A stretch of DNA of 64,000 nt from Rhizophagus irregularis (Eukaryota; Glomeromycota; Glomeromycetes; Glomerales; Glomeraceae). Below are positions 1 through 64,000 of the stretch, in pieces; the first letter of the stretch is position 1; each line of letters begins with the position of its first letter. A program made the translations under genes and the position numbers. Location of the stretch: the NCBI RefSeq assembly GCF_026210795.1, contig NC_089442.1, forward strand, positions 1,922,001-1,986,000. Reading direction: 5' to 3'. The notes under the pieces are model-generated. The model searched no databases and was not told the DNA's origin. It worked only from the letters and a program-made list of their open reading frames with translations.

Positions 1-1176
1 TATCTATTGATTCAATTCAGTATACTTATATGTAAATTTCCAATTAGATTTAAGAAGAAAAATATTTAATTGCTTTTTTATATAAAAAAAACAGTAGTCA
101 AATAATATTAATAAAGAAGAAAAAAATTTAAAAAGAAAAAAAAATATATTAACATTAGTAATCAAAAATCAGGAATTCACAGCCTCTAGCATTATTTCTT
201 ATCCCACAATTTTTAACAAAAAAAAAAATATAAATATAAGTACCAGTTGACCGTATGGGTGGATGTCCCCCAGCATTACCCACAAATTTTCAACTATATA
301 TATAAAACTTAATTTTAGCCTGAATTGTCAAGCATTTATTTATTAAAATTTGAAAATATTTTTATAATTAAATAATTCATGATTTTTGGAGCAACATTTT
401 GCTGATCACTAATTAAATTTGGAAAATTGCAGAAATTAGCCATTAGAAACATGATTTATTTATATTTGTAAAAAGGAGGTAGCTGAAATTCACATGTGAT
501 ACTGTAATTACACACCTTAATTGGAGTGCTTTTTTTTATAACTTTATTTTGTTTCAAAATTTTAATAGTGAAAAGCATAGCATAGTGGACATGCTTTCAT
601 CACTTTGCTGATCATTCATCGATCATATAATACATCATGTCACATTAATTTTGAAGTTATGGTTAAAGCCATAAAATGCTTAGCCAAACTATACTAATGT
701 TTTTTTTAGCAGTATAATTTATGAAAAATAAAAAAAATTATATTGTCAAAGTTAACCTTAAACCAAAATTTTCAACAATTAGATAACTGTTTAAAGAATT
801 TTTTGATAAATTTAATATGCAGTAAATTTAAATGAATGTTAAACTGTCTATAAAATTATTATTATGTAGGATTTTCAACCAAAGTAATTAACAAAATTGT
901 GATAAAGTAAAAATGAATGATAATCATTTCATTGGTGCTTAATAATTACCTAAGATGAAATGATTAATCAGTTACTGCGATTTTGTAATAATTGATCTAC
1001 ATTCCAGTTTGTTTGTCATATATGCAATGATGCAATGCTTGTACTTGTGATCAACGCTTTTGCACATAATGTATTTTGCATAAATATTATTACCATATTT
1101 ATTCATACTAATAAAGGTGCTCAATAATAAAAAAAAAAAGAAAAGAAATAAAAATATTTACTTTATCCTTTTCCAG
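1..1176. other. AT-rich intergenic stretch
   Basis: No open frame longer than a few dozen codons and no RNA gene recognised on either strand. The stretch holds A/T homopolymers and short imperfect palindromes only. It may contain 5' exons or promoter of the kinase gene downstream, but none can be defined from sequence alone. Confidence 0.5.
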
Positions 1177-1226
1177 TTGGGAAGAATTTGAGAATTTTGA
1201 TATAGTAATGGACCAACGTATTAAAG
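1177..1226 (+). CDS. Candidate internal exon upstream of the micro-exon array
   Basis: A 50-nt segment sits between a good 3' acceptor (pyrimidine-rich, ending TTTTCCAG) and a GTATAT donor. Only one of its three frames is open, reading WEEFENFDIVMDQRIK. It would enter with one base and leave with one base (phase 1). It could be a 5' exon of the kinase gene at 4461-5672, joined across the tandem array. No homology is recognised, and a chance open segment of this length is quite possible. Confidence 0.3.
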
Positions 1227-1399
1227 GTATATCAAACAAGCTGAAATATTAAGTTTTTATTTATAAACAATTCATGTTTAATATCTTACATAATCAACTA
1301 ATTATATTCTTAATTTAAATAACTAGATTGTAAGTAATATATATAATTTACAGTAAATGCCTTTATATTATCTTTATATTTAACTAATTAATAATTAAT

Positions 1400-4300
1400 A
1401 ATACTACAGGGTGTAAGTTATATGATATCTATATTTGTATTATTTATATAATTTAAACTAACTAATGTTTTTATTTAAAAAATTATTTTGTAATTTATTT
1501 AGTTGGTAAGTCATAAGTTGTTTATTTAATTCATAATGTTACTTATTGTTATAATATTTACATATAATTTAAACTATTTAATTTCTTTATTTAAAAATTA
1601 TTTTGTAATTTATTTAGTTGGTAAGTCATAAGTTGTTTGTTTAATTCTATTGTTACTTATTGTTATAATATTTACATATAATTTAAACTATCTAATTTCT
1701 TTATTTAAAAAATTATTTTGTAATTTATTTAGTTGGTAAGTCATAAGTTGTTTGTTTAATTCTATTGTTACTTATTGTTATAATATTTACATATAATTTA
1801 AACTATCTAATTTCTTTATTTAAAAAATTATTTTGTAATTTATTTAGTTGGTAAGTCATAAGTTGTTTGTTTAATTCTATTGTTACTTATTGTTATAATA
1901 TTTACATATAATTTAAACTATCTAATTTCTTTATTTAAAAAATTATTTTGTAATTTATTTAGTTGGTAAGTCATAAGTTGTTTGTTTAATTCTATTATTA
2001 CTTATTGTTATAATATTTACATATAATTTAAACTATCTAATTTCTTTATTTAAAAAAATTATTAAGTTATTTATTTAATTCTATTATTACTTATTGTTAT
2101 AATATTTACATATAATTTAAACTATCTAATTTCTTTATTTAGGGAGTAAGTTATTTATTTAATTCTATTATTACTTATTGTTATAATATTTACATATAAT
2201 TTAAACTAACTAATGTTTTTATTTAAAAAATTATTAAATAATATAGAGGTAAGTTATTTAGTATTTAATTCTATTATTACTTATTGTTATAATATTTACA
2301 TATAATTTAAACTATCTAATTTCTTTATTTAAAAAATTATTTTGTAATTTATTTAGTTGGTAAGTCATAAGTTGTTTGTTTAATTCTATTATTACTTATT
2401 GTTATAATATTTACATATAATTTAAACTATCTAATTTCTTTATTTAAAAAATTATTAAATAATATAGTGTGTAAGTTATTTATTTAATTCTATTACTACT
2501 TATTGTTATAATATTTACATGTAATTTAAACTATCTAATTTCTTTATTTAAAAAATTATTAAATAATATAGGGGTAAGTTATTTAGTATTTAATTCTATT
2601 ATTACTTATTGTTATAATATTTACATATAATTTAAACTATCTAATTTCTTTATTTAAAAAATTATTTCGTAGATTGTAAGTTATTTATTTAATTCTATTA
2701 TTACTTATTGTTATAATATTTACATATAATTTAAACTATCTAATTTCTTTATTTAAAAAATTATTTTGTAATTTATTTAGTTAGTAAGTCATAAGTTGTT
2801 TGTTTAATTCTATTATTACTTATTGTTACTAATATTTACATATAATTTAAACTATCTAATTTCTTTATTTAAAAAATTATTAAATAATATAGTATTGTAA
2901 GTTATTTATTTAATTCTATTACTACTTATTGTTATAATATTTACATGTAATTTAAACTATCTAATTTCTTTATTTAAAGTATTAAATAATATAGGGGGTA
3001 AGTTATTTAGTATTTAATTCTATTATTACTTATTGTTATAATATTTACATATAATTTAAACTATCTAATTTCTTTATTTAAAAAATTATTTCGTAGATGG
3101 TAAGTTATTTATTTAATTCTATTATTACTTGTTGTTATAATATTTACATATAATTTAAACTATCTAATTTCTTTATTTAAAAAATTATTTTGTAATTTAT
3201 TTAGTTGGTAAGTCATAAGTTGTTTGTTTAATTTTATTATTACTTATTGTTATAATATTTACATATAATTTAAACTATCTAATTTCTTTATTTAAAAAAT
3301 TATTAAATAATATAGTGTGTAAGTTATTTATTTAATTCTATTACTACTTATTGTTATAATATTTACATATAATTTAAACTATCTAATTTCTTTATTTAAA
3401 AAATTATTAAATAATATAGGGGGTAAGTTATTTAGTATTTAATTCTATTATTACTTATTGTTATAATATTTACATATAATTTAAACTATCTAATTTCTTT
3501 ATTTAAAAAATTATTTCGTAGATGGTAAGTTATTTATTTAATTCTATTATTACTTATTGTTATAATATTTACATATAATTTAAACTATCTAATTTCTTTA
3601 TTTAAAAAATTATTAAATAATATAGTGTGTAAGTTATTTATTTAATTCTATTACTACTTATTGTTATAATATTTACATATAATTTAAACTATCTAATTTC
3701 TTTATTTAAAAAATTATTAAATAATATAGGGGGTAAGTTATTTAGTATTTAATTCTATTATTACTTATTGTCATAATATTTACATATAATTTAAACTATC
3801 TAATTTCTTTATTTAAAAAATTATTTCGTAGATGGTAAGTTATTTATTTAATTCTATTATTACTTATTGTTATAATATTTACATATAATTTAAACTATCT
3901 AATTTCTTTATTTAGGGAGTAGGTTATTTATTTAATTCTATTATTACTTATTGTTATAATATTTACATATAATTTAAACTATCTAATTTCTTTATTTAGG
4001 GAGTAAGTTATTTATTTAATTCTATTATTACTTATTGTTATAATATTTACATATAATTTAAACTATCTAATTTCTTTATTTAAAAAATTATTTTGTAATT
4101 TATTTAGTTGGTAAGTCATAAGTTGTTTATTTAATTCTATTATTACTTTTTGTTATAATATTTACATATAATTTAAACTATCTAATTTCTTTATTTAAAA
4201 AATTATTATGATCTAGCTTGTAAGTATCTCTATTGTTATATATTTATATAATATTTATTTGTTAATTAAATTCTTTTATTTAAAAAATTATCTATTACTT

Positions 4301-4460
4301 TAGTTGGTAAGTTGTAAATTATAGGTTATTATGTATTTATCCAAAAACTAAGACTTATATTACATTAAATTCCTATTTAAATTTTAGAGTAAGTAATAAT
4401 TTATTTTAGTGTAAATTATAATACAATCTATAATAAAATTTTAATTATTTAAATTTATAG
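1400..4460 (+). repeat. Tandem intron-like array with 3-nt micro-exons
   Basis: About 28 tandem units of roughly 85-115 bp. Every unit has the same body and ends in a T-rich tract, AG, a tiny spacer, then GTAAGT. The spacer is 3 nt in nearly all units: GGT at 1410, TTG at 1503, 1618 and 1733, and later GGA, TGT, GGG, ATG, ATT, TTA and CTT. A few units have 1, 2 or 4 nt. Units of different spacer type alternate in blocks (TTG, TGT, GGG, ATG repeated in order near 3205-3830), so higher-order duplication has occurred. The last acceptor, at 4459-4460, opens the kinase exon. The array therefore lies inside the transcribed region of that gene, as one long intron or as chained introns. Confidence 0.8.
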
Positions 4461-5672
4461 ATTTGGAAAAAGTGGAAATACAATTATAGATGATTTTATT
4501 CTTGAAAAAAAATTAAGATGGATTCCTTATAACAAATTTAAAAATATTGAATATCTTAAAGAAGGAGGATTTGGTGCTATATACAAAGCTATTTGGTTAA
4601 ATAATGATGGAAATGAAAGAAAAGTAATTCTTAAATGTCCCAAGAATTTAAATGAAAATTTAAATGAATTTTTGAAAGAAGTATGATAGATTGATAGTAT
4701 ATTATTTTTTTATTTTTATAATTTATATTAATAAATTATTATTAATTTTTGTAGTGGGACTATCATAGTAATTGTTTAAATTCATCAGATGATATTGTAA
4801 ATTTTTATGGATTTACAAAAGATCCAGAGATTTCAAAATATATAGTAGTAATGGCTTATGCAAATAATGGTAATTTAAGAGAAAATTTAACAAGAATAGT
4901 CAAAAATAATTGGAATCAAAAATTATATATGTTGTACAGAATTATTACTGGACTAAATGATATACATAAAAAAAATCTTATTCATTGTGATTTTCATGAT
5001 GGTAATATTTTAAATCATGATGAGAATATAATTTGTATTAGTGATTTAGGATTATGTCAACCTGTAAAATCGTTTTTGAAAAAGTATGATATTTATGGTG
5101 TTATACCATTTATGGCTCCTGAAATTTTAAGAGGCAAATCTTATACTCCAGCTAGTGATATATATAGTTTTTCTATGATTATGTGGGAATTTACATCTGG
5201 AGTACCACCATTTAATAATAGAGCACATGATATTCAACTTAGTTTAAGTATTTGTAAAGATGGTGAACGTCCTAAAATTATTGAAAATATACCACAATGT
5301 TATGTAGATTTAATGAAAAGATGTTGGAATGAAGATCCATTAAAAAGACCATCTTCTAAAGAAGTATTGGAAATTATTAAAAAATGGGTTATCTGTCCTG
5401 ATGATGAAGAAGTTAATAATGAATTAAAAAGCAACATTATGGAATTTATAAATGCACCAATTGGGCAGTATAACAATCTTGTTACTCAATCTCATCCTAA
5501 AGCATTTTATACAAGTCGCTTACTTAATTTTACTAGTAAAAAATTGAATGAAATTATTGAAAGTGAAGATTCACAAGCTAGTATAGAAGCAAATGAAATG
5601 CTAGTAAGTGAAGATTTGAATGATTATATAATTAAGGATTTGGGGTCATTAGGTATGTATTATGATATATAA
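4461..5672 (+). CDS. TKL-type protein kinase (3' two exons)
   Basis: Two exons, 4461-4680 and 4755-5672, are joined by a 74-nt phase-0 GT-AG intron. The first exon gives the linker and N-lobe: FGKSGNTIIDDFI, then WIPYNKF, the glycine-rich loop KEGGFGAIYKAIW and the ATP lysine in VILKCP. The second gives VVMAYANNGNL (hinge region), HCDFHDGNIL in place of HRD, SDLGLCQP with DLG in place of DFG, MAPEIL, and the DIYSFSMIMWEFTSG and RCWNEDPLKRPS subdomain motifs. The C-terminal tail ends MYYDI. The catalytic aspartate, lysine and metal-binding aspartate are present, so activity is plausible. The first exon begins with one base of a split codon, so coding exons are missing upstream. This family is greatly expanded in Rhizophagus and its substrates are unknown. 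The real start is not identified. Confidence 0.85.
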
Positions 5673-5689
5673 AAAATTAATCTTGCAAA

Positions 5690-6925
5690 TTATTTATGTG
5701 AAATTAATTTTATTTAATATTTAACTTAGATACTAAAACAGATGAAAATTAACTAGTCATTATTTGTTTTTAAAAAAAATTTATAGTTTTTTTTAAGTGA
5801 TATTTGATATTATACATTTAAAGAAATTGTTCTTTATTTTATTCTTTTTAGATTTATCTAAACATTAAGACTAGAGTAGTAAAATATTTTATAAGTTTCT
5901 TAGTTTGTAATTTAAATAATTCCTTTTTTTCTTTTTTTATTATACTTATAATTATTTAAACACTAAGACTAGAGTAGTAAAATATTTTACAATTTTCTTA
6001 GGTTGTTATTTAAATAAATCTTTTTTTTATAACTTTTTTCAATTATGAGATATAAATTATTAAAATAATAATATAAAACCATTTCCAATAATAATGTATA
6101 TGCCAACAGCCTAACACTAGCCATTTGATTTGTTTGATCACATGTTTGTACATAGCTCTGCATAACTCTGGCCAAACCTGTCTGGAAAATGGCCTTCTAT
6201 CAATTTTGTTTTACAGACAATTCTATGAAAATGACAGCAAATTCTTCTTCACAAGCCTTTTTCTTAATTCTCCAAAAAAGCAATTATTCTTTACAAAAAC
6301 TTTTAAAATTGAAACTAAATATTAACCATATCAAAAATATATCATGAAACTTTAATCAATATTCGGTCATGAAATTGTAAAAATGTATTATTAAAATCTT
6401 ATCGAATTTGTAAATAAATTGTAAAATTGTGTTTTGAATTCATAAATAAATAGTAAAATATTATTAAATATTTAGTAAATTGTTTGATTTCTATAGAATA
6501 AATAAAAATATATACAGTATATATATATAATAATATCTATTATTCATTTATTCTACTAATAACAACTAGCAACATGTCAAAAACCAAAAATTGTTATTAA
6601 AAAAAAAACAATTATAAGCAAATGCTAAATATCACAAAATTTAAACCAACCTATATGAAATAGAAAAATATAAGCCAAGAAGTATTCTTACATTCTTTCC
6701 TTTCATTTTGAAATGGTGAAGTTTTAGGAAATAAATAGCCCTATAAAAAAATATACATACTGTTATCATACGGTATAACCGTTTTTTGCGATCAGTATCT
6801 TTACAGTATGAATAATGTATTATTATCGTATTACACATATGGTATATATTCGGTATTCTGCACACCGTATCATACATATTGTATTAATGCACATATGTTT
6901 AACGTGAAAATTATACTGACATAAA
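5690..6925. other. AT-rich intergenic stretch
   Basis: Contains two copies of an ACTAGAGTAGTAAAATATTTTA block (near 5868 and 5967), a TA dinucleotide run near 6515, and CGTAT/ATACG-rich palindromic sequence at 6770-6890 resembling that at 43980-44330. Short frames on either strand look random. No gene supported. Confidence 0.5.
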
Positions 6926-7325
6926 GAATGATATCCCGGTGTGAACCGTACGTTTCCCACTGTTGATTAATTTGCGAACAGCACGATATCCCAGTGTGAA
7001 CCATACGTTTCCCACTGTTGATTAATTTGCGAACAGCATGATATCCCGGTGTGAACCATACGTTTCCCACTTTGATTAATTTGCGAACAGCACGATATCC
7101 CAGTGTGCACCGTACGTTTCCCACTTTGATTAATTTGCAAACAGCATGATATCCCGGTGTGCACTGTACGTTTCCCACTTTGATTAATTTGCGAACAGCA
7201 CGATATCCCAGTGTGAACCGTACGTTTCCTACTTTGATTAATTTGCAAACAGCACGATATCCCAGTGTGAACCGTACATTTCCTACTTTGATTAATTTGC
7301 GAACAGCATGATATCCCAGCAATCC
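6926..7325. repeat. 58-bp minisatellite, about seven copies
   Basis: Seven tandem copies of a roughly 58-bp unit built around GATATCCCRGTGTG, CCGTACGTTTCCCAC, TTGATTAATTTGC and GAACAGCA. Copies differ at a few positions and one or two carry a 3-bp insertion (CTG). The minus strand is open in two frames only because the unit lacks stops, which produces repetitive translations. No coding signal is inferred. Confidence 0.85.
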
Positions 7326-7529
7326 GTATGTTTACATATTAAAAATATACCATTAGTACACGTATTTACATAGAATGTTTTTATTTTATTAATAATATAA
7401 TGTATAAATAAATATAACAGATAATTTATTATTTAAATTGATATGCAATTAATAATTTGTGTAATTAAAATCTAATAAAAGAATACTTCTATTATAGTAA
7501 TAAAATTATTATAATTAAATATAGAGAAA

Positions 7530-8175
7530 ATAAAAAAAAAGAAAGAATTAGTAGTTATAAAAGAAGAAGTGATAAAAAGAGATACAATTAGTAGTGATAA
7601 AAAGAAGAAAAATTAGCAGTAATAAAAAAAAAGGATACAATTAGTAACGATGAAAGAAAGATACAATTAGTAGTAATAAAAGGAAGAAAAAATTATTAGT
7701 GATAAAAAGAAGATACAATTAATAGCGATAGAAGAAAAATTAGTAGTGATAAAAAAAAGATATAATTAGTAACAATAGAAGAAAGATACATTTAGTAGTA
7801 ATAAAAAGAAGAAAAATTATTAGTGATAAAAAGAAGATACAATTAGTAGCGATAGAAGAAAAATTAGTAGTGATAAAAAAAAGATATAATTAGTAACAAT
7901 AGAAGAAAGATACAATTAGTAGTGGTAAAAAGAAGAAAAATTAGTAGCAATGAAAGAAAGATATAATTAGTAGTGATAAAAAGAAGAAAAATTAATAGTG
8001 ATAAAAAGAAGAAAATTAGTAATGATAAAAAATTAGTAGCGATAAAAGAAAGATACAATTAGTAGCGATGAAAGAAAGATACAATTAGTAGCGATGAAAG
8101 AAAGATACAATTAGTAATGATAAAAAAAAAAGATACAATTAGTAGCGATACAATTAATAGCAATAAAGACCGAAA
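7530..8175. repeat. Purine-rich minisatellite
   Basis: Degenerate tandem repeats of about 22-28 bp, consensus close to AAAGATACAATTAGTAG followed by CGATGAAAG or TGATAAAAAG. Strong purine bias on the plus strand. The minus-strand low-complexity frame through it is not a gene. Confidence 0.8.
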
Positions 8176-8880
8176 ATAAAAGTAACTGTACCTATTTTAT
8201 TAAATTATAAATAATCTATTTTAGAAAAGTTCAAAAAGACAAGATAAAAAATTAGTAATAAAGAATAATACAATTAATTATATTTAAGTTTAAAAAAATA
8301 TTACTTCATAAACGTTAAATATTTTCTTTTTGTGAAATGTATTTCTTTCTATATCTATTAGGCAACCTTTTATTTGGTATTGTTTAAAATTTTCTTCTAT
8401 AAAAAAATGAAATAAATAAATAAGTGCAATATTTGAGATAATACTTCGAGTAAAAAGCAAAATAAAGAATAAAGAGTAAAAGAGAAACAGTTTGTATTTT
8501 TCCCAATTTATATCATTCGCGTGCATGCAAAAACAAACAAATGATCGGCATCCATGTGATAATTATCCAATCATAATCTATGAATGAAAGCGATTAAATC
8601 ACATGATATATATATATCCGGATTTATGCCGATATTGTAGATATGAATTTTTGTAAGATATAATAATATATTCGAAATTGCATTACAACATCTATTAATC
8701 TATTATGGTATAGATTTAATTTTATTCAAAATAATAAAATTTGTTCATTATAATGCCAAACAGTCAAGTCGCGAGCGATTAGATTGATAGTTCGGTTGTT
8801 AAAATCTGAAAATAGTTGAGCTCCACATATAAAAAGAAGAAATTAATAACGAAAAAACAAGAATCCGGAGACTATTAGAG
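8176..8880. other. AT-rich intergenic stretch
   Basis: A minus-strand frame at 8290-8526 is hydrophobic and short, with no supporting exon structure. Short palindromes such as GAACCG and CGCGAG blocks occur near 8770-8800. Nothing else recognised. Confidence 0.4.
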
Positions 8881-9355
8881 ATACCAACCAATAAATTGAA
8901 ATCACGATTTCAAGAAAAATTCTCGCGAATTTTTCTTGATATTGCTTATTTTAAAGTTTAAAAGACTGACTAATAAATAAATTAAAATCACGATTTCAAG
9001 AAAAATTCTTGCGAATTTTTCTTGATACTGCTTATTTTTAAATTTTAAATAAATTGAAATTACGATTTTTTAAGAAAAATTCTCGCGAATTTTTCTTGAT
9101 GCTGCTTATTTTAAAGTTTAAAGACCGATTAGTAAACTGAAATCACGATTTCAAGAAAAATTCTTGTGAATTTTTCTTGATACCGCTTATTTTTAAAGTT
9201 TAAATAAATTGAAATCACGATTTTTTAAGAAAAATTCGCGAACTAAAATCCCAATTTCAAGAAAAATTCTCGCGAATTTTTCTTGATACTTCTCATTTTA
9301 AAGTTTAAGTAAATTGAAATCCCGATAAGAAAAATTCTCACGAATTTTCTTAAGG
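8881..9355 (+). repeat. Hairpin-repeat array A1 (forward units)
   Basis: Six or so tandem units of about 75 bp. Each has a perfect or near-perfect palindrome with 13-bp arms, TCAAGAAAAATTC and GAATTTTTCTTGA, around a CG-containing centre, preceded by AAATCACGATT and followed by TACTGCTTATTTTAAAG. In this array all units face the same way, defined here as forward. Array A2 at 11885-12065 has the same unit reversed. Confidence 0.85.
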
Positions 9356-9823
9356 TTCAAAAGCCAATTAAATATAAAAATTACTATTATTATTTATTTC
9401 AGTTCATTAATAATTTTTTTTATAAAAATGAGTTGTTTATTACAAACATATTTAACTATTTACTTTTTATTTTTTATTTTTTTATTATCTTTTTTATTGG
9501 CCGTCACTGTCCTTTTGCGTAATGTTATTTACCTTTTATTTTTTTCATTATCTTTTTTTATTGGCCCTCGCTTTTTTATTGGCCTTATTGGCCGTCACTG
9601 TCCTTTTGCGTAAGGTACGTCCACCTCCTTAAGAAAAAATGATAAAAATAAGTTATTTTTAATACTTAAATTAATTAATATGCAGAAAAATTATTACTTG
9701 TGGCTGTTTCATTTTTTTTTCTTCTATTTCTTTCTCTTTTTCTTCTATTTCTTTCTCTTTTTCTTCTATTTCTTTCTCTTTTTCTTCAACTTCTTTTTCT
9801 TTTTCTTCCTGCTGCTGTTTTCG
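9356..9823. other. Spacer with duplicated segment and CTT-rich tract
   Basis: A 9,470-9,615 segment contains a direct duplication around TATTGGCCGTCACTGTCC with CTTTTGCGTAA. From 9710 to 9810 the plus strand is a TTCTTCTATTTCTTTCTC tandem repeat. On the minus strand it would encode a glutamate/lysine repeat (EKEKEIEE) and may be a further 3' exon of the gene at 9824-11344, but I could not find an in-frame splice that joins it. Confidence 0.45.
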
Positions 9824-11344
9824 TTATTGTTGTTGTAGTAGTATTTTTTGTTGTTGTAGTTGCCTCTCCCTCTTTTTACGCTCGTACTTACTTCTTATTT
9901 CACGTATAAGATTGCGTTCTAATTCTTCATCCTTACTACTATCTGTTCCGCCTGTTTTTTTATATCTTTTACGAAATAAATTTAAGAGTTGACGTTCTAA
10001 ATCTTCGTCTATATCAGAATCAGAGTCATCCCGAATTTCAATTTCTGCTGCTGCTTCTTTAGAATCGGAATCATCCCAAATTTCAATTTCTGCTACTGCT
10101 TCTTTAGAATTGAAATCATCCCGAATTTCAATTTCTGCTGCTGCTTCTTCACCTTCACTTTCTCTCTCTTCTTCATCACCACCGCTTTCTTCTACATTTT
10201 TTTCCACTGGCCTCTCCTCACCTCTGCTTCGGGTTCTTTTTGTGAAATATCCATTTATTGTTTTTGCTTTGTGGTCGCCTTTGATTATATAAATATAAAT
10301 TATATTTTTTGATTTTTTAAAAAATCATATTTAATTTGTATTATATTAATAAAAAAAGAAATACTTACGAACGTGCTGAACGTGTTTTTTTAATAGCTCG
10401 TATGCAAACCAATCATTGTATCCAAGCGAAATGTTAAGATCCTTAGTTTTTATTTTAAACTAAAAAAAAATAATTATAAAATTATTCTATAAATATTATA
10501 TATTTATTCTATAAACATATTGATTAAAGTAAATAAAAATAAATACCTTTTCGATTATTTTAAATAAAATGTTTTTGTGTATGTCTTTATATGACAAATT
10601 ATAATCAAGATGATAATCTGCACATATTCTCATTGACGACTAGTTTTATTGATTATTAATTTATTACAAAAAGCCTTGTTTGTATGAAAATTCAATTATT
10701 ATTTAATGTATATACGTACCATACACAACGTATACATTTCATTCGTTATATCTAACGTACTTATCATATCTAACTTAGATATGTATTTTTTTTTGGTTTT
10801 GCAACAAAACTTTTATTGTGTGTCTTTTAATCATACATATCATACATTATTAGTTTTTTTAGTTTTTTTACAAAATTGAATTTTTTTTTTAAAAGGTATG
10901 ATTAGACTTATATTAATAACTTACGTCAACGGGGAAGGTTGTGGACGACGTAGAGGGTCTGCGAATATTTCCACGAGCTGATAAAGATGACACATCAACA
11001 GGAGAGGTTGTGGACGACGTAGAGGGTCTGTGAGAATTTCCACGAGCTAATAAAGATGACACGTCAACGGGGAAGGTTGTGGATGACGTAGAAGGTCTGC
11101 GAATATTTTCACGAGTTGATAAAGATGACACGTCAACAGGGGAGGTTGTGGACGACGTAGAAGGTCTGCGAATATTTGTGGACAACGCAGCAAAAGTACC
11201 ATCATCTAAAGAACTTTAAAAAATAACTCATTAGTAATAATATTCATTTAAATTTATTCTTATAAAAAATCTATTATACTTTAATCTTTCCAAGATGAGT
11301 TCATTTTGTTTTTTGATCAAGGAAATTTCTTCTTGTTGATTCAT
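9824..11344 (-). CDS. Five-exon gene of unknown function, repetitive and acidic
   Basis: Minus-strand exons with consistent phases: 11344-11280 (start MNQQEEISLIKKQNELILERL), 11213-10925, 10639-10547, 10459-10369 and 10278-9824. Junctions are GT-AG, with donors GTATAA, GTAAGT, GTATTT and GTAAGT. The joined product has a short coiled-coil-like start and four copies of a 23-residue Ser/Thr/Pro repeat (IRRPSTSSTTSPVDVSSLS). Next comes a compact region with ICADYHLDYNLSYKDIHK and ISLGYNDWFAYELLKKHVQ, then KTINGYFTKRTRSRGEE. An acidic domain follows with three EIEIRDDSDS-type repeats and a basic, Q-rich C-terminus. I do not recognise a domain. Exon phase agreement across four introns supports a real gene. 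It sits between inverted hairpin arrays and may be cargo of a DNA element. Confidence 0.65.
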
Positions 11345-11464
11345 TTTTTTGACGTAAACATACGAATATGAATGAGAACACGTAAAAATAAGAAAGAATA
11401 CGTAAATGATAAATGCAAAATGTATGAATGATGGAGAAACGCGTACCATTAACAGAAAATTCAA

Positions 11465-11735
11465 TCACATTTATTTATGAACAATCGTGACTCAGAGAAA
11501 CGCGTACCATTAACAAAGAAAATTCGATCACAAATATGACTCTATACTATCTAGGGTAACTAAATTGTGAACAATCGTGATTCTAGAGAAACGCGTACCG
11601 TTAACAAAGAAAATTCGATCACAAATATGACTCTATACTATCTATGGTATGACTCTAGAGAAACGTGTACCGTTAACAAAGAAAATTCGATCACAAATAT
11701 AACTCTATATTATCTAAAGTTACTAAAAAGTCGAA
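11465..11735. repeat. Tandem repeat, three copies of about 90 bp
   Basis: Units share GAACAATCGTGACTC, AGAGAAACGCGTACC, GTTAACAAAGAAAATTCGATC and a TATGACTCTATACTATCT end. The array begins just upstream of the start of the minus-strand gene, so it may lie in its 5' UTR or promoter. No regulatory role can be shown. Confidence 0.75.
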
Positions 11736-11884
11736 ATGATTTATTTAACTAAAAAAAACTATTTTATAATAGATTTCAAAATCCGTTACAATTGCAAAAG
11801 TATCGATAATATCATACTATGTATCTAAAATTAACAATTCTAACAAAATGATCAATCATTATTAAAGTTAGTCAAATATAGACA

Positions 11885-12065
11885 ATCATATTTAAAAATC
11901 GTGATTTCAATTTACTAATCAGTCTGTATCAAGAAAAATTCGTGAGAATTTTTCTTAAAATCATGATCTTAGTTTACTAATCGGTCTTTAAACTTTAAAA
12001 TAAGCAGTATCAAGAAAAATTCCCAAGAATTTTTCTTAACAATCATGATTCTAATCGGTCTTAAT
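11885..12065 (-). repeat. Hairpin-repeat array A2 (reverse units)
   Basis: Two to three units of the same palindromic repeat as A1, in reverse orientation: TTAAAATAAGCAGTATCAAG precedes the palindrome and ATCGTGATTT follows it. With A1 it forms an inverted pair around the gene at 9824-11344. Confidence 0.8.
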
Positions 12066-12480
12066 CACCATATACAGATCACAGTTGTTAGTATCAGCTG
12101 ATCTTATATTTTCAGTGCTATCTTTGTGATTGGCCGCTATGCTAATAAGTTGTTTTCTAAAAAATCATGGGGCATTTTAAATTTCAGTCCATCAATATCA
12201 ATACAGTATATATTTGTGAAAAATAGTTTCAGAAATCGGAAGATGATCATGATTTACGTCACAATCAAATGATTAGAATTTACAAACAAACAATTGGAAT
12301 TGAGTTTAATTAGAAATCACTCTTTTATTATTACATAATAGCGTTATGACTATCTATTTTATATTATCTAACTATTATTGTTAGAAAAAAGCGCAAATTG
12401 ATCAATTTTGTTAATATAACAGAATAATCATTAAAATTAAATTCGCGTTTAGCTATTTTTAGAAATTGATGGGCCTTATT
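12066..12480. other. AT-rich spacer
   Basis: No gene recognised. The minus-strand frame at 12364-12555 is Asn/Phe-rich, arises from AAATTGAAATTG repeats and overlaps array A3. Confidence 0.4.
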
Positions 12481-12484
12481 TTTC

Positions 12485-12630
12485 AAAGGCTGATTAATAA
12501 ATAAATTGAAATTGAAATTGAAATTACGATTGACAATTTTTAAATTTAAATCCAATTAATTGCGATCATCAAGAAAATTTTCTGAGAATTTTCTTGGTAC
12601 TACTTATTTTTTTCGATTAATAAAATTGAG
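12485..12630 (+). repeat. Hairpin-repeat unit A3 (forward, degenerate)
   Basis: One recognisable unit: a short AAATTGAAATTG run, then ATCATCAAGAAAA, a shortened palindrome (AAGAAAATTTTCTGAGAATTTTCTT, given here as arms AAGAAAATT and AATTTTCTT), and GGTACTACTTATTTTT. Orientation is forward. It could be the left partner of the array at 20270-21135. Confidence 0.5.
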
Positions 12631-13545
12631 ATTGCGGTCATCACTGGATATAACGTGGTATATAAATTCTACCAATAAAATCAAATCACATGATTAAAAA
12701 TAATTAAGGTGAATTATGAATTATCTTTATTATTATATTATATTATTTAATTCTTTACCCACTTCTGCGTATAAAAATCTTATAGATTCGTTTATAAATC
12801 TTTTAACTACTGCCAAAGTAACTTTTTCTGGTATAAATAAGTTATTTCATTTTTGTATTCATACCCTATCAACAATTTCTTCATCAGTAAGTCCACCCTC
12901 TAGCATTTCATCCTCAATATGAACATATCCATACGCATTAATATCAGCTAGAAATTAACATATCAAGGTCATCAATTTTTCCATCAAAACTAAGAAATAA
13001 AAGAAATAAATATATATTAGAAGAATTTCATGCATTAAGTTCAAGAGATTAAGTTCAAGAAGAATTTCATTAAAATACTAACTTGCATTCACGCCTTCTT
13101 ATTCCAAAAATAATGAACAGGAAGGTTTTTGTAGTTGACATTTTTCATAATTTGTTGATATATTGTGTTAATATCAGGTTTTTTTTTAAATTTTGTATTC
13201 CGATAAAGAAAAAGATTATCCAATTTTAATTCACGTGATCATTCAGTATATAATATATTTGATCAAACAAACACGAGTTTTGGATAAATAGTTCTGCACT
13301 ATTTGGTTCGATATAACGAGTTTTCGGTATATCCAGGTTTGTAACCAGTGGCGATTGTATTTCTAATTTTGTACTTTAAAGTAAAGATGACGACTATAAA
13401 AATTAAGATAAAAAAATCAGATATAAAATTCCCATGTGCTTTGCATAAACTTTTACATTTAAAAATTATAATAAAATGGATATCAAAGTACTAACCCGAG
13501 AAATGAAATAACAAAAGGAGAAAAACACCCAAACAATGACTTAAA
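12631..13545. other. AT-rich intergenic stretch
   Basis: A 68-codon plus-strand frame from 12716 has no homology and ends in a Ser-rich run. I do not support it as a gene. Nothing else is recognised. Confidence 0.4.
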
Positions 13546-13639
13546 CATGAACGTGAAAGAAAGCGTCAAAAGAGAGCCAAAGAAACGGACGAAATTAGTA
13601 CCAATTGCCGAGGAACAAAAAATCAAAAAAATAATGGAT

Positions 13640-13900
13640 TCTACTGGTGAAATTAAAGAGGAAAAGGAAGGAGGAAGGAAAGGGAAGGGAAATGAAAGAG
13701 GAAAAGGAAGGAGGAAGGAAAGGGAAGGGAGGAAAAGAACGAAGAAGGAGAGAAGAAGGAAAGAAGGGAAGAAAAGAGCGAAAAAGGAGAAAAAGAAGAG
13801 AGGGAGGATACGAGCGAAGAAGAGAGAGAAGAAGGGAGGAAAGGAGGAAAATAACGAAAAAGGGAGAGAAGAAGAGAGAAAGGAAGCGGAGGAAAGAGTT
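13640..13900. repeat. GA-rich low-complexity tract
   Basis: Purine tract with repeats of GAGGAAAAGGAAGGAGGAAGG and GAAGAAGGAGAGAAG. All frames on the purine strand read Lys/Glu/Arg and are artefacts of composition. The 3' end abuts the pseudogene on the minus strand. Confidence 0.8.
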
Positions 13901-15260
13901 AAGATTTATCCATAGGAAGAATAGATTCTTCGTTATCGGCATAATATCTTGGTGATTCTTCGTTATCAGGATTGTCATTATCAGGATAGTATCTTGGTGA
14001 TTCTTCATCAATGTAATAATATTCCGCCGATTCATATTCTGCCGATTCATATCCCGCCGATTCATACACTTGTTTAAGAATATTTTCTCTTAATGAATTC
14101 TCCTCCTTCTTTTTTTGTTGATAGATTTCGTATCCTTGCTCCTCTGAAATTATTTCCCCCGTTTCTATGATCTTCAGCCAACATTCATATGCAGAGACAT
14201 TAATTGACGACGATTTAAAAAAAGCTACATCTAAATTAGGAAATATGTCAACAATGAGAAAATTTTTATTGGAAAGACTTAATAGCCTATCAATTCTTTT
14301 TGCTGCTCTGAGAGTGATGGTGAGAGTTGTTAATTTAATTTTTTGTTCGCTATAATCAACAATTTTGGTATTTGTTTGATTTTTTATTGTTTGACCTTTC
14401 AATCTGATTTTGTATATGTTACAAAATATTTCGATTTTTTTATAAATCTTTAAAAAATTCAAATAATTACAAAATCCATTTCGTCTATTAATCTCTGCTT
14501 CGATATATTCCTGAAGAACATTGTCATAAATTGATATTAATTGAGCGACCAGCGCTCTTATTATTTCTTCCTTACTTCATTCGAAGGAAGATTCCTCCAT
14601 TTTTAACAAATTTACCTCCGAGGTAATCTCAAAATTATCTTTTAAATTTTCATTATTAGGAGGTAGACCGATTTCTAAGAAATTGTCATTATTACATCTA
14701 AGTTCTTCAACAAAAGCTTCTTTTGTTGAAGAACTTTTTAATTTGTTCAACAAAAATTGTACATATGATTCAATTATTGTGAATTTTGTCGGGTTCATCG
14801 TAAAAGATTGTTGATCTGGGAGTTTATCGATATTTAGTAATAATTCTCGTAGATTCCTTGCCATCGTAATAGCCGGAGATGATAAAAACGGTTTCTGCGC
14901 ATAACAATGCATAATTAATATATTGTCAAAATGAATAGAATCTTAATGAATTAAAAGTATAAAAAAATTATTAACTTTTTTATTTTTTATTGTGATTGAC
15001 TGTTTTTTTGAATCAACTTCTTCTTCATCAATTTCATTAAAATCGTTTTCTCCAAAATGAATTCAGAATATCCCAATATCATTATTTTCTAATATAGCGT
15101 TTGAATTAGAAATATTAAGAGATCTAATTTCTAATTCTTTCATCTCTTTAAATGTCTTTGAGGCGAACCTTATTAAATTTTGTTCTTTTGGAAAAATTAT
15201 TAAGTAAATAAAAAAAAACTTATAATACATAAATAAAAAACATAAATTTATATATCTCAT
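13899..15260 (-). pseudogene. Broken gene of unknown function, two in-frame TGA codons
   Basis: On the minus strand one reading frame continues through 15260-15000, with a second block at 14912-13899, and is interrupted by TGA at 15065-15063 and 14579-14577. The frame stays open and protein-like across each stop: KTFKEMKELEIRSLNI, then IHFGENDFNEIDEEE after the first; FVEELRCNNDNFLEIGLPP, then SKEEIIRALVAQLISIYDNV after the second. The C-terminal part contains KRIDRLLSLSNKNFLIVD, SINVSAYECWLKIIETGEII, then YESAEYESAEY and PRYYPDNDNPDNEES repeats. I recognise the style of a Rhizophagus-specific protein but no function. Both stops are compatible with CGA to TGA change. An intron lies between 15000 and 14912. 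Confidence 0.6.
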
Positions 15261-15289
15261 TCATTACCACAGGTCGAAGGGGCACCATT

Positions 15290-16310
15290 GTCCAAAATTC
15301 AAAAAATGCAAATTCCCCATTTTCCTGGAAAATGGTAGGAAATTGTGGAAAATGCTACATTACGCTGAGCAATTTTTTAGAATAGCATTGTTACAACATT
15401 GTCCGATTTAACAAATCTTATGAAATTTTGGGAAAATGCTACATTACACCTCAAATGTAACATTTCGTAACATTGTTATAACATAGTCAATTAAATCAAA
15501 TTTTGCTTTTTTTTGTCAAATGGTGCATTTTTATGAAAATTCCACATTTTGTCACCAATGTAATATCATTGTAACAACATTTCATAACATTGTTATAACA
15601 TTGTCAATTAAAATCTAATTTTGCTTTTTTTTTGTCAAATATTCCGATTTTCTTGCAAATGGTGCATTTTTATGAAAATGCCACATTTTATCTCCAATGT
15701 GATATCATTGTAACAACATTTCATAAAATTGTTATAACATTGTCAATTAAAATCAAATTTTGTCAAATATTCCAATTTTCTAGCAAATTGTGCATTTTTT
15801 TATGAAAATTCTATATTTTTTGTCAAATGTTGCATATTTTCAGCAAATTTTATGTTTTTTTGGTCAAATGTTTCACTTTCGTCAGAATGTTAAAATGTTA
15901 CATTTTTTTTTTTGAAAATGCTCAATAATATGGCATTACACTGGAAAATGTAGCATTTCACCAAATTACACTAAAAAGCATCACAATTATCACATTTTTT
16001 GGAAAATTCCACATTACATTAAATTATACTAAAAAATGTAGCACTATACTAAATTATGCGGCATTGCACTAAAAAATACCACAATTACACTAGACAATGT
16101 AGCATTACACTAAAAAGTACCACAATTATTATATTTTTTAGAAAATTTCGCGTTATACTGGAAAATGTAACATTATGCTAGAAAATGTGGAATTGCACTA
16201 AAAAATGCGGAATTGCACTAAAAAACACAGAATTGCGCTAAAAAACACAAAAAAAATACTACAATTACACTGGATAACGTAGCATTACACTTAATTACAT
16301 TAAAATTGTT
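15290..16310. repeat. Degenerate short tandem repeats around CATTACACTA/AAAATG
   Basis: Loosely repeated words (GGAAAATGTAGCATTACAC, AACATTGTTATAACATTGTC, AAATGGTGCATTTTTATGAAA) fill about 1 kb with no stable period. A related compositional style, with CACTAAATTGTCC and ACCACAATTTGCATTACG, recurs at 18500-19030 on the other side of the tandem-intron gene. No gene seen. Confidence 0.6.
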
Positions 16311-16489
16311 AATTTTTATTTTTATTTATTTGTAAATTACGAACATTATTAAATTTATAATATTTATATTCTAAATGAATTATTTAACATTAAATCACAT
16401 TGTTAATATAAACAATGTATCAACACGATGTGTTGTGATGTTTAATTTAGTACTAAACCTTACTACTGAAGACTCCCTCTTTTTGTCAC

Positions 16490-16805
16490 TATAAACAGGC
16501 GGAGGGAGCAGCAATGGCTCTCCCCCTATAGGTACTTTATGGCCTCTACCTGTTTACAGAGGAGGGGCTTTTCATAAAGTATTAGTTAATAGATATATAT
16601 ATATGTATATATAAGCATATATATACATCTATTTAAAATTATTAAAATAAAAAAAAAAATTCCGGGGCGGGGAAAGCCCCTATTTATATAAAATTATATA
16701 TCACGTGCGTCACGTGATATTACTTAATAATTACCGCAGCTTCAGCTGCGGTATAACGAAAAAAAAAATTAAGCTTTTTTAGCAAAAGCTTAATTTTTTT
16801 TTTCT
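16490..16805. repeat. Cluster of perfect hairpins
   Basis: At least three strong inverted repeats lie close together: ATATCACGTG/CACGTGATAT at about 16698-16720, CCGCAGCT/AGCTGCGG at 16734-16751, and AAAATTAAGCTTTT facing AAAAGCTTAATTTT at about 16760-16803. A longer AAACAGG...CCTGTTT stem spans about 16493-16557. The first contains the E-box-like CACGTG twice. The cluster lies just upstream of the tandem-intron gene and could be a promoter or a transposon end. Confidence 0.6.
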
Positions 16806-17095
16806 CACGGCCTTTACCTCTCCTTTCTTTCGCCCTTCTCCTTCCCCTTTCTCTCACCTTCCCCTTCCCTCTTTCTTTCACCTTCACCTTTCCTCTTTCT
16901 CTCACCTTCCCCTTCCCTCTTTTTTCCTTCCCCTTCCCTCTTTCTTTCACCTTCACCTTTCCTCTTTCTCTCACCTTCCCCTTCCCTCTTTTTTCTCCTT
17001 CCCTCTTTCTCTCACCTTCACCTTCGCTCTTTTTCTCCCCTTCTCCCCTCCGCCCTTTCCCTTCTCTTTTTGATCCCCACTCCTTCCCCATTCCC
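16806..17095. repeat. Pyrimidine-rich tandem repeat
   Basis: Plus strand is a CT tract with repeats of CTTCCCTCTTTCTTTCACCTT. The minus-strand translation (KVRERGKVKVKERGKGK) is compositional. The tract runs into exon 1 of the gene starting near 17074 and may act as its 5' leader. Confidence 0.75.
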
Positions 17096-18440
17096 TTTCC
17101 CTTTTCCGGAACCGTCTTTCAGAAAAACAATGGTAAGTTTCGAAGCGTTCGCTTCGAAACTTTTTTTAAAAAAAAATTTTTTTTAATTTTTTGTAAGGAA
17201 ACGTTTCTAACGTTTCTTATTTTTCTTTTGTGTAGGTCTTCAACTTCGGAAAGTGAAATGGTAAGTTTCGTGTTCGAAACTTACTTTTTTTTAATTTCTT
17301 TTAGGAAACGTTTCTAACGTTTCCTTTCTTCTTTTTGTAAGAACGCCGGACGAAATTACGACCCGGACTTTGCGAGGAAGGTAATATTTTCTTTTTTTTA
17401 AATTTTTTTTTTTTATTAAAAGAAACGTTAACTAATGTTTCTTTCCTTCTTTTTGTAGGTTCCAGACGTTTGGATGAAACGAACCGGTGAGTTTCGCAAC
17501 GAATCGTTGCGAAACTTAATTTATTAATTTTTTTATTAAAAGAAACGTTAACTAACGTTTCTTTCTTTTTTTTGTAGGTTCCAGACGTTTGAAACTCGAA
17601 ACGAACTGGTAAGTTTCACAACAATTGTTGCGAAACTTAATTTTAATTATATTTTTTTTTAAAGAAACGATACTAACGTATGTTTCTTTTACTTTTTGTA
17701 GGTTCCGGACGTTTGGATAATGGAAATCGAAATGAACCGGTGAGTTTCACAATATTGTATTGCGAAACTTATTTTTTTAATTATTTTTTTTTAAAGAAAT
17801 GATACTAAACGTTTCTTTCTTTTAATTTTTGTAGATTCTGGACGTTTGGATAATGAAGTTCGAAACGAACCGGTAAGTTTCGCAACATTGTGTTGCGAAA
17901 CAATTTTTATTAATTTTTTTTAAAGAAACGATACTAAACGTTTCTTTCTTTTAATTTTTGTAGGTTCCGGACGTTAGAATGAATGAAACGACTGGTAAGT
18001 TTCGCAATGTTACATTGCGAAACTTAATTTTTGTTTTTTTTTTATTAAAAGAAACGTTAACTAACGTTTCTTTTTTACTTTTTTGTAGGTTCCGGACGTT
18101 AGAATGAATGAAACGACCGGTAAGTTTCGCAATGTTACATTGCGAAACTTAATTTTTGTTCTTTTTTTTTAAAAGAAACATTATTACCTAACGTTTCTTT
18201 TTTACTTTTTGTAGGTTCCGGACGTTTGGATAATGGAAATCAAAACGAACCGGTGAGTTTCGCAACATTGGTTGTGAAACTTAATTTTTATTAATTTTTT
18301 TTTAAGAAACGTTAACTAACATTTCTTTACTTTCTTTTTTGTAGGTTTTCACCAGCTTCTACTTTGGCATCGGAGATACATGAATGAATTAGATGTGCGG
18401 ATTACCCATGGATCATTGGATATCTGATTCTCATCGTTAA
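17074..18440 (+). CDS. Tandem-intron gene: ten similar introns, tiny exons
   Basis: Ten GT-AG introns of 78-103 nt (17133-17235, 17261-17341, 17381-17458, 17487-17577, 17609-17701, 17740-17834, 17873-17963, 17995-18088, 18120-18214, 18253-18344) separate exons of 25, 39, 28, 31, 38, 38, 31, 31 and 38 nt. Exons 4-10 are copies of GTTCCGGACGTTTGG plus a variable tail. Joined exons 1-5 stay open, reading SEKQWSSTSESEMNAGRN, then YDPDFARKVPDVWMKRTG. Because unit lengths are 1 or 2 modulo 3, the same exon can be read as VPDVW, FRTFG or GSGRL. Full-length inclusion reaches a stop in exon 6, while skipping certain exons keeps a frame to the last exon. This suggests combinatorial splicing, as reported for SP7-like proteins of this fungus, but no signal peptide is visible. 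The start codon is not determined; the only early in-frame ATG is at 17258. Confidence 0.6.
17133..18344 (+). repeat. Family of ten near-identical introns with two hairpins each
   Basis: Most introns start G-T-A/G-A-GTTTC and form a 5' stem directly after the donor: GTTTCGAAG/CTTCGAAAC, GTTTCGCAACG/CGTTGCGAAAC, GTTTCGCAATG/CATTGCGAAAC, GTTTCGCAACA/TGTTGCGAAAC. Arms change together between copies, so pairing is preserved. A second stem near the 3' end pairs AAAGAAACGTTA with TAACGTTTCTTT, and the branch-site-like CTAAC lies at its apex. A T-rich tract and TTTTGTAG follow. Intron 3 (17381-17458) lacks the 5' stem. Uniform length, near identity and stable structure resemble fungal introner-like elements. 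Confidence 0.8.
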
Positions 18441-19030
18441 ATAATAATTGTGCATTTGTTAATAAATAATATTGTAATAAATTATGTAAAATTATTAAAC
18501 CAGTGTTTTAAATTGTCATGGTATTTGCACTAAATTGTTTAAAATTATTACTAAATTTCACTCAATTGTCCGAAATTATTGCAAAATTTCACTTAATTGT
18601 CCGAAATTATTGCAAAATTTCACTAAATTGTCTCCGAAAATGTTGCGTTTATACTGTTTACACTCAATTGTACAAAATCAGTAAAACATTTTTCACTCAA
18701 TTGTCCAAAATTATCCTAAATTTCACTAAATTATCAAAAGTTTAGCTAACATTTACCGAAAAAATGCAAAATTCACCACAATTTTCCACAATTTGTATTA
18801 CGTTTGCACAACATTGCTGAAAAATTCACCTAAATTTTCAACAATTTATATAACATTACTAAAAATACACTACAATTTACCACAATTTGCATTATGTTTG
18901 CATAAAATTACTAAAAATTTGACTAAATTCACCACAATTTGCATTACGTTTACATAAAATTACTAAAAATTTGACTAAATTCACTACAATTTACATAAAA
19001 TTACTAAAAATTTACCTAAAATTTCCCACA
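18441..19030. repeat. Degenerate short repeats (CACTAAATTGTCC type)
   Basis: Loose repeats of TTTCACTAAATTGTCCGAAATTATTGC and later CACAATTTGCATTACGTTTGC, ACTAAAAATTTGAC (period about 40-60 bp). The plus-strand frame at 18518-18745 is made from the repeat and is not supported as a gene. Confidence 0.6.
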
Positions 19031-19031
19031 A

Positions 19032-19310
19032 TTAATGATAATTTACTGAAAAATTTCTCAACATTTGAATTAGGAATTCTGTAGGAATTCCGCCATTTTG
19101 ACAAAATTTGCCAAATTGTAAGTCCTCCATTATCCCAAAATTGTAACACAATTTACCCCAATTTACCGGGATAATTCTCAATTTGCCAGAAAAATTCCAG
19201 GCAATTTTTGCGACAATGACATCTGTTCGACCTGTGTACATACTAATTTCTTTTAATTTACTTTCTTTGTCGATTGAATCCATTTTTGTTTCTTTGTCGA
19301 TTGAATCCAT
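19032..19310 (-). CDS. Possible short minus-strand ORF, unsupported
   Basis: A 92-codon frame starts with a duplicated MDSIDKE and contains WNFSGKLRIIPVNWGKLCYNFG. It has a slightly higher GC and less biased composition than its surroundings, but no homology, no exon partners, and it runs into the degenerate repeat region at its 3' end. Listed for completeness; it may be a chance frame. Confidence 0.2.
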   Translation of the reverse strand: MDSIDKETKMDSIDKESKLKEISMYTGRTDVIVAKIAWNFSGKLRIIPVNWGKLCYNFGIMEDLQFGKFCQNGGIPTEFLIQMLRNFSVNYH

Positions 19311-20265
19311 TTTTGAGATTTTTGAGGAAAAAATTGAAGGAAGAAGAAAAAATTGAAGGAAGTTTGAGGAAAAAATTGAAGGAAAAATGAAGGAAGTTTG
19401 AGGAAAAAATTGAAGGAAGAAAATTAGTGTTAAAGATGTTAAATCGATAAAAAATTAAAGAAAAAATTAATTATAAGGGTGATTTTTGAGGAAAAAATTG
19501 AAGGAAGAAAATTAATGTTAAAGATGTTAAATCGATAAAAATCAGAAAAAATTAATTATAAGGGTGTTGAATCGATTTAAAAATCCAGAGAAAAAATTAA
19601 TTGTAAAGGGTGTCTATTTAATAAACTCGAATTGATCTAAAAAATCAAGGGGGTGTTTTATTTATTAAAATAAATTTAATTACAATCTAATTATGGTCAA
19701 TAAGGGTGTTGAATCGATCTAAAAATTTAGAGAAAAAAATTAATTGTCTCGAATTGATCTAAAAAATCAAAGGGGTGTTTTATTTATTAAAATAAATTTA
19801 AATTACCAATTTAATTATCTAATTATGGTCAATAATACTCTCATATATGTAATATTTATTTTGTGAATATCACAGCGCAAACTGACGGTTTTGCCTTTTA
19901 ATATACTCATATTGATAGTCTTTTTACTCATCTTTTTAATTAAATGGCAGAGGAAAAATTTTTTTTTTCCTCTTCCTCTTATTAAAACTTGAATCAAACT
20001 TGGATGCAGTGATCCCACAACCCGTGAGAATATCAAGAAAATTCCCCTTATATACAAATTTTATTTCATATGATTTCACGATCATCTTTTATAAGTATAG
20101 AGTTATCTTTAAACGTAATTGGTAACGATTCAAACAACAAACAATATCCTTAGTTTCACAAATAAAAATTACATCATCTCCATATGATCTAGCAGGTCGG
20201 GCGCGGTTTCTATTCATGCGCGATGCCGATCTCTACTGTAAACTGTATAGATAATTTCACGTGAT
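19311..20265. repeat. Tandem and dispersed AT-rich repeats
   Basis: 19320-19420 holds repeats of GAGGAAAAAATTGAAGGAAG. 19430-19830 holds three to four diverged copies of a block with GTTGAATCGATCTAAAAA, AGAGAAAAAATTAATTG and GGGTGTTTTATTTATTAAA. No gene supported; the minus-strand frame at 19815-20057 looks random. Confidence 0.6.
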
Positions 20266-20269
20266 CATA

Positions 20270-21135
20270 TAAAAAATCCATCAGAAGTCTGATTTATAAC
20301 GAAAATTCGCAAGAAATTTCCTTCATACTTGCTTAATTTTAAAGTTCAAAAGTCTGATTTATAAATTAAAAATCACGATCATCAAGAAAAATTCGTGAGA
20401 AATTCTTTGATAGAACCTTAATACTAAATTAGCTGAATTAGAATTAAGCAGTATCAAGGAAAATTCTCGCGAATTTTTCTTGATAACGACTAAAACATAC
20501 TAAAAAAAACTCGTTTTTTTTTTGAATTTGAAATTTTTTTTTTTTGTTCGCAAAAAAAAAAAAAATTTAGTGTAACTGAACGATTTAATTAGATACTGCG
20601 TAATTTTTAAATTAAAACCTTAATACTAAATTAGCTGAATTAGAATTAAGCAGTATCAAGGAAAATTCTCGCGAATTTTTCTTAAAAACGTGATTTCAAT
20701 TTTATTAATCGGGGAATTAAGCACGGTATCACAAAAATTAAGCAGTATTAAGAAAAATTCTTGCGAATTTTTCTTAAGAACGTGACTTTAATTTATTAAT
20801 CGAAATTAAAATAAGCGGTATCACATAATTAAACTTTAAAAATTAAGCAGTATTAAGAAAATTCTTGCGAATTTTTCTTAAGAACGTGACTTTAATTTAT
20901 TAATCGAAATTAAAATAAGCGGTATCACATTTTTAAACTTTAAAAATTAAGCAGCATTAAGAAAAATTCTTGCGAATTTTTCTTAATAACGTGTAATTTA
21001 TTAATCGAAATTAAAATAAGCGGTATCACATTTAAACTTTAAAAATTAAGCGGTATCACAAAAATTAAGCAGTATCAAGAAAAATTCTTGCGAATTTTTC
21101 TTTAACAATCGTGATTTAGATCTATTAATCTCGCA
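20270..21135 (-). repeat. Hairpin-repeat array A4 (mostly reverse units)
   Basis: About eight units of the AAGAAAAATTC/GAATTTTTCTT palindrome. The first two, near 20290-20410, are more diverged and partly forward. The rest face in reverse (AAGCAGTATCAAG before the palindrome, CGTGATTT after). Several units carry the extra block AAACCTTAATACTAAATTAG, also found inverted at 24439-24475. Confidence 0.8.
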
Positions 21136-21905
21136 AATATTTTGCTATCATTTATTTTCTTTTTTCTTTAATATAAATATGGAATTTACAAGTATGGTAG
21201 TAAATTTACCGAACTACAGTATTTCATTGGTATGCAAAAAACTTTTATCAATATTTTCTGGTTGATTATTTAACGTAAATTAAGACACTAAGTTCATTTT
21301 ATATGAAATCATAGTACTTTAATTATACCTATAATATATACATGATTGCATATTTAAGTATTACTAAGATGTTTGATAAAAATCCACATTAATAAATTAA
21401 GATTGCAATTATTAAAAATTTTTATGAAAAATTTATTTAATTTTTTTTATTATTTATTAGAAGAAAAGTTTATCATGCCACCCGGCAACCTTAAAACTTT
21501 TCAAAAATTCTAAAGTTTTACCTAGTTATGCTACCTAGCTAACCAACCTACTAGGTAAAACTTCAGTTATATGAAAAAAAAACCAAAAAATAAAACTTCA
21601 AAAATTCTAAAGTTTTACCTAGTTATGCTACCTAGCAAACCTACTAGGTAAAACTTCAGTTATATGAAAAAAACAAAAAAATTATAAAATCTTTAACCAT
21701 GTATGTTAAAAAAAAAATTTTCATTACGACCTTTAATTTAAATAAAAAGAAAAGTTAATAAAAATATCAATAATAAAATAAATTGAAAGATATATATATA
21801 ATCATTAATTACCTTTAATGACCAAAAAATATCGGCAATTTAATTATTATTTATTAATAAAAAAATATATTAATATATTATTAAAATCAAAAAGTATAAA
21901 TCTAA
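21136..21905. other. Intergenic stretch with a duplicated inverted repeat
   Basis: Two direct copies (about 21503-21585 and 21597-21668) of a block in which AAGTTTTACCTAG faces CTAGGTAAAACTT across a short loop, so each copy can fold into a hairpin. The rest is AT-rich with no gene recognised. Confidence 0.6.
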
Positions 21906-21910
21906 AAATC

Positions 21911-22896
21911 TTACCTAAAAAAAAAATTTTGAATTAATTGTATTGGTTGTATATAACCTTCTTTAAACAGAGGTGTGACCCGATCATTAGTACAATTTCC
22001 CGATGTTCCATGGATTGGTCTCCAACACTTTATACAAATATTCTGAAGTTCTTGTACTGTAAAAATTATACTTGGACAATTTATAAAGCCATGTTCATAA
22101 TATAGGTGAATATGGCAGGGGTCTTTATAATATTCCACTGGTAATAAAAAAAAATATATTAATATATTATTAAAATCAAAAAGTATAAATCTAAAAATCT
22201 TACCTAAAAAAAAATTTTTGAATTAATTGTGTTGGTTGTATATAAAAAAAATTTTTGAATTAATTATGTTGGTTGTATATAATCTTCTTTAAACGGAGGT
22301 GTGACCCGATCATTAGTACAATTTGTCGATGTTCCATGGATTGGTCCCCAACACTTTATACAAATATTCTGAAGTTCTTGTGCTGTAAAAATTATATTCG
22401 GACAATTTCTGAATCCATGTCCGTAATATAGGCAAATATGGCAGGGGTCTCTATAAAATTCCACTGGTAAAATCCAGTTGGTTGTTGGACAAATTTTTAT
22501 ATCTTTCGCCGAATAAAGTTGTACTGGTGGTGGAGATGATGATGGCGGAGGCGGAGATGATGATGATGATGATGGAGATGAAGATGGTGGAGATGATGAT
22601 GGGGCCAACGATGATAATAATGATGATAATATTGAAGGTGGTGGTGACGATGACGTAAATGATATCGGTGATGATGATGATGATATTGACGTTTTTACCA
22701 TGCATAATAACTCATGTATTGTTTTATCCTGATTACGAGTTAATTCATTTATCGTGTCATTTTGAGTGCGTGTTAATTCAACTAAAAAATTTGATAGATT
22801 AGTGATGACTCCAAAGCTTTTATCGATATTATTGAGTATATCTTTTGTAGTAACGTTATTTTCTATGACTGAAAAACTTTCGTTATCTTCAGTCAT
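21911..22896 (-). CDS. Zinc-knuckle protein with duplicated 3' exon
   Basis: Minus-strand gene starting at 22896 (MTEDNESFSVIENN). A helical, coiled-coil-like N-terminal part with a short heptad-like repeat (ELTRTQNDTINELTRNQDK) is followed by a Ser/Pro low-complexity spacer of about 60 residues. Next come two CCHC-type knuckles: CHICLYYGHGFRNC (C-X2-C-X4-H-X4-C) and CIKCWGPIHGTSTNC (C-X2-C-X4-H-X5-C). The frame stops at 22264. A second copy of the knuckle segment lies at 22138-21911 behind a good acceptor (ATTACCAG). It has CHIH instead of CHIC, so one zinc ligand is changed. Each copy ends in T9-AG followed by GTAAGA. In the first copy a TAA interrupts where the second reads IQLIQNFFFR. A nucleic-acid-binding role is possible by analogy with other CCHC proteins. 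Confidence 0.6.
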
Positions 22897-22924
22897 TTTT
22901 GTAAAAAAGCTTGGTGAATAAAAG

Positions 22925-23055
22925 AGTACTTAGTGTGAGTAAAAAAAAATTTGCGTGAAAAAAAGTATTTAAAAAAAAAATTTTGCGTGAAAAAAAGTAT
23001 TTAAAAAAAAAATTTTGCGTGAAAAAAAGTATTTAAAAAAAAAATTTGCGTATTT
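22925..23055. repeat. Short tandem repeat upstream of the zinc-knuckle gene
   Basis: Four copies of a roughly 35-bp unit, TTTGCGTGAAAAAAAGTATT with an A-tract, immediately 5' of the minus-strand start codon at 22896. It is probably promoter or 5' UTR sequence. Confidence 0.7.
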
Positions 23056-23810
23056 AAATAATGTGTGAAAATTTACTTGGTTCTAATACTTAAATAGAAG
23101 TTGATCTGCTTATCTTAAGGCTTTTTACTCATTCTGGTATTTAAGCTTTTTGGTAGTAGTTTTTTTAATACTTAATTAGAAATCAGCCAGCTTATCTTGA
23201 GGCTTTTTACTTGTTCTGGTATTTAGATGTTTATTTTTGACTGTAAAACTACCATTCTAATAGGAAAAATTTTTTTACTGCATTTCTTACGTTAAATGCT
23301 AAATATTTAATAATCTTCATTGCTTAAAAATGGTTTGTAATACCAAAATTACCCAATAAATTGATACATTTGTTTTACTTTATTAATTTCTCATTCACAT
23401 AGTAATTTTTAATATTAAATAAGGTAAAACAAAAGTTAATTTACTGGACACCATGTTAAAATCGTCATACGATTTGCATAATATTGACCATAAACAGTCT
23501 GAAATTTAAAAATCACAAGCCATAAATCAAATAAATTGCGTAAAATTGCGTAATATAGCATAGCCTATCTAAGAAATCAGTAGCACATAAATCAAATAAA
23601 GTCATATAGGAAAATTAATTGCGTAATATAGCATAGGCTATCTAAGAAATCAGTAACACAATATTTATGATCAAATGTTAGTATTTACGGATATTATTAA
23701 TTTTTATGTAGTCATTCTCTTCAAAATGAATTAGAAGAAATTATGATTGAACTAGAATTAATTATTTGATGGTATGTACTGTAAATAGTTTGATAAAAAT
23801 GTATGTATTT
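23056..23810. other. AT-rich intergenic stretch
   Basis: Contains an imperfect duplication of AATTGCGTAATATAGCATAGGCTATCTAAGAAATCAGTA (seen twice near 23530-23660) and a repeated block with CAGCTTATCTTGAGGCTTTTTACT near 23110 and 23190. No gene recognised. Confidence 0.4.
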
Positions 23811-24005
23811 TTGGCTTATGCATATATCTAATTATCCATTAGTTAAAGAAGATAATATAAGACTTTTGTCATTTTTGGGAAATGAATCTCATGAGTTTAT
23901 TGATGTATGTGCTATTGACCATTGTGTAGGATTTATTAAAATTAATTAAACTTACTATATAATAGATAAAGAAGAACTAAATAATGATTTAGATGAATGG
24001 AAAAT
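23811..24005 (+). pseudogene. Coding relic (unknown lineage-specific family)
   Basis: The frame reads WLMHISNYPLVKEDNIRL, LSFLGNESHEFIDVCAID, HCVGFIKIN, a TAA stop, then TYYIIDKEELNNDLDEWK. The protein-like composition continues directly beyond the single stop. I recall this segment style as a dispersed Rhizophagus family, but cannot name it. No complete gene is present. Confidence 0.4.
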
Positions 24006-24470
24006 TTTTTTTTTTTTAAAATACATAATATATGAAATAATGATCTAATATAAAATAAAAATTAAATAGAATTCAATACTAAATGATTGCTTGAATTAAA
24101 AAAAAGAGCGAAAAAAAATATTTATTTATAATATGATCTGACCCTATATCACTATTTTCAAAATAGTGTGAGACTAAAATCGGGTGAAAAACTGGATGAA
24201 AACTGGTATTTAAATATACAGATGATCAAGTATTTTTTTTTAATATGTCAGAGTGGCACAAAGCCAACCAATTCGTATAATTACTAGAAAAAACGGGAAA
24301 CTGATTAAGCCGTAATTCCATAAAAATTCTGTGATAACATGAAACGATAAAACACGGATCAACATTTTTTTTTACATGGGGCTTCTTTAATGAGATTAGA
24401 TAGATTGGTTTATATAAATTTATATAATTCTGTGATACTGCTTTAGCTAATTTAGTATTAATTAAGGTTT
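24006..24470. other. AT-rich stretch with partial inverted repeat
   Basis: A block near 24320-24365 (CATAAAAATTCTGTGATAAC, GATAAAACACGGATCA) recurs in inverted form near 38582-38720 (TGATCCGTGTTTTATC, CACAGAATTTTTACAG). These could be copies of one short dispersed element. No gene seen. Confidence 0.4.
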
Positions 24471-24474
24471 TAAT

Positions 24475-24599
24475 TTAAAAATTAAGCAGTATCAAGGAAA
24501 ATTCTCGCGAATTTTTCTTGATACTGCCTATTTTTAAAGTTTAAAGACCGATTAGTAACGAATTTAAGAAAAATTCTCACGAATTTTTCTTGATACCGC
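24475..24599 (+). repeat. Hairpin-repeat array A5, left part
   Basis: Two palindromic units ending in CTTGATACCGC, where the LTR element begins. The array resumes at 37202 with CCGCTTATTTTTAAAG. Removing the insertion and one copy of CCGC rebuilds the normal unit end, so this is the pre-insertion array. Confidence 0.85.
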
Positions 24600-25913
24600 T
24601 GTAGCCATAGATACTGGAGTAATCGCATAATATGGAGGAATAATATGGAATAAAAGATCAAACGATAGAAAGTCACATGATTGGATAAAATTAACCGGAA
24701 AGGATAAACTCTTAGGAGAAGGAATGATCTACATGATGTAATGTTTATTAAATGATTAACGGAGAACCAATAGATCCAGTAGGAAGTTGATCGATGTGGC
24801 TTAGCAACCAGTTTATCAAGTTCAACAATAGGAACAATTAGGAGGAGTAATCATAAGCCACAAATGATAAATCATATAAAAAGGAAGGATAGCGAATTAA
24901 AGGAACAAAAAATAGGAACATGTAAAATATTGATGAACTGCAGCCGCAGTAGGAGAATAGCTGACGAGACGCAGTAGAAAAGATAGCACAGCCACAAAAG
25001 ATGGATCTTTACGATATAATATTTGAAAGATTATTTTATTTTAAAGAAAAGATAGCACAGCCACAAAAGATGGATCTTTACGATATAATATTTGAAAGAT
25101 TATTTTATTTTAAAGAAAAGATAGCACAGCCACAAAAGATGGATCTTTACGATATAATATTTGAAAGATTATTTTATTTTAAAGAAAAGATAGCACAGCC
25201 ACAAAAGATGGATTATATCTTTACGACATAATATTTGAAAGATTATTTTGAAGAAAAGATAGCGTATTAAAATAGTATAATATATTAGAAAAGATAATAT
25301 ATAAATAGCATATAAGATAGCGCATAAAAAAGAAAAACATAACATAAAATATTAGAAAGAAATAAGAAGTAAGAAAAGAAAGAATAAGAAAGTTGGTTTA
25401 AATAGGAGCGGAATGGGAGGTGAATTCGACAGTCGTCAGATACAATGTAAAACTTTAAGTAAATTAGTTAATTGTGAATTTTATGAAGAATAAATAAAAT
25501 ACCCTTTGATATGAAAATTAATTGTTTCGATTGTTTTTGTTACTATTTTCTTATGATGAAAAAGTAATTTTGTTTAATTAATTGTTAGTAAAGCGTAATG
25601 TTATTTTAAAGGTAATAGGTTCGCCCTAAACTTTACTGTAATGTTCGCTTAATTAATTTTAATTGGACAAATTCATGGTGAATTTAATGTCATAACGAGA
25701 ATTATGAAATGAATAAAATATAAACTTTTGTAAAGAGAACTATCGTATTTTGAAAGAAGATAATGGATGAAATATCGTGGCGAGAGCTATCGCAATTTGA
25801 AAGTTAAGTAGTAATAAAACTAAACCAAGCAAGAATATTAATGTTTCGTGGAGAACGAATATACATTAAAGCAGGGAAGTTTGTTTACCGCCGGGTGGCA
25901 GACGGGGGTGACA
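24600..25913 (+). repeat. 5' LTR
   Basis: TG...CA termini, 1,314 bp. From about 24982 to 25215 it holds three exact copies of a 69-bp unit (AAAGATAGCACAGCCACAAA ... TTATTTTATTTT) plus a partial fourth. Since 69 is a multiple of three, a repeated 23-residue frame results, which is not regarded as a gene. Tandem repeats in the LTR may be enhancer-like. Confidence 0.92.
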
Positions 25914-25916
25914 ATT

Positions 25917-25932
25917 TGGTGCATGCTCCGAG
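25917..25932 (+). promoter_or_regulatory. Candidate tRNA primer-binding site
   Basis: TGGTGCATGCTCCGAG begins with TGG three bases after the end of the 5' LTR, as expected for pairing to the CCA end of a tRNA. I cannot identify which tRNA without a tRNA set. Confidence 0.55.
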
Positions 25933-27657
25933 AAAGGAAATGTCGACTTTGCGTCGACATTTTGACTATCTTCATATAGTCAAGTACCTATGCGGTATTA
26001 AGAAGGAAACGGTCAACAACTAAGTGAATTGATCACTCGCGAAGGGAAGGATCATTCCGATCATGGTACCGACATGGTATTCCGAAGAATCTGAACTCAG
26101 AAAAAGAGGTGTTAGAATTAAAATATAATATTGGGGAAAAAGGTTGTAAGTACCTGAAAAACTTTAAAATGGGAACGGGCAAAATAGCGATATTGTACAC
26201 CTACCTTAGGAATTATAAAAAGAAGGATGCGGTGATATGATGGAATATAATGAACTCGTTTCAAAATAATAGATTTGTTACAAGAATATCCGGAGAAGTA
26301 TTGTAGTAAGTCACAAAAGTTGTCGTCTTTAAAGTTTTCACGCTAATAATTGTAAAACCAAGAAATTAAGGAAGCCCTCGTAAGATGTGGTATTCTGGGA
26401 GGGGCACCATTGTATTTTGCAGATGCCAGAAGTTCCTGGGGATACAATGTTGTAACGAAAAGTTGACGAGTAAGCTATAAACTCAAGGGTTACGTGGGAA
26501 CCTATTACCAAAACACAAGGGTTGCGTGGGAACCTATTTAAAACACAAGGGTTACGTGAGAACCTATTACAAAAACACCGGCTGTGAATATAACTTCTTC
26601 AGATGGGAATTGAAATAATTGGACTCAGACGTGAGTGGAACATCTCCCTACTGAAAGCATTTTGAAAATGCGTAATTGAATTCACAAGGCAAAAAGAGAA
26701 ACCATCGTGAGTATAACTTCTTCAGATAAAACTGAAAGCATTTAGGGAAATGCGCAATTGAACTTACGAAAAGAAGATGAACGTTATGGAATAATGCGAA
26801 ATTTAAGAATATTTGCTGGTCAAATGATAAAATGTGAATAACAAACCTCGAAACTACTATACTTCATTGTGAAGGTAAAGGCAAGCCGAGTATAGGTTAT
26901 TAAATTGTAAAAGATAATAAATAAGAAGAAACATCGTTAAATAAGTATAAATGCGTGTGTCGCATAAGTGTAAATGCGTGTGTCGCATAAGTGTAAATGC
27001 GTGTGTCGCATAAAGTATAATATGTTGTGTGTCGACATAATGGTGATAATAAGAATTAGTACAAGATTAAACAAAGAAGATATTTTGCGTAATATTGAAT
27101 ATATAGATGTAAAGATTACATATATAATGAAAAAGAACTAAAAATTCACAAACTTTAGAAGTTATGAGAATTTTGAAGTTCGTGAAATGCGAAAATTACA
27201 AATTTTGATGATAAAAGAAAATTTTGAGGCGCAGTAAAAACTTAGAAAATTTTTGGAATTTTTAGAATGCGCAATAAAAACCTCCGCAGTCTGAGGAGAT
27301 TGTGGACTTAGAATAATTTTTGAATTAATGGCGCAGTAAAATATATACATGAAATTATGAAAGATAAGAATAGCAGAAGAAACTTGTGAGAATCAAAAAA
27401 AAAGAGGATTTAAAGATTGAAAGATTAATATAAGAATATTATGAATAAGTAAAAGATTTTAAAAAAAAAAATAAGTTGTTAAATGAATATTCATAATGGA
27501 AGAAAGATTATACATTCAATATAGGTAATAGGAAAGGACAATATAGTAGAGGATGGTTAGAAGATTAAAATAGAAGCGATAAAAATGATATATAAGAGAG
27601 CGGAATTTCAATTTGAATTCTGGATGAATATTTATAATAATTTAATTGGAGTATACG
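25933..27657 (+). other. Long untranslated leader of the retrotransposon
   Basis: About 1.7 kb between primer site and the Gag start with no long frame. It contains three near-copies of ACACAAGGGTTRCGTGGGAAC (26500-26570), a duplicated ACTGAAAGCATTT...AATGCG block (26655 and 26730), and three to four copies of AAGTGTAAATGCGTGTGTCGC (26943-27035). It may hold packaging or internal initiation signals. No evidence separates these. Confidence 0.6.
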
Positions 27658-30600
27658 ATGGAATGGTACCATCAATGGGAAAGTGAATATAGGACACATA
27701 AAGAAGAACATGAGTTAAGAACGGGAGAATTAGATGAATGTTTAAATTGTGAATTATGTCATCCGATAGGAAATGAACCAATGGTATTCAAGAAATTTTG
27801 GGATGCATTATTTAAGTTCGAAGATACAATAATAATATATAACGATGTAACAATTAGAGGAGTATTGGATTTGTTAAGTATGAATAATTCAGAAAGAGAA
27901 GATACAATACATAAAGGGAAATGTAGAGACATAATGGATAGAATAACGGAATCAATAAGATATAGAATACAACCAAAAATGAAAGAAAGGGGATTACGAA
28001 CAATTATATTAGTAATTGTAAGAGACTGTATTGAAAGAAATCTGGGGAATGAAGTATTTGATAGATTAATTGGAAATCCTGAATTAATAGAACACAAATA
28101 TATTTTGGAAGATTGGGATGTTGAAAGAAGGTTTGAGAAATTTTGGCAATGGTATAGAATCACATCAAAAGAAATTGGACCATTACGAGTAAAGACAGGA
28201 GCAATAGAGACGTTTAGGGAGTTACTATATGAAGAAGAAGGAATAGCTATGAATGAGGAGAAAGTAAAGGAACTAATGTCCAAAATAGAATATGAGAACA
28301 TACATATAGAAAATGTTCACGAATATCACAAGAATATGATGCAAAAGATAATAAGAATATTTATAGATACTAGGGGATTTACAAAAGAACCAGAAGATTC
28401 AGAAAGTGAAGATAGTCCAGCAAGTTACGAATTGGAAAATAATTCCGAGGAAGAATTAGAGATAATAATAGGAGATAAATCATGGAAATTTAGTGAATTA
28501 AGAAGAAGGTCAAATGTTATGGATGAAGATCAACTGAGGTACATTTGGAAAATAGGAATAAAGTTGATGATAGAAATGGATATATTGGTAACGAGAATAT
28601 TTATGGATAAAATTCAAGAGATAGAGGAATTGGATGAAAGGGAAAAAGAATTGAGGATAAAAGAATGGTTAGAAAAAGAAACAATAAGATGTGAAAAATG
28701 TGGTAATAGAAGGTTCGAAATGGACGAAGCGGATAGCGAATGCGGGGAATGTGTTAAAGAAGCGCAGAAGAATGAACAAGATGAGCTAATAGAATTAAGA
28801 AACAACTTAGAAAAATTGGGATATGAAATAGATGTGTCAGAAATTCAAAGAATGAAGAGTTTTGGGGTAAATAATCGAATAATAGTAACTAAAGAATTTG
28901 TGGAAGAATATATGGAAATGATAGATTTGGAAGATAAAGAATTAAGAAAAGGAATTCATAAGTGGTTAAACCAGAATACAACTTGGTGCGAAAGATGCGA
29001 AATAAGATGGATGAATGATATGTTTAGATTAGGATGGATGGATGATATGTCTAGAGTAAGAGGAATGGTATGCAAAGATTGTGAAGAAGAAAATATCGAT
29101 GAAATTGATGATCGGGTAAAAAGATTGCAAAAGATTTTTGAAGATATTGGAACAATGATAACTGAAGAAGAATTGTTAAGATTAACTAGTATGGGATATA
29201 CAGATGGAGAAATTTTAGATAAAGAATTCATTGAAATCTTTCAAGAAAATAAGAATGAGTCGGAAAAAGAATTGAAGAAAAAGTTAGATAAGTTGTTGAA
29301 AGAACAAGCAGGAGTAATGGATAGTGAAGAAAGTGGTGAAAAGAGTGATAATGAAGAATCAGAAGAAGACAATACGGATAATTCAGAAAAGATTGGAGAA
29401 ATATTAAGTCCGGATGAAATATGGGACGGAAGTGATGAAGATTTTGAAGAAGAAGAATCTGAAAATGAAATCGAAAATGTTATAAATACAGGAGGTTTTG
29501 GTCTGAATCAAAATTCAGATTCGAATAGTTCATTAAATTTTAAAAATTCTGACACAGAAAGTGAAATATCTGATTACAATTTACAAGAATTATTTCAAGA
29601 GAATATAGTAAATATGGCAAATGAAGCACAAATAAGAAGAATAATGGAGAATGCTATGGGATTGGCACCAAATGCATTAGATAATGCGTTAGGAGCAGGA
29701 CAGACTTTGGCGGATAGGATTCAGACTGCAGGAATGGGGGGAATAGTAGGTATGCCAACTTTTAGTGGAAAAGAGGATGAAGATATTAATGATTGGATTA
29801 GACAATTTGAGATAGCATTTACAGTAAGTGGACGACCAGAAGGAAATGTTGGAGGAGGTGTATGTAGACAAAATAAGGCAAACATAGCTATAACTTGTTT
29901 AAGAGGAATTGCATTACAATGGTATAATGAGGAAAAAGAAAGGGTAGCAGCTAATTTAGTGAATTGGTGTGACCATAATGAGGACAGGAATTTAAAAAGA
30001 AGATTAATCGACAGATTTACTAGGAATGATATTCAAAGAAGAAAGATGTTAGAATTAACAAGAATTAGACAGGGAACAAATGAAAGTGTTGAGGAATATA
30101 TTAGAAGATTTAGGTCAATATTAAGAGTTGCAACTAGAGGTCATGCGTTAGATGATTTATATCAAGTGAATTATTTTATTCAAGGGTTAGATGCTATGCT
30201 AGGTTATCATGTTAGGAGAAGTAATCCGACGAATCTGAATGATGCAGTTAACGAAGCAAAAAGAGAAGAGGAAGCGAAAGATGAATTGTTAATGAAAACA
30301 ACAGGGTTGGATATGAAACGAGTAGGACAAGAGAAAAACATGGAAGAAATTTTGAAAGAAGAGACAAATAAGTATAAAGGAATGAATCCAATTGCGAAAG
30401 AATTACAAAATAAAGAAGTTAAAAGTGATGAATGGGATGAGTTAATTAATGGAATAAAAAGGTTGGAAGCACATGTAATGCAAAGAAATGAAGCGTATGT
30501 AATGCAAAGGAATAGGAATGATAGGAGACCGATCGGAAATAATAATGTCCAAAGAAATAATATGAACTGGGATAGAATGACTTGCTATACATGTGGAAGA

Positions 30601-31236
30601 AAAGGACATACTTCTAGAGTTTGTAGGGAAGGTCAAAGAAGATCATATGGAGGAAATAATAAAGGGTCATATAGCCAAAATAATCAAGTTAATTATCTTG
30701 ATGAAGAATATTATGGTGAAGGATATAATGTGTATAATATGGAATATAATGATGAATATGATGGATATAATGAGGGTGGTGGATATGATAACTATAATAA
30801 TGGATTCGATGGATACGAAGTGAATAACTATGAAGATGAGGAGAGATATGATATGTTCCCAGTACCACCTAGAAAGAGTGAAAGAAATAAAGACAAGGTT
30901 ATGAACGATGAAAGAGATAGAAGAAGAAATGCACAATGGCAAGGACAACAGCAAAAAGCACAGGAGAATAATAAGAGGGGTTTTACAAAAGAACAATTAC
31001 AGAAAGGATATGAAACTAGAAAGAATAATAATAGGTGTCACAATTGTGGACAACAAGGACATTTTGCTAGAGAATGTACAAACGAGAAAGTGAAGTTAAA
31101 TCGAAATATACCAAATGTTGGAGATTTTGATCCATTTGAGCAATTTGTAAATTCAAGCGTACCAATTAATTGGGGACAAATGATGAATGAAAGACCAGAA
31201 GTAAGGAAGAAATTATTAAATGGTTTGAGATATTGA
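27658..31236 (+). CDS. gag: Oversized Gag polyprotein with two CCHC knuckles
   Basis: 1,192 codons from ATG at 27658 (an upstream TTG extension is ignored). The N-terminal 600 residues are charged and helical and contain CxxC pairs: CEKC near residue 345, CERC near 444, CKDC near 472. They sit in two or three diverged repeats of a module with ELRKGIHKWLNQNTTWCERC. An acidic linker follows. From about residue 690 a retrotransposon gag domain is recognisable: MPTFSGKEDEDINDWIRQFE, LRGIALQWYNEEKE and LTRIRQGTNESVEEYIRRF. CCHC knuckles are CYTCGRKGHTSRVC near 976 and CHNCGQQGHFAREC near 1127. Usual Ty3/gypsy Gag is about 300-450 residues, so the N-terminus is an addition. The ORF ends in TGA and the protease lies in the same frame beyond it. 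Confidence 0.9.
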   Translation: MEWYHQWESEYRTHKEEHELRTGELDECLNCELCHPIGNEPMVFKKFWDALFKFEDTIIIYNDVTIRGVLDLLSMNNSEREDTIHKGKCRDIMDRITESIRYRIQPKMKERGLRTIILVIVRDCIERNLGNEVFDRLIGNPELIEHKYILEDWDVERRFEKFWQWYRITSKEIGPLRVKTGAIETFRELLYEEEGIAMNEEKVKELMSKIEYENIHIENVHEYHKNMMQKIIRIFIDTRGFTKEPEDSESEDSPASYELENNSEEELEIIIGDKSWKFSELRRRSNVMDEDQLRYIWKIGIKLMIEMDILVTRIFMDKIQEIEELDEREKELRIKEWLEKETIRCEKCGNRRFEMDEADSECGECVKEAQKNEQDELIELRNNLEKLGYEIDVSEIQRMKSFGVNNRIIVTKEFVEEYMEMIDLEDKELRKGIHKWLNQNTTWCERCEIRWMNDMFRLGWMDDMSRVRGMVCKDCEEENIDEIDDRVKRLQKIFEDIGTMITEEELLRLTSMGYTDGEILDKEFIEIFQENKNESEKELKKKLDKLLKEQAGVMDSEESGEKSDNEESEEDNTDNSEKIGEILSPDEIWDGSDEDFEEEESENEIENVINTGGFGLNQNSDSNSSLNFKNSDTESEISDYNLQELFQENIVNMANEAQIRRIMENAMGLAPNALDNALGAGQTLADRIQTAGMGGIVGMPTFSGKEDEDINDWIRQFEIAFTVSGRPEGNVGGGVCRQNKANIAITCLRGIALQWYNEEKERVAANLVNWCDHNEDRNLKRRLIDRFTRNDIQRRKMLELTRIRQGTNESVEEYIRRFRSILRVATRGHALDDLYQVNYFIQGLDAMLGYHVRRSNPTNLNDAVNEAKREEEAKDELLMKTTGLDMKRVGQEKNMEEILKEETNKYKGMNPIAKELQNKEVKSDEWDELINGIKRLEAHVMQRNEAYVMQRNRNDRRPIGNNNVQRNNMNWDRMTCYTCGRKGHTSRVCREGQRRSYGGNNKGSYSQNNQVNYLDEEYYGEGYNVYNMEYNDEYDGYNEGGGYDNYNNGFDGYEVNNYEDEERYDMFPVPPRKSERNKDKVMNDERDRRRNAQWQGQQQKAQENNKRGFTKEQLQKGYETRKNNNRCHNCGQQGHFARECTNEKVKLNRNIPNVGDFDPFEQFVNSSVPINWGQMMNERPEVRKKLLNGLRY

Positions 31237-31842
31237 CTACACTCGGGGGAATTAAAGAATATTAATCAGAAAGAAGAAAAATCACAAGCAACAAGATGTA
31301 ATATAATAATTGAAGGGAAAATGATTAGAGCATTAGTTGATACAGGAGCAGGACCTTCAGTAATAACGAATGAACTGAGAAAAGAATTAAATATACCAAT
31401 AACGAAGGAAAGTAATGTCGTATTAACAATAGCAGATGGAAATAACATAGCTTCATTAGGAAGAGTGGAAATTAGAATAGAAATTGACGAAAATTTAGAA
31501 ATACCTTTGGAGTTCGAAGTAATCGACTCGAGAAGAAAAGATTTAATATTAGGAACTGATTTATTAAGATATGGGATAATAAATATGAAAGAAGGTCTGT
31601 TAACAATAGAATGGGATAATGGAATATATGAAATACCAATTGATTTTAGAGGAAAGAAAAATGTTGAATTCGAGGAGTCAGGGAATAGGGGTGAATTTAA
31701 TGGAGATCCAAAGAATATAGATGATATAGATGGCAATTCTAGTGAAGAGTCAGAGAGTGAAGATGAATATGAGGAGATGGAAAAAGAAGAGTTGTTATCG
31801 ATTGTAAAAACTGATAGAGAAAAGAGGGATGAGGAAAAATGA
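31237..31842 (+). CDS. pro: Retroviral-type aspartic protease (readthrough domain)
   Basis: The frame of Gag continues after its TGA (31234-31236) without another stop for 201 codons. First ATG is at 31321. The catalytic motif LVDTGAGPSVI is followed by EVIDSRRKDLILGTDLLRYG, the ILG-type flap/C-terminal motif of retropepsins, and an acidic tail. It would cleave Gag-Pol. As the segment before 31321 is also protein-like (SQATRCNIIIEGKMIRAL, the usual first strand of retropepsin), synthesis by readthrough from Gag is more likely than independent initiation. It ends TGA overlapping the next ATG (ATGA). Confidence 0.88.
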   Translation, partial: LHSGELKNINQKEEKSQATRCNIIIEGKMIRALVDTGAGPSVITNELRKELNIPITKESNVVLTIADGNNIASLGRVEIRIEIDENLEIPLEFEVIDSRRKDLILGTDLLRYGIINMKEGLLTIEWDNGIYEIPIDFRGKKNVEFEESGNRGEFNGDPKNIDDIDGNSSEESESEDEYEEMEKEELLSIVKTDREKRDEEK

Positions 31843-34172
31843 ATGGTCTTGGCTTTCTGAATGAAGGAGAGACGGTAAAGATGCTAAATGAGAGCAAAGA
31901 AGAAAAATTTGAAAAGAAAACACATCTGGGAGAAATGAGCGATGAGGAGAGAATAGCATTTAAAAAATTGATAAGGGAATATGAAGATATATTCGAATAT
32001 GACGAAGAGAAACTGGGAAGGATAAATACAGTTAAACATGAAATAATAATTGAAGAAAATCAAGGACCAATAGCACAAAAGAGATATAAAGAAACTGATG
32101 AAAAAGGAAAGTTTATAAAGAAAGAAATTGAACAATTGTTAAAGATGGGGAAGATAAGAGAATCATGGAGTAATTGGGCATCTCCAGTAACGTTAGCAGG
32201 AAAGAAAACTGGAAATTATAGATTTTGTATAGATTATAGAAAGCTGAATAATGTGACAAAGTCAGATGAATATCCTTTACCCCGGATAGACGAATTGTTA
32301 GAAAAATTTAGAAAGGGAAGTTGGTTCACAAGTTTGGACTTAGCAGCAGGATATCATCAAGTAGAAATGGCAGAAGAAGATAAAGAGAAAACAGCGTTCA
32401 TTTGTTCACAAGGATTATATGAATACAATGTTATGCCATTTGGATTGAAGAATGCACCAGGAACATTTCAGAGATTAATGGATAAAATATTAAAAGAATA
32501 TATAGGAGAATTTGTTACAGTGTATTTAGATGATATAATGATTTATTCAGAAGATTTTGAGAAACATATAGAGCATGTAGATAAAGTATTGAGTAAATTG
32601 AGAGAGAATAATATGATTGTGAAATTGAAGAAATGTCAGTTTGGATTGAGAAATATAAATTTCTTAGGGCATATAGTAGGAAGAGATGGATTGCGACCAG
32701 ATAAAAAGAAAGTTGAGAAAATAGAAAATATGAGGAGGCCGAAAACTGTCACGGAAGTAAGATCATTTTTAGGATTATGTTCATATTATAGGAGATTTAT
32801 AAAAGGTTTTTCGAAGATAGCAAAACCTTTGCTTAACTTAACAAGAAAGAATGAAAAGTTTGAATGGAAAGAAGGACAACAAGAAGCATTTGACGTATTA
32901 AGGACAAAATTGACAGAAAATCCAATTTTAGTATATCCGGATTTCAGCAGAGAATTTATATTGATAACTGATGGATCTAAGATAGGATTAGGAGCAGTGT
33001 TAGCTCAAATGAATGAAGAAAATAAAGAGGTTGTAATAGCTTACGCAAGTAGGAGTACAGTTGGAGCAGAGAAGAATTATCCACCAACAGAATTGGAATG
33101 CTTAGCGGTATTTTGGGGAATACAACATTTTCAGAAATATTTAGTAGGAAGGAAATTTATAGTGATAACAGATCACGCAGCATTAAAAGGATTAACAGAT
33201 GGAAAGGAACAAACGGGAAGGAGAGCAAGATGGGTAATGAAATTACAACAATTTGATTTTAAAATAGTACATAGAAGTGGAAAGAAAATTAAAAATGCAG
33301 ATGGATTATCAAGACTGAGATTTAAAGAAAAAGAAACAGAAAGGAACGAGAATCAAGAAATAACAAAAATAGAAAGTAATAAGGGGAAATTGAGATATAT
33401 CAAATTTAGGAATAAATGGTATAATGCTAAAAGATTTAAAGGGAGATGGGATGATGAAAAATATTTTACCGATAAAGAAGCCATACTTTTGAATTTGGAG
33501 GAAAGGACAGAAAAAGAATTATTAAAGAAATTGGGAAGAGAAAATAAGCCACAAGTTATTATAATCGACGGAGTGGATGGATTAGGAAAAACAAGTATAG
33601 TACAAAATTTGATTAAAGAGTGGGAAAAGCAAGGATTAAAAGTAAGATTTAATACATTCAAAAGGAGAAGAAAAGACAAAGGTGAATTTCACGAATCAAA
33701 ATTAGAAACAGAATGGAAATTTAGAAAGGAAGTAGTAGAACAAATAAACAGAAGAATGTTAGAATATGATGAAAATACGGATATAATAATTCTGGACAAA
33801 TCGCCATATTGCGAATATTATTATCAGAAGACGAAAAGTTTCAACAGAGGATTAATTACTCCACATGGGAACCATGAGGTGGAAAAAGAAATATTCAGAT
33901 TAAAAGGAACAATAGATGAATCAATAGTGATATTTTTGGAAAAAGATGGCGATGTATGTTGGGAAAATTATATTGGAAGAGAAACGAAGAAAATGGAGAA
34001 ATCGTCATACCCAACATTAAAGAAAAATGAATATTTGGACATGGTTAAAATGTTTAAAGAAAACCAGGATGTATACAAAGATACCAAAAGATACAGTCAA
34101 ATTGAAGTTAGGAATGACGATAGTAGTTGGAGAAAAGTATATAAGGAGATAGAAAAACACCAAAGAGCTTAA
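31839..34172 (+). CDS. pol: RT-RNase H fused to thymidylate-kinase-like domain
   Basis: 777 residues. Reverse transcriptase spans roughly 95-335: FCIDYRKLNN, SLDLAAGYHQVEM (Asp167), MPFGLKNAPGTFQRLMD, YLDD at 229-232, FLGHIVGRDGLRPD. RNase H spans about 365-490, with ITDGS (Asp378), TELECLAVFWGIQHF (Glu420) and TDHAALKGL (Asp445). A short linker leads to a P-loop domain from about 570: IIIDGVDGLGKTS (Walker A, GVDGLGKT 578-585), a helix with EWEKQGLKV, then ILDKSPYCEYYYQ (653-656 DKSP, in the place of the DR[YSH] motif of dNMP kinases). After that come IVIFLEKDGDVCWENYIGRE (LID-like) and a C-terminal helix. This order fits thymidylate kinase/deoxynucleoside kinase folds. No integrase is present in this ORF. 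The ATG overlaps the protease stop. Confidence 0.9.
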   Translation: MNGLGFLNEGETVKMLNESKEEKFEKKTHLGEMSDEERIAFKKLIREYEDIFEYDEEKLGRINTVKHEIIIEENQGPIAQKRYKETDEKGKFIKKEIEQLLKMGKIRESWSNWASPVTLAGKKTGNYRFCIDYRKLNNVTKSDEYPLPRIDELLEKFRKGSWFTSLDLAAGYHQVEMAEEDKEKTAFICSQGLYEYNVMPFGLKNAPGTFQRLMDKILKEYIGEFVTVYLDDIMIYSEDFEKHIEHVDKVLSKLRENNMIVKLKKCQFGLRNINFLGHIVGRDGLRPDKKKVEKIENMRRPKTVTEVRSFLGLCSYYRRFIKGFSKIAKPLLNLTRKNEKFEWKEGQQEAFDVLRTKLTENPILVYPDFSREFILITDGSKIGLGAVLAQMNEENKEVVIAYASRSTVGAEKNYPPTELECLAVFWGIQHFQKYLVGRKFIVITDHAALKGLTDGKEQTGRRARWVMKLQQFDFKIVHRSGKKIKNADGLSRLRFKEKETERNENQEITKIESNKGKLRYIKFRNKWYNAKRFKGRWDDEKYFTDKEAILLNLEERTEKELLKKLGRENKPQVIIIDGVDGLGKTSIVQNLIKEWEKQGLKVRFNTFKRRRKDKGEFHESKLETEWKFRKEVVEQINRRMLEYDENTDIIILDKSPYCEYYYQKTKSFNRGLITPHGNHEVEKEIFRLKGTIDESIVIFLEKDGDVCWENYIGRETKKMEKSSYPTLKKNEYLDMVKMFKENQDVYKDTKRYSQIEVRNDDSSWRKVYKEIEKHQRA

Positions 34173-34187
34173 AATTATATTTCCAAA

Positions 34188-34529
34188 ATGGTATTAGGAG
34201 ATTGTTATATGAATTGGTTTCTTACCTATCGAGTAAAGGTCGATAAGATATGGAAAGTGACTATAAAAGAAGAAGAGAACAAAACAATTATCCATTTAAG
34301 GATTAAAGAAGAAGAAGACTTCATACTAGTAGATGTACACATTATAATAAGACTAAAAGAGAAAAAGGTAAAATTAATTATGGAAGATGGAAACAATATG
34401 ATAATAGAAGAAAGACCAATAGAAAAAGGATTAGGATGGGTACGATCTAAATTGATTATAGGGAATGAAAAATATATAAGAAGGATAGAAATACCAAGGA
34501 TCAAAAATAAATCGAGAGATAAAAATTAA
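34188..34529 (+). CDS. Small ORF between Pol and integrase, unknown
   Basis: 113 codons in the same frame as Pol, five codons beyond its TAA. It starts MVLGDCYMNWFLTYRVKVDK and alternates strands of charged and hydrophobic residues (VTIKEEENKTIIHLRIKEEE, VKLIMEDGNNMIIEERP), suggesting a small beta-rich protein. No family recognised. It could be an accessory product or a relic that separated integrase from Pol. Confidence 0.45.
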   Translation: MVLGDCYMNWFLTYRVKVDKIWKVTIKEEENKTIIHLRIKEEEDFILVDVHIIIRLKEKKVKLIMEDGNNMIIEERPIEKGLGWVRSKLIIGNEKYIRRIEIPRIKNKSRDKN

Positions 34530-34669
34530 AAATATATGGAACAGTTATCACGACGCTTTATTTTTACAACACCTTAATTTTTACAACACCTTAATTTTTA
34601 CAACACTTCAACCCTTTATAACATTTCAACCTTTTACAACACTTTAGCTTTTAGAATTACAACATAGAC
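34530..34669 (+). promoter_or_regulatory. Pyrimidine/CAACA repeat leader before integrase
   Basis: Four to five copies of TTTTTACAACACCTTAA-like 15-17-bp units, then a TTTTAG followed by AATTACAACATAGACATGG. The composition, poor in G on the plus strand, differs from the coding flanks. It may be a 3' splice acceptor tract or an unstructured leader that lets integrase be translated from a spliced or subgenomic RNA. Confidence 0.45.
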
Positions 34670-35857
34670 ATGGAAGAGGAAGAATATAATAGGATAGCGA
34701 GGAATATCAATGACGAACGGGGATATGAAATTATAGGAGGATTAATTTACAAAATAAAAGATGAGAAAAGACTAAGAGTGATAAGAAAATACGAATTTGA
34801 AGGGTTAATGTACATAGCTCATGATCATGAATTATCAGGACACTTTGGAATAGATGCAACGTATAATAGGATCAAGGATGGGTATTATTGGAAAGGGATG
34901 AGAAAAGATGTAGAAGCTTATGTCAAATCATGTAATAATTGTCAGAGAAGAGGAAAACCAATAGGAAAACATGAACTGAATGTAATCAAAGTTATAGAAC
35001 CATTTTATCAAATTGGGATTGATGTAGTGGGACCATTACCAGTAACAAAGAGAAATAATAGATATATAGTTACAGCGATGGACTATTTTACAAAATGGCC
35101 TGAAGTAAAGGCATTGGAAACAGCAGATGCTAAGGAAATTGCAAGATTTATTTATGAAGATATAATATGTAGGCATGGATGTCCAAAGAAGATATTGAGT
35201 GATAGAGGAAGTCATTTCAATAATAAATTAGTGAAATCATTAATGGAGGAATTTCAGATAAAACATAACTTTTCGACGCCTTATCATCCAAAAACTAATG
35301 GGTTAATTGAAAGATTTAACAAGACATTATGTGAATCATTAGCAAAGCTAAGTAATATCGAAGATTGGGATTTGAAAGTACCAGGAGTATTGTTCGCGTA
35401 TCGAACTAAAAGGAATGATTCAACGAAAATGGAACCAGGATATTTAATATATGGGAGACAAATGAAGACATTATTAGATTTAGAAGATAAGGAAATTACC
35501 ATGGCAGAGAGAGTTAATGGGTTGATCGAAGGATTACCAAACATTAGGAATCAAGCTAAAGAAAATGTCAGGAAATCTCAGGAAAAACAAAAATCGTACC
35601 ATGATAAAAAGAATAGAATAAAGCAGAAATTACAAATCGGAGATAAAGTACTATATTATGATGCAGCAAAAGAGAAACAATGGTCTGGAAAGTTAGAAGA
35701 AAAATGGAAAGGACCTTATTATGTACATGAGATAATTTCTAAAGGATCATACAGAATTAAAACTATGGAAGGGAAGATATTGAAAACGCCAGTAAATGGT
35801 GAATTACTGAAGGAATATATTGATAGGACAAATTTTGAAGTAATAGTTCGAATTTGA
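34670..35857 (+). CDS. int: Integrase, separately encoded
   Basis: 395 residues, frame different from Pol. The HHCC zinc domain has HDHELSGHFG (His53, His58) and CNNCQRRGKP (Cys88, Cys91). The catalytic core has GIDVVGPLP (Asp118), ILSDRGSHF (Asp178) and TNGLIERFNKTL (Glu214), giving the D-D-35-E spacing. The C-terminal domain contains LQIGDKVLYYD and KWKGPYYVHEI, the GPY/F module of Ty3/gypsy integrases. It inserts the cDNA copy. The ATG at 34670 lies about 500 bp beyond the end of RT-RNase H, so it is not part of one Pol frame. The stop is 30 bp before the 3' LTR. Confidence 0.92.
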   Translation: MEEEEYNRIARNINDERGYEIIGGLIYKIKDEKRLRVIRKYEFEGLMYIAHDHELSGHFGIDATYNRIKDGYYWKGMRKDVEAYVKSCNNCQRRGKPIGKHELNVIKVIEPFYQIGIDVVGPLPVTKRNNRYIVTAMDYFTKWPEVKALETADAKEIARFIYEDIICRHGCPKKILSDRGSHFNNKLVKSLMEEFQIKHNFSTPYHPKTNGLIERFNKTLCESLAKLSNIEDWDLKVPGVLFAYRTKRNDSTKMEPGYLIYGRQMKTLLDLEDKEITMAERVNGLIEGLPNIRNQAKENVRKSQEKQKSYHDKKNRIKQKLQIGDKVLYYDAAKEKQWSGKLEEKWKGPYYVHEIISKGSYRIKTMEGKILKTPVNGELLKEYIDRTNFEVIVRI

Positions 35858-35872
35858 TGGGACTCAAATTTT

Positions 35873-35887
35873 AGGTGGGGGGCAAAC
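35873..35887 (+). promoter_or_regulatory. Polypurine tract
   Basis: AGGTGGGGGGCAAAC lies immediately before the 3' LTR TGTAGCC, the expected place of the plus-strand primer. Confidence 0.7.
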
Positions 35888-37201
35888 TGTAGCCATAGAT
35901 ACTGGAGTAATCGCATAATATGGAGGAATAATATGGAATAAAAGATCAAACGATAGAAAGTCACATGATTGGATAAAATTAACCGGAAAGGATAAACTCT
36001 TAGGAGAAGGAATGATCTACATGATGTAATGTTTATTAAATGATTAACGGAGAACCAATAGATCCAGTAGGAAGTTGATCGATGTGGCTTAGCAACCAGT
36101 TTATCAAGTTCAACAATAGGAACAATTAGGAGGAGTAATCATAAGCCACAAATGATAAATCATATAAAAAGGAAGGATAGCGAATTAAAGGAACAAAAAA
36201 TAGGAACATGTAAAATATTGATGAACTGCAGCCGCAGTAGGAGAATAGCTGACGAGACGCAGTAGAAAAGATAGCACAGCCACAAAAGATGGATCTTTAC
36301 GATATAATATTTGAAAGATTATTTTATTTTAAAGAAAAGATAGCACAGCCACAAAAGATGGATCTTTACGATATAATATTTGAAAGATTATTTTATTTTA
36401 AAGAAAAGATAGCACAGCCACAAAAGATGGATCTTTACGATATAATATTTGAAAGATTATTTTATTTTAAAGAAAAGATAGCACAGCCACAAAAGATGGA
36501 TTATATCTTTACGACATAATATTTGAAAGATTATTTTGAAGAAAAGATAGCGTATTAAAATAGTATAATATATTAGAAAAGATAATATATAAATAGCATA
36601 TAAGATAGCGCATAAAAAAGAAAAACATAACATAAAATATTAGAAAGAAATAAGAAGTAAGAAAAGAAAGAATAAGAAAGTTGGTTTAAATAGGAGCGGA
36701 ATGGGAGGTGAATTCGACAGTCGTCAGATACAATGTAAAACTTTAAGTAAATTAGTTAATTGTGAATTTTATGAAGAATAAATAAAATACCCTTTGATAT
36801 GAAAATTAATTGTTTCGATTGTTTTTGTTACTATTTTCTTATGATGAAAAAGTAATTTTGTTTAATTAATTGTTAGTAAAGCGTAATGTTATTTTAAAGG
36901 TAATAGGTTCGCCCTAAACTTTACTGTAATGTTCGCTTAATTAATTTTAATTGGACAAATTCATGGTGAATTTAATGTCATAACGAGAATTATGAAATGA
37001 ATAAAATATAAACTTTTGTAAAGAGAACTATCGTATTTTGAAAGAAGATAATGGATGAAATATCGTGGCGAGAGCTATCGCAATTTGAAAGTTAAGTAGT
37101 AATAAAACTAAACCAAGCAAGAATATTAATGTTTCGTGGAGAACGAATATACATTAAAGCAGGGAAGTTTGTTTACCGCCGGGTGGCAGACGGGGGTGAC
37201 A
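35888..37201 (+). repeat. 3' LTR
   Basis: Same length as the 5' LTR with a constant offset of 11,288 bp, including the three 69-bp repeats. I found no mismatch by eye. It is followed by CCGCTTATTTTT, which repeats the CCGC before the 5' LTR. Confidence 0.92.
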
Positions 37202-37460
37202 CCGCTTATTTTTAAAGTTTAAATAAATTGAAATCACGATTTTTTAAGAAAAATTCTCACGAATTTTTCTTGATGCTGCTTATTTTAAAGTTTAAAGACC
37301 GATTAGCAAACTGAAATCACGATTTCAAGAAAAATTCTCGCGAATTTTTCTTGATACCGCTTATTTTTAAAGTTTAAATAAATTGAAATTACGATTTTTT
37401 AAGAAAAATTCTCGCGAATTTTTCTTGATACCGCTTATTTTTAAAGTTTAAAGACCGTAA
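37202..37460 (+). repeat. Hairpin-repeat array A5, right part (forward units)
   Basis: Three to four forward units of the AAGAAAAATTC/GAATTTTTCTT palindrome with TACCGCTTATTTTTAAAG after each. Continuous with 24475-24599 before the LTR element inserted. Confidence 0.85.
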
Positions 37461-39258
37461 AAAACTAAATATAGTGCATGTGATATTTAACCTCATTCCT
37501 TTTTTACATCAGCTCATGATTTAAACTTATTATAAATAGCAAAGCGTGATACTGTTAAGAATTTGGTCGATTTATTATTATATGATTGAGGTTGTGAACG
37601 GAATCTCAGCCATCTTTTATGAATCAATTAAATTCAAATCTTTTGATGCCACCAGTTCATTTGATTAGATTTTATAAAAAATTTGTTTATTATTATTTAT
37701 TGTATATTTTATGCTGTACATATCCGGATGTAAACTAAAAATATTTGTTTTAATATTTTAAAATAATAACGGATTAATTAATTAACAATAATAAAAAATT
37801 TAATCAAATTATTTAATTTAATGATCAAGGCTTTTAATAATCAAGGCTTTTTAATGATCAAGGCTTTTTAACGGTCAAAGCTTTTAATAAACGCGGCTTA
37901 ATTTTAATTCAAGGCTTTTTAATGATCAAGGCTTTTTAACGGTCAAAGCTTTTAATAAACACGGCTTAATTTTAATTAAACATCCTTATTAGATTACAGA
38001 TTTCTTCTTTTTGATGATACATATGGTACCTTCAGATATTGTTTTTCGAATGTTAAAGCTAAGAAATCCGGATCTCAGCCCATCATCTATCTAATCTATC
38101 TAATTAAAAAATTTTGTCATATTTAGATTACCCGGTATAAATAATTTGAATTGTGTAACATTGAAAAGTGTGATATTCTTGCGTTCAATCTATTTCGTAA
38201 TTATCATATCATAATTAACTAACTACGATAGCCAATCTTTAAACTAATACATTTATAGTTAATTAAAATTTTAACTGGATTTTAATACTAACAAAAAAAA
38301 AGTATAATTTCTCTTATGCATTTATTTGCGGTCATTTCCACTCTTTTAGTTACCACGAACCATTTCTATAATAATAATTTTTACTAAAAAACCGAAACTA
38401 CCTTTTTGGTCTTTTTTTTATTAATTTTTTATCCCTCTTTTTATCATTATTGTTTCTTTTGGTTAACTTAACCAAAATTTTTTTATTCTTATTGGATTTT
38501 TTTTAGGGGTTTTTTTTAATCGGAATTTATTAAAATTTTGGATTTTTTTTTTAACCCAAAAAATATACCCTGTAAAAAATCTGATCCGTGTTTTATCTTT
38601 CCATATTTTTTCCATGAATGCATCATTTTAATGGAATTTATAGCCTTAAATCATGGAAATTTTCATCTCGCTAACACGGATATCCGTGAATGTATCATTT
38701 TCACAGAATTTTTACAGAAGACACAGAGAAATAATGGAAATATTCAGATAAAAATTTTTTATAGGGATAGTTTATTCTTTTTTTTGGTTTGGGTTAAGAC
38801 TATAGAACTATGTCCTACGGCTTTTTGTGAGATTTTTTTTAGTCAATGATATTGTTCTGACTAATAAATTCGTGTGAAAATTTTTTTTTTAGTGAGAATT
38901 TTTGATTTAGTGAGAACTTTTTCTGTTTATTGAGATTTTTTTTCGATTTAATGAGAATTTTTTTTATGAGATTGATTTTTTCAATATTATTTCTGACTAA
39001 TAAATTTGTGAAAAATTTTTTTGATATTACCGAATTTTTTTTGTGAGATTGTTTATAATTATATAGATATTTTGTATTAAATCAATAATAAATTTTTTGA
39101 TAAATCTATATAACTAAAAAAACTATATAACTAAAAAAATTTGTCCGACATTTGGACTAGTTTTATTTGATTATATATAGATTGAAATTCGAAGAAAATA
39201 GTACCAACAAAACTTTTTTATTAAAAGACCAAAATACATATATATTTTATTAATTAGT
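37461..39258. other. Intergenic region with repeats, upstream of transposase
   Basis: 37820-37980 holds repeats of TGATCAAGGCTTTTTAA and ACGGTCAAAGCTTTTAATAAA. 38280-39060 is T-rich with TTTAGTGAGAATTTTT repeats. A 103-codon frame at 38538 overlaps a dispersed repeat and is not supported. No second gene of a transposon pair is seen. Confidence 0.5.
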
Positions 39259-42200
39259 ATGCCTTTGTGTACGTGTACTCACTGTAAAGCTTTAACAAAT
39301 GGTATTGGAAAAGAAATTTATAGAACAACAGTAATTCGTCATATGAAAAAAGAACAAGAGGAGCAAGAACTAGAAAATGCATACCAAAGTCTTCATTCTG
39401 AAGAAAATTATTTTGAAGAAAATGAAGAAAATGAAGAAGAAAACTCATATGAAGAACGCTCATCTCCTATGGAAATATCAGAAATATCTGACAATGAAGA
39501 AATTCTTATAGAGGAAGAAAATCTTACTACCTTACATAATGATGAGGCTTCTATAGAAATTCTCTCCAGTTTTCAAGATGAGGATGAGGAAATTGATGAT
39601 TACTATCATGAAAGCGATGACTTAAACCATTATGATTCTCAAAGTGAATTAGAGTTTGATACCTCTGATGATAAAGAAGGTGAATTTCGAAATAATTATA
39701 ATAATATTTTAAATTAGTAATTTACCAACTTTTTTTAGATAATACGACTTTTTCTAATGAATTGTTCGAAGGATTAAGGCTTTTATATGTGAAATCGAAT
39801 TTTAATTTTTCTGAAGCAGCATTTAATAATATATATAAAGCCTTCAATAGAAATAAAATAAGTTTTAATAAAGTAAAAAGAAAGCTTGGTTCAATAGTAG
39901 GAATTGAACCAAAAATATACGATATGTGCGTTAATTCATGTTGTGCATTCGTAGGAATTTTAGAAAATGAAATAAAATGTAAATTTTGTAAGGAGGATCG
40001 ATATTATAGTAATGGTAAAGCGAGAAAAAATCTACCTTTTATTTCTATAATTGAGCATTTAAAGCTTCAATTTAAAAACCCTGAAAGATCTAAAGAACTA
40101 TTATATAGGCACAATTATACTTGTAATAAAGGAGAATTTGCTCATAATAACATAGGTGACATCTTTGATGGACAGATTTATCAAGAATTATTAAATGACG
40201 AATATTTTCCCGATCCAAGAGACATCGCATTTACTGCTTCTTGCGACGGCTACCAAATATTTCGTCAAAAGACCGATGATTGTTGGGTGTTCCTGTTTCT
40301 AAATAATAATTTACCTCAAGAATTAAGAGTAAAGAAAGAAAATTTAATGGTAACTTTAATAATCCCGGGGCCAAAACAACCTCAAGATTTTAATTCATTT
40401 CTCTATCCATTAATTCAAGAAATGAAATCCTTACAAGGTATATTTTAAATAAATGGTACGTAATAAATGTAATATTTATTAATAATATTTTTAATATTTA
40501 CAGATGGAATCTCTTGTTACGATGGTAACAAAGAGGAACAGTTTACTCTACGTGCTCACATTCTGGCTTGGACTGGCGATATCCCTGCCCTTTCAAAGGT
40601 TCTATGTTTAACAGGACATAATTCATACTCAGGTTGCAGATTTTGTAATCTTCGAGGGACTTTAAATGAAACGAATAGACATGTGTATTATCCATTGCAA
40701 CAAAATATTAATCCTAAACGATTACCAATTTGAACACATGATGAAATACTGAATAGCACAAATCAAATAGAACGTCTGGAGGGAGATCGTAGAGAAACTT
40801 ATATACGTGACTGCGGTTGGTCCAATATTTTAAAATAAAAATAAATTCTTAGTAATTAATATTAATATATTTTCTCAATTTTAAAAATTTTTTGTTTAAT
40901 AAAAAAAATTAGGAATTAAAGGAAAGAGTATTTTATTTGAGTTATCTTCTATAAATTTTCCATGTTCATTTCCAGTAGATATAATGCACCTTTTTTTTGA
41001 AAATGTTGCACCCCATATGTTTCGACATTGGATAGGAAAATTCTATCCAAAAAATAATGAATGGAACTCAAATGAATATACAATAAGTTCTAAAACATGG
41101 GTTGAAATTGGTGAAATCATGGAACGAAGTAGATCTCATATGCTACCTGATATTGGACGTCCTCCACGCAATATCGTTAAACATTCAGCTGGGTTTAAAG
41201 CTGTAGAGTGGGCTAATTGGATCATTTTATTCTCTTTACCATTACTAAAAGGGCAATTGCCGCAAAGGTAATAAAAAAAATCAAATTGTTGGCAGATAAA
41301 ATAATAAAAAGTCTGCTGATAACATTATTTAACTTAAAATAATAGTAACCTCTTAGGATGGTCAAGATTTGTTGAAGTTGTCAAGTTATGCATTCAACCT
41401 CTAATAGAATTTGAAGAGCTAGATTTAATTCAAAATTTATTAATAGAATTTTACAATCATTATGCAAAGTAATTTTCTTATGAAATTTATATATGCCTTT
41501 TTCTTTAAACGATATTTTTATTGATCGCGTGAATTTTTTTGTGCAATAGTTCATATGGCATTGGAGGAGAAAGATTACCGGCATTTTTAATTTCTTTTCA
41601 TTATTTATTACATGTAATAGATTCGATTGAAGACTTTGGTCCTTGTCGTGGATTTTGGCAGTTTCCGATGGAGAGGTTTTGTGGAATGTTAATTCCACTT
41701 GTTAGCTCTCGAAAACTACCATATGTGAATTTGTTTAATAATGTGTTGATGCAAGAAAGATTTAAGTATCTGCAACTTTTACCAATATATAATGAAAAAG
41801 TTTTTTCCAATTTTAAAGAAAAAGAAAAAAAAACATGGCCGGTGCATAGAGTATATTCTAATGAATTATATGTTCACGAATACGAATTTTATTCACCATT
41901 TGTTAATTGTGTATTAACAAAAAATAAAGTCATAAAGTTAAAGCAATGTTATGCAGCTATATTTCAAAAGAATACTAGCGAAATTACGGTGATTTTATAT
42001 TATAACTCACATAATAATATGTATAAGAATATTCTTTTTTAAAAAAAATAATATATAATTTTTTTTATATAGAACATTAAAGAAAACTATGCTAAGTATG
42101 GAAAACTTCGTACAAAGGATGGTAACATTATATCATCTAAGTGGTGGAAAAAAGAAAATGATAGTAGTCGAAATAATTTTTGCGTCGCTGTAAGAAATAA

Positions 42201-42583
42201 ATATATTAATTATTATTATTGTTTCATTATATATTCAAAATTCAAAATATTAATAAGATAATTTTATTATATAGATTAATTTAACTGTTGACTTACAAGA
42301 AAAAAATTACCGTGCTCCTCTAAATTTGAGAGAAGAAGAAATTTTTGGACAAATTGAATATTTTATGGTTCATGAATTTCAAAATCAAGAGCGAATGTTT
42401 GCATATATTCGAAAAATCAAAAAATTAGAGAAAAATAGTAGTGTGAATTTAAAATTTTTTGATAGTTTTGGTCCTTTACAATATGTGGAAGTAATTGGTA
42501 TTGATAGAAATGTCGGATTTTTTGAAGTACTCCTTGAAAAAAAAAAATATTATTATATAATAGATAAATATGAAAATTGGTAA
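39259..42583 (+). pseudogene. Tnp2-like (CACTA/Plavaka type) transposase, multi-exon, disrupted
   Basis: Exons: 39259-39679, 39739-40435, 40504-40816, 40913-41267, about 41357-41470, about 41549-41985, then two short exons to 42583. First-exon start MPLCTCTHCKALTNGIGK, with an acidic tail. Conserved Tnp2 features: YDMCVNSCCAFVG with CKFCKEDRYY, FDGQIYQELLNDEYFPDPRD, IAFTASCDGYQIF, SYSGCRFCNLRG, then LSSINFPCSFPVDIMHLFFE and GPCRGFWQFPMERFCGML. The first two junctions keep frame (phase 1 to 1). A TGA at 40731-40733 falls inside a conserved exon (KRLPI-stop-THDEI), and the 41267/41357 junction does not keep frame, so the copy is probably dead. It would cut and move an element bounded by the hairpin arrays A5 and A6. 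Confidence 0.8.
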
Positions 42584-42654
42584 TAAAAATCTTTACCTTG
42601 AAAATTCATATTATTAATTCTCTAATAAATAAGAAATATTTGCTTAAATTTTTT

Positions 42655-43470
42655 TTTCTTTGAATTTACATAAATAAGAAATTCTCGCGAATTTTTCTTA
42701 GTGATCATGATTTTAGTTTACTAATCGGTCTTTAAACTTTAAAATAAGCAGTATCAAGAAAAATTCGCGAGAATTTTTCTTGAAATCGTGATTTCAGTTT
42801 GCTAATCGGTCTTTAAACTTTAAAATAAGCAGCATCAAGAAAAATTCGTGAGAATTTTTCTTAAAAAATCGTGATTTCAATTTATTTAAACTTTAAAAAT
42901 AAGCGGTATCAAGAAAAATTCGTGAGAATTTTTCTTGAAATCATGATTTCAGTTTGCTAATCGGTCTTTAAACTTTAAAATAAGCAGTATCAAGAAAAAT
43001 TCGTGAGAATTTTTCTAGAAATCGTGATTTTTAGTTTACCGTATACGGAATTTAATACGGAATTTATAAAAACGTATATCAAATATATATAAAACATATC
43101 ATTTCCATATACAGATTTCTTATAGTTTGAACTTAAAATAAAAATTCAATGATATTAAGGAAAATACTCGCGAATTTTTCTTAAATTAAGCAGTAGATCA
43201 GTTGAACCTTAAAAAATAAGCGGTATTAAGGAAAATTCTCGCGAATTTTTCTTAAATTAAGCAGATGTAGATCGGACTTTGAACATTAAAATTAAGCAGT
43301 ATTTTGCGCTTTAAAGATTAAATACTATTAAGAAAATTTCGCGCAAATTTTTATTGATGATCGTAATTTAAATTGGACGTTAAAAATAAGCAGTAATAAG
43401 AAAATTTTACTGATCAGGGTTTGTACTTTAAAAAAAATTTATTAAGGAAATTGTCCCGAATTTTTATTAA
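42655..43470 (-). repeat. Hairpin-repeat array A6 (reverse units)
   Basis: Five well-conserved reverse units to 43030 and four more diverged to 43470, with TTAAAATAAGCAGTATCAAG before the palindrome and ATCGTGATTTCAG after. It mirrors array A5 across the transposase gene. Confidence 0.85.
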
Positions 43471-43737
43471 TGAATGCGATGTGGTATATGACGAAAGATC
43501 ATATTCATGCCTTTCGAGCGTGTTTTTTCTTTAAAATATTTTTCGGTGACATATTGTATCTGTTTAAATATTATGGAATTGAATTTTTTACCATTTTTAT
43601 ATTGGCGTCCATGTAACAAGAAGGGTTTAAGTTGATTCGAAAAATCTTCCTGATTTAAAATACTATGCGATAGTCTATTCTATCGTTTCACTTGATTTGG
43701 CATTCGTTCGATATCAAATCGCAATTTGGAATATTCT

Positions 43738-43986
43738 TTATAATATACCCGTTTTGGTGAGTGTCACTGAGTGATCGTAAGCAATATTAGCAGGATTTTC
43801 CATAACCTTCATTTTTTCTGTATGGTATTTTCGTAGTGTGACTTTATAACTGACATCTAACCTACTGGAGTGTATTCTTTTAAGTTGGGCGTGGGGTCTA
43901 CCGTATGTAGGGTTGACAACGCCGTATCTAGTATAAAGTTGTAAAGTTAATAAAAACAATAAAAACAAATACAATATCCAGTACAA
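43738..43986 (-). CDS. Possible small secreted or membrane-anchored protein
   Basis: 82 codons. The N-terminus MYWILYLFLLFLLTLQLYT is hydrophobic like a signal peptide or anchor. It is followed by RYGVVNPTYGRPHAQLK, RIHSSRLDVSYKVTLRKYH and a polar end. The composition after the hydrophobic part is more balanced than random AT-rich frames nearby. No homology recognised. Further exons may exist. Confidence 0.35.
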   Translation of the reverse strand: MYWILYLFLLFLLTLQLYTRYGVVNPTYGRPHAQLKRIHSSRLDVSYKVTLRKYHTEKMKVMENPANIAYDHSVTLTKTGIL

Positions 43987-44340
43987 CTATAGAAAATACG
44001 TTATAAACGTATGAATTTAATATAGTATACACAGTCTTTAGAATAATACATTATATACGTATGGATTAAATATACCGTATCCTTCATTTATAATATTTTT
44101 TGCGAACAGTATACAAAATACTGATATACAGTAGAAATAGTATACGTTTCAAACGTATGAATTTAGATACCGTATTACACAGTATGTTTACCGTATACTT
44201 TATTGTATTTTTTGCTAAACACATTTTGCGAACAGTATACATTATACTGTTATACAGTATATAAAAATACGAACCGTATCAAAGATACATGTATACAGTG
44301 TAAAAACCGTATGCATATTTTTTATAGGGTAGAAAAAATA
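43987..44340. repeat. CGTAT/ATACG-rich degenerate tandem repeat
   Basis: Four or five diverged copies of about 80 bp with CGTATGAATTTAATATAG, TACCGTAT and GCGAACAGTATAC. Many ATACGTAT-type palindromes. Similar sequence is at 6770-6900. Confidence 0.65.
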
Positions 44341-45660
44341 CATATTTTACATATTAATTATCTAAACTATTAAAGACTTTTTGCCAGTCTTTCATTTGTA
44401 ATCAAATTGTATTTCAAAAACATGCATTGATTATGTCTTTTATGTTAAATTTTGTTTATTCATACTAGTTCTTATGTTAGAGGACAGTGATATAATTTGG
44501 TTATACAAGTCCAAATTCAAAAAAGATCTGAAAGAGTTGCCTAAAAAAAAGTGCAGAATGCTAACAAACATTTTGTTAAAAACATTAAAAACATTAAAAA
44601 TAACTAAAAAGAAATCAATACTTCACCAAGATGTCATGCGTCCAGTGCAGGCCATACTTTGAATTCAATATTTTTAAGAACACCTTTACCTAAAAAGAGA
44701 AAAAAATAAAATGTTAATAAAAAGTAAAGAAAAAACCTTATTTTTTACTTGCTAAAATCCATGTTCAAAGAGACTTCCCAGCATTCCCCATCAGAAATCC
44801 CACATATTCTCCAGCTGTCTAAAAAAAAAAAGGTAGAATTAGCAATTATTTCAATAAAAAAAAGAATAAATTAAAAAAAGAGACCAATTTCTACCAATCT
44901 ATGCAAAATAACAACAATGAAACCTACCACTTTTGAATTGTTTTCACCATTCATATAGAGATCTCATTCATCTAGGCCTGTCTAATAAAGAAGAATTTGT
45001 TGAAAGAAACAAATTAAAAAAAATGTGACTGAACCACAAAAATCCTATGCGTTTTTGACACTCTTGGTTTAATCAGTTAGTTTGTTAGGAATTGTGATAC
45101 TCTTGATCTTCTTTATTACACATGATTTCATCTAGAAGGCAATATGTTAGCAATGTTTCATTAAAAAAAATTAAAAACAATTAAACAAAAGTTGATTCTT
45201 TACTGAGATTCCATGCATTCAGACTCAAAAATAAGCTGTATAAAAATAAGATAAAAATGAAGCATTAGTAGCCATTTCATCAAAAGAAATGATTCAAAAG
45301 AAAAATTTACTAAAATCTGGCATTCAAAGACCTGATACTTCCTAAAAATTTTGAGCTGATCCATAAAAAAATAATTATTATTATAGTTTTTGAAAAAAAA
45401 TTGCCTGGAGTAAAATTAATTTTCTCACATTATAACCTGAAGAAAAGTCGCCTAAAAAAGAGATAACCTAAAACATTAATAAATGTTTCACACCCCACTT
45501 ATCAAAATTATCAAAATTCATGTAGAATAGAGCCTTTACCATATACTTTGATACCCAATAAGCCATCTAAAAAAAAGAGAAATAAAATGTAACTTTAATA
45601 GACATCTTGTTAAAAAAATAGAGAAAAAATACACTTATTTAAACTATTGAAATGTTGCCT
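44341..45660 (-). repeat. Diverged tandem exon-intron units, minus strand
   Basis: From about 44660 to 45660 the minus strand repeats a pattern of T-rich tract, TTTTTAG, an exon-like segment of 40-80 nt, then GTAAAAAAT or TAA. One segment (about 44818-44752) reads SWRICGISDGECWEVSLNM then DFSK. Others share CTTTGAATGCCAGATTTTAG or CTGAATGCATGGAATCTCAG. Several have stops, so this is a decayed member of an exon-repeat family. The short plus-strand frame at 44474-44662 is lysine-rich and unsupported. Confidence 0.45.
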
Positions 45661-45689
45661 AAAAAGAAAAAAAGAATCATTAACAATTA

Positions 45690-46080
45690 ATGATTTGAAA
45701 TGGCATTTTGTTGACACACAAAAAGAATAAGAGGATAGATAGGATGAGGAAAATAGGAAAGGAAAAGGACAAGAGAAAGGAGAAGAGAAAGAACAAGTGG
45801 AAGGGAGAGGGGAAAACTGAGTAGAAGTAAAGCGAGAATTAAAAGAATGGATAAAGAGAAGAGAAAAGATTTCATTAAAATTGAAAGTTTAAAAAAGTAT
45901 CTTATCTTGAAGTATAGTTACAGTGAATAAAAAAAGTTTAAAAAAGATTATTTTTTAGTAAAAAGTTGAATTGCAGTTATTATTAATATTACATAATACA
46001 TGTGATACATAATTTATAAAAATAAGGCCCAGAAATTATACGTTATCTTAATATAATTTATAAAAAACAAATATCAGGTG
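45690..46080. other. GA-rich tract and AT-rich spacer
   Basis: 45730-45880 is purine-rich (AAGGAGAAGAGAAAGAAC and similar). The opposite-strand Leu/Ser frame is compositional. Remaining sequence holds nothing recognised. Confidence 0.5.
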
Positions 46081-46094
46081 GAATTATATATATG

Positions 46095-46219
46095 TAGTGT
46101 TGCCTTCAATCTGCCAATCTGTGGATTTATCCAATTCGAAACCATCAGGATTGGATTCAGATGAAGATACAAATGATTTGTCATCTGCTATTTCTGTTGT
46201 AATGCCAGAATCATCCAGT
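46095..46219 (+). CDS. Orphan exon-like segment
   Basis: One frame is open through SICQSVDLSNSKPSGLDS, DEDTNDLSSAISVVMPESS and stops exactly at a GTAAGT donor (46220). The other two frames have stops. Composition is protein-like, but there is no recognised partner exon and no homology. Confidence 0.3.
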
Positions 46220-46225
46220 AAGTTT

Positions 46226-48840
46226 ATATTTAGTCTAAGTGTATAAATTTTATTGTTATTTTTAGAAGTCTGTCACATGAGTATAACTGGACATATAAAA
46301 TGATCATTAATGTTTATTAAATGAGGCTTATGAATTATTTGGGGCTTAGAAAATGCCAAGATACGAGATAAATTAGAATGAAAAGTTGAATTAGGAAAAT
46401 TAATAGAAATAATATATTAAAAAAACAGATGATAGATAATCATAGATTTATGATTTATTATAAATAGAGGGCAGATTCAATATAAGTGCAGTAGAATTCT
46501 TTTGAATTCTCATATGCGAAATTATTATAATATTGTTATATTATACTTTTATTATATATTATTATTAAATTAAGGAATACTTTGTTAATGTCTTAACGTG
46601 GCAAGGACCCATACCATGTTATACTGTATATAAATCTGGATCTGATCATCTGTTAATAATAGATCGGTCATCCAGATTTTTATATTAAAATTCATTCAGA
46701 TGGATTCCATTTATTTATGGACTGGATTACTGTAAACGTATATATACATATGTAAATTTAGTACAGGCTGAAATTCATTTCAAATAATGAGTTAAATTTT
46801 TTCCCTCATAAAGTAGTTAAATATCATTAAAAAAATATGCAAATTTAAGTTATTCAAATTTTTATCTCAGTCAAGTAATAATGTTCCTTAAAAAGAATAT
46901 GCAAATTTAAATTATTTAAGTTTCATATAAAGTCCCTATAAAGTAGTTAATTTGCATTCAAATATTATTTAATTAATTTTTTTGACTAATTTTCAATTTA
47001 TATTACTACTTTTTAAGGTCCATATGATAATTTTTTACGATTGAAAATATTTATTACTTAAATTCATTTGATTATTTTGCGAAATCATCACAAAATTTAT
47101 CATCACATGATCAATTCAAAATTGATGCAATTGAGTACTAACTGCTTGGTAGCAAATCAACAGGTTTCTGCAAAGTAGTTCCTTTTGATGCCCAATCATT
47201 ACAGGTTCAACCTGTTTCACTTATTTTTGCCGTAATAAGGTATGATATAAGGAATTTCTCTTCTTTTTGACAAAATTAATTTTATTTTACACTTTTAGGG
47301 ATTGCTTCGTTAGTTTAATTTTATTAAAGACCTTGACTGATGAAAGCTTATGAAATTATTTAAATAAGATGAAGACTTGAATTAAATATGTTTATATTGG
47401 GTTTGATTTACGTTTATTTATTTGTTATTATAAAAAAATTTTTTATTGAATGTATATTCACAGACTTAGATAACAAATATTTTGAATTAATAATACTAGT
47501 ATTTACATACAAAAGTTAAAACTAAAATTCTAAATTAAATCTTATTAACTTACCTGATAAGTTACAATAAAGAAACAATTACATATAAGATGAATAAAAA
47601 ACTAATTTTACGAAAACTAATACTTTATATTTTTATTTATATACATCTGAAATATTCAATGATTTTAAAAATTAACCTTAGTTCTTCTTTTATTTAAATG
47701 AATAATTTTTCTATAATTTTCTATAATTACGCAGATAGAAGTATAAATCAGAATAAAAGAAATTTTGGTAAAGTTTAGATTACCCGCTATCCCTCCCATA
47801 TAAATGATTATACAGTATATATATTTGAATTGTGCAACACGAAGTCTGCGCCCTTAGTTAAAATAGTAATGTGCGCGTGCCTTATTTTTTTTTTGCTAAT
47901 GAGATAATGTTAACGAAAAAAAAAATTTTTTAATTATTTTTTTCGTTTCTTAATCAAATACCGAAAAATTTTTTTTAGCATTTTTAATACTGAGAAAGGT
48001 TTTTTTTATAATTTATTTTTTAAAACCAAAAAAATTTTTTTAATTAGTATTTTAATTATTTTGTTGTCGAACTTGATGTCATCATGTGTTAAATACCACA
48101 TGACAAAAGATATTAATCGCATGAGATATAGCAAATTAATTTATTGATGATGAGAGTTGTATGTCCTGAGGATGATAATTAATACATAAAATATTTCATG
48201 TATTAAATGTATTAAATGGAAAGTATATATTTACAGTATTAAATTAATATAATAATTAATAATATAATTTCAATCATCTTTTTGTTCTTTTGCGTCAGAA
48301 AATAATTTTTTTTAGATTTCGAGACATTGATCAACAGACTTATGATCATCAGACTAGACAAGCTTTTTTATCAGTAAATGAATACAATGTTCTAAGAATT
48401 TTTTTTTTCTTTTTGATAAGGGATTGGATTGATCCGTATTTTTTTTCACAACTGTTATAAAATGTTATTATATAATTTTTTTTAGTTTCTTATTGTTGAC
48501 TTTCAATTGCGTAACAAACTCCTAGGGCGTTTAAAATAAAGAAACAAAGTATTACTTTTCTAAGCATAACAATCAATGACTAAATTACAGTCGGTCGCAC
48601 AGTACATTGGAAGATGTAAACATAATTTTTGAAGGCGGGCGTATTGTTTTAAAAGAAACTTAACTAAAGACTGCAGATATCATCAAAGAAAGGTTTTATT
48701 TTGGTTTACCGGTAGATTAATCTGTCTTTAGTTAGATAAATGTCTTAGATAGACTTCAAAAATCATTGGATTTTCAGCAATCTTACTTTTCCTCGAATTT
48801 GTAGTCTAAGTAGTTGTATTTATTTTTTTTAATTTATTGT
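46226..48840. other. AT-rich intergenic desert
   Basis: No frame with protein-like composition, no RNA gene recognised. 46790-46950 contains two or three diverged copies of AAAAAATATGCAAATTTAARTTATT. 47900-48060 is T-rich with TTTTTTTTA runs. Confidence 0.45.
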
Positions 48841-48879
48841 GTGGAAGTGAGGTCATGCTTGAGGTGTGATAACATCACA

Positions 48880-48970
48880 GCGGGGGCAGCGTGGTAAAGA
48901 GGGTGGACTTGTTCAAACTCCAGATTTGTTTTATATTTGTATGTCCTTTACTATATAAATAAATAAAATC
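48880..48970 (+). mobile_element. Possible tRNA-derived SINE-like fragment
   Basis: GGGGGCAGCGTGGTAAAGAG then GGTGGACTTGTTCAAACTCC resembles the A box and B box of an RNA polymerase III promoter at the expected distance. It is followed by a short AT-rich tail with ATAAATAAATAAA. It is GC-rich against its surroundings. No second copy in the window and no clear target duplication. Confidence 0.3.
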
Positions 48971-49182
48971 AATCGTTTTATCATTTGGAGAAAAAAAAAT
49001 TGACTAAATTACAAAATTGGTAAGGTGCATCATGACTTTTTATATTAAAATCGAGCTTTCTTGATGATCATTTGATTGATTCTTTTTTTGCCCTTCAAAT
49101 TCATTGAAATTTTAACAAAAGAATTTAAAATATGACGGAAAAGGCAGAAAAAGAAAATTTTTGTTTTGAACTTTTCTATTGC

Positions 49183-51050
49183 ACACAGGTCACACACCTA
49201 ATATTGCTACACGTGCGGAGCTGTTCCAATTTACGCAAATGCTTTGTTTACATTTAAAAGTGCTAAATGTTTTTGATGGTAAAGAAGTAGCTCATGTTAT
49301 ATATATATGAGGTACTGTACTCCGTTATAAAAAATTTTATACATTTGATTTTGATTTATGATTTTTTTTTACTAATCAAAAATAATTAATCAATTCTTCC
49401 TTTCTTTAAAAAAAGAGGATAGATAATTCATCATTATGTCGATTTATTTCACTTTTTTTTTACAAATAATATGCTGACTCTTATTTGTCGTAAAAAAAAC
49501 AGAGATTGGCTTTGCTTGAAGGTGGAACTAACGCTATTTATACATCATCTGGATAGGCTGCACAATTCGTTGCCATATCAACGATTTTCTCAGTGAGTGA
49601 TAATTTATTTCGATAAGTTGTTTATATGGTGTGGCTTACATTCAATTTGAGGTATTTTTTTTGTGAACTAAAATCTATCATTTATTTTTTTTTAAACGAC
49701 GAATAGGTTACACTTCCAAAAATTGGAGATCAATGTCAAGTTCATTCAAGGTGATATCCCGGAAAAATTAGTTAAATTAATTGATGATAAACGAAAGCTG
49801 TATCTTAAATCTATGGAAAATCCAAATTTTAATATTCAAGATTTTGAAGCAATTTGTAAGATTGCATATGATATGGGAATACGGTACTGGCAGTACTGGC
49901 AAGTAAGAGATGAGAATTTTTTTATATTATTGATTATGTATATACTGTATATCTTATTGGACCAATTGAACATGGTGCAGATATTGTCGTTCACAGTATG
50001 TTTATGATCAACTCTTGATTAAGCATCATCTTGAAATGACCATTTGTTAATCGTTAGGCGTAACGAAATGGATCGGAGGCCATGGAATAACAATAGGTGA
50101 ATACTTGATGGAGGCAAATTTTCATGGAATAATGAAAGATTCCAATTTTACTAATCCAAGTCCTGACTGCCATGGGTTAATTTATTGGGATACATTTGGG
50201 TATAATGCCTTTACTATAAAAGCACGTTCAGAAATTATGCGTAATATAGATGAACCATGTCAAAATCCTATTGAATCATTTTTATTAATACAAGGTTTTG
50301 AAACTTTATCATTACTAGGAAAACGGAAACTGTTAAAGCCCGTTACGCCCATTTACTCAGTATCTTTTTTATTAAAAAAAAAAATTAATTATGAAAAATA
50401 AAAATACGTAACACCAAATAAAATAAGAAATCATCAGTGAAACAAGTACATAATCAAAAAAGGGAAAAGCAGGGGTAATTAATGAGGCGACGTCAGTGGA
50501 TGGAAGGAAAATTTCATGGGTTAACACAAAAATTGTTAAGTTCGCTCGTTATAAGTACTCTACAATAGAAAGTCCTTCGCTACGTTCCGGACAAAGAGTT
50601 CAGAGACAAGCCAAAAATACTTTAGAAATAATCAAAAGACGATGTCCTATGGGATTCATTTCCAGGACGTGAATCACATCCTTATCATGAAAATGCAATA
50701 TGCGGAATGTTTTTGGATACATTTTTGCTTTTGTTGTTAAAGGTGATGCTAATGTTGGAGCCGCATTAATTGATGCTTTACAACTTACAAGGTAAGGCTA
50801 AGGCTAAACCAACTTAATTGATTTTTTTTATTCACATGAAAAATTTATTATTATTATTATATGTCATTTTGCAAATGTGGGAGCGAGATGCAAAAACTCT
50901 CGTGATACATCCTGCTTCAATGACACATCAATATATACAATTAACAGACGAAGAGCAATTATTTGCAGGAGTGGAATAAAGAGATGATACGTGTCTCTGT
51001 TAGCTGTGAACATATTGATGTTATTATTAAAGAAGACTTTACAAATTAAA
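49183..51050 (+). pseudogene. Decayed O-acetylhomoserine sulfhydrylase (PLP, Cys/Met metabolism)
   Basis: Pieces in order match this family: PNIATRA/GAVPIYANALF with a frameshift (49205-49270), ALLEGGTNAIYTSSG, stop, AAQFVAISTI (49505-49590), LEINVKFIQGDIPEKL and NFNIQDFEAICKIAYDMGI (49707-49880), GPIEHGADIVVHS (49958-49996). Next come VTKWIGGHGITIG with the PLP lysine context (50060-50100), DCHGLIYWDTFGYNAF and IESFLLIQGFETLSLLGKR, GRESHPYHENAI, VVKGDANVGAALIDALQL, DAKTLVIHPASMTHQ, TDEEQLFAGVE and MIRVSVSCEHIDVII. Frameshifts, a TAG in the SSG-Q-AAQF motif and a TAA near the end make it non-functional. The intact enzyme makes homocysteine from O-acetylhomoserine and sulfide. Confidence 0.85.
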
Positions 51051-51059
51051 GAAATCAAA

Positions 51060-51956
51060 ATAATATTCTTGACTTTATTCACGTAATTTTATTTCACGCT
51101 CAAATAATTTTTTATTTTACATCTAGATTAAAGAACGTCATTATTATTATAATATTTTTTTTTTTAATGGAGAATGTGAGTTAAAGATATGAATTCATCA
51201 TTTATAATAGACTTAAAACAATTTATTGAAAATAAAGATTATTTTTGAATCATTATACACTGGAATAATAGTAATATGTGAATATAATTGTTTAGAGTAG
51301 TTTTTACAATTAACTGCACGTAAAGAACAAAAAAAAAATATTTGAAACCATAATAAGATGAAAAAAGTCGTACAATACCTTGTAATTATTCAATGAACTC
51401 TTTTTTTATTCATCTAAAAAAAAAATTTTACTATATTTAGTTGTTCATTGTAATAAGCTTTAAAATGATTATACAAAAGTAATTACGCCTCAGTTTGTCG
51501 TACAAAATTATTTTTATATTTTATATCATGCAAAAGAAAACTTTTTTTTCCATTGTCATACAAGTAATTGCTTCACTTTTTTTCCGTTTCCTTTCTCGTT
51601 AATTTATACTTTCCATCATTATCTTCTATGCTGAAATGTTTAATAATTACGCCAAATATTTAAAGATGTTTCTACTAGTTGGTCATATGAATCACAAATA
51701 AGTAAAAATAATAAAGTCAGATGTATTAATTGTATTTCATTATGCATTTACTCCGATAAAGTACTAATTTTTAAATTGACTTTTCCATAATTATGGTAAA
51801 TTCTTAAGATTCCATGAGAAAATCTAGAAATACTTTCCGTATCACCAACAAACGAGGTCAAACTCCTGATAATGTATAATTCAGATATAAATAAACCCAA
51901 ATTTTCCAAATTCTTTATCTTATCCTTGTTTATAACATATATTAATTATTAATAAA
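51060..51956. other. AT-rich intergenic stretch, 5' region of kinase pseudogene
   Basis: No gene. Probably holds the former promoter of the downstream gene; no specific motif can be singled out. Confidence 0.4.
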
Positions 51957-54785
51957 ATGGAAATTGTAAATACAAATGATGAAAATTCTTTTGACCCAAT
52001 TCCAAGATTAAAATCTAGTCCTATACCGATTAAATTTATTTCTTTTAATAGTAATGATGAAAATTGTATTTATTGTGGAGAAAAATATATTGAGCCGCTT
52101 TTTTGTTCTTGGCAAAGATATTGCAAAAAATGTTTATCACGTTATATTAATGATATAACTGATAAAAATATTTATTTGGATGTATACTACACAATGGATT
52201 TGGAATGCAGTGAGCATGAAATAAGTAGAACAAAAGTAGTGCCACAAAGTATTCAAGAATGCTGTAGAAATTGTGTGATAATTCTATGTTTTAAACGAAT
52301 ACATGGATATTATAAAAACATGTATGATGGTGATTATAGTTTCTTTCATTATAATTATTATAAATCTGATAAAAACACTTCATACAATATGGTGATTGAA
52401 ATTGAAAGGAATTGTAAATTATGTGAAAAGTCATTATATCAAGGAACAAATGATCAGATTATGAGGAAATCTAAATTATGCTCAGATTGATATATAATTT
52501 TTTCTGAATTGACAGAATCAACCTTGGTTAAAAAGCAAATTTCAATTCTTTACTTACCATGGTGGCATAATAATTCTTCGTGTGATATTTGTAAATCAGA
52601 GTTAACACTTACATCAGACTGTCAAAAGTATTGTGCGGATTGTTTTATACTTTATGTGGGATGCAGATATTGTTTAACAACAAACATTTTTTTTGGACCT
52701 ACGGATCAATCCCAATGTAAAAAATGCAAAAAAATATCGCCCATAAATAGTGATTTTGATGATTTTCTTTTAAATAATAATCTTATAACACTCAATAAAC
52801 TAGATTATGATTATTTAAAATTAGCTAAATTTGAAGTTATAGTAAAAAACATTAATGAATATTTTGTACCACGGGACATAATAGATTTTATATTTTAAAA
52901 AAAAAACAAGCAAAGCGATGTAAGTGGATACCATATTCTCAATTTAAAGATGTAAAAGAAATGACAAAGGGAGGATATGGTATTATTTATAAAGCAACTT
53001 GGTCAAGTAAAAGTGAAACTGTCGTCTTAAAAAGATTTAAAAATTCGAAATATTTCTTAAATGAGGTAAAATTTTTCTTATATAACTTCTTTTAAATAAA
53101 CTTAATCTTTAATTTAAATTAATTTTTAAACTTAAATAGATAAAATCAATTAAGTGTTTTAAAGGCAAAAAGAGTCGTATAATTGAAACTTATGGCTTTA
53201 CAAAAGATCCTGAATTAGAGGATTATATATAAGTTATGAAATATGCATCAGGAGGAGATTTACATAAGCATTTGCAGGAGAATTTTGCAAGGATTACATG
53301 GAATAAAGAAAATTATATATTTTACATCAAATTTCAATGGGTATTTATATTTTATATCTTTATTAATTATATTCCTTAAATTTGGGGTACTATTAATTTT
53401 TTATATTTTAGACTTGAAACTATTCATAATAAAAAATTTATACATCGAGACTTTCATAGTGGAAACATATTGTATGATTTCAAAGATTCCATTTCTTACA
53501 TTGATGTAATAGATCTAAATGATGAATGGAAAATTGGAGATCTAGGATTATAACAAGCTATAAATAGTAAATCATCAAATGATGAAATATATGGAGTAAT
53601 ACCTTATATTGCGCCGGAAATATTTAAAGGGTCTAAATTTTCTAAAGAAGCTGATATTTATAGTTTTGGTATGATTATGTGGGAACTTACAACAGGTTGT
53701 AAACCTTTTAATAATGTTAAACATAATATTCAACTTATTTATAAAATTCTTGATGGAGAACGACCTAAAATTACAGAAGATACACCAGAATGTTATGTTA
53801 ATTTAATGAAAAGTTGTTGGGATTCTGATCCAAAAAAGAGACCTTCTATGGAAGTCATTCGTTTGACTGTTGGTAGGTGGGAATTTGAAAATGTAAATGA
53901 AAAAGAATTTAACCAAGCTGAGAAAGAAAAAAAGAAATTGATAGAATTAAAGAAGATTGGGCCGGAATTTGCTGAAAAAATGTCATCCAGAAGCTATTTA
54001 TACAAGTAGGCTATTAAGTGCTTTAATTTCTAAATGTTCGTCCGCATATTCATCAACAATTTCATTTGGCAAGGTATTCAAAAAAAAATGTTGATTTTAA
54101 TTTAAAATATTATAGTATAATTTACAAGAAAATGTTGTACTCTTTAGATGCTAATTATATCTCTGAACTAGAGAGTAATATAGACACTAAAAGGTATTTA
54201 AACTAGCTAAAAAACTTTTTTGTTTTTAAATGATATGACAAATTATTCGAATTTCTGATCTATTCGTTTAGTTTGTCATCACAAAATTTAAATGCTACAA
54301 TTCAAAATTTTTCAACTACTTTAAATTCTAGTAATTATATCTCAGAAGAATTAAAGCTTGATATAGACACATAAAGGTATTTCAAATAACGAAAAAAATG
54401 TTTTTGAATGACAACTAATTATTTGAATTTATTTTTTAAATAGTTTATGGTCACAAAAATTAAATTCTGCAATTCAAAATTTTTCAATCTCTTCGGATTC
54501 TAATTATATTTCAACAGAATTAGAGCTTGATATAGACACTGAAAGGTATTTCAAATAACTAAAAAAAAAAAATATTTTTAAATGATAACTAATTATTTAA
54601 ATTTTATAAATTTTTAACTTAGTTTCTTATCACAAAATTTAAATTCTACAATCCAAAAATTTTCAACCTCTCTAAAAAAGCGAGGAAATGAAGAATTTTT
54701 AAATGTTGATACTCATGATAATAATGGTTTATATTTATCTTGCTCGATATTATTTTATTTTAATTTTGTTTTAACGTTACATTAA
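51957..54785 (+). pseudogene. Zinc-ribbon/TKL kinase pseudogene with duplicated 3' exons
   Basis: The N-terminus (MEIVNTNDENSFDPIPRLKS) has cysteine pairs CIYC/CKKC, CCRNC and CKLCEKS. After a TGA at 52488 the same frame continues with CDICKSEL, CQKYCADC and CRYCLTTNI/CKKCKK. A TAA and a ten-A run at about 52896-52909 shift the frame into the kinase domain: KWIPYSQFKDVKEM, GGYGIIYKATW, VVLKRFK. An intron follows (about 53065-53140), then FTKDPELEDYI, TAA, VMKYASGGDL. After a further intron come HRDF-like FIHRDFHSGNIL, DLGL, TAA and PYIAPEIFKG, then MIMWELTTGCKPFNN. The tail is encoded by four similar exons (54148-54193, 54272-54376, 54444-54545, 54623-54785) reading SSQNLNATIQNFSTT and SNYISEELKLDIDT. 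At least four stops and one shift show decay. Confidence 0.8.
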
Positions 54786-55235
54786 TATTTAATTTTTTGT
54801 TATTTAAATCAAATATAAAAATATTGTTTATAGGAAAACGTATTAAAACTAGTTTTAATTATCCATAAAACAATAGAAGAAAAATATTTATTTATTCTAC
54901 AGATGCAAAGTATTAGAATTATTTAATAATTTTCATTAGGCTTTCTATCCCATTAATAAAAGAATAATGTACTAGCGAAATTAGAATCCAGATATAATAG
55001 TATTTTTTATGATTTAAATTTGCCAATTTTTTTTATTCTTTACCGATTATAATTTAATAATTATATATATTTTAATGAATAAATTGTCTATTTTTTTTTA
55101 ATATTTGAAGTAATTGTATAATCAAATATATACTAATACTTGTTTCCTGGAAGTCACCTATTTTGGTAGATATGTAACTCAATACTAATGGTTTGAACGA
55201 TGATCATACGTTGTCAACAACAACGTTTACTATTA
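54786..55235. other. AT-rich intergenic stretch
   Basis: Nothing recognised on either strand. Confidence 0.4.
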
Positions 55236-55239
55236 GTTA

Positions 55240-56260
55240 TAATTTAAAAAATGGATTATATGGACATTAAGCTTTTTAAGCTGACAATAAGTGCAATAGA
55301 TAAATCACTATATCTTCAAACTATAATATCATGTAACTTAAATCTTTCACTTCATCTTTCAAACCAAACAAAGCCTTATTCCATAATAGCTAAATATTTA
55401 ATTTTTTGCTTTTTCATAATATATTCTTTTATACAAGGTAAAATATCTTGACCTTCTATATTTTCGATCAACAATTTCTTAATAAAAGTACTATCTTGAA
55501 TATTTTTTTAGAAATACTTCAAAATCAATTGCTTTAATATAATGGCTCAATTCTAAAAATTTTAATTTAGAAGGAAGGATTTGTCCTAAATTTTGTAATA
55601 TGATTGAATTACATTCAATACTTGAATTGGATCCTACTATATTGATATTTATCAAAAGATAATTAAGACTGTGTTTTATACTTTTAGCCAAATTGAATAT
55701 TGGATGAATGAACTGGTTATCAATGTCACGTAATTCAAGATATTTGATATCTTACGGTATTTCATAAAATCAAGAAAATGTTGCTTAAATAAAAGATTAC
55801 TGCCAAATCCACCAAAATTTTCTAAATAATCACCAGATTTTGTAATAATAAATCTAATGATTCTTCATTCCAACTTAAAAATAAAGATTTTAATTTAAAT
55901 TGTTTATTTAAATTAATAATTTGTTTAGTTAAATTATTTAAAGAAGAACAATAAGCAATATGAATAGATTCTAAAACATTTAATCAAATATTTTATCTAA
56001 ATTGATTATATCTTTAAATTGTATTTAAAGTATTTGAACAATTAGAATTGCCTGATAATAATAATGATTTATACAAATAAAGATTACTGAAACCTAATAA
56101 AATTTTTAAAAGATTTTGTTGTAAATCAACTATTTGTGTCATACGATTTTTAGTTACCATATTTTCATTATTAAGCTTAATATAAAAGTTCAAATTTTTA
56201 ATATTCTGAATGAAATTCGTATTTTGTAAGATTAACTCAAAAATATCATCAATATAAGAA
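55240..56260 (-). pseudogene. F-box/LRR-type protein relic
   Basis: Minus-strand pieces: DLQQNLLKILLGFSNLYLYK, SLLLSGNSNCSNTLNTI, VLESIHIAYCSSLNNLTKQI, FKLKSLFLSWNEESLDLLL, SGDYLENFGGFGSNLLFK, then LGQILPSKLKFLELSHYIK, IDFEVFLKKYSR and IKEYIMKKQKIKYLAI. These are typical of the leucine-rich part of the expanded Rhizophagus F-box proteins, which recruit substrates to SCF ubiquitin ligases. Stops and shifts separate every piece and no F-box is visible at the 5' end, so it is a truncated relic. Confidence 0.7.
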
Positions 56261-57358
56261 ATATAACTATATCATTATTGAACTCAATGTTAAATTATGT
56301 AATTTTACATCATTTTCGATAAATATTTCAAATAGTGGAGATTATTTCACATACGACTTATAGTTAATCCTGCCTCTTTAAAACTTTACAATTAAATATA
56401 ATTTTTATTTACATCTTTTTATTATCACTAGTTTATTTTATAAATTATAGAATAATTATTAACATAGATAATTAGATATACGCTTGGGAAAAAGATTTTG
56501 TGTCGATTAAAAGTCCTTTTTGGAGTTGTTTGATCAACTTCGTTTAAGGTTACATTTTTAAACATTACAGATAAACGCCCTAATAGGCTATAATCAAAGT
56601 ATAGTCCAGTTTTAAACTATTAAGATTCTGTTTCTGGATACAGCAAATTTAATTATATTTGATACATATCACATGATAAAGATTATTTCTCTGTTAAATT
56701 TTAAACATTTTAGTATTTCAATTAAACTATCCGATCATTATAATTGACAATTATAGTAAAAATATTTTAATAATTTTGACAAATAATCAAATATTATTGT
56801 GTTTGCGTTGATAAATATACAAATGCTGCATTCTGATTGGACAAATTTAGTCACATGTTCATTTGCACGTGTACCAATTTTATTTCTTACATTAACATTT
56901 TTTTTTTCCATTTATTATTTATTATGGTGATAAGTAACCATTTATTTATTGAGATTATCCAATTATATTACTTAAACAACTTCGTTATGTTTATTAGTAC
57001 TCATCACTATCACTTATTACTCGTCACGTATCGATTTAATCACCTTCTGATCACGTAATTGTAACATAAGTGTTTATTTCGGTTAAAATAAATTGCGCAG
57101 TCCGATTGGTATTAATTTGGTAACATAAAATAATGGCGCACCAATAAATGTTGATGATAACCAAAAATATATGGAAATTTCTTATCACACAATGCAGATC
57201 TGTGCATCGGACAAAAGCGGACCGAAAAATTGATGTAACTTAAATATTCCTTTTAAACAACTCAAATCATAATACAAAAAAAATTTGTTTCACCTAAAAA
57301 TTTCGTCCAAAAAAAAATAATATATTTTTTCCAGTAAAATAAATCTCTAAAATAACTA
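56261..57358. other. Intergenic region upstream of the Sel1-kinase gene
   Basis: AT-rich, contains CACGTGTACC and ATCACGTAA motifs (56865, 57050) and a region repeating TAACATAA. A 73-codon hydrophobic frame at 56837 lacks support. The promoter of the gene at 57359 presumably lies here. Confidence 0.4.
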
Positions 57359-60165
57359 ATGGAATTTAATAAATTAAGTATCTCAGACAAAGATACTGTC
57401 ACAGTAAACACCAAAAATTGTTCATATTGCAATAAACCTTTTACCGAAGAATTATGGTGTAAAGAATGTATTAATTCATTAGAAAAATTAGCAGAAAATA
57501 ATGATAAGGAAACAATGCTTAATTTAGCCAACTGTTATAAAAATGGAATAGGAACAGAAAAGAATTTAGAAAAAGCTTTTTATTGGTATCAAAAAGCAGC
57601 AGAAAATGGGAATGAAGAAGCAATGAATAGTTTAGCCAAATGTTATTTTAATGGAGAAGGAACAGAAAAGAATTTAGAAAAAGCATTTTATTGGTTTCAA
57701 AAAGCAGCAGAAAATGGTAATGAGCCTGCAATGTTTAATTTAGCTAATAGGTATAGAGATGGAGAAGGAATAGAAATGAACTTAGAAAAAGCATTTTATT
57801 GGTATAAGAAAGCAGCAGAAAATGGTGATGAAGAAGCAATGAATAATTTAGCCCTTCGTTATTACTATGGAGAGGGAACAGAAAAGAATTTAGAAAAAGC
57901 ATTTTTTTGGTTTCAAAAAGCAGCAAAAAATAATGATAAAGAAGCAATATTTAATTTGGCTGCATGTTATAAATATGGAAATGGAACAGCAAAGAATTTA
58001 GAAAAAGCCTTTTATTGGTATCAAAAAGCAACAGAAAATGGGGATGAAGAAGCAATGTTTATTTTAGCCATATGTTATATGGATGGAGAAGGAACAGAAA
58101 AGAATTTAGAAAAAGTTTATTATTGGTATCAGAAAGCAGCAGAAAATGGTTGTAAAAAAGCAATGAATCATTTAGCCTTATGTTATGAAAGTGGAGAAGG
58201 AACAGAAAAGAATCTAGAAAAAGCTTTTTATTGGTATCAAAAAGCAGCAGAAAATGGTTGTGAAATAGCAATGCATAATTTAGCCTTATGCTATAAAAAT
58301 GGAGAAGGAACAGAAAAGAATTTTGAAAAAGTTTGTTATTGGTTTCAAAAAGCAGCAGAAAATGGTTACATTGATGCAATGTATAATTTGGCTGTATATT
58401 ATTTTAATGGAGAAGAAACAGAAAGGAATTTAGAAAAAGCCTTTTATTGGTATCAAAAAGCGGCAGAAAATGGATGTACTGATTCAATGAATAATTTAGC
58501 CAGATGTTATGATTATGGAGAAGGAACAGAAAAGAATTTAGAGAAAGCCTTTTATTGGTATCAAAAAGCGGCAGAAAATGGTAGTGCTGATGCAATGAAT
58601 AATTTGGCTGATAGTTATCATTATGGAAAAGGAACAGAAATGGATTTTGAAGAAGCCTTTTATTGGTATCAAAAAGCGGCAGAAAATGGTAGTGCTGATG
58701 CAATGAATAATTTAGCTGATAGTTATGATTCTGGAGAAGGAATAGAAATAAATCTTGAAAAAGCTTTTTATTGGTATCAACAAGCAGAAGAAAGTGACAA
58801 AATGAGTCCTATAAAGGAAGTTAAAGACTGTAATGAATGCAAACAACAACATACTGAGTACCAGTGGTGCAAACAATGTAATACTGAACGAATTCAAAAA
58901 GATTTCTCAAAGTGGACTAGTAAAAATATATTTATTGATAAATTTATTCAAGAGGCACAGATTAGTGCTAAGAATAGTTATGAAATTTTAGAGTGGATAC
59001 CTTATAATAAATTGACAAATATTAATTATTATGGTAAAGGAGGATTTAGTGAAATTCATAAAGCTATCTGGTCAGATGGACCTATTTACAGTTGGAATTC
59101 TGATGAACAACAATGGAATAGACAAGCAGAATATGAGGTTATTCTTAAAATACTTAATAATTCACCAAATTTAAATAATAAATTTCTGGATGAGGTATAG
59201 TACTTATATTTAATAAGCAAATTTTATTCTATTTTGCAAATATTTAATAATTTTTTATTATTTTATAGTGGAAATATCATTATAATTGCCAGAAAAAATC
59301 ATTTTCAAAATTTATTCAAATCTTTGGAATTACTCAAGATCCAAATAATTTAAATTATATAATAGTAATGAGCTATGCGAAAAAAGGAAGTTTGAGAAAA
59401 TGTTTGCCTGATATAGTTAAATTTAAGTGGCAAAACAAATTACAATTATTGAAAAAAATTGTATTAGGACTTAAAGTAATTCATGAATCAGATTTAACTC
59501 ATGGCGATTTTCATGATGGTAATATATTAATGTCAGATGATTATAATGAGTTATTTATTATTGACTTGGGATTATGTAAACCTATAAGTGATTTACAAGA
59601 TTCTGATGATAATGAAATTTACGGAATTTTGCCTTATATGGCGCCTGAAATATTAAGAAGAAATCCCTATACTAAAGCAAGTGATATTTATAGTTTTTCA
59701 ATGATAATGTGGGAATTTACATCAGGTAATCCCCCACTTAATAATGAAGCACATGATCTTGAACTTAGCTTAAGTATTTGTGAAGGTAAACGTCCCAAAA
59801 TTATGGAAAATACTCCAAAATGTTATATAGATTTAATGAAAAAATGTTGGGACCCAAATCCTTCCAATAGACCAACCATAATAATGCTTGAAAAAATCAT
59901 ATCTGATTGGGTTCAATGTATTAATAAATATTATGAAATAAACAGGGATGGAAAGTATAAACATGTAGTACCTGATGTTTATAATCAATTAAAAAATGAT
60001 ATGTTTGAATTTGTAAAGGCAAATGAAGCTAATTTAGTACAAGAGCAAGTAAATACTTCTATTATTCAATCTCATTCACAAGCATATTATACAAGTCGCA
60101 AGCTTAGTGAAATTTTAATTCAAGAAGATTCTCAAAGTTTTGATGATTGTAAAATCGAAGATTAA
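57359..60165 (+). CDS. Sel1-repeat protein kinase (TKL)
   Basis: Exons 57359-59194 and 59269-60165 with a 74-nt phase-0 intron; 910 residues, intact. A zinc-ribbon-like module C-X2-C-X9-C-X2-C (CSYC...CKEC) starts the protein. Twelve Sel1-like repeats of 36 residues follow (AMNNLALCY..GEGTEKNLEKAFYWYQKAAENG pattern, split here), typical alpha-solenoid scaffolds. A second C-X2-C-X9-C-X2-C module (CNEC...CKQC) leads to the kinase: WIPYNKLTNINYYGKGGFSE, VILKIL (ATP lysine), FGITQDP, VMSYAKKGSL, HGDFHDGNIL in place of HRD, IIDLGLC in place of DFG, YMAPEIL, MIMWEFTSGNPP, KCWDPNPSNRPT. The intron position matches that of the kinase at 4461-5672. Sel1 repeats probably bind a partner and bring the kinase to it. 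Confidence 0.93.
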
Positions 60166-60169
60166 TAAT

Positions 60170-61035
60170 CCCATTATTAATCAGTACTGAATGGTTTAAA
60201 GCAAACTGAAATTATAATTAAATAGTAATTTCTACTTGATAGTTGGTTACTGTAAAGTTGTAAAATTTTATTTTTATATTTTTGATTTTTTTTTTGCCAT
60301 TACAGATTAAATTTTTTATTTATCATTAGTTTTCTATAGTTATTATAAAGTTTTAGCTTGTTTAATGGTAAACTTTTAATTAGTTTTAGTTTAAGTATAT
60401 ATGTATTTTCATATATTAATTAAACATTATTTACTAAACGTTTTTATATATTAGCACGAGTCATTTCAATTTTGAATTACTAAAAAAGTCTTCTTTATAA
60501 TGTTGTTAAGATCTTATGATATTCATTTCATATTTTATTACTAAATTCCATTTCCACCTACAATATATATATATATAAACTACTTGTTTGCATTATTTGT
60601 AAATTTTAAGTTAATAAAACCCCTATTTACTTTTTTTAAATTTTGTGACTATATTTTTTCACATTCAGCAGTTAGCGCTAATTTCATAAACTGAATTTTA
60701 ATTAACATGATCGTATAAGATATAAAATTAACTCAGATAAAGTATAACATTCTTTCTTTATGCATTTCAAATTAAAACATATGTAGTCAAAGTATAAAAT
60801 TTGATTGTGTGTAACAAATACGAGTAAAATGTTGAAAAATTATTATGGTAAAGATTTTATTATGCTTGTCTTTATAATAGTTTTTTAATTGCTTGTTAAA
60901 TTTAATAATAGTCTAATATTTAAAAAAGATAAGTCTTAGGAATGGAACCTAATGATTACGAAACCATAACGATTATTACATAATTTTGGTAATGATCATA
61001 TTATTCTACAAGTTGATAACAATTTTCACATCATT
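60170..61035. other. AT-rich intergenic stretch
   Basis: No gene recognised. Includes a short TA run near 60563. 3' UTR of the Sel1-kinase gene presumably at the start. Confidence 0.45.
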
Positions 61036-61041
61036 CTGGTA

Positions 61042-61380
61042 ATGATATCCTCATATTTATTCTACAAATACTATATATATTGGTTGATAACGATTGTTAA
61101 TATTCTGGTATCATTGTCCACTAACAACAAATTCGCAGATTGTGGCTATTCCTTCGGGATTCTGGTTATCCACTATTATTCTCCTCCGCTAACTCCTCCA
61201 GTAACACCTAAAAAAATTCCGCACAGGGCCGGAACTATGGACGTTTATGCCAGCATTATGATTTCACGTGTCAAAACAGTGATGACTAAGGGCATAACAA
61301 ATAGGAATTTTACTAACCAAAAAAAAACGTGTCCCTCAGATACTTATGAAAAATGGAAATGTGGAGAGGTGGACACGTGA
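61042..61380 (+). CDS. Doubtful ORF
   Basis: 112 codons with a hydrophobic start and a SPPLTPPVTPKKIPHRAG segment. It has no homology I recognise and adjoins decayed coding sequence on the other strand. Likely a chance frame or a fragment. Confidence 0.2.
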   Translation: MISSYLFYKYYIYWLITIVNILVSLSTNNKFADCGYSFGILVIHYYSPPLTPPVTPKKIPHRAGTMDVYASIMISRVKTVMTKGITNRNFTNQKKTCPSDTYEKWKCGEVDT

Positions 61381-61427
61381 TGATTAAATTTACCGTTGCG
61401 GAATTTTTTCTAAGATTTTCTGCGCCT

Positions 61428-61800
61428 TTATGGAGTAGCCTGCATCACGTGAGTTGATTTTTCAATTTCATTGGCAATTTTAGTGACACGTGCAGGAATA
61501 TCATCAGAGATTTTTTGCCAGAGAAATTGCCACATGGTAGTGATCTCTAAGAATGTAATGAGTAAAAAACCAGCGGTATGGCCCAAAATGGCATGTTTCC
61601 CGAAGAGCTGAATGATGTGGTCACAAAGGGACCTGTTAAACAGGACATGGCTAGATAAAGCAATACGTTTGTTGGTGGGTCAATGTTTGATTCCTTAGAT
61701 AATAACTGTTAGAGACTGTAATCTTTACAAAACCAGGAGACAAGATCCTTTAATGCTTATTCCCACTGCACGGGAAATTTAACCGCGTGCCTAACAAAAA
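61428..61800 (-). pseudogene. Coding relic of unknown family
   Basis: Minus-strand frame from 61683 to 61428 is open for 85 codons with protein-like composition and higher GC: RIALSSHVLFNRSLCDHIIQ, LFGKHAILGHTAGFLLITFL, EITTMWQFLWQKISDDIPAR. Upstream, KFPVQWE, stop, ALKDLVSWFCKDYSL continue in nearby frames with stops. No start codon and no family recognised. Confidence 0.4.
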
Positions 61801-62139
61801 GTGCTAAAGAGAACGATGATAATTTTTCACTATTTTTACATCATCTGGTGTGAATAATACAATCGTGATAGATGATTCATGGATTTTACCGCTGTTCATA
61901 TCAAGGATGGTAACCAGGGGTAATTACCCAAAATAATGTGTTGAGTTACGCAACCTTATCCCAAATTGGTATAATGATCGAATAACCTCTTAATCACTTG
62001 ACTTTATAAAGCAGAATATTAATAATACAGTTCAAAGCTGATGATACCGAAAAACATGACTAAGCGAGCAACATGAATATATTTCTTGGTGGATTATTGA
62101 GCGATTGTCATAATATTTTATTCAAATTTTAATTTATTG

Positions 62140-62545
62140 TTTAAATTAGAGGGTTGGTCCAATTGTTTTTTTAACAGACGATTCAGGCGCAGAAAGAAAT
62201 GCATTGCCTGAATGGTAAAACTTATTTAAAAACATAAAAAGAACTATTATTACAGGAATTCGCCTTTTGTGTACATTCCATTTCCTTCAAGCATTTAAAG
62301 GTGGCTTCAGGACTCAAAACATAAATTAACTAATAAGGAAGTTGGAACACTCATCATGAAAGGACAAAGAGAATCTTATATGCGCAAACATTTGTAGCAA
62401 TGGATGCAAATTATGATTAAGAGATTTTTGTAATTACCAGCAGCTAATGAAGCATTTTGAACTTACATGGGAGCGCCAAGAATAGTGAGCTTTGTCCTTT
62501 CGTATAGACCACTGATGGTGTGATGGAAATAAAATTATCAAGAAA
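62140..62545 (+). pseudogene. MULE (Mutator-like) transposase fragment
   Basis: Reads VFLTDDSGAERNALPEW, stop, NLFKNIKRTIITGIRLLCTF, HFLQAFKGGF and, with several stops, HFELTWERQE. The pattern xVFLTDD..ALxxxW...LLCxFHxLQAxW is the catalytic-domain signature of MULE transposases as found in this fungal group. The second catalytic Asp region and the rest are absent or unreadable. Confidence 0.65.
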
Positions 62546-63455
62546 GCAAATAGAAAAAAAGTAAATAAATTTGTACGACAGACTGTGGCATATATTATAT
62601 AATCATTTTTTATAGTATGATCATGAATTTCATTCTAATATTTAATTTAAACATAAAAAGTGGTTTATTGAATAATAATAAGTTACTTGACTTTTTCTAT
62701 TCTTATTGTGATTTTCAAATATTTTTAACACCGTGCAACAGTTTACTGAAATTATTCTAAATAATTTATAAAATTATCTTCACCCAAAAGTGCGTCAGAA
62801 ACAAATATTAGTACATTCGTATGTCAGTATTCGACTTAACAATTTCTTATATATATAAAAAATAGAGTTTATTTATAATACGTAACATTACATTATTTTC
62901 TTATACAGTTTAACAAAAGATTAAGTCGATAAAAAATTATTACTGTATAGCACTAACTAGGTAGTAGGTACCCCATTATAATAATATACTTAAGTATGAT
63001 AAGTATGATATGTGGTTAAGAATTTTAATTCTAGTAGAATTAAGCAAATTCCGGCCAATTTTTCCATGTTCCTTATAATTCAATTTTTAAATAGGGTAAA
63101 TTGATTTATGTCCGGGGTATTTTAGTCAGTGATATACAAAATTCATTATTATACCACAATGGTAAGTAAAGAATTAAAATTTGCTCTTTAACCAAGGTTG
63201 AAATCTATACATTCGGAAGTAACAGATAACAATCTAAACATAAATTAATGTTAGTCATAACTATTCTTTTGAAATAATAACTCTCCAAGCGTCTTAAAAT
63301 ATTCTTCTCCACAATAAATACAATTTTTGTACTTTTTATTAAAATAAAGTAATATTAATAAATTTATTTTAATCTAGATAAGAAATAAATAATAATATCA
63401 TTATTTATACGTAAAAATAAAAGTATGTGAATAAAAATCTTTTAAGAATATTATT
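62546..63455. other. AT-rich intergenic stretch
   Basis: No frame or RNA gene recognised. Confidence 0.4.
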
Positions 63456-63458
63456 CGA

Positions 63459-63560
63459 TTTCTTTAATTTTTTCAAATACAATTACAAAATCTTCTTTAA
63501 TATCATCGACATGTTTAAATAATTGTGAGGATGTATCACAAAAAGTCTTCACGTCATCAA
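63459..63560 (-). CDS. Candidate terminal exon of a gene running off the window
   Basis: Minus strand reads DDVKTFCDTSSQLFKHVDDI, KEDFVIVFEKIKEIE and a stop (near 63459), an amphipathic helix-like C-terminus. Sequence to 64000 is AT-rich with no clear partner exon. Low confidence. Confidence 0.3.
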
Positions 63561-64000
63561 AATAATAACATAAATAAATAAATAGTACATAATAGAAACC
63601 ATCTTAATTAAAAAAAAAAGTAATTTCCAAATGGAAAAAAAATTCAATCAAATTAGTTTGGCTTACTTTACAAGACGTAAAGAAATAACGCCATTACGAT
63701 ATCATCAACTATCTTGCTTCTACTCTTAGTAATAAAATTTCAAGACTTTTAACATGATATGACCTACATTACATATAATTTTTGAACGTAAGCACGAATT
63801 CTTTTTGTATTTGAATTTTCTCCAAATTTAATGAAGTAAAATAAAAATGCAATTCACAAGTAATATCCTCATTCAAGTTAGCAAGCGAACCCAGTTAATG
63901 TGGTAAATTCAATTTGTGTAACAAATGAATACCGCAGCGTTTATGAAATAAATAACATACCTCCTACTACTCTTTGTGTTTACCATATATTTATAGTGAA

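Follow-up and report, generated by a model that had tools for sequence, protein, structure and literature searches.

Rhizophagus irregularis carries a Ty3/gypsy retrotransposon whose Pol ORF ends in a thymidylate-kinase-like domain, fused behind reverse transcriptase (RT) and RNase H. We put a probability of about 60% on the reading that this is a P-loop dNMP kinase borne by Pol, captured by an ancestor of Glomeraceae Ty3/gypsy elements, kept, and supporting reverse transcription. An earlier note, written from the letters of this DNA, had proposed the fusion, and predicted fold, spread and dN/dS support it. Coordinates refer to the window, the whole stretch of 64,000 nucleotides that was analysed (contig NC_089442.1, positions 1,922,001 to 1,986,000, forward strand).

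The element in the window

The element is 12.6 kb long. Its paired LTRs show 0 differences over 1314 bp, and because the two are identical the insertion is recent. LTR ends of the form TG...CA, a target-site duplication and the order protease, RT, RNase H, integrase (IN) identify it as a Ty3/gypsy LTR retrotransposon. Its parts are as follows.

24596-24599: target-site duplication CCGC (4 bp, or ACCGC, 5 bp), with its partner at 37202-37205
24600-25913, + strand: 5' LTR, TG...CA, 1314 bp, identical to the 3' LTR
25914-25935, + strand: candidate primer-binding site TGGTGCATGCTCCGAG, adjoining the 5' LTR and proposed from its position only
27646-31236, + strand: Gag ORF, with Retrotrans_gag at residues 747-849 and two CCHC knuckles, ending in TGA-CTA
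31237-31842, + strand: protease ORF (aspartyl protease), in the Gag frame behind the TGA
31839-34172, + strand: Pol ORF, 777 aa, RT - RNase H - linker - kinase, stop TAA
32202-32678, + strand: reverse transcriptase domain RVT_1, Pol 122-280, E 2.5e-41 (Pfam)
32865-33254, + strand: RNase H (RT_RNaseH_2 / RT_RNaseH), RT_RNaseH at Pol 368-472, E 3e-36
33264-33545, + strand: linker from RNase H to kinase
33546-34169, + strand: thymidylate-kinase-like domain, 208 aa, from profiles and predicted fold
34188-34529, + strand: 113-aa ORF in the gap between kinase and integrase, in subfamily A only among the copies read, weakly constrained
34670-35857, + strand: integrase ORF (H2C2 zinc domain, rve core), with its own ATG
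35873-35882, + strand: polypurine tract AGGTGGGGGG, preceding the 3' LTR
35888-37201, + strand: 3' LTR, 1314 bp, 0 differences from the 5' LTR

The Gag frame is open for about 740 residues upstream of the Gag domain, and the ORF coordinate given is a candidate start. This upstream part (27646-29880) contains six CxxC spacings and gave no Pfam match below E 0.1. At 31234-31243 the Gag stop reads TGA-CTA-C; the 10-mer ATTGACTACA is common to the window copy and loci L062, L063 and L064, that is, to 4/4 copies that reach the junction (one each of subfamilies A and B and two of D, as defined below). UGA CUA is a leaky-stop context, and its conservation here would give readthrough from Gag into protease. 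An Rfam scan of 24000-38000 and a tRNA scan of the whole window gave no match.

A DNA transposon lies beside the retroelement: inverted repeats 5.4 kb apart (37197-43021; the two longest pairs 94 and 97% complementary) enclose a tnp2-type transposase ORF (PF02992, 39762-40448). Elsewhere in the window, at 57359-60165, a Sel1-repeat ORF is followed by a protein-kinase ORF; both gene classes are expanded in R. irregularis according to PMC8647823.

Motifs and family profiles of the kinase domain

The earlier note had placed the kinase at Pol residues 565-777, which is essentially right: 33546-34172 encodes residues 570-777 plus the stop, the domain proper, in one open frame with RVT_1 and RT_RNaseH. 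The Walker A loop, DKSP motif and LID-like segment that it had read were all recovered at their places. We counted key residues in 111 kinase sequences (loci and database proteins pooled, stop-free translations, mutually non-independent).

33570-33596, + strand: Walker A GVDGLGKTS, Lys15 in 108/111
33723-33725, + strand: Arg60 of the domain, aligned with E. coli Tmk Arg78, in 109/111
33795-33827, + strand: DKSP...YQ motif (Asp84 to Gln94), Asp84 in 108/111, Lys85 in 107/111, Gln94 in 106/111
33978-33992, + strand: LID-like RETKK (Arg145 to Lys149), Arg145 in 110/111, Lys149 in 107/111

The spacing from Asp84 to Gln94 equals that of DR...YQ in E. coli Tmk. The positions of the thymine-contact Arg and the YQ Gln are kept according to a low-scoring alignment with E. 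coli Tmk (probability 55%), and an alignment with a phage thymidylate kinase (TMPK) agrees on both (92%). Textbook TMPKs have DR(Y/F/H) where this family has DK (Lys85 in 107 of the 111), which counts against the reading that we prefer. A KRRR block at residues 39-42 is invariant or nearly so in set A2, with Lys39 in 110/111 and Arg42 in 108/111 of the pooled sequences.

The case for a thymidylate kinase from sequence alone is weak. Thymidylate_kin (PF02223) matches the window domain at 22.2 bits (E 1.2e-4), below the Pfam cut-off of 27 bits, and in a scan of the whole Pol ORF NB-ARC (E 0.0011) outranks it (0.01); both results speak against a dNMP kinase. The top NCBIfam match of the domain is a dTMP kinase model (E 1.2e-4), over residues 4-44 only and far below its cut-off, and PHROG has a match along the whole domain, to phrog_761, 'thymidylate kinase' (E 5e-15). 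Across 42 rows, the window domain and 41 relatives, PF02223 matches 35 (best 7.4e-8), phrog_761 matches 40, and the deoxynucleoside kinase family PF01712 matches 8 (best 1.6e-4). Other P-loop families (AAA_14, NB-ARC, NPHP3_N, AAA_28 and KTI12) each match 28-33 of the same 42, a further point against our reading, although with weaker best E-values. One relative, P0126, reaches the PF02223 cut-off (27.4 bits) over its P-loop part only. Some relatives carry PF02223 in their source database, where automatic names include 'Thymidylate kinase-like domain-containing protein' for pieces.

A sequence search of the PDB using only the domain found P-loop proteins, among them FtsY and adenylate kinase. 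With the A2 profile the matches were mostly RT and RNase H, because some A2 members are whole Pols, and the TMK rows (E 0.016-0.018) covered the P-loop only; the relative P0124 gave no PDB match below E 0.06. There was no Pfam match to any dUTPase family in the six window proteins scanned, including the Pol ORF, or in the kinase domain.

Predicted fold and class of substrate

The structure prediction of the domain is confident and its fold match clear. In a re-examination of Foldseek's top 1000 chains, all 50 rows shown are TMKs or nucleoside kinases. The earlier note had named a match to an unrelated P-loop family as an outcome that would refute it; thymidylate and deoxynucleoside kinases were found instead. 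The domain is thus predicted to have the TMPK-type P-loop fold, which is shared with deoxynucleoside kinases.

TMK ties in fold with dCK, dGK and AbmG, so by fold the substrate may be dTMP, another dNMP or a nucleoside. A salvage enzyme that converts a deoxynucleoside to its dNMP would still serve dNTP supply. We consider such a deoxynucleoside kinase unlikely, if worth keeping in mind: the match to PF02223, in 35 of 42 rows, is stronger than that to PF01712 (7.4e-8 against 1.6e-4), and both the P-loop (GVDGxGK) and the distance from Asp to Gln agree with E. coli Tmk. Family profiles favour TMPK.

An active P-loop phosphotransferase might instead act on some other substrate, such as an RNA or DNA 5' end or a modified or signalling nucleotide, for example in countering host defence. 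The unusual KRRR block could bind nucleic acid or phosphate, and P0124 is fused to NUDIX, a family of varied nucleotide substrates; fold rows that are TMKs or nucleoside kinases in 50/50 cases, and the retention of residues that in TMPK bind base and phosphate, make this alternative unlikely too, slightly more so than the salvage enzyme.

Spread and retention of the domain

Searching the genome (146.7 Mb, 32 contigs) with the domain gave at least 151 matches in four groups. Among the 150 matches listed, 130 span at least 195 residues, 122 of them stop-free and 8 with stops; the 20 short ones are partly pieces of one copy, and matches are not equal to copies. The matches of at least 195 residues fall out by identity to the window domain as follows; the identity ranges of C and D overlap, and these two were separated by matched range and ORF lengths.

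Subfamily A (that of the window): 95-100% identity, 21 matches
Subfamily B: 83-88% identity, 58 matches
Subfamily C: 60-66% identity, 15 matches
Subfamily D: 56-62% identity, 34 matches
Others: 74% and 67% identity, 2 matches

Protein databases yielded 40 proteins with Pol as query, 65 with the domain and 99 with a 16-row profile, in searches that depend on shared 5-residue words and that distant relatives can escape. The two best, 96 and 99% identical across the kinase region, are from R. irregularis, and every organism-labelled match is from R. irregularis, R. clarus, R. diaphanus or Glomus cerebriforme. RT and/or RNase H stand with the kinase in single proteins of R. irregularis DAOM 181602 and R. 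clarus and in further database proteins. The RT-fused domain thus occurs in Glomeraceae beyond this genome, and the concern that it might be confined to one copy, raised with the original proposal, falls away: it is found in close and distant relatives and in other assemblies and species.

No kinase match was found within 1.5 kb on each side of RNase H at the 30 best RNase-H-ranked loci (L031-L060), below which the kinase-bearing copies stand in that ranking. An RT plus RNase H tree of 22 rows (the 97% non-redundant set of 65, without an outside root, its kinase-less rows from this genome only) splits with SH-aLRT 100 into 16 rows from kinase-bearing lineages and 6 kinase-less ones; one of the 16, P0041, is a 482-aa protein without the domain. 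This split fits one capture of the kinase in an ancestral element.

The earlier note had also suggested dN/dS across copies as a check, and the ratio in the kinase is well below 1. Between subfamilies A and B, dN is 0.058-0.061 and dS 0.67-0.78, giving 0.075-0.09 (0.077-0.10 for a second B copy); for RT the A-B ratio is 0.10-0.12 with dS saturated. The A-B kinase is under purifying selection. Within subfamilies the kinase ratio is 0.19 in A (n=20) and 0.05 in B (n=9), and the RT ratio 0.07 (n=19) and 0.03 (n=4), so the kinase is somewhat less constrained than RT inside subfamilies; the difference within A (0.19 against 0.07) counts against the reading that we prefer. YN00 values were obtained for only some pairs, the others being NG86 alone, dS above about 1 was taken as saturated, and copies with stops or short coverage were excluded from trees and dN/dS.

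These data bear on the idea that a host gene fragment was trapped by chance and hitch-hikes in recent copies, or that the fusion is an artefact of assembly or annotation. The window copy is very young, its LTRs being identical, and as a single copy could not show retention. Against both ideas stand four groups with at least 151 matches between them, near-full-length ones reaching down to 56% identity, matches in other assemblies and species, and a dN/dS of about 0.1 between subfamilies; both are barely credible.

Placement within Pol

RNase H and integrase flank the kinase in all copies read (subfamilies A to D; one copy of C, L061, and two of D, L063 and L064), and the ORF break moves. Among these copies, those of A, B and C have the kinase at the end of the RT-RNase H ORF, and stop codons set integrase apart in an ORF of its own. 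The RT-RNase H ORF of both D copies closes first, and the kinase continues into integrase without a stop. Residence in the RT-RNase H ORF in A to C and in the integrase ORF in D weakens the case for a fixed tie to RT. A constant place in the polyprotein despite the moving break might suggest a structural or assembly role, as a non-catalytic spacer or dimerisation module in Pol; the Walker A Lys (108/111) and LID Arg (110/111) are kept, which a spacer would not need, and we regard this role as very improbable.

The last approximately 60 residues of the linker (...W.D.KYFT.KEA.LLNL...LL..LGR) are conserved in many kinase relatives and missing in subfamily B. The 113-aa ORF at 34188-34529 occurs in the window's subfamily, where its within-group dN/dS is 0.43 (17 copies), and is absent from the B, C and D copies read.

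At four loci (L024, L026, L027 and L028) Gag-like sequence precedes the kinase and there is no RT match; in translations of L024 and L028 the Gag-like piece is in frame with an RNase H tail and the kinase, and the same join is seen in database protein P0042. In another Gypsy family, without the kinase (L032, L035, L038 and L043), the frame stays open beyond RNase H for about 316 residues, 14-16 of them Cys, before integrase is reached; this Cys-rich extension occupies the place that the kinase has elsewhere.

Exchange of the kinase between subfamilies

Protein identity between A and B (unbroken matches) is 86-88% for the kinase; RT reaches 70-72%, RNase H 62-65% and integrase 58-59%. For A against C the figures are 84% for RT, 72% for RNase H, 80-82% for integrase and 61-63% for the kinase. 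In 150-nt windows, DNA identity of the window element to B is 85-91% inside 33504-34103; ahead of the domain it is 63-78% (the linker is largely missing in B), and across the integrase ORF 61-72%.

Trees of the 16 rows that have both parts place A differently. With RT plus RNase H, A joins the C-type proteins P0016-P0021 (100/100) and A+B is rejected (AU p 4.4e-36); with the kinase, A joins B and P0014 (100/98), the branching order among these three not being fixed, and A+C is rejected (AU p 1.8e-60). The groups were named after the identities were known, which is a caution for the AU test; the log-likelihood differences, 265 and 98, are large. The kinase behaves as an exchangeable cassette, moved as a unit between subfamilies, which is new here. 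Since the RT of P0014 groups with that of B, and the RT relatives of A (P0016-P0021 and L061) bear the other kinase type, we infer by parsimony that A received its kinase from the B lineage.

Origin and distant relatives

Three TMPKs compared with the kinase profile are all remote from it: one from a phage scores 17.9 bits, the top-scoring exon piece of a host TMPK 9.4 bits and E. coli Tmk 8.4 bits. Among host genes, compared as exon pieces, nothing points to recent copying of the TMPK gene. A phage, viral or prokaryotic origin found no support either; tblastn in 50,697 phage records gave one weak match (E 0.2, a Vibrio phage TMPK). Scans of viral contigs and genome contigs by short peptide patterns, which distant relatives can escape, found no relative.

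A distant but clear relative, the JGI protein P0124 (393 aa), comes from a contig of 6.2 kb. Its NUDIX domain (PF00293, scoring above cut-off) stands before a linker and the kinase, and it can be aligned over 227 columns at 40% identity; tblastn with P0124 in phages gave no match. It is a possible donor type. A NUDIX part was sought in this genome, where the matches listed for P0124 start at residue 157 or later, in linker and kinase, with a sole exception that starts at 114 and crosses stops; this locus (L066) is a decayed retro-copy of kinase and integrase. Several database proteins of about 250 aa start with a Met of their own, placed at the linker or shortly before it, and free-standing kinases or separate kinase ORFs may exist.

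Base composition and proposed role

The sense strand of the element body (25914-35888) is A-rich and C-poor (A/C/G/T 43/9/22/25), and with 43% A in it the first cDNA strand is about 43% T. At fourfold sites of RT, group means of kinase-bearing elements (28 copies) are 62-72% A and 0.3-4% C, against 40% A (single copies 26-52%) and 17% C in 25 kinase-less RTs. Over the element body and the RT regions of L001-L064, the kinase-bearing elements have a strongly purine-rich sense strand. An A-rich template would fit a raised demand for dTTP, as a correlation with a single clade that may have another cause; T is also low at sense-strand fourfold sites, and a plain dTTP surplus would not lead one to expect this.

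We propose that an ancestral Glomeraceae Ty3/gypsy lineage captured the kinase between RNase H and integrase and retained it. Made within Pol, the enzyme should be packaged together with RT. Its most likely role would be to phosphorylate dTMP, or another dNMP, to the dNDP near RT, and host NDP kinase would then complete the dNTPs that cDNA synthesis needs at times of low host pools; dNMP kinases yield dNDPs, and NDP kinase finishes dNTPs. Selection on the kinase and its swapping suggest that the elements help to make DNA building blocks for their own copying. That a selfish lineage, with its own dTMP or dNMP kinase in a cassette-exchanged Pol module, partly controls the nucleotide supply of its own RT has, in our estimate, slightly better than even odds.

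Supply need not act at reverse transcription itself, as results on yeast Ty1 indicate. According to PMC3002893, raised dNTP pools increase Ty1 mobility without more cDNA, deletion of RNR inhibitors raises mobility through cDNA recombination, and hydroxyurea can also raise mobility at the permissive temperature. The idea of dNTP limitation is directly testable here, with a small domain, at least 151 natural matches, domain-free Gypsy relatives and a natural swap with known boundaries. The domain occurs in arbuscular mycorrhizal fungi, which count Gypsy elements among their recent expansions (PMC8647823).

Comparison with known systems

Compared with thymidylate kinase (PF02223; S. aureus TMK 4dwj, E. 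coli Tmk), which has DR, the domain has DK, a near-invariant KRRR, a Pfam score below cut-off and a fusion to RT-RNase H or integrase. Deoxynucleoside kinases such as dCK and dGK differ in their weaker family match (8/42), the P-loop and YQ spacing of the domain being TMPK-like. The closest parallel in kind is retroviral dUTPase, which in lentiviruses lies between RNase H and integrase. Like the Pol kinase, it is an enzyme of nucleotide metabolism inside a retroelement polyprotein; unlike it, it has another fold and hydrolyses dUTP, where the window enzyme is a P-loop kinase. PMC1224870 places dUTPase within pol in non-primate lentiviruses, N-terminal of Pro in betaretroviruses and C-terminal of IN in MuERV-L.

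Accessory domains of LTR retrotransposons include a chromodomain, a DnaQ-like exonuclease and, in orchid Gypsy elements, an AlkB-type m6A demethylase (PMC6338049 and PMC9289625); such elements resemble the kinase element in retaining a captured domain. The word 'kinase' is absent from the main texts of these two articles, and 'Thymidylate' from the main text of papers on R. irregularis transposable elements, including PMC8647823. A literature search on such a kinase with retrotransposon, Gypsy or Rhizophagus found no description of the fusion. A nucleotide enzyme borne by a retroelement is thus known in kind, and the enzyme class is new for retroelements as far as the literature searched reaches. 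Retroelements are usually regarded as reliant on host dNTP pools, and to our knowledge dUTP hydrolysis by retroviral dUTPase is the sole exception. If our reading is true, a nucleotide-making kinase inside Pol would be a second strategy, that of supply.
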